From Blepharisma japonicum (taxonomy: Eukaryota; Ciliophora; Heterotrichea; Heterotrichida; Blepharismidae), in contig CATKHK010000055.1 in NCBI GenBank assembly GCA_949751835.1, forward strand, positions 1-64,000: a stretch of 64,000 nucleotides of DNA. The letters run 5' to 3'. How positions within the stretch are numbered: position 1 is the first letter of the stretch; each line of letters starts with the position of its first letter. The translations under genes were made by a program, and so were the position numbers. The notes beneath the pieces are model-generated. The model did not search any database. It was not told the origin of the DNA and worked only from the letters and a program-made list of their open reading frames with translations. Of the stretch, positions 1 to 64,000 are shown one piece after another.

Positions 1-489
1 CACAAAAATATCATTAAAATCTTTTCCTGAAATTAAAATCATTCCGTTAAATGGCATGCAAGTATGCGAATATGATCAGATACTTAGCATTATTAGTTTT
101 TCTCATCTCCAATTAACTAAATCAAATTTAACTACAGTTTTATCTCCACAAATATAGACGCAGTTATTATAATAAGTTGCAGAGCACCCCACATATATTT
201 CTTCTGGAGGGAGAATTCTGATAGAATAATCTTCATTGACTATAAAATATAAATTATTTATGCTTTCTCATTCAAAGCTTCCACAACAAAGCATTTTATT
301 ATCTGGCAAAAGGCACATGCAAGCTACTTCATCAAAGTCGCTTTCAGGGAAAATTTCGTGAGTAGTTTTACTCCTGGATTCCAGATTAAATACATGGAGA
401 TAACATGGTTGGCCTGAAAGTCACACTAATTTTGACGTTTCAGTTTCAGTGTCTTGGCTCATTGACAAAATATTTTCTAAAATTTTCAT
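1..489 (-). CDS. Kelch-like beta-propeller protein, copy 1 (3' end outside window)
   Basis: The frame opens with ATG at 487-489 and runs off the left edge. With TGA as Trp it is uninterrupted, and includes W from TGA in KLVW and in NWRWEKL. Kelch-like blocks are visible: YYNNCVYICG followed by VVKFDLVNWRW, the usual pattern of a hydrophobic strand, Gly, then a distal Trp. It is closely related to the intact copies at 1011-1802, 2334-3266 and 4524-5378, which lie on the same strand. Kelch repeats build protein-binding propellers; no catalytic role is suggested. The membership is inferred from spacing of aromatic and Gly residues. Confidence 0.75.
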
Positions 490-1010
490 ATTAATTATTC
501 TTTTTTATCAACTAAACAATCCTAGAGCTATCAATTCAGCTAAAAATTGAACTGGAGCTTTAGCTAAGTATCTTCAAGCTACAAACTATAACCGTTTTAA
601 AGATGATTAGATGAGATCTTGTAATTTTAATTCTTTATAACATAAGTACATATTCAAAAATCTACTTTTATTCTTCAGAAATCTACTATATAAGTAAACT
701 TTTAAATTTCAATTTTAATTTTTTGACGATTGATATAATTATTTGCCTCTTATTTATTTAATTTCATTAAGAAGTAGTACAAATATGCTTTATTTAAAAT
801 AATTCAATTAAGGTTAAAATTAATATATCCTTTTTCTTGAATATTCAATTTTGCAAATTAAGCAGATTCTTAAACTCTCTGCTAGCCAAATCATCTAAGT
901 TTGGATGTTGTAATTTCATTTTCTTGATTATATTGTGGAAGATTCATAAAATTTTTACTTTAAATTAAATTATTATTCATTATTATCATTTTATGTAGTT
1001 TTATAATTTA
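490..1010. other. AT-rich intergenic stretch
   Basis: Between two kelch-like copies. I see no gene. Parts resemble 1803-2333 (for example the stretch with attaatatatcc near 830 and near 2190), so the upstream flank was duplicated with the gene. Confidence 0.5.
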
Positions 1011-1802
1011 CTAATAAAATGGCAAATTAATTTTTTCTAATTTCATTTTGTTCAGATCAAATTTAATAATATCTGAGCCTCCATAAAAATACAATGAATC
1101 CTTATAGAAAGCTTTATGCCCATATATACAAAGATCTAAAGGGTTGCAATTTCCTATAAAATTCCAATTAAAAGGATTACTATTATCACTCTTGTATATT
1201 TTCCCAGAAAAATCAACCAAATAAGCCGAATTTTCCCATTTGTAAAGGAATCTTGTTTTAGGTATTTCAAGTTCAAGTTGGCATGAAGATAAAGACAAAG
1301 TTAATAAATCTAGCACAAAAATACCCTTATAATATTGTGCTGAAATTAAAATCATTTCGTTGAATTGCATACAAGTATGCAAATATAATCAAACACTGAG
1401 CCTTATTAGTTTTTCTCATCTCCAATTAATTAAATCAAATCTAGCAACAGTTGCATCTCCACAAATATAGGCAAAATTATTATAATAAGTAGCAGAGCAT
1501 CACAGATATATGTCTAGTGAAGGGAGGTTTCTAGCAGAATAATCTTTATCGATTATAAAATAAATTTTGTCTAGATTTTTACATTTAACATTTCCACAAC
1601 AAAGCATTTTATTATCTGGCAAAATGCACATGCAAGAATCTGTATCAAGGTCTCTTTCAAAAATAATATTCTGAGTAGTTTTACTTCTGGATTCCAGATT
1701 AAATACATGAAGATTATATGGTTGGCCTGAAAATCACATTAATTTTGATGTTTCAGTTTCAGTGTCTTGGCTCATTGGTGCTATATTTTCTAAAATTCTC
1801 AT
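1011..1802 (-). CDS. Kelch-like beta-propeller protein, copy 2
   Basis: A complete 263-residue frame from ATG (1800-1802) to TAG (1011-1013), reading several TGA codons as Trp (KLMW, YLWC, NWRWEK, VWLY). It shows kelch-type blocks: TYYNNFAYICGDATVARFDL, and near the C terminus YLVDFSGKIYKSD with FNWN. It is most similar to copy 1, with the same N-terminal MSQDTETETSKL block, so the pair is a recent tandem duplication. No signal peptide or membrane segment is seen, so it is probably cytosolic. Substrate or partner is unknown. Confidence 0.78.
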
Positions 1803-2333
1803 ATTAATTAATATTCTTTTTATTAGCTAGATAATCCGAAAGTCATCAATTCAGCTACAATTGAGCTGGAGCATTAGCTCATTCTTTAGGGACTATTTTA
1901 AAATTTTAGATAGTTTGTTTCTGAAAAAAATTAAACTGGTTTAAATTGAAGGGATTCAAACAATAAACTGTTTTAAGAGATAATTAGATCGATCTCGTCA
2001 TTTTAGTTCTATATAACATAAGCTCATTTTCAAAAATCTCCTCTTATGATTCAGAAATATATTATATAAGCTTTAAAGTTTCAATTTCAATCTCTTGAAA
2101 ATTGATATAATTATTTATCTTAATTTCATTAAGAAGCTGAACATTTGTGCAGACTTTCATTGTATTTAAAATAATTCATTATGGTTAAAATTAATATATC
2201 CTTTCCTAGAATTTTCAACAAAGTTTGCAAAATAAGCAGATTCTTAAACTATCTGCTTTTGTTGTTAAAAATTTCCAAAGATGAATAATTTATTAGTCTG
2301 TAATTGGATTTTTTTTTAAATTTTTTAATTTTT
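1803..2333. other. AT-rich intergenic stretch
   Basis: No gene seen. It is partly duplicated relative to 490-1010, as flank of the kelch-like tandem copies. Confidence 0.5.
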
Positions 2334-3266
2334 TTAGTAATTTAATCTTCCTTCAAGAGATAAATCAAGCTTTTTAAGGTTCTTTTGGTTTAATTCAAAA
2401 CTATAAACCTGATAATCATCAAATATCATGTATCAACAATTATTACAAAATGCACTATAAGAATACGGACTATAACCACCTATAAATTTAAAATCTTTTA
2501 TAATTTTCCAATTAAAAGGGTCATCTATAGAGCTTTCTAATATTTTCCCATAAAAATCAACCAAATAGACGACGTTTTCAAAGCTGAAAAGCATTTTCGC
2601 ACTGCGTTTTGCAATTGGAAGAGAATACGGTGAAATTGATAAAGTTAAAAGATCTAAAATATAGATATTTTCGCTTTTATATTCTAAAGCCAAAATCAAG
2701 TTATTAAATGATATAGAAGTGCATCAGGACTGCTCATCTTTTCTTTTCACTATTGTATGTCATCTTTGATTAATCAGATCAAATCCTATTATATTTTTCA
2801 TTGATATATAAATAAAATTGTTATAATAAGTTCCAGAACTGTCTGTATAATTTGACCCTCTAAGAAATGTTTGCAGAACATTTTTTTCGTCTTCCATGAA
2901 AGTAATTTTATTTTCATTTCAGCTATACGAGCTGGTTATAGATAAGCTATAATGTTGAATGGTTTGAATATCATTTGATTCATCTATTATAAAAAGAGTG
3001 CCACAATCTTCAGATCAATCACGCCAATTTGAGAAGCCAAAAAGCTTATTATCAGGTAAAGGGCACATACATATAATATGACAAGCGAAGATATGTGGAA
3101 GATTGTGCTGATAATAAGCTTGTTTTGAAGTTTCAAAATCATACTCGTAGAAAGCTGGATAATCATCGCTAAATCACTTAAGTTTAGATATTCGGATATC
3201 ATTTTTTTGATGAGATCGTAGAGGTAGCTTTCAGGATTGTTTATTTTCTGTTGAGAAGGTTTCCAT
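2334..3266 (-). CDS. Kelch-like beta-propeller protein, copy 3
   Basis: ATG at 3264-3266 and TAA at 2334-2336 give 310 residues once TGA is read as Trp (KQSW, KLKWFS, RDWSED, YSWNEN, QRWHT, EQSWC, NNCWY). Blocks match the other copies: CMCPLPDNKLFGF, TYYNNFIYIS, KNIIGFDLINQRWH and YLVDFYGKILES. The N terminus METFSTENKQSW is shared with the decayed copy just upstream at 3309-3627. The frame is intact and gap-free against its paralogs, so it is likely functional, but the role is unknown. Confidence 0.77.
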
Positions 3267-3308
3267 TAATATTAAGCTTGTGATTATTTATTTAAATGAT
3301 GTATTAAA

Positions 3309-3627
3309 ATATACTTAGAACATTTTTTGGGTCTTTTGTAAAATAAATTTCTTTTCGATTTCATAGATGTAAATAGGCAGAAACCCTAAATTGTTGAATA
3401 ATTTGAATATCATTTTTTCATCTATTAAAAAAACAGAGCCGAGTTCTTCAAGTCATTCGAAAGCTTGTGCCGATAAAGCAGTTTCTTCTGAAATTTCAAA
3501 GTCATATTCGTAGAGATCAGGAGAGTTTTTGCTAAATCAATTAATTTTGGATGTTTGGATGCCATTCTTTTGGCTAGATTTTTGTGATAACTTTCATAGC
3601 TTTTACTTTCTGCTGGCAGGTTTCCAT
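3309..3627 (-). pseudogene. Decayed kelch-like copy
   Basis: It begins with the family start (ATG at 3625-3627, then METCQQ) but then breaks. The paralog-like segment INWFSKNSPDLYEYDFE is in another frame. Further on, LIDEK and the block matching NDIQTIQ of copy 3 need a second frame change in a run of A. Downstream blocks end abruptly near 3309. At least two frameshifts and loss of the C-terminal half make it a pseudogene. Confidence 0.7.
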
Positions 3628-3689
3628 TAATATTAAATTTTATTATTATTTAACTAAATAATATATTAAAATATACTCAGTTTATTAAT

Positions 3690-3850
3690 ATTGTATATTC
3701 TTCCCAAATGCACTTTAAATAATTTTTTAATTTCATTTTATTCAATAGAAATTTCAAAATTAAATTGAGCATAAAATGAATATCAGCTTCTTCGTCAGAA
3801 TTTCCCAGTAAAAAAGCTTTCTGTCTAGTCGCAGTCACACTAATTATTAA
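3690..3850 (-). pseudogene. Possible kelch-like C-terminal remnant
   Basis: An open frame on the minus strand reads like the C-terminal end of copy 2: KAFLLGNSDEEADIHF, then a stretch with NKMKLKN, beside FDLNKMKLEK of the paralog. It has no start and no upstream propeller blocks. I treat it as a short relic of one more copy. Confidence 0.4.
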
Positions 3851-4523
3851 GCAACTATTTATTGATAACTTTTTTTCGGATCTCTGCCTATATAAAAATA
3901 AAAATAGAAATCAGTAAAGAACCTTTCAATTATGAGCATTTTGATAAATTACTTTCTTTTGCTAGCCAAATAGTTAAGCTTAACAGCTCGTTTTATTGGC
4001 CTCCTCTCTTTTTTCTCAGATCATTCACAATTAGTATATTGGAAATATAAATCTTTTATGGATAACATTGGTCTCTATCACCCAGCGCATCTTCCTCCTT
4101 CCTAGCTCCCACCATAGAAATGCATCAAATGCGTCACTTTCTTACCCATAATCTGTCTCTTTCTCTCCAATTCCTTCATGAAAGGAAACCTCATCTTGTC
4201 CCTCTAGTTCTATCATGTAAATTTCTCTTCCAAGAATGCCACTTTTTCCATGTAATCATCTATTTCTACATTTGCCTACGACTCTTTGTTATAAGAATCA
4301 TATTTATAGCAGAAGTCGAAGATACTTATGTAATCTAGGACTATATATTGAGTAAAAACCAAAAATTCTTTTCGCTGACCATTATTTTTTCTTTCAATTT
4401 ATATATTAAATATGCTATTTATTTACCTTGGAAAAATGGGAATCAAGATATAGCTCATGAAAAATTTTAATATTAAATTTATAATTTTTTGTATAATTAT
4501 TTATATTAATAGATTTATTTTCT
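3851..4523. other. Stretch without a supported gene
   Basis: Two short plus-strand open frames (3862-4050, 4120-4338) have low-complexity content and no family features. The segment 4060-4320 is richer in G and C than its flanks. Its minus strand is open in two pieces separated by one TAA, with no 15-16 nt GT..AG intron to explain it, so it may be decayed coding DNA. Confidence 0.4.
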
Positions 4524-5378
4524 TTAAATCTTGAAAGAAACACAATCATTAGCAGAGCTGTGGCTGATTTTAACTGGCGCTTCGTCGGTTAATAAAGCAA
4601 CGCTTTCCACTTTTCTTTGGTTAAGGTCAAATTTAAAAATTTGCTTGCCTATTGTAAAGTATATACAGTTTTTATATAATATTTTATTTTCTGGGGTTGA
4701 ATTGTTTAAAGGCTGACAGTTGCCTGCAATGCTCCAACTAAAAGGATTCGATATTTCACTTTGAAAAATTTTCCCAGAAAAATCAAGTAAGTAGATCACA
4801 TTTTTTACATTGCAAAGCAATTTCGCTTTATTATTTACTGTCTCTAAAGAGTGCCAAGAAAACGATAAAGTCAATAAATCTAATAAAAAAATCCCATTAA
4901 AAGTGTAACCGGAGAAAATAATTTTTTCCCCAAGTAAAACGCAAGTGCATAGCCGGCACCTGGGTGGAAATTTCATTATTTTTTCCCATTTCCATCTAGC
5001 GAAATTAAATCTTTCGACATATTCGCTTCCAAATATATAAACACAATTATCAAAGTAAATAGTGAAGCATCCAAGAATTGATGTCCACGTGGGTAAATTC
5101 TGAACTAGGTTTTCTTCATTGAATATGAAAGTAATTCCACTTACTCGTCCTATTTTCGCAATATTTCCATAGCAAAAGTATTTTTTCCCTGGCAAAGGAC
5201 AGATGCAAATTCTTTCGTCAAGGCATATTTCTGGAATGGAAAGCTTGTGGTTAGTTTTTGAAAAAGTGTCCAAATTGACCTCTATAAGGTCAGGAGATCC
5301 TTTAATAAATAAATTAAAATTGGATCTTTCGACTTCTTTGGGTTGGCTGTTTTCGAATTGACAACAATTAATTTCCAT
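4524..5378 (-). CDS. Kelch-like beta-propeller protein, copy 4
   Basis: A 284-residue complete frame with no in-frame TGA. Propeller blocks are clear: CICPLPGKKYFCYG, FDNCVYIFGSEYVERFNF followed by ARWKWEK, then GIFLLDLLTLSFSW and YLLDFSGKIFQSE. Blocks correspond one to one with copies 1-3, though it is more diverged and encodes its Trp residues with TGG. No signal peptide or membrane helix is seen. Likely a soluble protein-binding scaffold; the partner is unknown. Confidence 0.8.
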   Translation of the reverse strand: MEINCCQFENSQPKEVERSNFNLFIKGSPDLIEVNLDTFSKTNHKLSIPEICLDERICICPLPGKKYFCYGNIAKIGRVSGITFIFNEENLVQNLPTWTSILGCFTIYFDNCVYIFGSEYVERFNFARWKWEKIMKFPPRCRLCTCVLLGEKIIFSGYTFNGIFLLDLLTLSFSWHSLETVNNKAKLLCNVKNVIYLLDFSGKIFQSEISNPFSWSIAGNCQPLNNSTPENKILYKNCIYFTIGKQIFKFDLNQRKVESVALLTDEAPVKISHSSANDCVSFKI

Positions 5379-5949
5379 TGCTAATTTCTATTATCCGTTT
5401 TTTCTAAAGTATAAAATGACACCGATTGAAAAAATGGTGATAATAAATTCTCAAGAAGATAGTTCGCAAAATTATTTTAATTTATGTAAAAAATTGGTGC
5501 GCAGCTTTATTGAAATTCTTAGAATAGTAAGCACTAAAAAAAAGAAAATTATGCAAAATTAATTTTTAAAAAATTAAAATTCCTAATGCAGACATTGCCA
5601 GTAGCTAATAAGCAATTATTCTAAATCCTATCTAGCCCATTCACATTTAATTTTTTGAAGTCATTTATATACCATATTTACATTAAAACTCTTGAAAGTG
5701 CAAAGAGATTCTTTTAAGTAGAAATTAAATTGATTTAAATATTATTATAGTTAAATGAACTAGATTTAGTGAATTATGCTCAACTAAGAATATTTATTGA
5801 TTATTAAAAACATATAGATCGGATTTTCATTAATGTTAACTAAAGCAATCTACGAAAGACACTCAAATAGAAAGTATATTTTCGTAATTAATAAAACTAT
5901 CAATATTTATTGAATATTTGATATATTCTATTCTTTATAGCAAATTCTT
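5379..5949. other. AT-rich intergenic stretch
   Basis: No gene, RNA or repeat seen. Confidence 0.5.
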
Positions 5950-6542
5950 AAGAAAAGCGTATTCGATATTCTAGATTTCTCATAAGAATATGGAATAATT
6001 GGATTTTTTAGATACTTCATATTGGCATTTAGACATCGAACTAGTGGAAATTTATTATTTTTTCCCTTTTCTAGAGTTTTCATCATAAATGCTAGTGTTC
6101 ACAAATAAAAATAAAATTGTGATTATATTTCTTACCAGGACTATAAATTTTTCACTTTTGGAACCGATAAAGAATATCGGCAAAGATTTTTATCTATAAT
6201 GTAAGGGTATGGGATATTATCTTTGAGGTGTTCGCCTTCAAAAACGAAAATTTCAATCGCAAAATAAATAGGGAAGGATCTAAGAATTGACATTAAATTT
6301 TTGATTTCATTCTTTTGATCGATAATAAAAGTAATTCACTTGTTCGTCCTATTTTTACAATATATATATTTCTCGGCTTTCGTAAAGGCATATCTCATGT
6401 GCGGAAATCTTGCTAATGTTTTTTGCAAAAATTGAAAGATTCAATTTCACTTACTTGCTAATGTATCTCCTGGCCTATAGAAGTTAATTTAGATGAGTTC
6501 ACTGGCTTGGCCATTTTTCAAAAAGGTGATTGTAGTTTCCAT
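5950..6542 (-). pseudogene. Decayed kelch-like copy
   Basis: The start ATG (6540-6542) and METTIT are followed by TAA after 17 codons. Pieces in different frames still match copy 4: HEICLYE beside PEICLDE, IGRTS beside IGRVS, and MSILRSFPIYF beside TSILGCFTIYF. Several stops and frame changes mean it cannot encode the paralog protein. Confidence 0.6.
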
Positions 6543-7260
6543 TTATATATATGTTATCCCTTTTAGGCTGAAATATATAAAGATGCCTATTGAAAATGAT
6601 TATTAATAATAATTTTAAGAGTTAAGGATTATAAATTTATTCTACTTTAATTCAAATTTGAAGCAAAAGTATTATTTTTCTGAGAACTAATCCTTTTAAA
6701 GCAGCAGATTCGGCTACTATAAAGCTGAAAATGATATCTATGACATTTAAAATTTTAAAAGCTGCTTTAAGGTCTACTTAAACTATTTGCAGGTAGATAA
6801 TATGTATTAAAAATTTTTAACGAGATAATAAAATTTTCATTCATATTAAATTATGAGATTATTTATATTAAGCTCTTTGCCCTACATTTAAATTTACATT
6901 TATAATGTAAATTTAATAAAATAAATTCAGCTTTATCACATTATTTTTATAATGAAAAACTTTATTAATTGTTAAGCCAAGATAATTGCTAGAAAGTTTC
7001 ATTAGCGTATCGAGCAGGCAGAAGATAAAGACATAATTTAAAAACATTTTATGGCAGAAGAGAAGCCATCAATTCATAATATGTTATATCAATTTATAGT
7101 TATTAATTTTTATTACTAATTAGCTTTATTCTATTTCATCAGAAAAAAAAACTAACGTTCTCAAAACAGAATTTTTCATTCTTGATAAAGATTATTTCTA
7201 AAACGGATTTTTTGTTATTTTGGCTATTAAAAAAACTCTCTCTTAATTCCAGTCGAATAA
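6543..7260. other. AT-rich intergenic stretch
   Basis: No gene or RNA seen. It lies between a decayed kelch-like copy and the divergent RING membrane protein gene. Confidence 0.5.
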
Positions 7261-8613
7261 ATGGTATTAAAGCATATGAAAGATGCCTATATTAATTATA
7301 TGATAATTCTACTGTTTATATGACTCAGCAACTGCCAAGAAATCGACGATCTTGTGCTAGGATCAAGCGAACAAATTTTTCAAGAATTAGCATGAAAATA
7401 TTTTAAACTTACCGGTGATTATTCAAACTCAGAATATATATCCATAGAACTGCACCTTCAGTCCTCAGCTGAAATCACTTTTTGTGCTAAAATAGGAAGC
7501 ATCCCCACTTCTAAGTCAAATCATATCAGTGCAAATTATTTTGATTATGATGGGTGGTACTTAAGTACAACAAATCAGAATTTAATTATCCCAACGATTG
7601 AAATTGAAGGAGATCTTTTCATCGGAATTTTTTCAAATAAAACCAGTGGGATTTATTATGAATTACATTCATTTTCCTCATCTTCTCAGCCTTGCTATAA
7701 TGAATGCTCGTCTTTTGGGCATTGTAGTGATGGAGTCTGCTTATGTGTTTCAGGATATATAGGAAGAGATTGTAGTTTTTCGGCTACAGGTCTATCTATT
7801 ATTGAAGACAATAGAATCGTTATAGATGCAAATGGTGTAGGATATGCAGCATTAACATTATCTGAATTAAATAAAAAATTATACATGACTGTTCTAAGCA
7901 GCGCTTACATCTTTTTATATGCAAATCCAAAATCGAATAGTGATGATAGTGCTTTACCAAGTCCTTATGAGCATGTAAAAAGTAAAAAAGGTATTCAATT
8001 TTCTTTTGTAGTCAGTCAAGGCCACTACAATACTTGGTATTTTGCTATTTATAACCCAGGTGATTGTGCAGCTACCATAACATGAAGTATACATGCTTCA
8101 GAAGGTGGCAGTAGCAGTCAATATCTTCTTTATATTTTAATAGTCATATCAGCTGGAATTTTAGCAGGATGGGTTGTTTTTGCAATTTATAAAACACGAC
8201 AAATTAGCAAAAAAAACGCTGTGCTAGTTCCTGAACCTGCTATAAGTATCGATTTTTTAAATAAAAATTTTCCAAAAGTGTCATTTAAAGCTAGAAAGTG
8301 CGAAGAAGATACAAAAAGCTGCTCTATATGCCTACAATCATATAATAAACAAGATATGATAAGAGAACTAAGCTGTGCCCATATTTTTCATGCAAAATGT
8401 ATAGACGCATGGTTTCAAAATAACACAGTTTGCTGTCTATGTAAAAGGGACTACAAACAAAATTTAACTATGGAGAACGAAGAGAGCCGAATCGAAGATG
8501 GACTAAGCGCAAATGCTACTCAATGGATCGTTGAAGATCTTGAAGGGCCAGCTGTAACTACAGAAGTGAACGAACTAGCAACCTTTAGAAACCAGCTGAG
8601 GAGCCATGCATAA
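7261..8613 (+). CDS. Type I membrane RING-H2 protein with EGF-like domain (putative E3 ubiquitin ligase)
   Basis: A 450-residue frame with TGA as Trp at four or so positions (for example LLFIWLSNC, ELAWKYF, TITWSIH). A signal peptide is visible near residues 11-25. An EGF-like cysteine block (CYNECSSFGHCSDGVCLC) lies at about residues 144-170, and one transmembrane helix at about 286-310. A RING-H2 finger follows in the cytosol: C354/C357, C372, H374, H377, C380, C391/C394. This is the architecture of membrane-anchored ubiquitin ligases of the Goliath/RNF13 kind, although the lumenal part here is not an obvious PA domain. A TAA directly precedes the first ATG (7261); ATG 7276 is an alternative start that keeps the signal peptide. 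Confidence 0.85.
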
Positions 8614-9128
8614 ATTTTGACGTGATGCTAGACTACTTCAAGACTATTATAATACTAACGTAATTTTTACAATAAAATGCATACATAAATTTGAAAAACA
8701 AGAATAATATATCAATCAAATAAAGTCTAAATATTTTAAAAAAAGTAATTTTTAAATACCTATTTTTAATCCAAATTAGCTTTTCTTTAAGATTTTCTTA
8801 TAGCAAAAGCTGAATTCAAGAATGTAATAAATGGCAATGTGAGAATAATAAAAATCATCAAGATCTCAATTGCTTAAGAAAATTTTTTGTCATTTATAAT
8901 ACTGTTTATATCTAATATCATAAGAAACTGATTTCTTTTAGGAATTATTTCGTTAGATGCTTAATATAATTTAAATGTAATTAATATAAAAAATGAGATG
9001 AATCAATTGCTTTAGATAATTCAATCGGTATGTAATATATATTAATAATTTAAATATTAAGGGTATATCAATTAAGAACATAATTAAATTATCTGCCCAT
9101 TATGATTTTATTGTAATAATTTCAAAAA
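8614..9128. other. AT-rich intergenic stretch
   Basis: No gene seen. Confidence 0.5.
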
Positions 9129-9992
9129 ATGGCAAATTGATTACTGTCTCATAAATTTGGATTCGAAACTCATATTGAATCTAAAGAGCTACTCTATTTT
9201 GTTGAGTCTATAAAAAGTAGAAAGGCTTCTGAAAAGACAAGAATATACTATGCTTTGGATCAAATTAAATCATATTTTTGATCGCTCAAGCTATTTAGCA
9301 TTAATTTAGAAACAAATGCATTTAAAGAATATAAGGAGATTAACTATAAAGCTTGAATTTTTAATCTCCCACATGATGAAAAACTTATTGTTGAAAGAAA
9401 CAGTGGATCTTCACCAGAGACTATAAATTTTTGTCTTTTAAATCAAAACATATGAAGAGGATCTTTAATGCCTAATTTTTACGTATATGAAGCAATCTTT
9501 TATAATCGATGCATCTATATATTCGGAAAATGCTCACAATGATGCAAAATAATTAAAAAATCAGGAGGCTTTAGGAGGAGTTTCAAGTGGAAAAAAATGC
9601 CAGGCTTGAAGTTTAATTCTAAGTCTTATGCCTCTTATGTTGGGTACTTTAATAAATTACTGGTAACTTCAAATGATTGAAATTCAATTTATTTATATGA
9701 TAGAACAGTTAATAGCTATTCAGAAGTATCACTGATTTTAAGAGATGGATATAAAATTTTAGCTGCTCATGATTTAAAAATATATATTATATCGTTTCCT
9801 GGTTCGATTTATGTTAATTATTCTGGGAATTTAGACGATTGAAACATTTTATCTATAAACTCTTTTGATTTTGATTTAGATCACCAGATAACTTATACGT
9901 TTTTTAACAAGGGTTTTTATATTGCAAACAATAGGAAGTTTTATAAGTTTGATTTTTGTCAAAAGATGGCTAAATTAGAGATTCTTCAATAA
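9129..9992 (+). CDS. Kelch-like protein, divergent copy 5 (seven TGA-Trp codons)
   Basis: ATG 9129-9131 to TAA 9990-9992 gives 287 residues only if seven in-frame TGA codons are Trp (NWL, YFWS, KAWI, NIWR, QWCK, NDWN, DDWN). With the standard code nothing longer than about 60 codons remains, so the gene is easily missed. Propeller-like blocks: YEAIFYNRCIYIFGKCSQW, FKWKKMPGL, and C-terminal FYKFDFCQKMAKLE, which matches FKFDLNQRKVE of copy 4. It is the only copy on the plus strand and is the most diverged. Confidence 0.75.
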
Positions 9993-10162
9993 ATATTATA
10001 TTAATTTTTTAATTATCGTTAATTAATAGAATTGCGAAGTCTACATGTCATTTTAAGTAATAACTTCTAGTAAAATAAAGCAAATCATGAATTTTTGTTA
10101 AAAAATATGCATGTGCTTGTTCTAATTTTGGGCTCCATATTTTATTAATAAATAATTATAGA

Positions 10163-11536
10163 ATGGATCATGAATGAGAGCGCGAAAAATTCAAATATTT
10201 TCAAAACTTTAAGATAAAAAATTATGTTAGTAAAGGATCAAAAAATTTAATGATTGTGGAATTCACAGATCGAAGCAACTCAGACTTTCCTAATATAGCA
10301 TTGTTAAAAGAATTTAGATCAGTAAGGCCTCGATTCGAAAATGAAGCCAAAATGCTAGAAAAATGGTCAGCATTACACCCAAATATTCTGAAGCCTTACT
10401 ATTTTACTGAAATTGATGGAAAATTCAGGATTTTTATTGAGTACTGTGAATGTGGGAGTATTTCAAAAATTATAAATGAAAGAAAAAATAATAATTATCC
10501 GTGGTCAGACTCACAGCTAATTAATCATTTTATTACTATTGCCGATGTAGTTAATAGTTTACATGAGAAAGATTATGTTCACAGAGCTATTAAGCCTGAC
10601 AATATTTTTGTTAAAGAGAATGAAGTGCTAAAAATTGGTGATTTTGGCGATACAAAAGAAATTCATATAGGAGAATCAAAATTTGAAACACTTGGAACTT
10701 TACTGTATATGTCGCCTCGATTAAAGAACATGTGAAGTATTATTAAACCTGATAAAAGTGGGAAAAAATTAATTTTGCTGCTTGATTCGAAAAAAGAAGA
10801 AGTATGATCTGTTGGAAAAACTTTTTATGAAATGGCTACTTTGAATTTGGCAATAAGTTTGCCTGATGAAGAAGACGAAATTATAGATATGATGATAAGT
10901 GATATGAAATCGCGACCTCGAAGACTGATTAATTTATTAATTTGAATGCTAAAAGATAACTATATCGATAGACCGAATATGAAAGAAGTTTTGGAAATTT
11001 TGCATAAAATAAAAGATGAAATTACTGAAACCCACTCAGATTCACAAATTATACTTAAAGACTCATTCAGCTCTCTTGAAAAATACTTTGCAGAAAGCAA
11101 TGGAAGCAGTAATACAGTATCTTATGAAGAGAAAAGATCCTCAAAAGATAGAGCAATATATCGTGAGTGGAATTGAAATCAGTATGAATCAAATTTATAT
11201 GGATTTGACTCTTGAAAAACTAAATATAGTTTTGAAGAGAAAGATTGTGCGTTGCGTAGCTGCGATGATATAAATGTGCATGAATTTAGGCTAGACTATG
11301 ATAAAGATTATCGAAAAACTAAATATAGCTCTGAAGAGAAAAATTGTACGTTGTGTAGCTGCGATAATATATATGTGCACGAATGTGGGCTAGAATATGA
11401 TAAAGATTATATAGTTAACTATATTGCAACATCAATTAAGATTTCTGCATCCTTTGAAGAAATTAAATGCTTGAATTGCTCGAATCCTTTTCCAAAAGAG
11501 TTTTATATATGTGAAAAAAATCATTTTAGTTTGTAA
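10163..11536 (+). CDS. Kinase/RING-like array, paralog 1: pseudokinase (HRD changed to HRA)
   Basis: 457 residues with TGA as Trp (DHEWERE, KNMWSI, EVWSVG, LLIWMLKD). Kinase landmarks: beta-3 Lys at about K49 (ALLKEF), alpha-C Glu in NEAKML, Leu-His-Pro before beta-4, and DFG at 160-162. The catalytic loop reads VHRAIKPDN, so the catalytic Asp is Ala (residue 142), which predicts loss of phosphotransfer. There is no canonical glycine-rich loop. The C terminus carries CTLCSCDN, HECGLEYDKDY and CLNCSNPFP, a degenerate RING-like (RBR RING1-type) cysteine cluster, preceded by a partial tandem copy of itself. The leader ttatagaATG is shared with other paralogs. Confidence 0.82.
11214..11411 (+). 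repeat. Tandem duplication of a 99-nt unit inside the kinase paralog 1 gene
   Basis: 11214-11312 and 11313-11411 are two adjacent in-frame copies of 33 codons, each beginning KTKYS and ending DYDKDY or EYDKDY. The first copy has lost cysteines (ALRSC, EFRL) that the second keeps (TLCSC, ECGL), so only the second could bind metal. Confidence 0.85.
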
Positions 11537-12692
11537 TGTCTTTATATATCTTAATAGTAGATTCTTCATTATTATTCCAATCTAGGCTGATAAAATATAT
11601 GAATAATACTTGTCTTTTAGAATTTGGGGTGGAGGATAAAAAATTTTTATTTTTAACGTGAAAATCAAAACCTCGTAAATACTAATATAAAATTTATAAG
11701 AATTCTAGTGTAGATTAACAATTCTGTTATTGCAATAAGAGATATGCAATTATTACTCACTCTTAATTAACAACAGCAACACTTTGTTTGGCATTAAACT
11801 CGTAATATTTTTAAAGTTTGCTTGTAAAGAGATATATAATTTAAAATGGACATAAAAGTAATTGCATTTTTCTTTGTTATTTAGTTAGCAAGCTTAAAAT
11901 AAATAATTTTATATCATGATAATCTATTAAACCATATAATGAAATTGTCAAAGAAGATTTTTCTTTTATAAAATAAAATTCTTGAGCCATATACTTATTG
12001 CACGAATAAATGATATAAACTTTATAATATCATTATTGGATATGGACATAACTATAATCAGTTTATCATAAAATCTGTACATAAAGACTTTATGCATAGC
12101 AAGAGCCTTATAATATACATTAATTGTAAATTTTAATATATCTTCCTAAATTCTAGTAAAAGAATATAATAAAAATATGTCTAGTAGAAAATATTAAAAT
12201 AAAAGACCGATTTTAGGCAATAGAGTTACCTGAAAATCATTATATATATTTTAACCACTGCTCCCTTGAATCTTTATTTATTCAAAACAAAGAAGATAAT
12301 ATAAATGCATCTAAAATATACACGAATTAATCATATTCCGTGGGTACTATAATATATCAATATTAGTTCAGCTTACCTCTGCCAATCATTACTATTATAT
12401 GAATATCAAAAATTATATCGATTTCCTAAATTCAAAATAAAAATTTGAGAAAATTAGGAGTGGAGATCAAAATTTTTCATATAAAATACTCTTCTCAAAA
12501 TAAACCTTTGCTTTAATAAATATATCATTCGTTTATCTTTATATATAAAATGCATCCTAAATCTTTTCAATTTTAATCCACATCAATCACCATTTATCTT
12601 AATCGAAATATTTTCAAAATATCTCTAAGAAACGAATTTTTCTAGATTCCAAAATTTTTATTGTTATTGATTTTTAATTAGATTAAGCTTAA
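11537..12692. other. 1.1 kb AT-rich stretch without a gene
   Basis: I read both strands and see no frame with family features, no tRNA-like fold and no clear repeat. Confidence 0.5.
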
Positions 12693-13049
12693 TTAAAGTC
12701 CTACGACTTCGCCATGTTTAGATGCAGCCCATTTCATTACAGCTTCTGAGTGTTCAGCGGCAACTCCAAGTTCATTCATACTTTCCTGAAGGAATTGGGC
12801 AACTAGTCCAAATTGTTCTTCAGCAATATGAAGTCCAGTATGGATTTGGACAAGAGGTCTTCCAGTATATGGAGTTCCTGATCCCATGACATTTGAGAAC
12901 AGCTCTACTTGCAATCTCTTAACCTCAGCAGCGTCTCTTCCAACAAATGCAGCAGCTGTCACTGGGTTTGCAAGAATTTTTTCGTAGAGTCTGTCTACTA
13001 AAGCGACGATCGCAGCGTGTCCACCAACTTTTTCGAATAGGGTTGCCAT
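12693..13049 (-). CDS. Truncated (2/2) haemoglobin, group I
   Basis: 118 residues, full length for the trHbN/protozoan type known from Paramecium and Tetrahymena. Landmarks: N-terminal LFEKVGGHAAI, B-helix Tyr22 (LYEKI) at the B10 position that contacts bound ligand, PYTGRPL before the proximal His70 (QIHTGL), and a C-terminal helix ending HGEVVGL. These proteins bind O2 or NO through haem in the cytosol. The coding sequence is far richer in G and C than its flanks and contains no TGA codon. It sits inside the kinase array, and its upstream flank has been copied (see 13079-13340). Confidence 0.92.
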   Translation of the reverse strand: MATLFEKVGGHAAIVALVDRLYEKILANPVTAAAFVGRDAAEVKRLQVELFSNVMGSGTPYTGRPLVQIHTGLHIAEEQFGLVAQFLQESMNELGVAAEHSEAVMKWAASKHGEVVGL

Positions 13050-13078
13050 TTATTATCACAAGCAGTTATGGCAAATCT

Positions 13079-13340
13079 ATTTATATCGCTGAAAAACGGA
13101 TAAAACTAAAAATTATTTTAATTTTAGTAATAAAAATATTTTCTTGAAATTAGAATAAACTATAAAATTAATTTACAAAAATTTTTATTTAATAATAACT
13201 TAAATTATTTCTTATCATTCTATCTATATTTTTGATGGATTTAATATAATTATGGAATATTTCTAAATAAATAATAGGGCTTTTCGAATTTATGATGTTT
13301 AATTTTTGGTATAGTATAATAAAATTATAAAGATTCAGAT
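13079..13340. repeat. Duplicated globin upstream flank (second copy about 14205-14440)
   Basis: The run gaaaaac..aaaattattttaatttta..aataaaa, then ttatttaataataactt and ggacttttagaatt/ggcttttcgaattt, recurs in the same order near 14205-14440. It is part of a direct repeat of roughly 1.1 kb that also includes the decayed gene (13533 and 14480) and the kinase 5' end (13987 and 15085). Confidence 0.7.
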
Positions 13341-13532
13341 ATATCAAATAAAATTTTTGTTGTTGCTCAAATTCTTAAGAAATACATTGAATCATCAAAA
13401 CATTTATCAGCATGAAAGTAAGATCTTGCTATATGAACTCAGGATTTTTAGAACTGAAAATTTCTAGCTCTTAATTAAGATTATTGTAAAATTCTCTATG
13501 AGTATCTGAAGAATACTTTATTTAAAAATTAG

Positions 13533-13895
13533 TTACTCCCATTCAAACCTTGCCCCTAACTGTTTCACTTTTCCATATAAATGCCATAAATGCAAACGAA
13601 GTAAATTAGGATTAATCCCAAAACCATTCATCAAGTCACCTAAACCTGTAATGAGTCCAGCTGGGTCTATATACCACTTTTAAGAAAAAACGGAAATTCA
13701 TCTTCTATCATGTCAGAAATTCCCATAGCGTTGAGCCAAGAAATCTTTTTAAGCCTAACCGAATATGCAAACCATCTCTTTCCTCCTTATTCCCATGTCC
13801 TGCTTGAAACAGCTTCGAAATTTTGAGGCTAGTCAAGTCCTTCAATGCATAGGACAAAAATTCAAAGTAAGTCTTCTGTTTAATTACTATCCGGC
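13533..13895 (-). pseudogene. Decayed unrecognised gene D, copy 1
   Basis: Minus-strand remnant shared with 14480-14966 and 18012-18450. The C-terminal part is the best preserved of the three (GDLMNGFGINPNLL, LHLWHLYGKVKQL, stop TAA at 13533). The middle is broken by TGA TAG and a frame change, while the upstream part keeps LGLKRFLGS. No start or complete frame exists. I do not recognise the family. Confidence 0.6.
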
Positions 13896-13986
13896 ATAGT
13901 CAGCAATACAGTAGTTTTTCATTGCAAAATAAGTTTAAATTTTTATAATTCTAGCTTAATCAACATTTTAATTTAATCCTTATAGA

Positions 13987-14141
13987 ATGATGAGTCAAAG
14001 TAGCAAAAAGGACAAATATTTTAAAAATTTCGAAAGAAAAGGATACATTATAAAGGAGCCAAAGGATTATTAACAACTCATTTTGCAAGCATAGGTCCTC
14101 CATTTTTTCCAATAATCGCTGTTTTAAAGGAGTTTTACTAG
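13987..14141 (+). pseudogene. Truncated kinase 5' remnant
   Basis: It starts with the family leader (tatagaATG). The N-terminal block KYFKNFERKGYI matches YFENFDKKDYL of the 15085 paralog. One frameshift follows, then the TTHFASIGPP and AVLKEFY blocks, and a TAG ends it at the beta-3 strand. The rest of the kinase is absent: from 14142 the sequence matches the flank of the globin gene instead. Confidence 0.75.
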
Positions 14142-14479
14142 AATTTTTTTAATTCATTTGCAATTTCGCGTTTCTCCGTGCTATTTAAGAGAAATTTCTC
14201 TTGATGAAAAACTGACTAAAAACTATAAAAATTATTTTAATTTTAATAATAAAATTTTTTCTTGGAATTAGAGAAAGATATAAAAATTACTTGAAAAGAG
14301 TCTTTATTTAATAATAACTTTAATTTAATTCTTATCATTCAGTCTGTAAAAGACAATTTATTCTGAATTTATTATTGAATATTTTTAGGACTTTTAGAAT
14401 TCATGAGGTATGATTTTTGGTATTGTATAGAAATTTTCTTAAAGTATTCGAAAATGCCTTACTTAGAATTTGATTGCTC

Positions 14480-14966
14480 TTATCTAAACTTAGCCTTCAG
14501 TTGTGTCACTTTTCCTTGCAAGTGTCACAAATGCAGCCGAAGTAAATAAGGATGAGCCACCATGCCCATGCATCAATTCATCTTAGTCTTTGAAGAGTCC
14601 ATCTGAGCCATAAACCACTTCTAAAGCTATAAAATGAAAAATCTGAAATTCCATATGGATTTCGATCATGTTGGAGATTTCGTAGAATTGCTGGGCCAAG
14701 AAATTTTTTATGCCTAGCTAAATATGTAAACCAACTTCTTCCTCCTTATTTTAAGATCCTAATCGAAACGGCTTCAAAATTTGGAGGCTAGCCAAGCCAT
14801 TTAATGCATGAGTCAAAAAGTCAAAGCTTATCTTCTTTTTAATTGGACAAATATCCAGAGATAAAATTTTCAATTTTTTACAATTATTAGTAGATGGATA
14901 TCTACTGCGGAGGTCAGACGAAACAAAGGGCTGATTTAAAATTAAAAAAATAAAAAAAATTCGCAT
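14480..14966 (-). pseudogene. Decayed unrecognised gene D, copy 2
   Basis: It matches copies at 13533 and 18012. The upstream part is open for 71 codons (KISFDFLTHALNGLASLQIL) and stops at TAA. The following part (HKKFLGPAILRNLQ) is in another frame, and the C-terminal LRLHLWHLQGKVTQL in a third. The sequence is tightly linked 5' of the kinase at 15085, as copy 1 is linked to the kinase remnant at 13987. Confidence 0.6.
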
Positions 14967-15084
14967 GAGACTATCTGCATAATAGGAAACACAGTAATTT
15001 TTCCATTACAAAATAAGTTTAATTTTATAATTCAAGTTTTAATAAACTTATCAACATTTTTAATATTAATTTAATATTTATAGA

Positions 15085-16371
15085 ATGGAAGAGGACACAT
15101 ATTTTGAAAATTTCGATAAAAAAGATTACCTTAAAAAAGGAGACAAAGGATTAACAACAGCTCATTTTACAAGCAGAAGTCATCGGAATTTCCCAAAAAT
15201 CGCTGTTTTAAAAGAGTTTTATTCTATCAAACCAAAATATGAAAATGAAGCAAGATTGCTGAAAATATTCTCAGATCTTCATCCCAACATTGTACAATAT
15301 TATTACTCCACACAAATTAATGGCCATTTCAGAATTTTTATGGAGCACTGTGAATGTGGTAGTATTGCAAGAGTTATAAAGGAAAGAAAAAATTTCGAAG
15401 CACCGTGGACCAACTCAGAATTAATAAAGCATTTTAAAACAATTGCTGATGTAATAAAAACTTTGCATGAAAAAGGCTTTGCTCATAGAGATATGAAACC
15501 TGACAATATTTTTGTCAAAACAAACGAAATACTTAAAATTGGAGATTTCGGGGATTCAAATGAAGTAAAAATAGGAGGAAATAAAAACACTGTAACTGGG
15601 ACTCCAGTTTACATGTCGCCAGACTACAAAAAGCTTTGAAATAATCTTAAGCCTGATAAAGATAATAAGAAAAGAACTGAATTTCCACTTACAAAACAAG
15701 AAGAAGTTTGGTCAGTTGGAAAAACATTTTATGAGATGGCTGTATTAGAGGTTGGCTTGGCTTTTCCTGATGAAGAAAATAAATATTTGGAAATTGTTGA
15801 GAATGGTATGCGAACAAGGCCTCCAGAATTAGTAGAATTATTAAAATGAATGCTTAGAAAAGAATTTACAATTAGACCTAGTATGGATCAGGTTTTAGAG
15901 GAATTAGAGCATTTCGAAATAGATACCACTGAAAGATCCTCAAATTACGCTACAAATCCAGTAACTGAAGGAAATCCGTTTGATATACAAGATATTTATG
16001 GAAGCTTAACTCAAAATAACCCGGGTGGAAAATTTGTGCCTGACTCTGATACAGATAAATTATATTTCGGATTTGAGATTTTAACACACTCCCACGAAGA
16101 ATTAAAGCAGAATGAAGAGAGCAAATACTATTCACATTCTAGAAATATTTATGAAGTTGAACAATCAGCAAAAAATAACACATTGGAGAACCTGGAAAAT
16201 GACCGTATATTGTGCAATGAGTGTGGACTTGAAACTCAAAAAGACCAGCTAATAGAGCGCATTAAAACTTCTCTCAGTATAGGTTCAGAACCAAATCAAG
16301 TAGAGTGCTTAAATTGCTTAAGTCCATATCCAACAGAAATTGTTGATAGTCTAAATAATTATATCAGTTAA
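15085..16371 (+). CDS. Kinase/RING-like array, paralog 2 (catalytic motifs intact)
   Basis: 428 residues; TGA is Trp at KKLWNN and LLKWMLRK. Catalytic set is complete: beta-3 Lys43 (AVLKEF), alpha-C Glu in NEARLL, HRDMKPDN at 134-141, DFG at 154-156, GTPVYMSP, and EVWSVGKTFYEMA for helix F. The N-lobe lacks a normal GxGxxG loop. The C-terminal tail has CNECGLETQKDQL and CLNCLSPYP: two Cys pairs of the RING-like cluster remain, but other ligands seen in paralog 4 are lost. Serine/threonine kinase activity is plausible; its substrate is unknown. This is the best candidate in the array for an active enzyme. Confidence 0.85.
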
Positions 16372-16620
16372 TGCTTTGTTAGAGATTTATATTAATTATT
16401 TATCTTTGATACTTTGATATTTTCATATTTGATTTAAGATAAGAGATATTTTTAAGAAAAAAATATTTAGCATTCCATGAATATATGAAATTTATAATCA
16501 GCCTGACAATTCATTATGCTGAATAATAATCTGTAAATATAAATATAGATTCATTATAATTAATAATTGTTATCTAAAACTAATAATATTAAAATGGCTA
16601 TAATCCTTTAAGTGCCTGTA

Positions 16621-16725
16621 ATTTTATTACTCCTTCCTCAATGACGATTACGTTCAATTTAATTTATTCTTAAATCGGCAACTTGTCTACTAGTCATTCT
16701 GAGTAGATCACTATTATAGCATCCA
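16621..16725 (-). pseudogene. Relic of cyclo-ligase gene 3' end (a)
   Basis: The antisense of this stretch still reads like the terminus of the gene at 25641: SEQLVDELPIEE becomes a stop-ridden equivalent and IVTEEGVIK becomes VIEEGVIK. It lies downstream of a kinase paralog, in the same relation as the intact pair at 25241/25641. Confidence 0.6.
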
Positions 16726-16851
16726 AGTATATATGATTATACTCAAAATAAGAACATTTTGATTATTAATTTTATAATAAAAATTATAGAATTGTGAAAT
16801 TTATCAAAAAACTAAAAAATTAGTCTGGCTATAATTCTTCATTAGACGCTA

Positions 16852-16912
16852 ATTTATTACTCTTTCCTCAATAACAGTCATGTAAAATTTTTTCTTAAAT
16901 AAGCAGATTTAT
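16852..16912 (-). pseudogene. Relic of cyclo-ligase gene 3' end (b)
   Basis: Matches attattactctttcctca and the following bases of the intact gene's terminus, but shorter and more worn. Its second copy is at 19980-20045. Confidence 0.45.
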
Positions 16913-17340
16913 ATATAGGAACTCAAGAAGTTAAAACAGAACAGCTAGTAATTAAATAATAGGCTGCAAATTGTAAAAAAGATGCAATCAAAATAGTTTT
17001 AGCTGAATCAATATATCGTTACTTTCTAAAAAATTGTCTTAAAATTTTCAATTAAAAGAATTCCTAGCCTTTGGCCAATCTATTTTCTATGGCTCATGGG
17101 AATAGAGTGCCTTAATAAATATAATTTTTATAATTTTGTATAAATTCAAATCATTTATAATCAAAATAGTTTCAGCTTTATCAATATATCACTACTTTCT
17201 AAAAAATTGTTTTAAAATTCTCAATTAAAAGAAATTTCTAGCTTTGACCATCTATCCATGGCGCAATGGAATACAATGCCAAATAAATTATATAAATTCA
17301 CATCATTACTTATTAAAATTCATATTTATTTTGTAGAATC

Positions 17341-18018
17341 ATGAGAGACAATCATAGCGAAGAAGAAAAATTTGCATATTATCAGCAATTCAATATTTTA
17401 CATTCTGATGACAATTCAATCCAAAAAACATTGAAAGTTGTTGAATTTACTTCTCAAGAACATCAAGATTTCCCAAAAGTCGCAATTTTAAAACAATTTT
17501 ATAGGGTTCGCGAAGAATATAAAAAAGAAGCGAATTTTTTGGAAAAATTTTCAGCACTTTTCATAAACATTGTAAAGCATTATTACCATACAGAATTTGA
17601 TGGAAAATTTAGGATTTTTATGGAATACTGTGTCTCAAAAGTGATTGATAGAAGAAAGAATCAAAATACACCATGGACTGACTCAGAGCTGATAAATCAT
17701 TTTATTACTATTGCAGGGGTAATAGAAATTTTGCACAAAAATAACTACATCCATGGAGATATGAAGCCTGACAATATTTTTGTTAAAGATGATGAAAAAC
17801 TTAGAATTGGAGACTTTGGTGAACCAAAAGAAATAAGAATTGGAGAATCAAAATATGCAGCAAACGGAACAAAAATTTACATGTCGCCAAGCTATTTAGA
17901 ACACCGAAAAAGTCTTCCTGCTGATGAAGATGGAAAGAAGATATCTGAAGAAAATAGGCTTAAAGAAGAAGTATGGTCGGTTGGGAAAACTTTTTATGAG
18001 ATGGCTGCATTGCATTAA
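17341..18018 (+). CDS. Kinase/RING-like array, paralog 3, C-terminally truncated
   Basis: 225 residues. N-lobe features: AILKQFYRV with beta-3 Lys, EEYKKEANFLEK, then HGDMKPDN (HRD Arg replaced by Gly), DFG and the helix F block EVWSVGKTFYEMAA. At about 18011 kinase sequence stops and the sequence becomes gene D copy 3; the TAA that ends the frame lies just past this junction. The product lacks helices G-I and the RING-like tail, so it is probably non-functional or a fragment. It also has a short in-frame loss at EYCVSKV where paralog 4 has EYCYGSVSKV. Confidence 0.75.
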   Translation: MRDNHSEEEKFAYYQQFNILHSDDNSIQKTLKVVEFTSQEHQDFPKVAILKQFYRVREEYKKEANFLEKFSALFINIVKHYYHTEFDGKFRIFMEYCVSKVIDRRKNQNTPWTDSELINHFITIAGVIEILHKNNYIHGDMKPDNIFVKDDEKLRIGDFGEPKEIRIGESKYAANGTKIYMSPSYLEHRKSLPADEDGKKISEENRLKEEVWSVGKTFYEMAALH

Positions 18019-18450
18019 ATCATCTGAGCCTGTGATGAGCCCATCTGGGCCATAGACCACTTCTAAAAGTTATAAAATGAAAAATCAGAGATTTCATATT
18101 GTCTTCGATCATGTTGGAAATTTCGTAGAATCGCTTAGCCAAGAAATCTTTTAAGCCTAGCTAAATATGCAAACCAGCACCTTCCTCCTTATCTTAAGAT
18201 CCTGATTGAAACGGCTTCAAAATTTGGAGGCTAGCCAAGCTATTTAATACATGAGCCAAAAAGTCAAAGCATATCTTCTCTTTAATTGGAGAAATATCAA
18301 GAGAGATAAGATTTTCAATTTTTTATAATTATTAGTAGATAGATATCTACTGCGGAGGTAAGACGAAACAACAGGCTGATTTAAAATTAAAAAAATAATA
18401 AAAATTCGCATGAGATAATCCGCATAATTGGAAACGCAGTAATTTTTTCA
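18012..18450 (-). pseudogene. Decayed unrecognised gene D, copy 3
   Basis: Antisense remnant matching 14480-14966 over most of its length, including the LTHALNGL-like block (here AHVLNSLASLQILKPF) and LKRFLG, with several stops. Its left end is the breakpoint that truncates the kinase at 17341, and its right end leads directly into the kinase at 18532. Confidence 0.65.
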
Positions 18451-18531
18451 TTGCAAAATAAGTTTAAATTTTTATAATTCTAGTCTTAATCAGCTTATCA
18501 ACATTTTTAATATTAATTTAATATTTATAGA

Positions 18532-19428
18532 ATGCAGCGTGAAGAGGAAATATATTTTGAAAATTTCGATAAAAAAGAGTACCTTAAAAAAGGAGACAAA
18601 ATATTATCGACAGCTCATTTTACAAGCACAGGTCCTCCGAATTTCCCAAAAATCGCTGTTTTAAAGGAGTTTGGTTCTATCAATCCAAATTTTGAAAATG
18701 AAGCAAGATTGCTGAAAATATTCTCAGATCTTCATCCCAACATTGTAAAATATTATTACTCCACTCAAATTGATGGTCATTTCAGAATTTTCATGGAGCA
18801 TTGTGAATGTGATAGTATTAAAAGAGTTATAGATGAAAGAAAGAAATGTTCTGAACCGTGGACCAACTCAGAATTAATAAATCATTTTATTACAATTGCT
18901 GATGTAATAAAAACTTTGCATGATAATAACTTTGTCCACGGAGATATGAAACCTGACAATATTTTTGTCAAAGAAAACGAAGTACTTAAAATCGGGGATT
19001 TTGGGCTATCAAAAAAAATAGAGTTAGGAGTAAATAAAAACTTTATACCTGGGACTCTAAATTATATGTCACCACAATGCCAAAGGCTTTGAAATCGACT
19101 TTCGGCTGATAAAGATTGTAAGAAAAGAACTGAACTTCCACTTGCAAAACAAGAAGAATTAAAGCAGAATGAACAGAGCAAATATTGTTCATATGCTAGA
19201 AATATTCATGAAGATGAACAACAAGCAAAAATTAACTCATTGGAGAACCTAGAAAAAGACCGTGTATTGTGCAATGAGTGTGGGCTTGAGACCCAAAAAG
19301 ACCAGCTAATAGGGCTCATTAAAACTTCTCTCAGTATAGGTTCAGAATCAAATCAAGTAGAGTGCTTAAATTGCTCAAATCCATATCCAACAGAAATTGT
19401 TGATAGTTTAAATAATTATATTAATTAA
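18532..19428 (+). CDS. Kinase/RING-like array, paralog 4a, with internal 396-nt in-frame deletion
   Basis: 298 residues, TGA as Trp at QRLWNR. The N-lobe and catalytic loop are present (AVLKEFGSI, HGDMKPDN, IGDFGLSK, MSPQ). After LAKQEE the sequence jumps to LKQNEQSKYCS, which in the sister gene at 15085 lies 132 codons further on. Helices F to I are therefore missing, while the C-terminal CNECGLETQKDQL and CLNCSNPYP cluster is retained in frame. A shared GAAGAA at both deletion ends suggests microhomology. A kinase fold is unlikely to be complete; the protein may persist as a binding module. Confidence 0.8.
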
Positions 19429-19677
19429 TGCTTTGTTAGAGACTTATATTAATTATTTATCTTTAATACTTTGATATTTTCATATTTGATTTAAGATAAA
19501 GAGATATTTTTAAGAAAAAGTTTATTAGCAATCCATGCATATATGAAATTTATAATCAACCTAAAAATTCATTATGTTGAATATTAATCTGTAAATATAA
19601 ATATAGATTCATTATAATTAATAAACTTTTACCTAAAACTAATAATATTAAAATGGCTATAATGCTTTAAGTACCTG

Positions 19678-19785
19678 TAATTTTATTACTCCTTCCTCGA
19701 TGACAATTACGTTCAATTTTCTACTATGTTCTTAAATCAGCAGCTTGTCTACTAATCATTCTGATAGCTCCCCTATCATACATAA
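19678..19785 (-). pseudogene. Relic of cyclo-ligase gene 3' end (c)
   Basis: Duplicate of relic (a) at 16621, with further substitutions and insertions. Confidence 0.55.
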
Positions 19786-19979
19786 TATATACATAAATAA
19801 GGTTTTCAAGTTGATAATAGATCATAAAGAGGTATTTCAAAGAACAAAATATATAGCATTCAATTATATATGCTATATTCATAATGTGATTACTTTGATT
19901 ATTAATTTTATAATAAAAATTATAGAATTGTCAAATTTATCAAAAACTAAATTTAATATGGCTATAATGTTTAATTAGG

Positions 19980-20045
19980 TGCTAATTTATTACTCTTTCC
20001 TCAATGACAATCATGTGAAATTTTTTCTTAAATAGGCAGATTTAT
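19980..20045 (-). pseudogene. Relic of cyclo-ligase gene 3' end (d)
   Basis: Duplicate of relic (b) at 16852. Confidence 0.45.
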
Positions 20046-20288
20046 AGGAACTCAAGAAGCTAAAACAGAACAGCTAGCAATTAAATAATAGGCTGTAAAT
20101 TATAAAAAAAGAAGCAATCTCATTAGTTTCAGCTGAATCAATATATCGCTACTTTCTAAAAAATTGTCTTAAAATTCTCAATTAAAAGAAATTTCTAGCT
20201 TTTGACCAATGCCTAAATAACTTATAATCTTTATAATTTTATATAAATTCACATCATTTATAATCAAAATTAATATTATTTTTGTAGA

Positions 20289-21575
20289 ATGATGAGAGGC
20301 AATCATAGCGAAGAAGAAAAATTTGCATATTATCAGCAATTCAATATTTTATATTCTCTTGACAAATCATACAAAACCTTGAAACTTGTTGAATTTACTT
20401 CTCAAGAACATCAAGATTTCCCTAAAGTTGCAATTTTAAAACAATTTTATAGGGTTCGCGAAGAATATAAAAAAGAAGCGAAATTTTTGGAAGACTTGTC
20501 AGCACTTCACCCAAACATTGTTAAGCATTATTACCATACAGAATTTGAAGGAACATTTAGGATTTTTATGGAATACTGCTATGGAAGTGTCTCAAAAGTG
20601 ATTGAATGAAGAAAGAATCAAAATACACCATGGACTGACTCAGAGCTGATAAATCATTTTATTACTATTGCAGGGGTAATAGAAATTTTGCACAAAAATA
20701 ACTACATCCATGGAGATATGAAGCCTGACAATATTTTTGTTAAAGATGATGAAAAACTTAGAATTGGAGACTTTGGTGAACCAAAAGAAATAAGAATTGG
20801 AGAGTCAAAGTATACAGCAAACGGAACAGAAATTTACATGTCGTCAATCTATTTAGAATACCGAAAAAGTCTTCCTGTTGATGAAGATGGAAAGAAGATA
20901 TCTGATGAAAATAGGGCTAAAAAAGAAGAAATATGGTCGCTTGGGAAAACTTTTTATGAGATGGCTGCATTAGATCTTTATGCAAATTTTTTTACTTCAG
21001 AAAATGAAATTTTTAAAAAAGTTGATGAAGGATTGCAAAATCGACCCGCACAATTGATACGTTTATTAAAATGAATGCTCGCTGATGACTATAAAAATAG
21101 GCCTAAAATCGAAGAGGTCTTGGAGGAATTACAAAAAATAGCGCAAGAAACCGAAACAACTCATTCACATAATACAACTTTTTCTCATGATACAACTCGT
21201 CAAAATATCGGCTCCATCCATCACGGATTTAAAGAGGGGAATGCACTTTCTGCATTTCCTATTAAGGGATTTAGCAGTAATCAAAATGGTCTTGGTGGAG
21301 ACTTTCATAATCCCCATTCATCTGATAAAAGAGATTTTATACAGGAAGAAATTAAGCAAGATCAGACTCTTAATAGTTGTGAATTATGCAATAGTGATGA
21401 ACTTACACATGATTGTGGATATAAATATTGCAAAGATCAATTTTTAAACTTTGCCATCTGTTCATTGTATATTAATACATGTTCGGATTGGAAAGAAGTA
21501 GTATGCATAGAATGTAGACAACCATTTCCATTTGAAATTTATAATTGCCCAAATAATCATTTTAAGACTATTTAA
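20289..21575 (+). CDS. Kinase/RING-like array, paralog 4 (best-preserved RING-like tail)
   Basis: 428 residues, with TGA as Trp at VIEWRK and LLKWML. Kinase part: AILKQF beta-3 Lys, HGDMKPDN at 141-148, DFG, and EIWSLGKTFYEMA. The C-terminal finger is the fullest of the family: C364/C367 (CELC), then H374, C376 and C381 in THDCGYKYCKDQ, then C406/C409 (CIECRQPFP). The CG-x-x-x-C-K-D core recalls RING1 of RBR ubiquitin ligases. Two ATG codons open the frame; the first follows the conserved gtaga leader. An N-terminal pseudo- or active kinase plus RING-like finger suggests ubiquitin or zinc-dependent partner binding (inference). Confidence 0.82.
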
Positions 21576-21978
21576 TTACATGCTATATGGATGCATCTTG
21601 CATAGTATTCTTTGTTAATATTTTTAATTTGGCCAAAAGTTTAGGTTATCTTGTTGTTTATGAAAAAATAAAATATTAAAGTAAGAGCCTTATAAATTTT
21701 AATTTAATTTATTGCTAGTATTAAAGTTTTAGCAATATTGTCCAATTCAATATCCATAATGTCAAAAATGCTATCTTTCAAAGTCATGCTTTTGGATCTC
21801 TTTGACAAATAGAATGCTTTTACTTAAAAATTTCTAAATAATAAAATATTAGCAAAACGCTAGAAAAATAATTTGCTTTTCCTTATCATAATTGTTAGCT
21901 TTATTAAAAATTATAGATTCAATTATAATATTTTGAATACTTAATTAAAGCTGTCAATAAATTTCAACTATATATGAA
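21576..21978. repeat. Duplicated kinase 3' flank (copy of 25242-25640)
   Basis: Starts ttacatgctatatggatgca here and ttgcatgctatatgtatgca at 25242, and stays collinear up to the cyclo-ligase sequence. This ties the 20289 and 23982 kinases to one duplication. Confidence 0.8.
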
Positions 21979-22236
21979 TTATTTTATTACCCCTTCCTCA
22001 GTGACAATTATGTGCAACTCTACATCATTTTCTTCAATCGGTAATTCATCTACTAACTGCTCTGAGTAGCCTATCCCTATTCTTACTGTGTTTGGAAAAG
22101 CCTTAAATGTCCTATTATAATATCCTTCCCCGTACCCAATTCTATATAAATATAAATTAAATCGAAGAAAAGGAGCGATTATTACATCTGGAATTCTGAT
22201 GGGGCTTTCACTATTTGGCACCTTAATTTTATACAA
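21979..22236 (-). pseudogene. 5'-truncated cyclo-ligase copy
   Basis: 85 codons match the C-terminal part of the intact gene at 25641-26216. The matching frame opens with TTG where the parent has an internal ATG, and upstream codons are stops. The active-site loop is altered: RIGYGEGYYNR against RIGYGGGYYDR in the intact gene, so even the retained part has lost key residues. Confidence 0.85.
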
Positions 22237-22736
22237 TTAAACTTTTATCAAAACTAAAAAATCAGTCTGGCTATAATTCTTCATTAGATGCTAATTTATT
22301 ACTCTTTACTCAATGGCAATCATGTAAAATTTTTTCTAAAATAAGCAGATTTATACTTTTTACTCTGAATAGCCAGCTATCATCATATTTTTCATGAGCC
22401 CAATATTAAATTCAGCTCCTTTATTTTTTCTGCAATTAAGGTTTTCACTCTCAAAGGAAAATATATAGGAACTCAAGAAGCTAAACAGAGCACTAGTAAT
22501 TAAATAATAGGCTGCAAATTGTAAAAAAAGAAGCAATCAAAATCATTTCAGCTGAATCAATATATTTCTACTTTCTAAAAAATTGTCTTAAAATTCTATT
22601 AAAAGAAATTTCTAGCTTTTGACCAATCTATATTCTATGGCGAAAAGGAATTCAGTACCTAAATAAATATAATTTTTATAATTTGCGATAAATTCACCAT
22701 TGTTATAATTAAAATTAATATATTATTTGTAGAATC
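22237..22736. repeat. Duplicated spacer before kinase paralog 5
   Basis: Collinear with the second half of 16372-17340 and 19429-20288 (shared tatataggaactcaagaag, gctgaatcaatatat and gtagaatcATGAGAG). It contains a further worn cyclo-ligase relic around 22290-22390. Confidence 0.7.
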
Positions 22737-25241
22737 ATGAGAGACCATCATAGCGAAGAAGATTTTAAATTTGACAACTATCAGCAATCCATAATTTTAG
22801 ATTCTCATGACAAATCAAGCGAAAAAACATTGAAAGAGGTTGAGGACTTGTCAGTACTTCACCCAAACACAGAATTTGATGGAATATTTAGGATTTTTAT
22901 GCAATTCTACCATGGCAATATCTCAAAAAAGATTAAAGAAAGAAAGAATCAAAATAGACCATGGACTGACTCAGAGCTGATAAATCATTTTATTACTATT
23001 GCAAGGATAATAGAAACTTTGCACTGCAAAGACTCCATACATAGAGATATGAAGCCTGACAATATTTTTTTTATAGATAATGAAGAACTTAGAATTAGAG
23101 ACTTTGGTGAATCAAAAGAAATAATATTTGAAGAGTCGAAATATATAGCAAATTGAACAGATATTTACATGTCTCCAAGCTATATAGAATACTGAAGAAG
23201 TCTTCCTGTTAATAAAGTTGGAAAGAAGAGATCTGAAGAAAATAGGCTTAAAGAAGAAGTATGGTCAGTTGGGAAAATTTTTTATGAGATGGCTGCATTA
23301 GATCTTCATGCAAAGTTTCCTGCTTCAGAAAATAAAACTTGAGAAATAATTGATAATAAATTGAGAAATCGACCTGCAAATTTGAGAATTTTATTAAAAT
23401 GATTGCTTTCTGATGACTATAGAAATCGGCCTAAAATAGAAATGGTTTTGGAGGAATTACAAAAAATAGCGCAAGAAAACAAAACAACTCTTCAATCTGA
23501 AACAGCTCTTCAACCTGAAACAACTTTTACAGATGGTACAACTCGTCTAGGTGCCAACTCCAGCCATCAGCATTATAAAGAGGGGAATGTAGAAAGGATG
23601 ATTACTATTCAGGAACATGGCAGTAATCAAAGTAATCCTGATGGAAAATTTAGTATACCCCATTCATCTTTTAAAAGATATTGTGGGCTTAGTAGTTCTT
23701 CCGTAAATACTCAGGAAGAAATTAAGGAAGATCAATCAATTTTTACAAATACTCAGGAAGAAATTAAACATGGTGAGACTGTTTCTGCAAATACTCAGGA
23801 AGAAATTAAGAAATATCAATCAATTTTTACAAAAACTCAGGAAGAAATTAAACATGGTGAGACTGTTTCTGCAAATACTCAGGAAGAAGTTGCCTGCATT
23901 AAGGATTTTTCGCTAACCAAGCATCCCAAAGGTTCACACACTTTGCCCAATTATCAAAGAGTACCTAATTCAACATGAAGAATGATGAGACGCAATCATA
24001 GCGAAGAATATTTAAAATTTGCATATTATCAGCACTTCAATATTTTAGATTCTTATGACAAATCAAGTGAAAAAACATTGAAAGTTGTTAAATTTACTTT
24101 TAAAGAAGGTCCTAAAGATTCCCCTAAAGCTGCAATTTTAAAACAGTTTTATAGGGTTTGCAAAAAATATAAAAAAGAAGCAAAATTTTTGGAAGAATTT
24201 TCAGCACTTCACCCAAACATTGTAAAGCATTATTATCATACAGAATTTGAAGGAACATTTAGGATTTTTATGGAATACTGCTATGGAAGTGTCTCAAAAG
24301 TGATTGGAGGAAGAGAGAATAAAGGTATACCATGGACTGACTCAGAGCTGATAAATCATTTTATTACTATTGCAAGGGTAATAAAGTTTTTGCACGACAA
24401 TGACTACATCCATGGAGATATGAAGCCTGACAATATTTTTTTTATAGATAATGAAGAACTTAGAATTGGAGACTTTGGTGAATCAAAAGAAATAATATCT
24501 GAAGAGTCGAAATATACAGAATATGGAACAGAAATTTACATGTCTCCAAGCTATTTAAAACACTGAAGAAGTCTTCCTGTTAATAAAGATGGAAAGAAGA
24601 TATCTGAAGAAAATAGGCTTAAAGAAGAAGAAGTATGGTCAGTTGGGAAAACTTTTTATGAGATGGCTGCATTAGATCTTCATGCAAAGTTTCCTGCTTC
24701 AGAAGATGAAATTTGCGAAATAATTGATTATAATTTAAGAAATCGAACTGAAAAATTGAGATCTTTATTACGATGAATGCTCACTGATAACTATACAGAG
24801 AGGCCTAAAATCAAAGAGGTCTTGAAGGAATTACAAAAAATAGCGCAAGAAACCGAAAGAACATTTTCAAATTATACAGCTTTTTCACATGATACATCTC
24901 ATCTAAGTACAAACTCCACCGATTTACTATTTAAAGTGAAGAATGCAGATGGAAAAAGTGCTTTTCAGGAATTTAGTAGTAATAAAAATTGTTTTTCTGA
25001 TCTTCTTCTTAGTGATTCAGTAAAATGTAAGGAAGAAATTAAGCAAGGTGAGGCTATTTCTGCAAATTATCAGGAAGAAGTTAAACAATATCCAATATTT
25101 GAAGAATTTGACAGTGATGAAAATAATGAAATTATGAGTACTTATATTTTTGAATCATGTAATAGTGATTTATGCATAGAATGTACACAACCATTTGAAA
25201 TTGAAATTTATGATCGATTTATTGATTTTGATAATATTTAA
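22737..25241 (+). CDS. Kinase/RING-like array, paralogs 5 and 6 fused: tandem double kinase-like protein
   Basis: With TGA as Trp one frame of 834 residues is continuous. The first unit (22737-23978) lacks the beta-2/beta-3/alpha-C segment: KTLKEVEDLSVLHPN jumps past the AILK Lys, so it has no ATP-anchoring Lys although HRDMKPDN and DFG remain. Its tail holds four 14-residue repeats and has lost the RING-like finger. It reads RVPNSTW (TGA 23976-23978) straight into RMMRRNHSEE, the start of the second unit. The second kinase has AILKQF, HGDMKPDN, DFG and helix F, and a shortened finger (SCNSDLCIECTQPFE). ATG 23982 remains as a possible separate start, but the usual spacer and leader are missing before it. 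Confidence 0.78.
23706..23885 (+). repeat. In-frame 42-nt tandem repeats
   Basis: Four 14-codon units beginning NTQEEIK or KTQEEIK, plus a fifth partial one, alternate between two types (one ending SIFT, one ending ETVSA). The higher-order period is thus 84 nt. Paralog 6 keeps a single diverged version (KEEIKQGEAISANYQEEV). Confidence 0.85.
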
Positions 25242-25640
25242 TTGCATGCTATATGTATGCATCTTGCATAGTATTCTTTGTTAATATTTTTAATTTGACC
25301 AAAAGTTTCGAGGTTTTCTTGTTGTTTATGAAAAAAAAAATTAAAGGAAGAGCCTTAAAACTTTTAATTTAACTTATTGTTAGAATTAAAGTTTTAGCAA
25401 TATTATCCAATTCAGTATCCATAATGTGAAAAATGCCATTTCAAAATCATGCTTCTGGATTTCTTTGACAAATAGCATGCTTTTACTTGTAAATTTCTAA
25501 ATAATAAAATGTTGGCAAAACGCTAGAAAAATAAGAGATTTTCCTTATCATTTTTGCTAGCTTTATTAAAAATTATAGATTCAATTATAATACTTTAAAT
25601 ATTTAATTAAAGCTGATAATAAATTTCAACTATATATGAA
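25242..25640. repeat. Kinase 3' flank, parent copy of 21576-21978
   Basis: Between convergent kinase paralog 6 and the cyclo-ligase gene. No gene seen. Confidence 0.75.
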
Positions 25641-26216
25641 TTATTTTATTACCCCTTCCTCAGTGACAATTATGTGCAACTCTACATCATTTTCTTCAAT
25701 CGGTAATTCATCTACTAACTGCTCTGAGTAGCCTAACCCTATTCTTACTGAGTTTGGATAAGCCTTAAATGTCCTATCATAATATCCTCCCCCGTATCCA
25801 ATTCTATATAGAGAAAAATTAAATCCAACAAAAGGAGCTATTATTACATCTGGAACTCTGATAGGGCTTTCACTATTTGGCACCTTAATTTTATACATTC
25901 CTTGTACAAGGCTTTTTTCCTCCCCATCTCATTCTCTAAATATAAGCGGCTGACCTTTTCCTATAACTACTGGAAGGCAAATAACATAAGACTGTTCCTT
26001 AAAAAGGTTAAGGATAAATTTACAATCAATTTCAGAACCAATTGGATAAAACCCTGAAATAATTCTGGAGCGGGGCGGAATATTTTCTTTTATCAAGGGA
26101 AACGTTTTGGTTCTAAGATTTTCATAATAAAGCTCTTGTTGAGAAAGTAAGGATCTATGAATTATTTTCCTCCGTTCCAATAGCCTTAATCGTAAGGCCT
26201 TTTTGGTTGTTTCCAT
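25641..26216 (-). CDS. MTHFS: 5-formyltetrahydrofolate cyclo-ligase
   Basis: 191 residues, usual length for the family; TGA is Trp at FREWDG. The enzyme uses ATP to convert 5-formyl-THF to 5,10-methenyl-THF in folate one-carbon metabolism. Landmarks: N-terminal basic LRLRLLERRKII, FYPIGSEID, the substrate-binding FRE-W stretch, IIAPFVGFN, and the signature RIGYGGGYYDR, followed by the C-terminal GLGYSEQLVDELP. It is the only intact copy here; truncated or worn 3' ends lie after several kinase paralogs, so this locus is likely the donor. Confidence 0.93.
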
Positions 26217-26653
26217 TAATTTTACTTACAAAATTATCCGCGAAATTAAACGAACTTTGCAATATGGTGTTTATTTACCTATGAGATTAGAAAATAAATA
26301 TTCGAATATAATTTTGACATATTTTACTGAATTTTATATCAAAAATGCAATAAAAAATTAATTCAGTATATGTATATTTATCTAAAGCGATATTTTAAAT
26401 TTTAAAGGATTTGCATTTCATGACTTATCCAAAAAATAATCTCTAATTTTATTTTGACATTAAATACACTTTCGATGTGCTTTACCTTTTATTTTCTTTT
26501 TTAATTTTTTTCCCTTTAAACTCTAAGTTTTACTGATACAAAACTCTTTACAAAAATAATTCAATAACGCATCTTCCTTTATTTTTATTATTTAATATCT
26601 TTTTATTCTAATAAAATTTCTCATCTTAATTTAATATATTACATATAATAAAT
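26217..26653. other. Intergenic region between divergent cyclo-ligase and NEK genes
   Basis: AT-rich, with no gene seen. It must hold both promoters. Confidence 0.5.
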
Positions 26654-28315
26654 ATGAGTGAAAAATACTCAATGGTTCGACTCCTTGGCGAAGGGTCCTT
26701 TGGGAAATGCTACTTAGTTGAAGCTTCTAGTGATCGATCTCTCTGCGTAATTAAACAAATTGATATTCGAACAATGTCGCCATCAGAAAAAGATGAGACA
26801 GTTAAAGAAGCACTAATACTGAGAAGTCTTGAGCACCCCAACATTATCCACTTCAGAGACGCCTATACAACTAAACGCGGAAAACTGTGTATTGTTATGG
26901 ACTATGCTGATGGTGGTGACCTCCAAAGCAGAATTCAAAACCAAAAAGGAAAAAATTTTCCGGAATATGTAATTTTAGATTGATTTGTCCAAATCTGTTT
27001 AGCTATCAAGCATATTCATGACAGGAAGATTTTGCATAGAGATTTAAAAAGCCAAAATATCTTTATTACAGCCAATGGAAGAGTAAAACTAGGTGACTTT
27101 GGGATTGCGAAGGTTCTGAGCAAGACCACTGATAATGCAAAAACAATGGTTGGGACTCCGTATTATCTATCTCCTGAAATCATAGAAAACCGACCATATA
27201 GCTTTAAAAGCGATATTTGGTCATTAGGAGTTCTTTTATACGAAATGTGCAGCCTAAAGCCACCATTTGATGCTTCATCTCTTCATTTTTTAGCCTTGAA
27301 AATTGTAAGAGGAGTGTATCCTGCACTTCCAGCCCAATATAGTAGAGACTTGAAAGCCTTGACAGCAAAAATGCTTGCTACTGATCCACAGCGTAGACCT
27401 TCAGTTCACCAAATTCTAAAAGAGCCAATAATTCGGAATCGAATTCAAAATTTTTTATCATCTTCCAAAAGAGCTGAAGAATTTTCTCATACAATTTTAC
27501 ATAATCAGGACATTTTAAATTACAGACCATCTGAAGAAGCCAAAGATCAACAGCAACAAGAAGAAGGTGCTCAGGAGATCAAACCTGCCATGTCCAAATC
27601 TAACCCAAAGCCAGACAAAAGATATGAGCAGGGCGAAGAAAACAAAAACGAGCCTGAGCAGCAGCCAGCTATGAAAGAAGCTAAAACTCCAAAATTAAAA
27701 TCTGCGTGGTCAGAAGAAAGCAAAAGCCCAGTGCCTCAAGATAATAAAACGAAAAAAAAGAGAGCCTCAAAAAAACAAGAAGAAACACCACCTGAACCAG
27801 GGCATGCTGATAGAGAAGTGGAAAGAAAAATGATGCTTGACGATATTAGAAGAAGGAAAAAAGAGCTTAAAAGTCAATCTCAAGAATTTCAGTTTGTAGG
27901 TGCTGAAGAAAAAGAGCAGAAAGAAGAAGATGCCATGCTTTATGAAATGGGAGAAGCTATGCTCGCACAAGAGTCTGATGCACAGGAAGAGGCTACTATG
28001 GCGACTGAAAGCGAAGTAGTGCCACCTGATAGAGAAGATGACATTGCAGTAGATGAAGAAAGTCAGCCAACACAGCCTTTGCCTGAAGTAGAAACTGCTT
28101 ATAATAAAATTGAAGCACTGAGGCTATATCTTGAAGAAAAACTTGGAGAAGAAGTCCTTGTTGAAGCTTATAGAATCATTAAAGAATGCAACGCAAATGA
28201 AGACGAAATTGGATATGATAAATATTACCCTTATCTAAAGCACTTGATGAATAGAGAAACCCAATTAGAGTATTTGCCTATTATTCAAGCATTAATTGAT
28301 ATGGAGAGTTATTAA
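26654..28315 (+). CDS. NIMA-related protein kinase (NEK family)
   Basis: 553 residues; TGA is Trp at VILDWFVQ. Full catalytic set: GEGSFG loop at 12-17, Lys34, HRDLKSQN at 128-135, DFG at 148-150, GTPYYLSPE and SDIWSLGVLLYEM. The SPEI and KSDIWSLG features with LKSQNIF are typical of NEKs. The C-terminal third is charged, predicted coiled coil (KMMLDDIRRRKKELK), and ends in a helical block IEALRLYLEEKLG. NEKs in ciliates control cilia length and the cell cycle. Its stop lies 12 nt from the stop of the convergent neighbour. It is unrelated in detail to the array kinases just upstream. Confidence 0.93.
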
Positions 28316-28327
28316 TTTTAATACATT

Positions 28328-29587
28328 TTAAAGTGGAGATAATGGAACTAATATTAATTCACCCCCAGCTGTCTTAGCTGTCCTTGTTGAAAAAATATTT
28401 CTGGTTGATGCTGTGCTTGGGGTGCGAGCCATTGGGCTTTGTATAAGAGAAGACATTGTGCGGTTTCTTCGTGATTGCAGCCGACTAGGGTTTAAAGGTC
28501 CAGTTCCGCTAAAAGATTGACATCTAGGTACTTTTTTAGAAACCCCACTTGAGGAGAGATTTTTAGTTAATGCTAAAAAACAGTCAAAACATAAGGGCGC
28601 TTTTTTCATTAAAAATTTTTCATGATTTTTCAGACGTTTGTAATCATTTATTCTCAGCCTAGGATGGATATTTTTAATTATAATAGGAATTTCTTCATTT
28701 TTTAATAGAGAAATTATCATGCTGTAATCTATTTTCGCAATTTTATCAGGCTCAAATATAGCTTCACACATAGCGCATTTCGTATTTTTTATCAAAATTG
28801 CTGGCTGTTTATAGTCAACTGTAAGTTTTTTCTGGTTTAAATAAGTTGGGATATTCATCTCAGAGCTTAAATTAATTGGATTTTTGCGAGATTCATTAAA
28901 AAATCTTAATGATGTCGCACAAAGAAGGCAGAGTTTCAAATTATGGTCTATTCGGAAGTGCAGAACCATTCGTGCAATTTTCATTTTTTCAAAGGTTACT
29001 GCTGATACATGGGTTACTATAGAGTCACAATGCTCTTGAAGCTTTCTTGGCATATCACTTCCTCGTAACGGAATAGCGTCGACGTAATATTCTTTTCCTT
29101 CAAAAGTTGTAGCCCTTTCATATAAGTCATAGGATTGATTATAGAGCTGTAGTTTGTTCTCCTTTTTCTCAAACATACAGAAACCTGGAGTCCAAATTGC
29201 CGTTAAAGCAAAATTTTTAGGTCCATAAGGGTCCACAAATTTCTGGAGAAGTCCATCATATTCTATTTTCCTCTGGTACAAAAATTCATTAAAGGTGTTT
29301 TCATTTAAATATTCAATAATTCTCTTATCTTTTGATATATAAAAGAACACCGCCACAATCCCTGACTGCGAAACCTTTTTCAAAAATTCCTTCTGAATAT
29401 GCTCCTTCGTCAGTTTTTCTTTCGATTTTCTCTTAATCGTCCCATCTTGCGACGTAAAATATCAAAATCTTGGCTGGTAGTACTTATAAATAACAGTTTG
29501 CGGGATCATTACCTTTGGTATTGAATCAAAAACTGCATCTTTTGTCCACAATAAATGAAACAGCATATCATTGAGTCCATCAGCCAT
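28328..29587 (-). CDS. Protein of unknown function
   Basis: 419 residues from ATG 29585-29587, with TGA Trp at PRFWYF. No signal peptide or membrane segment. The central part carries paired cysteines (LCLLCATS, TKCAMCEA, LCFDCFLA) that could form a zinc site. The C terminus is basic and Ser/Thr-Pro rich (SPMARTPSTAS), probably disordered and phosphorylated. It starts 13 nt after the stop of the upstream same-strand oxysterol-binding gene. I do not recognise the family; a cilium or cytoskeleton role would be a guess. Confidence 0.75.
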
Positions 29588-29600
29588 TTAAATTATTAAT

Positions 29601-31415
29601 TTAAAATATATCAGGACACCCAGTAAAGCAGCCTTTGGCTTTTTCTTCCCAATACCCTCCACTATACACCCATTCGTCATTATGCTGCTCAAACCATTTA
29701 GGCTGATAAATTTCTCCAGTTTCTTCTAAAATTTTCCTGCTGGCTCTTTGTTTTTCTTCCAGTCTGAATTTTTCGGAGCTTGCAAATTTTATGTCACCAT
29801 TTTCAAGAGCTCGCTGATCTGGGCGCAGCCGAGAATCTGTAGGGGCTATTCCAGGGACCAGCTCTGGAGGTAGATTTAGTTGTAAAGCAAAATCACTGAA
29901 ATAATAACTGTGTTCAAAAGCGTCAGGATTTGGGGCAAGCTTCCATGCAACGGTAGTATCCCCAGTAATGGGCTCTATGATGTTCATCCCTTCATTATAT
30001 TTTCCATAAATTTTGTATTTTTCTATGCCATTTGCATCTAAAATGCTTCCAGTGACTTCTCCTGAAGGCCTTTCAAACCACCCAGCTTTCTTTAATTCAA
30101 TTATGGCCTTATCACCAGTGGTAATATTACTCATTTCTACTGTCCCATAATGTTCCAGGTAAATTTTCCCCATAATGATATTGTGTACATTAGATAAAGG
30201 TTTCTGTCATATAAAATGGTCATTATACGGTTTTAGGACTACATGGAACGTCCCGCTTGGGTTAACCACAAGATAAGTCCCTTTAAAAGCTGTTTTTACT
30301 TGTGTCATCCCAGAAAACCAATACTTTTCATGGTCTGCATGAATTGCTGAAACTGGGGGATGATGGGAAACCTGCTCACTTATCAAATTGAACCCATCTC
30401 TTTGCAGTTCGTAGGTTTCACCTAATAGTGGATTAAAAGGCTTCATTGTTCTATTTTCGTTACTGGCATAGGAAGATACAGCAAAGCACGCTGCATAAGC
30501 AAGCCTCATACAGGAGTCTGGACATTTGGCTGCTTTTACAAGAACTTCACTATAAGTCAAATCTTCACTAAACCGCTGTAAAAAGCTTAGCGGCTCATTA
30601 AAATATACAGGTACTGCAATCCTGCTTAATTCTAGACCAATTGAATCTTTAATGACTTTTCATATATTAATTTTTTGTCTAGGGTTTCTTAGCACAGGCA
30701 AGCAACTTCTATGAGGCATTAAATCATTGGGAACTAACAAATTTACCTCAACTTCTTCTATTTTCTCTGAAATATGGCTCTGGGCATCTACAAAGTCAAT
30801 TGCGTCGTCATCAATCCCAATATCATACCCAGCCTCTACCCTTTCTTTTTGGACTTTTGCAAACTCCACCCCTCCAATATCGCCTTCAGGAGGCTCATTT
30901 CACAATTTCAAATGGTTTTTTTCTGCATCCTCAATAATACCTAAAGTTTCTGAGCCTATGATTTTCATTTGTTCTGTAAGGCTAATAATCTTGTCAAGTC
31001 CTGGGATATGTTTTTTCATATTAGAAGGAATTAAATCAATTGCAGCCTGGATTTGGGCATGAACACTTCACATTTCACCAATTTTGCCTGAAATAATTTC
31101 TGATATCGGGATTTCTTTAGGGTTTTGCCTTGGAGCGTCTGTTCTGTCTGACTGCTCCCTTCTGATAGCCCAATACCAGTCTTCAGCTTCTGAGACTGTA
31201 AATGCTTTGAGATGGACTGAGGTGCAGCCTGTGTCTATATAAAAACGAAGCGGATTTCTGGGATGTTTAAATACATTTGAAATATCAAGATGTATAGCGC
31301 CACGCTTTGATGAACCTTTTTCTTTGCAGTAGTGAAGGACTCCGTCGTGAAGGATAAAATAGCGCCTTTGCCAGCCAAAAACGTAGTTAGTTCATTTTAA
31401 AAGATAGCCTTCCAT
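29601..31415 (-). CDS. Oxysterol-binding protein-related protein (PH + ORD)
   Basis: 604 residues with TGA Trp at YLLKWTN, GEMWSV, KINIWKV and HFIWQK. An N-terminal PH domain (about 1-95: GYLLKW, RRYFILHDGVLHYC, ending EAEDWYWAI) is followed by a linker and an OSBP-related lipid-transfer domain. The family signature EQVSHHPP sits at about 347-354, with NPLLGETYE before it. Such proteins exchange sterols or PI4P/PS between membranes at contact sites. No FFAT motif is obvious. The start ATG (31413-31415) begins directly with the PH domain. Confidence 0.94.
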
Positions 31416-31533
31416 GAATTATAAAGATGAGCAAAATCAATTTAATGGCGAAAATTGCCTTATTAATTGATAAATGATGTGTGAAATTAAGCTTTTTATT
31501 AAATATAGAAATGCAATAAATCTAGCTCATTAT

Positions 31534-33126
31534 TTATCTAACCATCACGACCTCATCAATCTTCAGAATCATCCTAACACACTCAGTCGCTAACTTAACT
31601 GCGCTCAATGTAACCAATAAAGGCTGCATCACATTTTCGTTCAGCATATTTGTGATCCCTCCTCTCCTCACGTTAATTCCTGCATTTCTGTCTCCTTCAA
31701 TATGTTTATTTCTCAGCTCTGTCACAAGTGAAATTGGGCTAAGCCCTGCATTTTCAGCTAAAGTGTAAGGAATAATTTCAAAAGCTTCAGCAAATGCTCT
31801 TACACAAATGGCTTGAGCACCTATAAGCTCTCTTGAGTATTCCATTAGTTTTATAGAAATTTCAGTTTCAGAGGCTCCTCCACCTGGTAAAAGGGCTTTT
31901 TTCTTGACAAGACTTCGAATAACACAAAGCGCGTCATGTAAAGACCTATCAGCTTCGTCCAGAATCAATTGGTTTGAGCCTCTCACAAGAATTGATGAAG
32001 TTTTACCGCTTGGATGGTCATTTTGGACGCCTGTAATCCTCACAATTTTGCCTTCTCCAACTGTTTCTTCTTCACATAGCTCAGCCGTGCCTAATTTGTC
32101 AGGGGTAAATTGGTCGACGTGGGCAGCTGGGGTAAGTCCTAGGGTTCTTGATATAAAATCTACATCATCGCGCTCTATATCTCTAATGACCATAATTTTG
32201 TTTTTCGCTAAATAAAACAAGCTTAAGTCGTTTGTGGCATCTCTGAGGACTGATTTTTGTATTAAAAGGACATTGCAGCCTGTTTGGACTATTTTCTGGC
32301 ACAGTCCTACGATGTATTTTCTTTCTTCTCTTAAAATTCTGTCCATAGCTTGATAGTCATGTACAACGACGCTGTTTTCCATGTCAGTTTTAGGTGACGA
32401 TAAACAAAACTGAATCAGTCCAATCTTAGGGTTTGCCACCCTAGTAGGGCCTCCAGCTGCATGTGCTGCGTGATTTGTGGCGAAAACTAGCCCATTAACC
32501 AGTTCTGTATCATCTACAGTCCCTCCTAGCTTTTTGCTGACCTTAATATTCCTTAAATCAACATTATCATCGTCAGGTTTCACTATATTCATAACTGCTC
32601 TGACTGCAATAGGAGCCAGCTCATCAGAGTGCTGTGAGACGACTTTGGAAGCTAAACTAGTTGACGCGATTTTTATTAAGGCTTCTTCATTGCTTAGGTT
32701 AAGCTTTATTGACATTTCTTCAAGAACTTCTGATGCTTTGTTAATTGCAAGCTTAAAACTGTCAGAAATCAAGCTTGGGTGGATACCTTTGTCAAGCAGA
32801 GCATTGCAGGAGCTTAAAAGAGACCCAGCCAATACCACGACTGAGGTGGTACCATCGCCAACTTCAATGTCTTGGGCTTTGGAGAGCTCTACAAGCATTT
32901 TGGCAGTGGGGTGGACGACTTCCATTTGTTTAAGAATGGTCGCTCCGTCATTGGTAATGGTCACTTCGCCTTTGGAGTCTTTGATCATTTTGTCCATGCC
33001 ACGAGGGCCTAGGGAGGTTCTTATGGCGTCTGCGACTGCTTTGGCTGCTGTAATGTTGGTGGATCTGACACTTCTGGATTTTTCTGAGCCTGTGAAAATC
33101 CTTTCTTTAGTTCTAGCAGCACTCAT
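31534..33126 (-). CDS. CCT4: T-complex protein 1 subunit delta (CCT4)
   Basis: 530 residues, full length. It is a subunit of the cytosolic CCT/TRiC chaperonin that folds actin and tubulin. Landmarks: ATP-site blocks [20 protein letters not shown] and [10 protein letters not shown], and GGGASETEI near the C terminus. Delta identity rests on [23 protein letters not shown] and the [11 protein letters not shown] region. ATG 33124-33126 is the natural start; the codon before it is TTG. It is divergent from the APC11 gene with 131 nt between the starts. Confidence 0.95.
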
Positions 33127-33257
33127 CAATTATAAAATGGATTAGGTTTCAATAGAAGTTTTATATGAGTAGTTTGGAATTGTTAATTGTTAAGCGGGAT
33201 ATAAGTGATTTTATTTAATCTAAGAAATATAATGGCCTAATGCTATAGAAAATAATT

Positions 33258-33542
33258 ATGAAAGTGAAAATTGAAAAATGACTTGGAGTCGCAAGGTGGG
33301 CTTGGGATGTCCCAGACCCTCAATGTGTCATTTGTTTGCTGCCTTTTGAATCCCCATGCCCTACTTGTAAAAACCCTGGAGATGATTGCGCGCCAATAGA
33401 GTCAGAATGTTCGCATCATTTTCATCTTCATTGCATAAGTCATTGGACGTCTGAAGGAAATGAGAAATGTCCTTGCTGTAGAGCAGTGTTTAGAATTAAA
33501 GTTATTAGCAGTGAGCAACAATTCAGATCAGCCCGAACATAA
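33258..33542 (+). CDS. APC11: Anaphase-promoting complex subunit 11 (RING-H2)
   Basis: 94 residues, the usual size. N terminus MKVKIEKW uses TGA for the invariant Trp (MKVKIKxW in other eukaryotes). The RING-H2 follows: CVICLLPF, CPTCKNPGDDC, CSHHFHLHCISHW, and CPCCRAVF, including the extra CxxC insertion typical of APC11. This is the catalytic RING of the APC/C ubiquitin ligase, pairing with APC2. Reading TGA as stop would remove the conserved N terminus. Confidence 0.95.
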
Positions 33543-33714
33543 CTTTGAAAATAATCATTGGAATATAAACTTAATATTTGAATCAAAATATATTTTTATA
33601 AGCTTAATATTTAATTAAATTAGTTTTTAATTTTGATTTCCCTTAAAAATCTTTAATATTTTTGTTTACTTTACATATAAATTACTTCCAATTTAATGAC
33701 ATCTATATATTAAT

Positions 33715-36390
33715 ATGTTGAGAAGGATTTCCTCTCTAACTAAAAATCCTTTCAAACATGTTGTCCAAGATCTTAACCTTCCAACCAGTCTTCAGTACTT
33801 CTCATTAACCGCTCTACACGATTCTCGTGTCCTGGAGCTTCCATACTGCATAAGAATCCTTTTAGAATCTTCTGTTCGAAACTGCGACGAATTTTCCATC
33901 AAAGGTGCAGACGTAGAAAACATTTTGGACTGGCAAAACAAAAGCAAACTTGACGTAGAAATTCCTTTTAAGCCAGCTCGCGTTGTTTTACAAGATTTCA
34001 CTGGCGTACCTGCTGTTGTGGATTTGGCAGCTATGAGAGATGCCACAGTAAAACTGGGGAAAAATCCGGGATTAATCAACCCTTTATGTCCCGTTGATTT
34101 AGTTATTGACCATTCAGTACAAGTAGACGCAAGCAGGACACCAGATGCCCTAAGAACCAATGAAGAAATGGAGTTCAGGAGAAATCGAGACAGGTTTGAA
34201 TTCTTAAAATGGGGCCAAAATGCATTTAAAAACTTGCAAATTGTACCACCTGGGTCAGGAATTGTCCATCAGGTTAATCTAGAGTATTTGGCAAGAGGAG
34301 TTTTTAATGAGGATGGGCTGCTTTATCCAGATTCACTTGTGGGAACTGATAGTCATACGACGATGATTAATGGACTAGGAATTGTAGGATGGGGTGTAGG
34401 AGGAATTGAAGCTGAAGCAGTTATGCTGGGGCAGCCAATATCGATGGTGTTGCCACAAGTTATTGGATTTAAGTTGACTGGAAAACTACCTGAAGAAGCT
34501 ACTTCAACTGATTTAGTGTTAACTATAACACAAATGCTTAGAAAGAAAGGAGTAGTAGGAAAATTTGTGGAATTCTTTGGAGAAGGCTGCAGAAAGCTGA
34601 GTTTAGCAGATAAAGCAACAGTTGCTAACATGGCACCTGAATATGGAGCTACAATGGGCTTCTTCCCAGCCGACGATCAAACTTTGAAATATTTGGAACA
34701 AACCGGCAGAGACGCTGAAAAAATCCAATATATCAGTGCATACTTAAAAGCTCAAGGATTATTCAGAGATTACTCTGGAATCGATCCAAAATATTCAGAC
34801 ATCATGGAATTAGATCTCTCTGAAGTCCAGCCTTGTATTGCAGGTCCAAAAAGACCTCAAGACAAAGTATCCGTTTCTCTCGCCAAGCAAAACTTTAAAT
34901 CATGCTTAACAAGTCCTGTCGGATTTAAAGGCTTTGGACTAAAATCTGCTTCAAACCCACAAACATTAACTTATAAAGGACAAGAGTATACAATTAATCA
35001 CGGCTCAGTTGTTATAGCTGCTATTACTTCTTGCACAAATACATCAAATCCAGACGTTATGCTTGCCGCAGGAGTTTTAGCTAAAAATGCTGTTGAAAAA
35101 GGACTGAAAGTAAAGCCTTATATTAAAACAAGCTTATCACCAGGCTCAGGAGTTGTCAGTAAATACCTCGAAGCTGCAGGCGTCCAACCATTTTTGAATG
35201 AGCTAGGATTTTATCATGCTGGGTATGGGTGCATGACTTGTATTGGAAATAGTGGAGATTTAGATGAAGAGGTCATAGATGCAATTACAAAAGGAGATTT
35301 AGTTGCTGCAGCTGTTTTGTCTGGCAATAGAAATTTTGAAGGGCGTGTAAATCCTTTCACGAGAGCTAATTATTTAGCATCACCTCCACTTGTGGTAGCT
35401 TATGCTTTGGCCGGAAGAATGGATATAGATTTTGAAAAAGAACCTCTTGGCACTGTAAATGGTACTGATGTTTTCTTAAGAGATGTCTGGCCTTCCAGAA
35501 AAGAAATGCAAAACCTCACAAACAGCGTAATCAAGCCACAAATGTTCAAAGAAATTTATGGAAGAATCGCCCAAGGTACTGACAAATGGAACCAGCTCAA
35601 AGCTCCAACAGGAGAAATGTACAACTGGACTGAAAACACTTATATCCACAATCCTCCTTATTTCCAAAACCTAACTCACGAGCTCCCCTCAATCCCCGAC
35701 ATCACCAATGCTTATTGTCTACTCAAACTTGGCGATTCCATCACAACTGACCACATTTCTCCAGCTGGAAATATCGGCAAAACATCCCCTGCAGCCCGAT
35801 TTTTACAAGAAAAAGGGGTTACTCAAGCTGATTTCAATACTTATGGAGCTAGAAGAGGTAACGACGAAGTAATGAAAAGAGGAACTTTCGCTAATATTAG
35901 ACTCATTAACCAGCTTGTCGAAAAACCAGGCCCTACCACAGTCCATTTCCCTTCAGAACAAGAAATGTCTGTATTTGATGCTAGTGAAGAATATAGAAAA
36001 AATAATGAAAATCTGATTGTGTTGGCTGGAAAAGAATATGGCAGCGGGTCTTCAAGAGATTGGGCCGCTAAAGGAACTTTACTATTAGGAATTAGAGCTG
36101 TTATAGCAGAAAGCTATGAGAGAATTCATAGATCTAATTTAATTGGTATGGGAGTTTTACCTTTACAATTTAAAGAAGGCGAAAATGCAGAGTCTCTTGG
36201 CCTGAATGGAAAAGAAAAATTCACAATAAATTTGAAAGGAGGAGACGTCAAGGTAAAAGAGGAAATCAGCGTAAAAACTGATAAAGGGACTGAATTTCAA
36301 GTTATTGCAAGAATTGACACTGATGTGGAGGTCGAATATTTCAAAAATGGAGGAATTTTACCGTATGTGCTGAGGAAGTTGTGCGCTTAA
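33715..36390 (+). CDS. ACO: Aconitate hydratase (probably mitochondrial)
   Basis: 891 residues, of the AcnA/IRP1 length class. It isomerises citrate to isocitrate in the TCA cycle. [4Fe-4S] ligands are Cys440 (SCTNTSNPD) and Cys506/Cys509 (CMTCIGNSG). Other blocks: [28 protein letters not shown], and the swivel domain [12 protein letters not shown]. The N terminus [13 protein letters not shown] is basic and Ser-rich, consistent with a mitochondrial presequence. Ciliates use this cytosolic-type aconitase form in mitochondria. No in-frame TGA and no intron. Confidence 0.95.
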
Positions 36391-36482
36391 TTAAGATTAA
36401 GTCTTCTAATTTTGTTAGGAATTATGAATAGAGTATAATAAGAAGTGAGAAGGTTTCGAAGGGAAAATAAGGGAATAAAAAA

Positions 36483-36487
36483 TGACT

Positions 36488-36518
<31 letters not shown>

Positions 36519-36563
36519 ATAGCGCCTAAAGCTACCGCCTTAGACCACTCGGCCAAACAGTCA
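36483..36563 (-). tRNA. tRNA-Leu (anticodon UAG)
   Basis: An 81-nt cloverleaf on the minus strand: 7-bp acceptor stem (TGACTGT paired with GCAGTCA, one G-T), D arm GCC/GGC with AGTGG, anticodon stem GTAGC/GCTAT around loop TTTAGGC, long variable arm as in class II tRNAs, and T arm GTGGG/CCCAC with TTCAAAT. No intron and no encoded CCA. The anticodon reads CUA (CUN) Leu codons; it is not a stop-codon suppressor. Confidence 0.95.
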
Positions 36564-36879
36564 ACTTATTTTCCTTTAATATGATATCTTTAAATTGATT
36601 AGTTTTGAATTATTATTTCTTAAATGAATATAAACCATTTTCTTATTTTTTCTTGTTTTATCAACAAATAACCAAATTTTGTTTTTAATCATTCTGATTC
36701 GCATTGTTTAAAAGTATCGAAAAAATAATGAGAGATCGAAATACTAGAAAACAAAAAGAGTAGTAAAAACGTAGGCTTAATCAAGAAAAAGAATAAATTT
36801 ATATTTCTTTCAAAAATTATTATTTTTATTTTTCAAATTAATCTATTTTCTTATTAAAAAGAATTATTCTAGAAAACAT
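36564..36879. other. AT-rich intergenic stretch
   Basis: No gene seen between the tRNA and the RS-rich protein gene. Confidence 0.5.
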
Positions 36880-37317
36880 ATGGGGCGTAGCGAAGATGAT
36901 GGATACAGAGACAAAAAATATGAGAGCTCTCATCGGAGAAGAAGAAGCCGTAGCAGAGAAAGGGAATTTAATAGAGATAGAAATAGAGAAAGAATAAGAA
37001 GCAAAGAAAAAGCAACAAATGATGATAAGCCTGCTATCAGAGGAAGAGGCAATAAAGCAAGTGCAGGACTAAGAGCGTGGGATGACAAATTATTCCCAGA
37101 AGAAAAATCCAAAAAAAATCAGCCTCACGAGCCAGCTGCCCAATCTTGAATTGATACAGAGATAAATTTTGCTGAAAAATCAAGAAAAGAAAACCCAGAA
37201 AAAAAGAACCAAAAATCATTCTGAAAACATGATAAATTTGACATGGTCAACAAAAGCCCTGCTTTAGAAGAGCCGATTGGAGGAGGAATATCAAGATCTT
37301 CACCGAAATATGAATAA
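36880..37317 (+). CDS. Small RS-rich nuclear protein (putative splicing-related)
   Basis: 145 residues reading two TGA codons as Trp (AAQSWIDT, KSFWKHDKFD). The N-terminal half is an Arg/Ser and Arg/Glu-rich domain (SHRRRRSRSRERE, NRDRNRERIR) as found in spliceosome-associated proteins. The C-terminal half has motifs such as GLRAWDDKLF and ALEEPIGGGISRS that may be conserved, but I do not recognise the family. Nuclear location is inferred from the RS region. Confidence 0.75.
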
Positions 37318-37409
37318 AGCTAATAAATAGTGTTATTGATTACTTTTCTTATTATTTTACTGTATCTTATATTTAATTAATAGCTTTTCAGCAGGCTTAT
37401 ATATCATAA

Positions 37410-38186
37410 TTAAACCATTTCATAGCTTGTGTTTTTCTTTGCAATTTTTTCCTTTGCAATCGTATATTTTTCTTTCGCTTTAACAAAAACTGATCCAAAT
37501 GCTTCTTGAATTTTCTCAAGCAGGCTTGCGAAGAATTTATAATGAGGAATTGCCTCGGACCCTTTAATTCCTCGAATGCTGTTAATAATGATTCCTCCTG
37601 CAAAATATAACCAGACAAGCCCTAGAAATCCTGCAAGATACCACCATTCTTTTTTAATATAAAATGTGCTCGTCACAGGACACCCTGCAGGTGTATTTTT
37701 TGTGAGGAAAACGTGGCAGTACCCAAATCCAGACTCTTCTACAACTTCTCATTCAGTCTCATAATTGCTGCAATGCAGCTTAAAAGTTGCAGCTCTTTTC
37801 ATAGAGTCTAATCCTTCATATGATTCTGAGCACAAATCTCCACCTCCATAAGTGATTTTAAATCCAGCTTGAGGATTATTGGGATTTATTAATCCATATG
37901 ATGTCATTTCTTGTCTGCCTAAGATATCACAAGACTCAAAAATTTCGTCCCAGAGCTCAATAACTTCAATTGCACCGACGTATTGTCCTGAGCATTGCTG
38001 CTTTAGACTTGAGCCAAAATTAAAATAATATTTTGTGGATATAATGAGATCTGAAGAAGGGTAAACTATTCAAGGGTCGTCTTCTGGCTTTTGTAGAGAT
38101 TCAAAAGAGAACTGAGAGCCAGAAACAGGGTCAGTCCACTCCAAATCGGCTGCGTTAGCAACTGATAATAAAATGAGCAGTAACAT
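37410..38186 (-). CDS. Type I membrane protein with MRH/Atg27-like lumenal domain
   Basis: 258 residues, ATG 38184-38186; TGA is Trp at DDPWIV and ETEWEV. A signal peptide (LLLILLSVANA) precedes a Cys-containing lumenal domain whose end, GGGDLCSESYEG, KRAATFKLHC and YCHVF, matches the beta-barrel MRH fold of mannose-6-phosphate receptors and Atg27. One transmembrane helix (WYLAGFLGLVWLYFAGGIII) and a short basic cytosolic tail ending in SYEMV follow. Atg27/Mrl1-type proteins cycle between Golgi and endosomes. The lectin Gln/Arg/Glu/Tyr set is only partly apparent, so sugar binding is unproven. Confidence 0.82.
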
Positions 38187-38469
38187 TTTTTATAAGACAT
38201 GTTCAGTTAACTTAATAAGAATAAATAAAGAAAACTTTATTATGAAATTTATGTAAAATTAGTGTTTTTTTATGAAAATGTTTTACATAATTTTGGAATA
38301 GGATTGCAATAGAAAAAATAAAAATTTTGATAAAAATAACAATAATTTTAAATTTTCAGCTTTAATATAAATAATTTAATACATTTTCACCTATAATATG
38401 AATTTTTTATATAGGGAATTATGTTACCAAATTAATATGTTCTAGCATTAGTTGTATATTAAGTTTAAA

Positions 38470-40464
38470 ATGAGTTCAAGCTTTTACCTCAACCCAAATT
38501 ACAACGTAATACCTATCTAGGGTCCTATGATTCTTGAATCATACCTAAAAAAGCTCAAAAACTTCAAAGCAAAAGCTCTTTTTTTATCGAGATTCACCAA
38601 AAGATGATTTACTCTGAATTTACACACCGGCGTATTTTCTTATAAAAAGAAAGAATCTGACAAAAACCCTCATGAAGCTCACAATGTTAGCGATTTAATT
38701 GGCTTTGATCCTAATCCTCGAGTTACTACCGTGTCCGATTGGAAATTTTTGTTTTCAATAGAATTTAATACTAGGACTTATACACTTTATACTGATTCAT
38801 TATCTACACACAATCAATGGTGTCTGGCGTTTAAGGCACTGCTAACTAGAGCTCATACAAATCCTGCTACAGAAAACTCAACGACTTTTTCACGGGCTGG
38901 GATTTCAATGGCAAACGAAAATCCTAATGAAAGCTCAGAAAGTCGGGTGAGAAGAAATTCTGAGGAAAACGCTCCTTTTGATGGTGGATATCAAGAGCCT
39001 CCTCAAAGAGAAAACCGATTTAACTCGCACGCACAAATTTCTTCACCACATTATGAAAAATCTAATTTTCCAGCACATCCTAATGAAGATCATTTTAATT
39101 CTCCAAATCTTGAAGCAGTAAAATCAACAACTTCAGTAATATCAGGTCATCAACGAAGGGACACTATATTTTCAGAAGATGACCCTGCGCCTCCACAAAA
39201 TAACTCAGCCCAGCCATCTCCTCAAATAAAAGAAAATCCTCAACCCATTGAAAATGAGACAAAATATATTAATACTAAGTCAGAATCAAATATAGAAGAG
39301 GACCGATATAAATATCATCAAATATATAAGGCTGAAGAAGAGTTAGATATTCCGCCATTACAGCCTTTAATTAGGATGAAGTCAAATGATCCTGATGAAT
39401 ACGAAAGAAGAATTCAAAATATTGAGAATAAGCAGCATTCTCAAATGAATTTGAAACAAGAAAGAATGGAAGGGAGAGAGATGGAAAAATACAGAGACTC
39501 AGAAAAAAGGATAATAAAAAATGAAGGGGGCTATTCTTTACAAAGAAAAGAAAATTTAGAGCAAGATTATTATGCTGCACAAAAACAAAACTCCCCAGCT
39601 ATAAATACTCAAATAAATAGGGCAAACTATGCAGCAAATCAAATAAATTACTATGATTATATAGATCAAGGAGGTATTTATGAAAATAAACAAGTTCTTG
39701 ATATTGATCACTTTGAAGAAAAGAAACAAGAAAAAGAAAGCAGAATTGACTTTGTAGACAAATATAAAACACCAATAGGGATTAAAGAAGATGTAAAGAA
39801 AATAAAAAGAGAAAGGTTTGAAGAAAAGCAGCCTGAAAATAATAGGCCAGATATTGTAGACCAATATACAGCCCCAGTTGGGATTAAAGAGGATGTAAAT
39901 AAACAGCCCCAAAATAATAAACCTCTACCAAATTATAATTTGAAATATGAAAATAAAATCGACACAGAGCCTAAATATTCGGCGTTTACAAAATCAGAGT
40001 TTCCGAATAAAGATTTAACGCCTACTAAGACACGTATTTCTGTGCCCCAGACAGGGATGATGGACGTTTTTGATGATTTTGAAAAATTTGGGTTAGATGA
40101 TGTAGAGGTCAGACCAAAGCTACCAATGTCTAAAAGCAAAAAAATGGTGAATTCTGGAAATAAAGAACAAATTGAAGAAATTAAAGTGCCTTCTCATTTA
40201 AGCGAAAAACAACTCCATAATCCTGTAGAAATTAAAAAAGAGGAGGAGGAAGAGATTAAAAAACCACCAATTCATAATCCAGCTTACCAAAATCAAGATA
40301 TCGTTGGCAATCATGAGCCAAAGCAAAGCTACAATTTGAAAATAAAAAAGCATCCAACTAATAAATCAACCAAAACTTTTTCGTATAAAGGGCACGGTAA
40401 TTATCAAGAAAAAACAAATATACAGCCGACAAAAGAGGAAATCAACAATTGGGATTGGGATTAA
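38470..40464 (+). CDS. PH-domain protein with long disordered tail (one 15-nt intron)
   Basis: 659 residues after removal of intron 38506-38520. Without splicing an in-frame TAG ends the frame after 16 codons. The first 140 residues form a PH domain: ESYLKKL, RFTKRWFTLNLHTGVFSYKKK (Trp from TGA), WKFLFSIEF, and HNQWCLAFKALL. The rest is charged, Asn/Gln/Pro-rich and largely disordered, with repeated short motifs (VDKYKTPIGIKEDVKK and VDQYTAPVGIKEDVNK) and an acidic-aromatic end (NNWDWD). It probably binds phosphoinositides or membranes as an adaptor. Nothing identifies the partner. Confidence 0.87.
38506..38520 (+). other. 15-nt spliceosomal intron
   Basis: GTAATACCTATCTAG, phase 0, between AAC and GGT. 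It contains an in-frame TAG; removal restores the PH domain frame. Confidence 0.9.
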
Positions 40465-40636
40465 ATTAAATATATTCGATTAAATAATTAGAAATTTGGA
40501 ATTAAAATTGTTTAAAATTAATTAATTTTGCTTAAAATGATAAAAATTATTATACCTTATTATCTTTGCTCCTAAAGAATTATAAGTATGACATTCTAAT
40601 ATATAAGCAAACGATTACCTCATATAATTTTAAATA

Positions 40637-42043
40637 TTATGCAACTTTGAGCATCATTTCAGTAAATTCCCTCAAATCAATAACCCCATCCCCATTTTGA
40701 TCTACTTCATTTACTATATCTTGCCACATTTCTTCATCATAATCATGATGTTTTCCTAAAATCGCTTTCAATTCTCCTGCAGATATAGTCCCACTGTTAT
40801 CCAAATCAAACGCCTTAAAAGCAGCTTCCAATCTTTCTCTTGACAAAAGTCTGTTTTTATTCAAAGTAGCTGCAATGAATTCTGTATAATCAATTTCGCC
40901 TGATTTATCTGTATCCACTTGGCTCATTATTCTATCTACCTCTCCTTCAATATCATCTATTTGATTTCCGTATAGCATAGTGTAACCTTCAATTAGCTCA
41001 GCTTTTGATAAAGTTCCACTATTATCAGTGTCTAAAGATTTAAATAAATTAAGCATTTCATCTTTTTCTTGCTTTGTGGAGAGCTGAGAAGCTATAAAAG
41101 AAAAAGTAGCTTTTTGTAGGCTTCGGCCAGCTCGGAAATTCTGAAGATTTGAGAAAATTGTTCTGGCAAGAGAGCTGTTAATGGGAACACGAGGAGCTTT
41201 ACTTATTCAAGTATGCCTAAGAGCTTCTCTTGCAGAAATTCTTCGGCTTGGGTCAATTGTAAGCATTTTTGTAATTAAATCTTTTGCTTCAAAACTTATA
41301 TTGTCTCATTCTGGAGATGGAAAAGAAAAGCGGCCTGCTGTTACTTTTCTTAATATTTGCTCATCTGTATTACCTCCAAAAGGTGGATATCCAACTAAAA
41401 ATACATATAAATTAATCCCAGCACTTCATACATCGCATTTTTCATCATAATGTTTCCGTAAAACTTCTGGAGCAATATAATACGGTGTTCCAAACTTTTG
41501 GCTCATATATTCTCCTGGTCTGAAAAATTGAGCTGTTCCAAAATCAATTACTTTTAAATTTGCATCTGGCTCAATAGTGTCCAAAAGGAAATTTTCAGGT
41601 TTCAGATCTCTATGAACGACATTTCTCTCATGGCAATATGCTAAAACTGAAAGAATCTGTCTTAAATATTCAGCTGCAGTTGCTTCTGAAAAAGATCCAT
41701 TATTGATGATCCTATCAAATAGCTCGCCACCTGAACAAAGCTCGGTTATTAAATAATAATTCTTTTCGTCTTGGAAAAACTCATAGAATTTAAGGATATT
41801 TGGGTGGTCTAAGGAGCGTAGGACTGAGACTTCGTTAAAAAATGTTTGACGCTCCTCTTCAGTACGGAGGGTCTTTTTGTGGATTGTTTTTACAGCGCGA
41901 ATTTCTCCAGTTATTCGGTGGGTTATCTTTCTGACACTTCCAAACGCACCATCTCCGAGCTTTGAGCCGATTCGGTAGGTATCACGGAGCTTGCCTTGAT
42001 TTTCTACCGCAAAATCACTTTGAGAGATTATAAGCTCATCCAT
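40637..42043 (-). CDS. Calcium-dependent protein kinase (CDPK)
   Basis: 468 residues. An N-terminal kinase domain has GDGAFG (30-35), Lys52, HRDLKPEN (144-151), DFG (167-169) and [11 protein letters not shown]. Trp positions after DV, in SPEW and HTW are encoded by TGA. A junction/autoinhibitory helix leads to a calmodulin-like domain with four EF-hand loops: [36 protein letters not shown] and [12 protein letters not shown], all with Ca ligands intact. No N-terminal Gly2 for myristoylation (MDEL), unlike many plant and apicomplexan CDPKs. A Ca-activated Ser/Thr kinase of ciliate type. Confidence 0.95.
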
Positions 42044-42059
42044 AATAGAAGTTATATAT

Positions 42060-42410
42060 ACATAAATTTAAAGAATTTAATTTTTGAAAAAAAATTAATT
42101 TTCTTGTGCAGTGTGTATAATAGATAATGGATTCTTTGGTTTCATAAGTGATGTGGCTGACTGAATTTTTGGATTGAGGATGAGGATTTAAAATTTTTTT
42201 AAGTTTTTCGCTGTAGAAATCATTGTCCATGACATAAGGGCACTCTGCCCAGAAATATGGAGCAAAGGAGTGAGCATGAACCATACTGAATTTCCTTCTT
42301 CACTGACCCCATATATTCTTAATATCGGAGTATCTTTTCGGTCACCGGAAGATTGTCCTATATAGTAATCTATATCTACTGCATGAAATAAATTGAACTT
42401 CTGTAATCAT
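42060..42410 (-). pseudogene. Broken N-terminal fragment of DNA polymerase delta catalytic subunit
   Basis: Three frames in order give a recognisable POLD1 N-terminal exonuclease-proximal region: first MITEVQFISC; then VDIDYYIGQSS and PILRIYGVSEEGNSV; then VHAHSFAPYFW and ETKESIIYY. Family members show the same order of IDYY, PI(I/L)R(I/M)(Y/F)GVTEEG and VHGFxPYFY. No GT..AG intron of 15-16 nt joins these frames, so at least two frameshifts are present. The polymerase and exonuclease parts are absent: CDPK starts immediately downstream. It looks like a relic of a gene whose working copy should be elsewhere. Confidence 0.72.
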
Positions 42411-42447
42411 TATTTTACTTAATGTTATATTATTCACAATATTAGAA

Positions 42448-43602
42448 TTACTCTGTTTCTGATAGAAGTTCTCGATATTCCTGAGATGTCGTGAATTCAG
42501 GATAAACAAACCAATCAAATTGATGATAAATGTAAGACTCTATATCAGAAAATAATGTAGCTCGTAAATTGATTGAGTCTTTTACCTCAATCAAACATTG
42601 AATGGTACCTTTTGATATAGAATCCGGTATTAAATCTTTATCTTTTAAATATGTATCATAGATTTCTCCTGCTTTTTCAAGTGATGGCTCAAGCTTATAT
42701 AAATTGATTTTTATAAGAAATTCCAGAAATTGCATCAAAATTGGGTTAGCTGATCTTGATGCAAATTGTCTGAAATGCCTATAAACAGTGAAATCTTCAA
42801 GAATTATTCGGGGATCTCGCAAAGATGATATCGGAATTTTATGGAAATGAGTGCTAGTTTCGTATAGCGAAATAAAAGTAATAATAAGCATTGACAGGTT
42901 TCGTATTGGGACGATATAAAAATGATAAACCCACATAGGAATAAAAGGTCCTGAAAATCCAATTGACCATACTCCTAGGAATAAATATAGTTCGGCTTTA
43001 AGATTAGTCAAATGCTTGATTTTTCTAATCTTGAAAAGAAAAATTGTGTATCCAATTTCTTCGAAAAGTGTTAAGGAATCTACCATAATATTATAAATCA
43101 AATCCAAAACAAACGGGCTTTCATCAATTACTATGCTTTGAGCGATTGCAAAACCAGTGAACAACAAAGATACCGGAGTAGCATAATATGCTACGATTTT
43201 TAAGTTCCATCTGTTTGTGAGTCGCGATTTCTTCGATAAATATTCCTTATGTGTCAAATTAATTCCTGCTCTAATTTTGTCTAATAAATTGAGTCTGTAC
43301 ATTCTTAATAAATTTGAGATGTAAAAAATTTGATGAGCAGTGTTATAAACCATAAAAACGGGCAGTGCAATTTTCATTTCCCAGTAAAACCCCATAATCT
43401 GAATAAATCCTAATGATATAGAGCCAATTAGCTCTACGCAGTTGACGATTATTGATAAAATCAAGATTCCAGGAGATCTTGCATAAATTTCTTGAAAATC
43501 TCTTTTATGATATATATATCATACGCATGCTCCATAAAATATGATAGCAGAAACTATAATAAAACCCCATGAACCTTCCAAAATTGCGTTCGCGACTGCC
43601 AT
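42448..43602 (-). CDS. Seven-TM protein with C-terminal RGS domain
   Basis: 384 residues from ATG 43600-43602; TGA Trp at ACVWYIY. The first 250 residues hold about seven hydrophobic helices, and an RGS domain follows (about 258-375: YRHFRQFASRSANPILMQFLEF, then KAGEIYDTYL, ISKGTIQCL and FSDIESYIYHQFDWFVY). The 7TM-RGS architecture, as in plant RGS1, couples a receptor-like membrane part to GTPase activation of G-alpha. Ligand and G-protein partner are unknown. Confidence 0.85.
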
Positions 43603-43787
43603 TATTAAATTTTTATTTCTCCTTTAAGTATTGAGATTTAACTGAACTTTTAAGTTTGAGTGTTCATTTTTATAAGAAAATGCTTCAGGACTATTATCAT
43701 GCATTTTTTATAATGTGAAGAAGGCTTTTTATTTTCCTTTAATTATCGAGATATTGCAATTGATAATGGATATATTAATATATAAAA

Positions 43788-44309
43788 ATGGAGCTAAACT
43801 CTACTTATGAACTTCTAAAATCAATTTGTCATCTTTCAGTATTGAACTCGCATTCAAATACGTCAGAAAACTCAGAAACTGGAGATTGTGAAGACGATAT
43901 AGACTTCTTAATGGCGGATGCTCCTATTTGTAACCCATTATCATTTGCTAGTAAAGAAGCTCTTTTTATTCCCGACTTTCATAAAGCCTTTTCGGTCACA
44001 TTAACTCCGGTAATGAATCCTATTCATCTAAAAGAAAAACTTTATTTTACTGAAGTCGTGTACCAGAGCACAAAAAAAAGTTATCCTTCATTAATATGTT
44101 TTACAGATATTGGGTTTGTTTTATTAGTAATTGAAAATTCGTCACATAGATGGATGGAAAATGTGTTCAAAATTTTAAATGATTATATAGAAGATGGAAT
44201 TTGTGAAGTTATAAATGCTCTTTATAAGTATAGAGAAGTACAAATTGGGATATTTAAATCAGGGATGCTGATTCCATATCAACGTGTTTATGAATTAGAT
44301 GCTAAATAA
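43788..44309 (+). CDS. Protein of unknown function
   Basis: 173 residues, no in-frame TGA. The N-terminal third is Ser/Asn/Glu-rich; the C-terminal part looks folded (KLYFTEVVYQS, SLICFTDIGFVLLVIEN, RWMENVFKIL). No signal peptide or membrane segment with confidence. Divergent from the RGS gene with 185 nt between starts. Confidence 0.65.
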   Translation: MELNSTYELLKSICHLSVLNSHSNTSENSETGDCEDDIDFLMADAPICNPLSFASKEALFIPDFHKAFSVTLTPVMNPIHLKEKLYFTEVVYQSTKKSYPSLICFTDIGFVLLVIENSSHRWMENVFKILNDYIEDGICEVINALYKYREVQIGIFKSGMLIPYQRVYELDAK

Positions 44310-44659
44310 GGTGTTTTTTTATTTTATAAATAATTTATTGTTATCATTATATATAATATACAATTTAATTATTTTTGATCGTAGCAGTGATTTATAATTA
44401 TTATGGAGATCAGAATACCTATTATAAATGGAGAAGAACTAGCAGCTTATAAGAAAACTTGCGAACCTTAAAATTATTGATAAAAACAGCTTTTATTAAG
44501 CATCGACGATTATCTGAATAGAGTAATTACATCTTATAAATTGAATTACCAGTATCAACTTTTTTATTTTTCACTTACTCATCATTATATATCGATCAAC
44601 TAAATTACTCCCATATTTACTTAATCGCTCAAATTTTTCAAAACGGATAATTAAGACAT
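44310..44659. other. AT-rich intergenic stretch
   Basis: No gene seen; a 22-codon frame at 44403 is too short to support. Confidence 0.5.
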
Positions 44660-45166
44660 ATGAAAATCATTATCCTGCTTTATCTCTTGTCCACAATTTT
44701 TGCTATAAGAAGAAGCATTAATCCTGCAATATTTTTGCAATTTAAACATATAGAAAAGCTTGAAAATATTGGCCAAAATGATCAACAATCAAACACTATT
44801 TTTTTAGAAAATAAAGAGAAGTTGGATAATAGTGAAAAAAACGAACTAACCACAAATTTATTAAATATTGGCAATACTCAAGATGAACTAGATACAAATT
44901 TTATGCAGCTAAGTAATGATGATTCTGGAGAAGACAATGACGGTTTAGAAGATGATACTAAAATTCTATTGGTATTTATACTTAATGCTATCACTTGTAT
45001 CTTTTGCTGCGCATTTTTACAGATTATATTGATGCTTTCAAAAAAAATGAGTAATGAGCTAAGTGAGCTCAAAAAAAATTATAGACAGCATCAAGGATTT
45101 TTGAGATTTAAAGAGTTCAGAAAAGCATGGGCAAAAGAAAACGAAGCAAGCGAAGCAGAAAATTAA
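44660..45166 (+). CDS. Small single-pass membrane protein of unknown function
   Basis: 168 residues. A signal peptide (MKIIILLYLLSTIFAIR) is followed by an Asn/Glu/Asp-rich lumenal region. One transmembrane helix with cysteines lies at about residues 101-123 (LLVFILNAITCIFCCAFLQIILML), then a basic, helical cytosolic tail. No family recognised. Confidence 0.7.
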   Translation: MKIIILLYLLSTIFAIRRSINPAIFLQFKHIEKLENIGQNDQQSNTIFLENKEKLDNSEKNELTTNLLNIGNTQDELDTNFMQLSNDDSGEDNDGLEDDTKILLVFILNAITCIFCCAFLQIILMLSKKMSNELSELKKNYRQHQGFLRFKEFRKAWAKENEASEAEN

Positions 45167-45299
45167 GGATTTATTATGGAATTTAATTGATTTTGAATTA
45201 TAAAGCTTATTTTTGCTTTCATTTCAATATAAAGTAGCTTTAAATCTTAATTTATTTCCAAACAATACATAGAAATATTTTATATTACTTAATAGTATG

Positions 45300-47327
45300 T
45301 TAAGACCCAGATAATGACTCTATTCTTGCCTCATAATCATTTTCCAGCAATTTTAAACTTTCATTAAGCTCATCCATCTCAATTTTCAAATCTTTCAATT
45401 GTTGAATTGAATCTTCCATTTTTTCAATAACTTTATTTTTCGGGCCATTTTCTAGTAACTCAATATCATTAAGTGCCTCTCTCATTCCTTGCATTTCTTC
45501 ATCATTCAAGCTATCAAAATTTTCATCAAAGTTAGTCAAAACCGATGCCCCTGATATCTTCATTTTTTGAAAAATATCCCCATTATCTTGATCGGAATCA
45601 GATTGTATTAAAACGCTATCTCTTTTTTTTGTTTCAGCAGACATAATTGCATTAAAATATAAGCCTCTTTTATAAGCTCTCCTGCTAAGCACTGTAAAAG
45701 ATTGTGGATATTTTTTTAAGAATTTCTCAAAGATATCTTTAGACACACACAGTAGTTCGCATCCATTCATGTCTGCCAAATAAGACATTCTTGGCTTAGA
45801 CTTAAAAATAATATATTCATCTCCGAAATAGCTTCTCGATGACAATTTCAAAAAAAGCTGAACCCCATGCAGAGTTCCAAGTAAAACAGTGCCAGAATGG
45901 ATAAAATACATTTCGCTTACAGCTGCATTCGCATATATAATTTCTTCCATACTTTCGTACCGCCTCGGGTACATATTTAAAGCCATATGATAGCAAAACT
46001 CTTCAGGGCACCCATAAAAAAAGGCTTCATATCTTTTGACATCCCCAGTAAATAGATGTTTTATTAGAGCTTTTCTAAGCTTATACGGCAGTCTCATCAT
46101 GAATTCAGAATCTCTTATAATGGCTGAGTTATCATATTTCCAAATAAATGAAAAATATTTTCTCACTGTGTTCTGCATATCAGGAGAAATATTTTTATGA
46201 TTTTTATTTTTGCCTAATAAAAACAACCATTTATCAAGCTGGTGCTCTTTTTGGTGTATGGTATCTTCATTACTTTTTAAACTCGCTATAAGGCTGCTGA
46301 CGTTTCCAATAAAATATGCATACATCAATATACCTAAAATCTGTACAATCATCATAAATACAGTTTCTGCGTAAGTTCTGGGATAGTAGTCCCCATACCC
46401 GGTTGTGGAGAAAACAACTAATGTGAAATATAATGAAGTCTCATATAGCTGGTTTTTATTCAGGCCATTTTCTTTAATCCAAGTTTTAGTAAGATCATCT
46501 GATTCTGATTTTGCAATAAAATACCAAATGCATGCGATATAATGGCAGATGCATGACAAATACAATATAAACTTTAAAATTCTTGTAACTTGAGTTCTCA
46601 AAGCAAAGTTTAATGTAAGTCAGCCGTTATCATTTTCTGTTCGGGCTGTTGATTTTTCTATCCATGTCGTAATGCTGCCAGTTCTGAAAATTCTTCCTAA
46701 TTTTAGCCACATAAGCCAATGTGTAGCTAAATAAAACGGAATAGTCGACAAAATATCTATCAAAAATAACCCTTTCAAATATTTTCTTGCAATTCTCTTA
46801 TGGTTATCAACTACGATTGAGCCGGATTTATAAGCAGTAAAAAATCTTAAAACAATATCAACAAAAACAATTGCATCTAAAGCTAAATCATAATCAATAA
46901 CATCCTCGTTATCATCGTCTGAGTAAAAAAAAACTCTATAAGGGCCTTCAAAACAAAAATATAAGTACACAAAAGAAAGTAAAAAATCAAAAATTTTTTT
47001 ATTCTTATTGCTGGAATAAATAATTCATGATTTTTTTTTAATTTTCCCTGTATCCTTGACTTCTGAGGTGGATCCATGATAATAGTCATTTTCTGCGTCT
47101 TTTGTTTGCTGTTTTACACTAGATATTTTTTACATGTTAATCGAAGAGACAATACTTCGAAATCTAATGACTTTTCTTCAGCGCTCGCATGCTCTTTCAA
47201 TGCGAACTTCTTCAGAGCTATCAATTTGGTTCTTTTTGCAACAAAAATTCCAAAAATTTTTGTTTTTGCTTAGAGTAGTTTCGGCTTCTTGCAAAGAAGC
47301 ATCTGAAAGTGCATCGATTTCGTCCAT
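45300..47327 (-). CDS. Voltage-gated K+ channel with cyclic-nucleotide-binding-like domain (one 15-nt intron)
   Basis: 670 residues after removing intron 47119-47133; TGA is Trp at CERWRK, KKSWII and DNGWLT. Six transmembrane helices are seen, with S4 around WLKLGRIFRTGS and a pore with selectivity filter TTGYGDYYP, specific for K+. A C-linker and a CNBD follow (MYPRRYESMEEIIYANA, SYFGDEYIIF, PRMSYLADM), then a coiled coil near the end (KDLKIEMDELNESLKLLEND). The order is that of EAG/HCN/CNG channels. S4 has few basic residues for a strong voltage sensor. Ciliates use such channels in ciliary control. Confidence 0.9.
47119..47133 (-). other. 15-nt spliceosomal intron
   Basis: On the minus strand GTAAAAAATATCTAG. 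It contains an in-frame TAA after ATG; splicing joins SSIN to IVKQQ. Confidence 0.88.
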
Positions 47328-47883
47328 ATTAAAGTGTATATAATTTTTTATTATTGTAAAAGAAAATATATTGTTAAATTCCATTATATAGCTAGATTTA
47401 AATATGTATTAACATAAAATATAAAATTTTGCATAAAAGATTTTATGCATATTTTTACAATGTCTTGCATTTCTTTTAGCTATAATAATTTTTATCAAAA
47501 TAAATTTGTAATGGTTCAATTCTTTTGCAGCAATAAATTATCCAAATTTTTAAATTAAAATTAAATACAAGCCTTGTATGCTTGAGGAGGCTTTTGGCTT
47601 TAGCTCTTCAGCGAAAAAAATCATGGTTTCTGAAGCTAGTTATAATTTATGGATATTAGGTGTTTAAAGCACTAGTAATTAGCAATTCTGTTAAAAATTT
47701 TCAAGCACTTAAACAAACTGATAATTGTCTTTTAAATAGATGTTTTCTACATATGTTTAAACTAGGTATTTTAACTATTCCTACCATATATTAAATTCCT
47801 TATACTATATTTTCAAGGCGAATTCACTATTAAATTATGGGTAGAAAATTAATTATTATCAGTTATAAAAGTAGAAGCAAAAA
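47328..47883. other. Intergenic region between divergent genes
   Basis: AT-rich. It holds the promoters of the K+ channel and Myb genes. No RNA or repeat seen. Confidence 0.5.
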
Positions 47884-48987
47884 ATGGCACAGAGTGATAG
47901 AAAACCTTGGAGTCCAGAGGTATGAGCCATATAGGAAGATGAAGCTATAAGAAACCTTGTTGAAGAATTCGGAACTAAAAAATGGACATTTCTAGCCCAG
48001 TTACTCTCTGAAAGATATGGAATTAGCGATAGGTAACAACTATTCAGGACTGGGAAACAATGTAGGGAAAGATGGCATAATCACTTAGAATCTGGAATCG
48101 TTAAAAAAGCTTGAACCAAAAATGAAGAGAAAAAGCTGTTTGAGTATCATCAAATTTATGGAAATAAATGATCAGAAATAGCAAAATACCTTCCTGGAAG
48201 AACTGATAACTCTATCAAAAATCAATTCTATAGCACAATTAGAAGAAACCTTAGAAAACTCAATCGGCAAAGGCCACAAGGGGAAAAGCTAACTGGATCA
48301 GTCCAAATGCTGTTAAAAAATGAAGAGATTGCCAAATTGCTTGTAGTTCACCCATCACTCAATAAAGAAAATTCAAAGTCTCCTTCCCAAAAAAATATTT
48401 CCCAAAAACCGCAGAAAAGTCCTAAAAGAGCAGCAAAAGGGAAAAAAACAAAAATATCCCCAAAAGCTGCCACAAAAGCTACTACAAATGGCCAAAAGTC
48501 CCATCCTATTCCTCAGCTTATGGTTTCGCCTGCTGAAGAAGGGCAGAAATCAATAGAAAAGGATCGCCCATCCCCAATCGTATGCCCTTCACCTACTAAA
48601 ACTCCAGAAATTGTGCCCAATAATCCTTGTAGCTTTGAAAGCACCAGCCCGTCAAAATTAATAGCCGCAATAACTCCCACTCCGACTGGCTTTTTGAGAA
48701 AATCCCCTATCAATAGTAGATTTTTCAGATTTCCAGAAGACGTTACCACAGCTCCCAACTGAGATACCTACATGAGTTCAAGTTTTGGAGACCATGGACT
48801 TCCATCTCTTGGCTACCAGTTCTCCGACTCTTTACTAAGCTGTAAAAGTACAGACTCATTAAGAAGCAGCATTAAATATGATAGATTCAAAATTCCTGAC
48901 CCATCTCCGCAAGCCCGGGACTATCTTTTACCTCCTTATTCGCCTGCAGATTCATTTCAACACTATTTCAGTCCAAGAAATATATAG
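47884..48987 (+). CDS. R2R3 Myb DNA-binding protein (two 15-nt introns)
   Basis: 357 residues after splicing of two introns, each of which carries an in-frame stop. Two Myb repeats at about 8-110: KPWSPEEDEAIRNLV with GKQCRERWHNHL, then KAWTKNEEKKLFEY with [23 protein letters not shown]. The third Trp of repeat 2 and the GNKW Trp are TGA codons. This is the c-Myb/plant R2R3 fold for sequence-specific DNA binding. The remainder is basic and Ser/Pro-rich (SPSQKNISQKPQKSPKR), probably a regulatory region with S/TP phosphorylation sites. Confidence 0.93.
47920..47934 (+). other. 15-nt spliceosomal intron
   Basis: GTATGAGCCATATAG, phase 0 between GAG and GAA in the first Myb repeat; carries an in-frame TAG. 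Confidence 0.9.
48033..48047 (+). other. 15-nt spliceosomal intron
   Basis: GTAACAACTATTCAG, phase 2 inside an Arg codon (AG|G); carries an in-frame TAA. Its removal gives the conserved SDRTGKQCRERW. Confidence 0.9.
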
Positions 48988-49051
48988 ATATTGTCTTAAA
49001 ATAATAGTATTCTTATTAATCCCATTATGAAACGACTTTTAATTGACATTA

Positions 49052-49825
49052 TTATCTACTTTTGGATATTGAAGAACTGTCAGCCCACCCATGCAAATCT
49101 TCAAAATCAGTTTCTACCTGTATTGATCGGAATTTTGGCTTGGAGTTAGAAGAAAGGTTCTGTAATTTTAGTTTTCGTGAATATTTTTTAACTTCTTTAA
49201 TTTTCTTTAAGCTTTCAGATTTAGTGGATACAGGGCCCATATCAAGTTCTGGCTGAAAAACAAAATCATGGGATTTCATAATATTTGGGGTTATTTGAAG
49301 GTCATTTATACTGATTCTTGCTGGCTGTGTAAAAGTGTCACTATTTTCAAGTTTGCTTGCTTCATTAATATTGATTGGCTTTGTGTTGCCGAATATGCAT
49401 AATTTTGGATAAAATTTTTGTTTTGAATTATTTGGCTTAGTTTCAGATTTTAAAGAAAATTGAGGTCTTATTACATAATGTTCGAACTCAGCTTGATTGA
49501 GGCTCTTTTTTGTATTCAATTTAAATTTTCGGAAATCAGGCATGGAGCTTACTTTACTGAGCAAAAATGCAGGGCTTTGATAAGTTGCATCGAATAATCT
49601 ATGCTTTACGATGTTTCTTAAAGAAGGCAAAGCAAATCCTTTGTCATTTAGTGTTTGCAGATTCATAGGTGGCTTACTTAGAGCTCTTGGCGATTTCCAA
49701 TGGTAGTTTTTATGAGGCGATATTTCACCTGCACTTAGAAATTTGATCAATTTAGCTATTGAATTTTCTTTTGCTGACTCTTCTTTTTTGTGAAGTTTTA
49801 CTTTTGCAGATTCATTTTGAAACAT
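49052..49825 (-). CDS. Basic protein of unknown function
   Basis: 257 residues, rich in Lys/Ser/Asn with no in-frame TGA. No signal peptide, membrane helix or recognised domain. The long basic stretch ESLKKIKEVKKYSRKLK suggests a nuclear or cytoskeletal protein. A perfect 11-bp inverted repeat lies 27 nt upstream of its start. Confidence 0.6.
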   Translation of the reverse strand: MFQNESAKVKLHKKEESAKENSIAKLIKFLSAGEISPHKNYHWKSPRALSKPPMNLQTLNDKGFALPSLRNIVKHRLFDATYQSPAFLLSKVSSMPDFRKFKLNTKKSLNQAEFEHYVIRPQFSLKSETKPNNSKQKFYPKLCIFGNTKPININEASKLENSDTFTQPARISINDLQITPNIMKSHDFVFQPELDMGPVSTKSESLKKIKEVKKYSRKLKLQNLSSNSKPKFRSIQVETDFEDLHGWADSSSISKSR

Positions 49826-49851
49826 TTTTCAATTACATCTGTAATTAAATC

Positions 49852-49893
49852 TTGCTAATGGTTTCAACCAAGCGGATGTGATACCATTAGCAA
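49852..49893. repeat. Perfect 11-bp inverted repeat
   Basis: TTGCTAATGGT (49852-49862) and ACCATTAGCAA (49883-49893) with a 20-nt loop. It begins just 5' of the minus-strand gene start and adjoins a structured, GC-enriched stretch. Confidence 0.8.
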
Positions 49894-50410
49894 CGATGCA
49901 TGGAAGAATAATTTTTTGAAGATGGAAGCAAAGGAAGCTCTAATGTCATGCAACTGCCGATCAGTTGCTCAGAGCATGATGCCGTTCTTATGTAAAAGCG
50001 TCAAAGAGCAGAATTAGGGTTCGTATGCGAATTCAAGTTCATTTATAGTTATCCCGATACATATAACAATAACTCTGGAGTAGATCCAACTCAGGAGGAG
50101 GAACTTTAAATGCAGTACTTATTTAATCTAACCTTAGTCCTTAAAGAAAAAAAATATCTTTGATTTGATTTAGACATATATCTTGGAAACCAATTTAAAG
50201 GTATTCAATAGTTAATAAAGACACCTCAAAAATGGCTATTATTAGATATTCATGGCTCTTTCTATCTATATTACAAATGAAGCCAGTTTAGCATTAAGTT
50301 TTATTTAAAATTAAAATAGGCTATTATATTACTCAGAATGCACTTGATTTAATTTTATATTTATTAAAAATGATACACACAAAATAATTCCGAGGCTTCT
50401 TAGAATTATC
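49894..50410. other. Structured, GC-enriched stretch; possible ncRNA or decayed gene
   Basis: 49861-50040 is about 42% G+C by hand count, in flanks that are much lower. A nested hairpin is present at 49937-49975: outer GCTCT/AGAGC and inner GCAACTG/CAGTTGC with loop CCGAT. Plus-strand frames are also open in pieces (to TAG near 50015, and a 33-codon ATG frame from 50110 with one TGA), but they do not join by a 15-16 nt intron. Neither interpretation is proven. Confidence 0.4.
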
Positions 50411-51286
50411 TTATTGATTAATTTTAACTCTAAGCCCAATCTGCCAATTAGGATTTTCAGACGAGTAGAACGACTTCAAATTGAATTGATTCGCAGTCGT
50501 AACGCTAACATATGGATTGATTTTAGCTCTAAGGTTCCACCCAACAACTCCACTCTTGCTCACTCTACCCTTGAAAGTTTTATTTGCTGACAACAAGTGT
50601 TGGAAGCCAAGTGTCAAATCAGCCACTCCTTCTTTATTCACAGTGGTTGAAGCTCCAATCTTAGTATCTGCTGCATAGTTATAATAAAGTGATCCTACCA
50701 AATTTCCAAAAGTATAAGCTTTACTATCAGTGCTAACATGTTTAAGCACAGCTCTATATTTATCAGCAAAATAATAAGCAGCTGCATTATAAGTCCCGAA
50801 TCTCCAAGTATTCAAATCAAAAGCGAAATCAATTCCAGCTCCAAAGCTTCCAAAAGATTTAACAATGCTTGTCTTGAATAGCTTATCACTGCCAATAGCA
50901 ACTTTTGATTTAGTTTTTTCATTATTGCACTCCACTGACAAGGTTTCTTTTGCAGCTCCAGTTGCTCTATTTACTTCAACTTCAACTTTTCCTTTGACGT
51001 TTTTGAACTTTTCAGGAGTAATTTCGAGTATGGTCTTATAGAGAAGGGAAGTTTGGAATTCTTGCTTAAGGGTGAATCTTGGGTCAGTTAGCTTGAAGTA
51101 GGTGGTTCCATTGATATTAGGAACATCTGTAGTTGATTTCACTTGCTTAAGAGAAGTTTTGGTGTTCACACCACTTTCGTGCTTGGTGTAGACTGCAAGA
51201 GCTATTAATTGGCCAAAACAGTAGCCTTTTTTGAGGAGGTCTTCTTGAAGCTTGGTAAGGTTGGAGTAGCTTTCGATTTTTGCCAT
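50411..51286 (-). CDS. Mitochondrial outer-membrane porin (VDAC-like)
   Basis: 291 residues, the family length. Strands of alternating polar and hydrophobic residues run throughout, for example AYTFGNLVGSLYYNY, ADLTLGFQHLLS and GWNLRAKINPYVSV, with a typical C-terminal strand WQIGLRVKINQ. The 19-strand barrel passes ATP and metabolites across the mitochondrial outer membrane. No TGA codon. N-terminal helix before the barrel is present but diverged. Confidence 0.85.
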   Translation of the reverse strand: MAKIESYSNLTKLQEDLLKKGYCFGQLIALAVYTKHESGVNTKTSLKQVKSTTDVPNINGTTYFKLTDPRFTLKQEFQTSLLYKTILEITPEKFKNVKGKVEVEVNRATGAAKETLSVECNNEKTKSKVAIGSDKLFKTSIVKSFGSFGAGIDFAFDLNTWRFGTYNAAAYYFADKYRAVLKHVSTDSKAYTFGNLVGSLYYNYAADTKIGASTTVNKEGVADLTLGFQHLLSANKTFKGRVSKSGVVGWNLRAKINPYVSVTTANQFNLKSFYSSENPNWQIGLRVKINQ

Positions 51287-51480
51287 TGAATTTATTGGAT
51301 ATATGAAGTTTAAAGCTTGATATTAAAAGTAATGAAGAAAATTTTGATCTGGAGAAATAAAATATAATAAAATATAAATTTATGCCATTTTTTGCTTATA
51401 CTTTTAGGTATATAAATAATTTTTGATCTATTTTTCAAATTGCTCATATGCAAGATTAAGATATCAGAGCAGAATTTAAA

Positions 51481-52578
51481 TTAACCAGCCAGTCCAAAAT
51501 AAAACTTATAATTTTCTATTCCAAGCACACTCTTATTGTTTCCTATACTATTTGATATACTTGGGTCTTTGGGCAGAAACAGTGGCTGAGGAAAAGAAGG
51601 CACCTTATTTGCATATTGTTCAGCATTTTTCGCTAGAATATACGTCAAATTGGTTGACTTCTCATCCTTGAGATATCATGACCCATTTTCCAAAGTTATA
51701 GTTGCATGCTTGGTGCTAACCCCTGTGTCTCTTGGAAAGAACATATCAACAACTATGTCATTTCCTCCGCGGCCAATTATAAATTCACGTTGCTCTACTC
51801 CTGATCTTGGACGAGACTCATACTTAAATGTTACACCTTCAAAAGGTCCTTTGTGATTTTTGAATGATATCGTATGATTTTCTAAAGATTGATTTTGTTT
51901 TTCTTCATCAGCTCATGAGTAAGTTTTCTCATTTGCACATAATGGATCAGCTCCATAGTAATTTGGAGCAAAATTTGCTGAAGAATATTGAATATTATCT
52001 GGCCCTGTACTCGAAATATCAGAAACTTCTATTACTATACCGTTAGAAATTCTTATCATCATTCCTTTTTTTAGAAGAATTTTGTCTGCTTCAGATAATT
52101 TTATTCCAGTGTTTCCACTTTGTGAGCAGTCAATATAATAATAGCCTGGCTCACATATTGGATTTTGACCGAATAAGATGGGATCTGTGTAATAATACGG
52201 CATCTCAGGGACCCTAATATTATTTTCAGAGTAAAAAATTATGCAGCTGATAGGGTCAATTTTGGTATCTTCTTGAGGGAAGTTTATATCGCAGAAAAGG
52301 TTATTTGATGGGTCAGCTTTGCCGAAGACAACATTCCCATCTCCACAATATCTTGGAGATCCAGGTAGTCCTTGTGAAGCTATTTGGTATGTGGTGCCTT
52401 CTACCCATAAAGTATTTTCCTTTCTGAAAGCTGGAGGTAAACCTGATAGTTTCATCGTTAGGCCTCTATTAATAATATTTGATGCAATTTGAGCAGGACA
52501 CTGAAGTTCTTGATGATTTCTTATTGATGGTAACAGAGAAATTATTTGATCTCTTTTTAAGCTGAGTGTTTGCTCCAT
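51481..52578 (-). CDS. FHA-domain protein
   Basis: 365 residues, TGA Trp at KTYSWADE and NGSWYL. The C-terminal half carries a forkhead-associated domain at about 255-325: REFIIGRGGNDIVVD, then STKHATITLENGSW, and KSTNLTYI. The G-R-x(n)-S-x-x-H-A and N-x-T core residues for phosphothreonine binding are present. The N-terminal 220 residues are unrecognised (GDGNVVFGKADPSN, CEPGYYYIDCSQ) and may form a cryptic second beta-sandwich. A phospho-dependent adaptor in the cytosol or nucleus is likely. Confidence 0.85.
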
Positions 52579-53320
52579 TTTTTATAATTTCGTTCTATAA
52601 TTTCATTATATAATTATTGAGTTACATTTTTTAAATATAGAAGAATAACATTAAACCTACCCAAGGAGAATAGCTCAATTATTGAATTTAAGCCTTTTTT
52701 GTTTGTTTTTTTTTGTTGTTGCTTGAGTATATTAATTTTTGCTAGAATTTAAGAAATTTTTAATCAATGCTTACTTATCGCGATTTATCTAAACCTTAAT
52801 AGTTTATATTTTAAATTACTGTCTAATAATTGATGCAGTCAAAGTCGGCAACACCATTAGGGAGGTATGCACTGGAGATCAAAGCAGATTGGCATGGCAT
52901 TCTATAGGCCTTGTACTGAGAAAGTGTGACAGAGCCCTGGGATTTGATTACCCAGTGAGCTCATGCTAAGCATTATTCAATCTTAATGTAATATTTAAAT
53001 ATTAGATAGTAATATAAAATTGTAGCAAAAAAACTATTATAGCTTTACTTATGCAAAAATACCTTTTTTTGTAAAATAAACCCTCCGTGGTAATGGATCG
53101 AAAAATTCATATATGCATTGCTAATAATTACTATATTCAATTTTGGCTATCAATCAAAATATGAAATTAAAAGTGGGTGAACAAAAATGCCTTGCTCACT
53201 CACCAAAAGAAATTAAGCAACCCCTAGTTAATTTAAAAATATAAGTTCAATTCTTTAAAAAATATTTTATTTTCATAATTTTTTATAGACGAGCTATTTT
53301 TTATTTTAACTCGTTCTCAA
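52579..53320. other. Intergenic stretch with a GC-rich island
   Basis: Mostly very AT-rich, but 52831-52970 is about 48% G+C by hand count. Both strands are open across the island (plus frame ends TAA 52967; minus frame ends TAG 52823, reading SQYKAYRMPCQSALISSAY with Trp from TGA). No start codon or family is evident. It may be an ncRNA gene or a gene fragment. Confidence 0.45.
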
Positions 53321-54196
53321 TTAAATCTCTATTGATTTAAATTGATCTTCAGATTGAACAACTGCCCAAACTTGCACATTAAAAACTGTCAGTTGAGCAG
53401 GAACAGCTATATTGCTGCAGCATCCTGAAAATGAGCAAGGCCAGTTTCCTCCGATAGCCAAATTGAGAATTATGCTGAATGGCTGATTAAATGGTGCATT
53501 TCCTGGGTATCTTTGGCCATTTGAGTTTAGAGAATACCAATTACTTGATGAAATGCTATTTATTAAAGTTCCTCCAGTTAATTGTCCATTTACTATTTGA
53601 GCGTCATACCAGAAATTGATGTAATTTTGTTGCCAATCGACCCCATACCAGTGAGCATTACTCCAATCAGCTGTAAAAGGGAATTGATTTTTTGGATGCT
53701 CTGGATACTGAACAGCATTTGGCCATTGACCTCCGAAATGCAAAGTTGAGGATCCGGCTGTTGCATTGCAAATCGTCTCCATAATGTCAATTTCTCCACA
53801 GGCAGCCCAGCTTCCATAAATGCTTTTACTATTTGGTGGGAGAAGCCAAATTGCAGGCCATAATCCATTTCCTTTAGGAACAATAGCTTTTACATTGAAA
53901 AATCCATATGGACCCCATGGTCGGACTGTACTTACTTTTCCAGAGGTATAGTTATAGCCTTGATAATTTTGTTGAAGACCTCTAAGAACTAATGCATTTT
54001 GCCCATTCACTTTGGTGATGAAAATATTATTTGGACTATCTGTATAATATTCCCATTCATTATTACCAGAATCAGCACCAGGCATGACATTTTCTATTCA
54101 GTTGCTTAAGTCATTGAAGGTATCATTCAAAACATTAATGTAAGAAGCTGTTGAATATACTGAAATTAGTGCTAAAAGAAACAATATTTTCACCAT
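53321..54196 (-). CDS. Secreted GH16 beta-glucanase, copy 1
   Basis: 291 residues. A signal peptide (MVKILFLLALISVYSTA) precedes a single GH16 jelly-roll domain. The catalytic motif GEIDIME places the nucleophile at Glu135 and acid/base at Glu140; GLWPAIWLLP and HWYGVDW line the cleft. TGA is Trp at LSNWIENV. The length and absence of a loop insertion suit a laminarinase/lichenase-type endo-beta-glucanase, which hydrolyses beta-1,3 or mixed glucans. Likely a food-vacuole or secreted digestive enzyme. It is the first of three tandem copies on one strand. Confidence 0.93.
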
Positions 54197-54972
54197 TTAT
54201 AAGACAAGTGCAATTCTTTCTACAGCAACTGCTGCAAATCAGTTTTCTACTTTAAACAATTTATATGAAATGATGAAGAGAGCAAAATTATATTATTTTA
54301 CGATTAATTAGTTAAGCTTTTTCAAAAAGCCAGCGAAGCTAGAATTGACAGTATGCTCATTTAAAATTGATAAGCCTATTTTAAAATTTATCGCATATCA
54401 GAGTATGGAATTATGGCCTTATGCTTTAAAAAAATGTAAATTTAGGAATATTAGTAAAAGCAGAATTAGAATATTCCTAAGTGGGGTTAAAACGTTTAGA
54501 GATGCAGTAGGGAAGGGATTACCCTAGATCATATTGTGCAAGGCAAAAAGTTAAGACAAATGATACCATATATAAAGGAATCTTACCATAGATCGATATA
54601 CTTTCTGCTTTCCATGGATAGAATAGACACTCTAAGAATAGCAAAGGCGATCTATTGATAATACATAAAAACACTTTTAAGAAAGCATCAAAATTTGCAT
54701 AAGAAGCTTCAAATAATTTAGAGATTTCAGAAAATAAACCAAAAAGAATTTGAAAAAATATTTAAAGATTGCTGTTTCATGCAAGCATTTCGCTCTCCAA
54801 ATAATGAGTTTTACAAAAATAAGAAAGTAATCATATCCTACCAAATTATATAAGAATAAAACTTGTTTCTATAATTCATGCAGATAATAGTATTAGAAAA
54901 CAAATTTAAGAGAGCAATATGCAAACTATTTATTTATTTTAATTAGTTTTTAATGAAATAACTATTAATTAA
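54197..54972. other. Intergenic stretch with an orphan open frame
   Basis: A plus-strand frame without ATG runs from about 54315 to TAG 54527 (for example FKIDKPILKFIAYQS, YALKKCKFRNISKSRIR). It is faintly LRR-like but has no start. It could be a gene fragment. No other gene seen. Confidence 0.35.
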
Positions 54973-55833
54973 CTAAAGCTGATCTTCAGATTGAGCGACT
55001 TCCCAAATCTGCACATTAAAAATTGTCAGTTGAGCAGGAACAGCTACACTGTTGCAGCATCCAGGAACTGAGCAAGGCCAGCTTCCTCCGATTGCCAAAT
55101 TGAGAATTATGCTGAATGGCTGATTAAATGGTGCATTTCCTGAGTATCTTTGGCCATTTGAGTTTTGAGAATACCAATTACTTGATGAAATGCTATTTAT
55201 TAAGGTTCCTCCAGTTATTTGTCCATTTACTACTTGAGCGTCATACCAGAAATTGATATAGTTTGGCTGCCAATCAACTCCATACCAGTGAGCATTATTC
55301 CAATCAGCTGTAAAAGGGTATTGATTATTTGGAGGATTTGGATATTGAACATTATTTGGCCATTGGCCTCCGAAATGTAAAGTTGAGTATCCCTCTGTGC
55401 CTGTGCAAATCGTCTCCATAATGTCAATTTCTCCACAGGCAGCCCAACTTCCATAAATGCTGTTTCCGCCAGGTGGGAGAAGCCAAATTGCAGGCCACAA
55501 GCCATTACCTTTTGGAACAATTGCTTTAATGTTGAAAAATCCATATGGACCCCATGGTCTAACTGAACTTACTTTTCCAGAAGTATAGCTATAGCCTTGG
55601 TAATTTTGCTGAAGAGCTCTAAGAACTAATGCATTTTGTCCGTTGATTTGAGTTATGAAAATATTGTCTGGGCTATCTGTATAATATTCCCATTCATTAT
55701 TACCAGAATCAGCACCAGGCATGACATTTTCAATTCAGTTGCTTAAGTCATTGAAGTTGTCGTTTAGCACGTTGATGTAATAAGCTGTAGCAGACGCCGA
55801 AATTAGAGCTAAAACAAATAGAATTTTCACCAT
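54973..55833 (-). CDS. Secreted GH16 beta-glucanase, copy 2
   Basis: 286 residues, very close to copy 1: signal peptide MVKILFVLALISASATA, GEIDIME with Glu135/Glu140, and the same CxxxxCC near the C terminus (CSVPGCC). It ends in TAG. Differences are scattered substitutions only, so all catalytic residues are kept and the enzyme is probably active. The upstream 20-odd bases around the start also match copy 1, showing the promoter-proximal region was duplicated. Confidence 0.93.
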
Positions 55834-56487
55834 TTATAAGGAGAACGCATTTTTTTACCAGCAACGTCACAAATAAGCTTTGGCAATAATTAATTCATAT
55901 AAAATGAAATCAAAATAAAAATATTTAATAATTTATTTGTTGAATTTTGTGAAGAGTTGTCGACTTTTAAAACATTAAGAAGGGCATAAAGTAAATTTAA
56001 GTTATGATAATCACATTCAGTTTCAAGCTGAAAGGAAAGACTCAAGAGTCGTTTAAAGGTGGATTTCATGAATATTTATCTATTGAGAATAAAGAGCACC
56101 ATAGAGAAGATGGTATTGTGTTTAATGAGAGCCATTAAACGATTTACTATAATTATTTATTATAGTAGAAATCTAAATTAAAGAAATTTATAGATTATAC
56201 TTTAATCCCTCTCAAATCATTATTGATGAACAATTTTCAGATTTATATTTTATTTAATCGCTTAAGCCTTTAAAGCATTGACAAACTTTATTTAATTGGC
56301 CATTTTTCAATACAAATATTAAATATAAACATTTAATTTTGGCTAATCTTCATATCTTAAAAATGGAATAATCAAATATAGAAGTTTTTAATAAAGAGCA
56401 ACCCATAACATATTGAAAAAATAAGTATTTTTATAAAAATTATAAATAATTATTTAATATAAATTGATTCAAACATAATTAATTTAG
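55834..56487. other. Intergenic stretch with a 44-codon open frame
   Basis: A plus-strand ATG frame (56004-56138, TAA) encodes 44 residues (MIITFSFKLKGKTQ..). It is unsupported by any motif. Otherwise nothing seen. Confidence 0.35.
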
Positions 56488-57336
56488 CTATTCTGCGCTC
56501 TGCGAGTTTTGCCAGATCTGGACGTTATAAATTTCCATCTGTGCTGGAATAGCAAGATTTTGACAGCAGCCTTCCCAGCATGGCCAAAATCCTCCTACAG
56601 CCACATTCAGTATAATATTAAAAGGCTGATTAAAAGGTGCATTTCCTGGATATCTTTGTCCATTACTATTAAGTGCATACCACCTACTTGATGGAATATT
56701 AAACAATAATTGTCCTCCTGTAATCTTCCCATTAATCATTTGTGCATCAAGCCAAAAATTGATATAATTAGGCTGCCAATCAAGCCCATACCAATGCTGA
56801 ATATTCCAATTGGGAAGAAAAGACCACATATTGTAGCCATTATTAGGCCATTGTGCTCCATTTGGCCACTCTCCTCCAAAGTGTATGGTTGAATACCCTG
56901 AGCTATTTGTGCAGACAGTTTCCATTATATCAATTTCTCCACATGCAGGCCAAGTCCCGTATATTGATTGAGCATTTGGCGGCAAAAGCCAAATTGCTGG
57001 CCATAGCCCATTCCCTTTAGGAACAACAGCTTTTATATTGAAAAATCCATATGGTCCCCAAGGACGAACTGTGGTGACTTTTCCTGAAGTATAATTATAA
57101 CCTTCATAATTTTGTGCAAGAGCTCTAAGGACTAAGGCATTTTGCCCATTTATTTGAGTTGTAAAGACATTATTTGGAGAATCTGTATAATATTCCCATT
57201 CGCTATTTCCTGAGGCTGAGCCTGGCATAACATCTGCAATTCAATTGCTTAAGTCTGTAAAAGTGTCGTTCATTACGAGGACATAGCCTGCGTATGATGA
57301 ATACGCAAGAACTGAAAGAATAATTAAAGCTTTCAT
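56488..57336 (-). CDS. Secreted GH16 beta-glucanase, copy 3
   Basis: 282 residues, the most diverged of the three. Signal peptide MKALIILSVLAYSSYAGY, GEIDIME with Glu134/Glu139, GLWPAIWLLPP and HWYGLDWQ are all retained. The end differs (WPCWEGCCQN against WPCSVPGCC). TGA Trp at LSNWIADV as in the others. The gene is probably the oldest branch of the cluster and may differ in substrate preference. Confidence 0.92.
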
Positions 57337-57798
57337 GAATTAATTATGAAGATTTTTTCAACAATTTATTAAGATGATAGAAAAATGTGAAAATTTGAAA
57401 AGAATAGTGTGGCTTAATTATTTATTTTTAATTAAGAGATAATTATATATTCAATTTATAGTTCATAGTGAAATATTTACATATGAAAATTATTATTGTG
57501 AAAGATGAAATTTGATAAGTTTTTTTTTTCAGCTTGCTAGCATTTATAACTATAATGGCACATATATTGTATTTATTTATCAAATTTTTTAGTACCATAT
57601 ATAATTCTTCACAGTATAAACTCAAGCTAACTGATTGTCACATAATTCTATATCACCATAACGAAATCAAGTATTAATTTAAATGCTTTGAATATATCTC
57701 AGATATTTTAGCACCTCAATCAGCGCTCTTTCAACTTGTTTATTATTTTTCATCCAGCATTAAATAATTTCTTTTTTATCAGTTATTAATATATCTTA
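57337..57798. other. Intergenic region between divergent genes
   Basis: AT-rich, no gene seen; holds the promoters of GH16 copy 3 and the large membrane protein. Confidence 0.5.
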
Positions 57799-60700
57799 AT
57801 GGACATACCACAACAATTGAATTCACAAGCCACTGAAAGAGCCTTGAATAACCAAGAAATTGACATAAGCTCAGTGGCTATTCACAACAAGTTCTCCAAT
57901 TTTTTTAAGCGAGAGTTTCATTTGCCTTGGAGATGAGCTGAATGAATCGAGATTCTGATATACATGATCGTCTCAGGTATAATTTGTGCTATGATTGGGT
58001 CTACTATGAATCTTTCCAACGTAGAAGATGACAAAAAAAGGTCTCCTTTAGCAGTCTTTACTATTATTGCATGCCCACTTTCAGCTATTTATGGGGTCAT
58101 TTTTATGAAACTGAGATTAACGCCATTCCGAGTATTAGCTCTTTTCCTTATTATTTGTGTAGCACCAATTATATGGATTATTGTCTATGTCTCACAGGAG
58201 GATTTTTCTTACCTCCCACTTGTTTTTTTAGCATATTTTCCTGGACTTTTTATATTTTTTGGAGTATTACGATTTGCGAAAGAAAGCATTTATAATAATG
58301 GAAAAATTTTTCTTTCCTCTCTGATACCTTCATTAATATGTATTTTAGCCCCACTTATTATGGGAGCATCAGCAATATTTTTGGTTTTAGAAAAGGATGA
58401 TGTCGATACAGATGTAGGAAGAATTTTTTTGAAAATTATGTCATTCCCTTATCTATTATTATTAATTCTGATATGAACAGTTATTCATTTGGAATTATTT
58501 AAAAAATATCCTAATCAATTTGAAGTTTACAAAGAAATGATAAAAAATGGAGATTTTTCAGATCTCGCTGTACAGGTACTTTTTAAACAAAATCCAGATT
58601 TATTGAATCCACAACCCAGAAAATGGAATATTTTTCATGAAAATATACACAGGATTTCGTCTGTAACACTTTTAGGGTGTTTATTAGCAATGGAAATAGG
58701 TATTATTAATCTTCTTGATAAATATTTGAAGGGGGATGCTGGCCGTGATGCATTATGGATGTGCTGCTTTTATCTCCCTGTTGTCCCTATTTTTTTATTT
58801 ACTGGGATAATGTTTAGCGCATCAAGACTGAAAAAGAATGATAAATTTTCCTCAGGGACTTTAGTAGGCGGAATTCCAATAACCATTGCAGTTATGGTAA
58901 TTTCTTATTACTTGTATGATAACGACTCTACTTATTATCTTGGGATATTAGTAGGGGTAGGTTTTCCGATATCTTTGATATATTGGTTTTCATTAGCAAT
59001 GATTTTTCATCACAATAAAAGAGCTTTCCAACTCCTTTTACCAATTTCTTTCTTAATCGGAGTAATCCCACTCGCTTATTTATGGCCTTTATACTCCATT
59101 TCTGCAATGAAAACTTCGACATTTTGGGTTTTAACCGGTATAGTTGGCATCGGAGGTCTATTAATTTTAATATTTGACTGGCTTATTGACTTTGTCATAA
59201 AATTCAAAACTGAAATGCTTGTGATTTTCAACGCTACCAAGCTTATCAATACTTTTGACCTAATACAAATCTCATACACGATCTGTTTTATTATAGGATT
59301 CGCAATTCTTTCATGGACAGCTTTTAAAGAAATAATATCTTCCTCAGATTCCCCACGCACATCAGGATATTTAGTTGGCTGTTTTTCGATATTAGGGTTT
59401 ATGATAATTTTGACGATTATTGTCCATAGAGTTTCATTTTATAATAGTGACGCTTATGAGCAAGAATTATCTATATCAGAAATTGTTTTAAAAAGAAAAG
59501 TAGATATTACACCACTGCAAAGCAAACTGCTGGAAAAAAAGAAAAAATATATGAAAATAACGCTGGGGCTAGGAGTTACAATCCCTTTTGTGATTGCAAT
59601 TCCTTTACTTGCGGTCACTGATGAGCAGACTACGACTACTGGGGTTGCAGTTATTATTGGGTATTTATTTTCGACGTTTTTGATACTTATATTGATGGAG
59701 CTTAAGCACTATTTAAGAAAATATGGGAAAGCAGTTATTTCTTATGTTTTAGGATGGTGCTGATGCTTTTTTTATCTTCCGCTAGTGTGTTTTATTCCTA
59801 TATCAGTTTCTATGGTCAACAGTAAAAGTGAACTTTCTCAGGTTACTTCATGGTCGCTTGGAATTGTAAGCTTACTCTTTATGAGCGGTGTAGGAATGGG
59901 AAGTATTGCTATAAATACTATTTTTAAATCTGTTGAAAGAGAAAAAATAGCTAAACACTGCTGCTTAATACTCAAGCACAGGTTAATGAAGTGTGGTGTT
60001 AGATCAAAAATGCAGCTTTTAAGAGCAATTTATGAGCAGATCTACTATTCTGACCCTGAATCAGTCAAAAAAGTCTTATTAGATATGACAGCAATTTATT
60101 ATTTCCCAGTTGACGAAAATGACCCAGACCTTAGATTCAGCAAAGATATTGTGACTATAAGTGATCTAATAAAGCTTCAAAATAAAAATAAAATCCAAAT
60201 AATTGACAATATTGACAAAGATGAAATTTTACATAAAGATGAAATAAGCTGCTGGCAATGGCTGAAAAATATTTTTGCGACTCAAGATGAGAAATTAATT
60301 GTAAAAGAAGAAATTGATGTATTAGAAGATGATATTAATTTCACGACAGAAGAAAGTGCACTGGAGCCTAGTAATAATAATTATGTGAGTATGCATCCTG
60401 AAAGTGAGGAAAATACAGGCCAGGAATCCAGACAGCCATCAAATGAATGAACTCATGCATTTAAAAAACAAGTCAGACATACTCAGGAAAAGAAAAGGCA
60501 AGAAATGCAAAATGCACTATTTAGGCTTGCAATTATGGATCCTGAGGAGCCGAAAGCTGATAACGAAGAAATCAAAGAAAATAAATTAACTGAAGCAGAA
60601 ATATTGAAAATCAAAAGAAATGAGCATTTTCAAGTATTAAAAGAGAACCCGGATGTCAAGAAAGATTGGTTTAATATGGTATTTTTTAGATTTTCACATG

Positions 60701-62676
60701 GGCTAATTGTGGATGATAATGGGCCGTGGATGACTTCACATGATATGAGGCAATTTTTAAGGCTCAGTGGGCTTAAGTATTATTTCCCTAATGCCAGCTG
60801 TGATATTTTATATGTAAAATTGACTAGAAAATTCAATGCAGCAAGATCACATAAAACATTCACGAAAATTAGGTTTAATGAATTTTATGATACTCTATTA
60901 GATATTATTGGAAGATCTATGTATCCATATCTAAGTCCAAAAGAAGCATTTGATAAAATTTTTGAAGAAAAAATTTATCCTAATTTAGTATCAAATTTGC
61001 CATATTTAGGAAACAAGCTTAAGCTTGATATTAAAGGCCATGAAGAAAGACTGAGACACACAGTTGGAACTCTAATTATGAAAAAAATCGATTTTATTGC
61101 AGCTGCACCAGTTGCATCTGTTGTAGTCAACCCATATTTAAATATGTTCAAACTTGATGCACCTAAAAACTCAATGGAAGTTCCTGATAATGAGACAGCT
61201 GAACCAAAAATAGAAGAAATTCAAAAACAGCGCTCAACAGGAACAATCACTTCTACCATTAATTTAACAAAAAGAAGGTCTGTATTTATTGAAAGTGAAG
61301 CTCCAGAAATAAATAAAATGGAAGAAACTATAAAGAAAAAGAAAGGAGCTTGTGCAAAACTTAATAATTGCTTAGAATGCTTTTTTAATGCCATAACAGG
61401 CATTTCTGACTGTATCGTCCGCCTCACTGCTGTGCTTTTTAAAGGCTGTTTTGCGTGCTTATCGCCAAAATCTTCTGAAGAGGATAAATTAATTAAGGTT
61501 GGTAGTGAGGCAAAATCAGAAGAAGACAGCGAAGAATTGCTTGTAAGAAGAGATTCACCAGATTGGCCAGAAATTTGTGCAATTGTTACTGAAACTTTAT
61601 CAAATGCGTTAGAAGATGCCAAAAAAATCATGGAGCAAAAAAAATCAACAGACATGCAAATGAATATATCAAATTTGACTGCAATTGTCAGCATGGTTAC
61701 AGAAGTTTATTCATTTTCTAGCATGGCTTTTTCATCTCAAGTTAATTGACTAGGAACTAATTCAGAAAATGAGGTGTCTAATAATGTCAGTGGACAAAGT
61801 GAGTACTGGGAAGAGACATTTTGGGCTTGTTTAATTGCTGCTTTTGTTTTTATTGCTATGGTTTGGCCTGCTGTAAAATACTTAAAAGAAGGAAAATTAG
61901 GCTTGAATAAAGACCATACAAAAGCTAAATTTCCAAGTTTGCAGTTTATATTACTGAAATCAATATCTTTACTTGGATGCTCATTATATTTAACTATAAT
62001 GTCAAATATTTTGGCAGCATTTTCATGCCAATTCGATGATAGCAGCAACTATTGGTATTTATCCAAAGATGATAGCATAGAGTGTTTTGGGACTCGCCAT
62101 TCAGTTTATATAATTCTCGCTATTGTTTGCGCTCTTTTGTATTATCCTCTCGCCACTCTGCTATATCCCAATATTCAGTATCAAAATAAAGAGCTTGATC
62201 TTAAATACGACACAACCTTTTTGGTCCTCGAATCCCAAGGCAAGCTGCTTATTGCCGGGTTTTCAGCATTTTTTTTGAAATCTAAATATTTATGGCTTCA
62301 GCTGACAGTAGTAATTATCGTTTGTGCTATACTTATGGTGATAAATATTATCACAAAACCATGCTTTGTCAGAAGCTTTAACATTTGGAAAGCTGCTGGA
62401 TATTTCGTAGCTATATGAAGCTGCTCTTGGGCTTTAGTTAGCATGCAAACTGATCAGCAAGTGCTTGCATTTTCATTTTTAATAGCAGGATATGGAGTGA
62501 TTTTGGGAGTCATGATTTATCTTCAAAGTTCTTTATATGGATGTGCAGGATTTAAGAAGCTAAAACATATTAAATCAGTTCTAAAAGGAAGAGAAGTGTA
62601 TGATGAGAATGATGGAATTATTAATGCGACAAATAATCAAGGGGAGCCTCAACTTTTTTCAAAAGTGAGTATTTAG
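57799..62676 (+). CDS. Very large multipass membrane protein of unknown function
   Basis: One frame of 1625 residues, continuous only with TGA as Trp (e.g. PWRWAEW, LILIWTV, GWCWCFF, SNEWTHA, QVNWLGT, VAIWSCS). Five helices cluster at about 50-220 and roughly ten more at 290-700. A cytosolic domain of some 480 residues follows (charged, with GVRSKMQLLRAIYEQI and HDMRQFLRLSGLKYYF), plus a Cys-rich helix (NCLECFFNAITGISDCIV). A second membrane block of about six helices covers 1330-1580. No pore, transporter or receptor signature is recognised. The layout recalls large ciliate-specific polytopic proteins; a channel or transporter is possible but unproven. Confidence 0.85.
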
Positions 62677-62912
62677 CAAAATATTATTATAATTATTAAT
62701 TTATTTCACCTATAATTATTTTATATATTTGCTGCACATTGGTAAATTCATATAAATTTTATGAATTTGGTTTAAATTAAATTTATTATCATACCAACTG
62801 CAATCATAAAGCAAAAAAATCTAACTTATTAAGTTTAAAATCATAAAGAACCGAGCAGCATGAGCCTAAATCCTATTTCTCTTATTAAAATCTATTCTCA
62901 AATCATAATCTC

Positions 62913-63266
62913 TTAATTAAACTCTCCTTTAACAACAGCTGGGATTTCAATTCTAACATCATAAACTCTTTCTAGCAAGAAATCAATCCCTCTTTGTTTA
63001 TTTGATTGGAACTCTCTTTCAACTGCATTTGCTTTGTCCTTGAACTCTTTCTGCATGCCGCTCATATCATTTCCGAGTCCTTTATTTGCAGCTTCGATGG
63101 CAGCATTATATTCAGCTTCCAAGTCCTTTTTCATTTTTCCTAGTTCCTGTTCAGCATCAAACTTGGCTTCTTTCAGTCTTCTTTCCCTGGCTTCCTGGAC
63201 TGCTCTAATGATTTCATTTGACTGTTGCTCAGCAGCTGTGAGCTCGCTCAAGTATGATTTGTCCAT
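62913..63266 (-). CDS. ATP6V1G: V-type proton ATPase subunit G
   Basis: 117 residues from ATG 63264-63266. Upstream in-frame TTG is not a likely start. It has the family layout: a long amphipathic helix rich in Glu/Lys/Arg/Ala (AVQEARERRLKEAKFDAEQE) and a C-terminal VYDVRIEIP, equivalent to VCDIRPEIH in animals. Subunit G pairs with E in the peripheral stalk of the V1 sector that acidifies endosomes, contractile vacuole and food vacuoles. Its start lies 9 nt from the ATG of the divergent TPR gene. Confidence 0.92.
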   Translation of the reverse strand: MDKSYLSELTAAEQQSNEIIRAVQEARERRLKEAKFDAEQELGKMKKDLEAEYNAAIEAANKGLGNDMSGMQKEFKDKANAVEREFQSNKQRGIDFLLERVYDVRIEIPAVVKGEFN

Positions 63267-63275
63267 ATATAAAAT

Positions 63276-64000
63276 ATGATCCAACCGTATTCATTCAATA
63301 CTTTGACTCAAACTAAAATCCTTGAACGACGAGAAAAAGCGCAAACGCTTGCAGAGAATGGGGAAACTGAAAAGTCAATCTTAGAATATAACAGAATAAT
63401 TTTTTTGTCACCAGATAACGCAGATTTCTATATAGAAAGAGCATATCTGTATTTGAAATTATCTGATCTTGCATCAGCAATTGCGAATTTTCGAAAATCA
63501 TTGAAAATAAAGCAAGATGCCGCTATAGAAAAAATTTTAAACCAGCTTTGCTTTGTCAAAGGAATGAGCCTTATAGATGAAGGAAGAGTGCCTGCAGCTA
63601 TGGATTTTTTAGAGCATAATATAAAGAAAGACGAACAATACCACTATTTATGTGCTCTTGGGTACTTAGGATCAGGAGAAAAAATGCTCTCTTTAAAAGA
63701 GTTAGAAAAAGCTATTGAGATTTCTCCAGACTCAGCGGTTGACGCCCTTGTTCTAAAAGGGAAAATTTTGCTGAGTCTAGACCAAAAAGCTGATGGGTAT
63801 GATGCCTTTTGGAAAGCTTTCAATATAAATTCTTCACATCCTGATGTAGTGGAGTTTGTAAATATCATGAAACCTCTAGCACAAGAATGGCACGATAAAG
63901 CAGTTAATGCAATTTTTAAAAAAGAATACAAGCAAGGACTGTATTTCATAGACAAAGGACTATCAATTTATAAAGACTCCCCAAAGCTGTTATTATTAAG
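63276..64000 (+). CDS. TPR-repeat protein (3' end outside window)
   Basis: ATG 63276-63278 opens a frame of 241 codons that runs off the right edge. Several tetratricopeptide repeats are visible: ILEYNRIIFLSPDNADFYIERAYLYL with LASAIANFRKSLKI, then YLCALGYLGSG and LEKAIEISPDSAVDALVLKG, GYDAFWKAFNINSSHPD. The spacing of Ala/Gly/Tyr in each 34-residue unit is typical. The pattern resembles TTC16-like or cilium-associated TPR proteins, but this is a guess. No TGA codon in the visible part. Confidence 0.82.
   Translation, partial: MIQPYSFNTLTQTKILERREKAQTLAENGETEKSILEYNRIIFLSPDNADFYIERAYLYLKLSDLASAIANFRKSLKIKQDAAIEKILNQLCFVKGMSLIDEGRVPAAMDFLEHNIKKDEQYHYLCALGYLGSGEKMLSLKELEKAIEISPDSAVDALVLKGKILLSLDQKADGYDAFWKAFNINSSHPDVVEFVNIMKPLAQEWHDKAVNAIFKKEYKQGLYFIDKGLSIYKDSPKLLLL

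Follow-up and report, generated by a model that had tools for sequence, protein, structure and literature searches.

Protein kinases and RBR ubiquitin ligases (RING1-IBR-RING2, such as ARIH and Parkin) meet in trans in well-studied pathways; in the case of PINK1 and Parkin the kinase works with an RBR ligase, the two being separate proteins. Plant tandem kinase proteins carry two kinase domains per protein, one of which lacks catalytic residues. Reiff and Marshall (2017) reportedly found novel domain architectures in the Stentor kinome and may already have described heterotrich kinase fusions. According to the accessible part of one report, the plant ligase KEEP ON GOING (KEG) combines RING and kinase domains in a single polypeptide (PMC5385374). 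In the accessible part of a study of the Phytophthora kinome accessory domains are treated and a RING is not named among them (PMC3019232). The titles and abstract openings listed in a literature search for kinase-RBR, kinase-IBR and kinase-RING fusions describe no kinase-RBR fusion. At 10163..25241 of the Blepharisma japonicum DNA analysed here, a stretch of 64,000 nucleotides from contig CATKHK010000055.1 (the window), kinases carry a ubiquitin-ligase-like tail in the same protein, so that two signalling systems are combined in an unusual way.

Seven kinase units and a remnant

With TGA read as tryptophan, the array comprises seven related kinase units and one remnant on the forward strand, all at the starts given in the initial annotation. 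TGA is a tryptophan codon in this genome: of 134 kinase matches scored genome-wide, 74 have TGA in frame and 10 have TAA or TAG (counted by hand), and the conserved Trp of the EEVWS motif is TGA in the first unit (K1) and TGG at the same site in K3. Code 6, in which TAA and TAG are Gln, was rejected on this count; reading TGA as Trp points to a Blepharisma-like heterotrich (PMC4967479). Since the TGA between them encodes Trp, the copies listed separately at 22737 and 23982 are a single frame of 834 codons (K7), and the original list of copies was corrected in this respect. A repeat search found a 300-nt kinase block (family D1) in seven copies in the array. The evidence for 15-nt introns is weak: of nine cases found in a search for them, three were 15 nt long. 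Reading of the DNA around the unit ends by eye revealed no clear splice past the tail stop, and continuation of the tail beyond its stop codon was rejected on that ground.

All seven proteins scanned match Pfam Pkinase, with E from 3.7e-23 to 4e-48, K7a having been scanned within K7 and not by itself. NEK1 is the PDB entry closest in sequence to K3 (1.4e-17). Most members of the wider family keep the catalytic kinase residues: beta-3 Lys, alpha-C Glu, HRD Asp, Lys, Asn and DFG Asp are all present in 20 of 27 units across the genome, and the remaining seven (K1, K7a and five others) lack at least one of them. The observation that the usual Gly-rich loop is missing was borne out; a regular expression found the loop in 0/27 family kinases and in 2/3 NEK-like controls, which were labelled by eye.

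K1 (10163..11536) is a pseudokinase, its HRD Asp being replaced by Ala (HRAIKPDN), with a long-form tail finger whose first half is duplicated by a 99-nt tandem repeat. The remnant (13987..14138, repeat family D12) is the N-terminal part of a unit; K3 and K5 begin with similar sequence, at about 75% DNA identity. K3 (15085..16371) is an intact kinase with all six catalytic residues and a short-form tail, CxxCG...CxxC. K4 (17341..18018), whose residues 1-229 are 88% identical to K6, is truncated shortly 3' of the VWS motif and has no tail. In K5 (18532..19428) the rest of the kinase C-lobe, from a point ahead of the VWS motif, has been lost in frame, and the N-lobe and catalytic loop run directly into a short tail. 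K6 (20289..21575) is an intact kinase with a long-form tail and is the most RING-like copy; its finger (21378..21572) consists of CELC, HDCGYKYCKD, CIEC and CPNNH. Next to it lies a spacer copy (21576..22235, 91.5% identical to 25242-25897) that includes a fragment of the adjoining 5-FTHF cyclo-ligase gene. Within K7 (22737..25241) the first unit, K7a (22737-23978), lacks the beta-3 Lys, helix C and the finger; the second, K7b (23982-25241), retains its catalytic residues, but its finger is damaged, with only the last CxxC left. The C-terminal finger attributed to the copies is present in four of the seven units (10163, 15085, 18532 and 20289), damaged in that at 23982 and absent from those at 17341 and 22737. 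The motif quoted for it, CxxC...CGxxxCKD...CxxCxxPFP, is exact in K6 and in no other copy, K1 having CGLEYDKD in place of CGxxxCKD, and K3 and K5 the short form.

The tail finger and its relatives

A 70-aa tail query matched 12 places genome-wide, counting the one it was taken from, and each of them follows a kinase of the same family as the array; as far as searched, the tail is confined to one kinase clade. The fusion of kinase and finger proposed in the initial annotation is real and recurs at many loci of this genome. A search for paralogs found 27 related kinase units, which group together to the exclusion of 14 other kinases of the genome (100/99), separate from five NEK-like kinases labelled by eye (100/99), in a tree whose rows were chosen for likeness to the window kinases and cover part of the known relatives (K5 was included without its tail; L004, in which no HRD was found, was excluded). 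The majority of members with RING or IBR tails sit on deeper branches than do the window-type tails. Two relatives, L014 and L019, fall inside the window-type tails in the best tree (83/81), which therefore does not establish a single origin for these tails; such an origin is not rejected either (p-AU 0.198). The short-form tail occurs on two branches.

The tails were compared with zinc-finger profiles, and none reached a Pfam cut-off, the fuller RING/IBR tails of relatives included. Below the cut-off, zf-RING_2 matches L014 (9e-5), zf-C3HC4 matches L019 (4.5e-4), and IBR matches L021 (7e-4), L026 and L016. This genome's own RING1 profile matches L014, L019 and L020 (E 3e-5 to 1.4e-4), and its IBR profile matches L021 (3e-4) and L026 (6e-4). 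The IBR profile gives no match in L019 or L020, and the second finger of these two therefore rests on whole-tail matches and inspection by eye. RING2 is undetectable in the family, its profile matching 0/23 frames at E up to 5, and L021 and L026 have Gly-Ser at the place of the catalytic Cys (by eye). In the window copies neither IBR nor RING2 was found by Pfam or local profile searches. Among the canonical RBR loci, none of 37 (L032-L068, part of the 119 IBR matches in the genome) has kinase and finger in one frame; a kinase frame is present in three (L051, L059 and L066) and is not the frame of the finger. L029, an RBR without a kinase (by eye), was rejected as a family member.

When the tails were aligned by hhalign with this genome's RBR RING1, IBR and RING2 profiles, a set with no zinc-ribbon profile among them, RING1 gave a score of 28.3 and a probability of 77% (52% with long-form tails only), against scores of 15.6 and 15.9 for IBR and RING2. 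The RING1 score was reached by 0/100 shuffles of all columns (mean 10.6) and by 0/100 in which the Cys/His columns were held fixed (mean 13.0). A single-sequence search with the local RING1 HMM matched K1 only, at E 0.88 (best reversed-sequence control 1.9); K6 and the remaining window tails were not matched. Modelled alone, the K6 tail folded in one of five models (pLDDT 67 vs 31-38). In a Foldseek search with the tail model, RING proteins made up 48 of the 50 matches listed out of 96, none of them significant (best E 0.10); the highest query-length TM among the matches listed was that of ARIH2 (0.53), with AO7 and 1wim at 0.51. In the AF2 model of full-length K6 the tail is disordered, and the Foldseek matches listed for it are kinases. 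Read from the alignment, 12/12 aligned tails have lost H4 and C6 of the canonical RING ligands and 11/12 have lost C5, which is kept in K6 only; the C3HC4/C3H2C3 ligand set is found in none of the 12. C9 and H10 are both present in seven of the eight aligned tails that have C1 together with C2, as against 0/4 of the others. The initial description of an RBR RING1-like finger is favoured by the profile score, the shuffles and the Foldseek matches, but is weakened by the lost ligands, by the local HMM and by the lack of an IBR or RING2 match in the window copies; descent of the tail from a RING1-like finger thus has support but no proof.

Change and decay within the array

Rapid evolution, with copies at all stages of decay, had been suggested for the array and is supported both by substitution rates and by the comparison of indels. 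Recent copies show a dN/dS of 0.89-1.47 for the kinase and of 1.3-4.0 for the linker, and values near 1 may reflect plain relaxation. For the older pairs K1/K3, K1/K6 and K3/K6 it is 0.22-0.38 in the kinase, at a dS of 1.0 to 1.6, which is near saturation. Only two of nine Fisher tests fell below 0.05, both uncorrected: dN>dS in the linker of K6/L009 (p 0.012) and dN<dS in the K3/K5 tail (dN/dS 0.28, p 0.049). The K6/K7b tail has a dN/dS of 1.92, the K7b finger being damaged. Indels in multiples of 3 number 22/29 in coding sequence vs 5/24 in the flanks, the pairs not being independent and the 22/29 including K6/K7b indels of 7+8 and 4+14 that are probably alignment splits. Amino acids change fast while the frame is mostly kept. 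Decay within the array has left one remnant, one truncation, one C-lobe deletion and one fused double unit, and in L009, the C187 copy, the tail is frameshifted by one base.

Flanking DNA does not in every case change more slowly than the coding part. In K3/K5 the flanks match at 83-90% vs 86% for the coding part, and in K4/K6 the upstream flank matches at only 61%, where it is perhaps out of register, vs 94%.

Possible roles of the tail and known systems

We think it reasonably probable that these genes belong to a family of kinases without a Gly-rich loop that carry an RBR-derived zinc module, the array being a tandem, recently expanded branch in which the tail is an eroded RING1 with a predicted docking role. 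On this model a member would consist of a Ser/Thr kinase, a variable linker and then a zinc module taken from an RBR-type ubiquitin ligase, namely its RING1, plus the IBR in some relatives. The usual recruitment of E2 would have been lost, and the tail may serve as a zinc-stabilised module that docks a partner, E2, ubiquitin or another copy and so steers the kinase; diversification of linker and tail would then change the partner. The long form is predicted to bind two zincs through changed ligands, C1 and C2 with a new C-terminal CxxxH at one site and HxC with the last CxxC at the other, and the short form would have kept the second site alone. It is conceivable, though doubtful, that a ciliate kinase lineage captured an RBR ligase in cis, as a one-chain analogue of PINK1-Parkin, and then lost the catalytic RING2 in all its members. 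RING1 would have been rewired into a docking module for two zincs whose ligands were swapped repeatedly, and tandem copies of it would now be diversifying into a repertoire for partner recognition.

The tail might instead be an independent zinc ribbon or a small CxxC...CxxC knuckle of no RBR ancestry, its likeness to RING1 arising from convergent Cys spacing. In agreement with this, three of ten tails scanned singly match Zn_ribbon_3 (best 0.022) and two match Zn_Ribbon_TF (best 0.0025), zinc-ribbon models match the short-form tails better than RING does, the K6 tail gives only zf-RING_4 at E 1.4, and H4, C6 and mostly C5 are missing. However, none of the 100 shuffles that keep the Cys/His columns reaches the RING1 score, the Foldseek matches listed for the K6 tail are RINGs rather than ribbons, and in sister kinases the corresponding position is occupied by a RING- or IBR-like tail, which makes convergence somewhat unlikely. 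The RING-like model of the K6 tail would also suit a working ligase, in which a minimal RING recruits E2 and kinase activity and ubiquitin transfer are united in one chain as in KEG, where phosphorylation bears on self-ubiquitination according to the accessible part of that report (PMC5385374). Given window tails without the canonical ligands, window copies without IBR or RING2 and a family in which no RING2 was detected, this is very unlikely.

Decay itself could be the explanation, the array being relaxed copies of a dispensable kinase gene that have been decaying since segmental duplication, with tail variation of no meaning. The damaged units, the dN/dS of about 1 in recent pairs and the frameshift in L009 would all fit; the long frames kept in K1, K3, K6 and K7, the excess of coding indels in multiples of 3, the low dN/dS of the K3/K5 tail and that of the older kinase pairs argue against it, and we regard it as unlikely. 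By analogy with plant tandem kinase proteins, the pseudokinases and the fused K7 could also be parasite decoys or self-recognition factors. The tandem arrangement, the double kinase, the seven of 27 units that lack at least one catalytic residue and linker dN/dS values of up to 4 are consistent with such a role, but dN>dS fell below 0.05 in only one of the nine tests and nothing ties the array to a pathogen or mating type; a recognition family of this kind is distinctly unlikely.

If the RBR-derived docking module is real, a fused lineage with an eroded ligase half would reveal which part of an RBR ligase serves a kinase. One genome holds a graded series, from RING with IBR through RING and half-RING to a 4-Cys remnant, which would allow a stepwise test of ligand loss or swap in a two-zinc cross-brace finger, and the tandem array is a place to seek fast-evolving recognition in a free-living ciliate.

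Compared with the RBR ligases, the array tails align with RING1 of the same genome's RBR proteins and sister kinases bear RING- or IBR-like modules; they differ in being fused to a kinase, in the partial loss of the canonical ligands and in the absence of RING2 from the 23 frames examined. KEG adds ankyrin and HERC2-like repeats, whereas the array proteins have an eroded, RBR-like finger at the C-terminus. The NEK kinases provide the best PDB match of K3, but the array family lacks the Gly-rich loop and forms a separate clade. Unlike PINK1 and Parkin, the array family is one chain, with no catalytic ring found. Like the plant tandem kinase proteins, K7 has two kinase domains in one frame, one of them without catalytic residues.

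Layout of the kinase array

The window, 64 kb long, lies at the very start of contig 55 in a 45.2-Mb eukaryotic genome. TGA was read as Trp (table 4), since in-frame TGA occurs in 74 of 134 scored kinase matches of the genome and TAA or TAG in 10 (hand count), and since the conserved Trp of EEVWS alternates between TGA and TGG in units K1 and K3. So read, kinase units lie at 10163-11536 (K1), 15085-16371 (K3) and 20289-21575 (K6), with a remnant near 13987; K4 (17341-18018) is truncated, K5 (18532-19428) lacks the rest of the C-lobe, and K7 (22737-25241) joins two units, K7a and K7b, in one frame of 834 codons. Pkinase was matched by 7/7 window proteins scanned, and a repeat search found one kinase block in seven copies across the array. 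The initial annotation had proposed seven copies of a kinase joined to a finger; the seven kinase units and the remnant hold, but K4 and K7a show no Cys-rich tail, that of K7b is damaged, and the copies at 22737 and 23982 are one frame.

Spacer pieces between units are 70-92% alike; units and spacers are segmental duplicates. A 5-FTHF cyclo-ligase gene fragment (25650-25898, minus strand; Pfam 1.7e-19) was duplicated along with the kinase units (21576-22235 versus 25242-25897, 91.5% identical). The stretch upstream of a bacterial-like globin gene (12567-13049, minus strand; Bac_globin 5.3e-18) also recurs inside the array (13079-13318 versus 14194-14429, 73% identical). On either side of the array lie a gene for a RING finger protein (8260-8520; zf-RING_2 1.9e-12) and one for an ordinary, NEK-like kinase (26654-28300; Pkinase 2e-67).

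A single clade of tailed kinases

Genome-wide protein searches, together with inspection of the loci fetched (L numbers), gave 27 related kinase units; the proposed genome-wide paralog count is at least 20 beyond the seven of the window. As had been claimed, the usual Gly-rich loop is absent, in all 27; two of three NEK-like controls (labelled by eye) have one. All six catalytic residues are kept in 20/27, within a complete kinase domain in K3, K6 and K7b and with most of the C-lobe missing in K4 and K5; K1 has the HRD Asp changed to Ala, and in K7a the beta-3 Lys and helix C are gone. By sequence, NEK1 (1.4e-17) is the closest kinase of known structure, and the Foldseek matches listed for the predicted K6 kinase domain are kinases.

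In a maximum-likelihood tree of 41 kinases, all from this genome and picked by likeness to the window kinases (some L021 relatives are not among them), the 27 units form one clade (support 100/99). Its deepest branches are L021, L026, L009a and L009b, then L020, L015 and L016; L014 and L019 have a modestly supported place (83/81) among the window-type tails. A single origin of these tails is not rejected (p-AU 0.198). At L009 336-3061, beside the C187 copy, two more kinases carry a different Cys-rich tail, and both lack the HRD and DFG Asp.

A Cys-rich tail was seen in 24/27 units, the exception outside the window being L017c; the tail of L017b came from the adjacent locus L018, where a 2585-codon open frame (1139-8893, minus strand) bears TPR-like repeats by eye. 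The long form, CxxC-x(4-9)-HxCG-x(26-28)-CxxC...EIF/Y.CxxxH, is complete in K1, K6, L012a, L012b and L018, has one or two ligands changed in L010, L011, L017a and L031, and is split by a one-base shift in L009. The short form, CxxCG...CxxC, is found in K3, K5 and both L013 genes and sits on two branches of the tree. Searched against the whole genome, a 70-aa tail query met 12 places including its own, every one behind a kinase of this family.

Other tails are fuller. That of L014 reads as a RING (zf-RING_2 9e-5), those of L019 and L020 as a RING1-like then an IBR-like finger, and those of L015 and L016 as an IBR-like half, all below Pfam cut-offs; the second finger of L019 and L020 rests on whole-tail matches to RBR loci, the local IBR profile matching neither. 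L021 and L026 have a finger, an IBR (7e-4 by Pfam for L021, under the cut-off; 3e-4 and 6e-4 by local profile) and, at the end, a RING2-like stretch with Gly-Ser, as read by eye, where the catalytic Cys would stand; it is possible from these residues that both are dead RBR kinases. The RING2 profile matched 0/23 family frames, and in 37 fetched loci bearing canonical IBR matches no kinase shared its frame with the finger. What these searches establish is the fusion of kinase and tail, its restriction to one clade within the range covered, the kept kinase residues and the lack of RING2 matches. Elsewhere, ten full-length IBR matches cluster on one strand of G000:C125:85000-105500, perhaps a second expanding ubiquitin-ligase array.

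Kinship of the tail

The 12 tails were compared with a profile built on 12 RING1 fingers of the genome's own RBR proteins. They scored 28.3 (probability 77%), aligned from before ligand C3 to past C7/C8, and the long-form tails only scored 24.7 (52%); against IBR and RING2 profiles the 12 scored 15.6 and 15.9. No shuffle reached 28.3, whether all columns were shuffled (0/100; mean 10.6, maximum 19.4) or Cys/His columns were fixed (0/100; mean 13.0, maximum 26.4). The latter control also speaks against a zinc ribbon, the alternative suggested by weak matches of the short-form tails to zinc-ribbon models (best 0.0025). A plain HMM search with the RING1 profile found L014, L019 and L020 (3e-5 to 1.4e-4) and, among window tails, K1 alone, at E 0.88 (best reversed-sequence control 1.9). 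Of five models of the K6 tail folded by itself, one showed a hairpin and a helix and reached pLDDT 67; the other four scored 31-38. Foldseek returned 96 matches to the tail, none significant (best E 0.10), RING proteins being named in 48 of the 50 listed; the highest query-length TM among those listed was 0.50-0.53, for ARIH2, AO7 and 1wim. In the full-length K6 model the tail is unfolded. RING1 ancestry is therefore supported but not proven, the profile and shuffle scores and the RING proteins listed for the tail-only model standing against the HMM search, the Foldseek E-values and the full-length model. In the profile search suggested for the RING1-like finger first proposed, no tail met the cut-off of any Pfam model.

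C9 and H10, the extra C-terminal CxxxH, are both present in 7/8 aligned tails with C1 and C2 and in 0/4 of the others (n=12). This co-occurrence, with the short form on separate branches, suggests that the long form may be a changed two-zinc site and the short form a single site, an idea for test drawn from few events. Within K1 a 99-nt tandem repeat (11214-11410) gives the finger two copies of its first half, one of them with Cys residues missing.

Evolution and comparison with known proteins

Between recent copies dN/dS is 0.89-1.47 for the kinase and 1.3-4.0 for the linker; tails gave 0.28 (K3/K5) and 1.92 (K6/K7b, damaged). Two of nine Fisher tests were below 0.05, uncorrected: the K6/L009 linker (0.012, dN > dS) and the K3/K5 tail (0.049, dN < dS). 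Indels are multiples of three in 22/29 coding and 5/24 flank cases (pairs share copies). For K6/K7b the downstream flanks agree at 92% and the coding parts at 80%; K3/K5 (flanks 83-90%, coding 86%) and K4/K6 (upstream flank 61%, perhaps out of register, coding 94%) do not follow this. The K7a linker (23705-23888) contains 42/84-nt tandem repeats encoding NTQEEIK repeats. In some copies the reading frame survives rapid amino-acid change; others are plainly broken. Rapid evolution with copies at varied stages of decay (remnant, truncation, C-lobe loss, damaged tail), as first noted, is supported. The pattern fits diversification or relaxed constraint, between which these sequence data do not separate.

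The kinase may be steered by a zinc docking module that would itself be the leftover of an RBR ligase. Among the papers listed in literature searches for such fusions no kinase-RBR fusion appears, the likeliest source, a Stentor kinome preprint, lying outside their reach. The joining of RING and kinase as such is not new: KEG is a known RING-kinase protein (PMC5385374).
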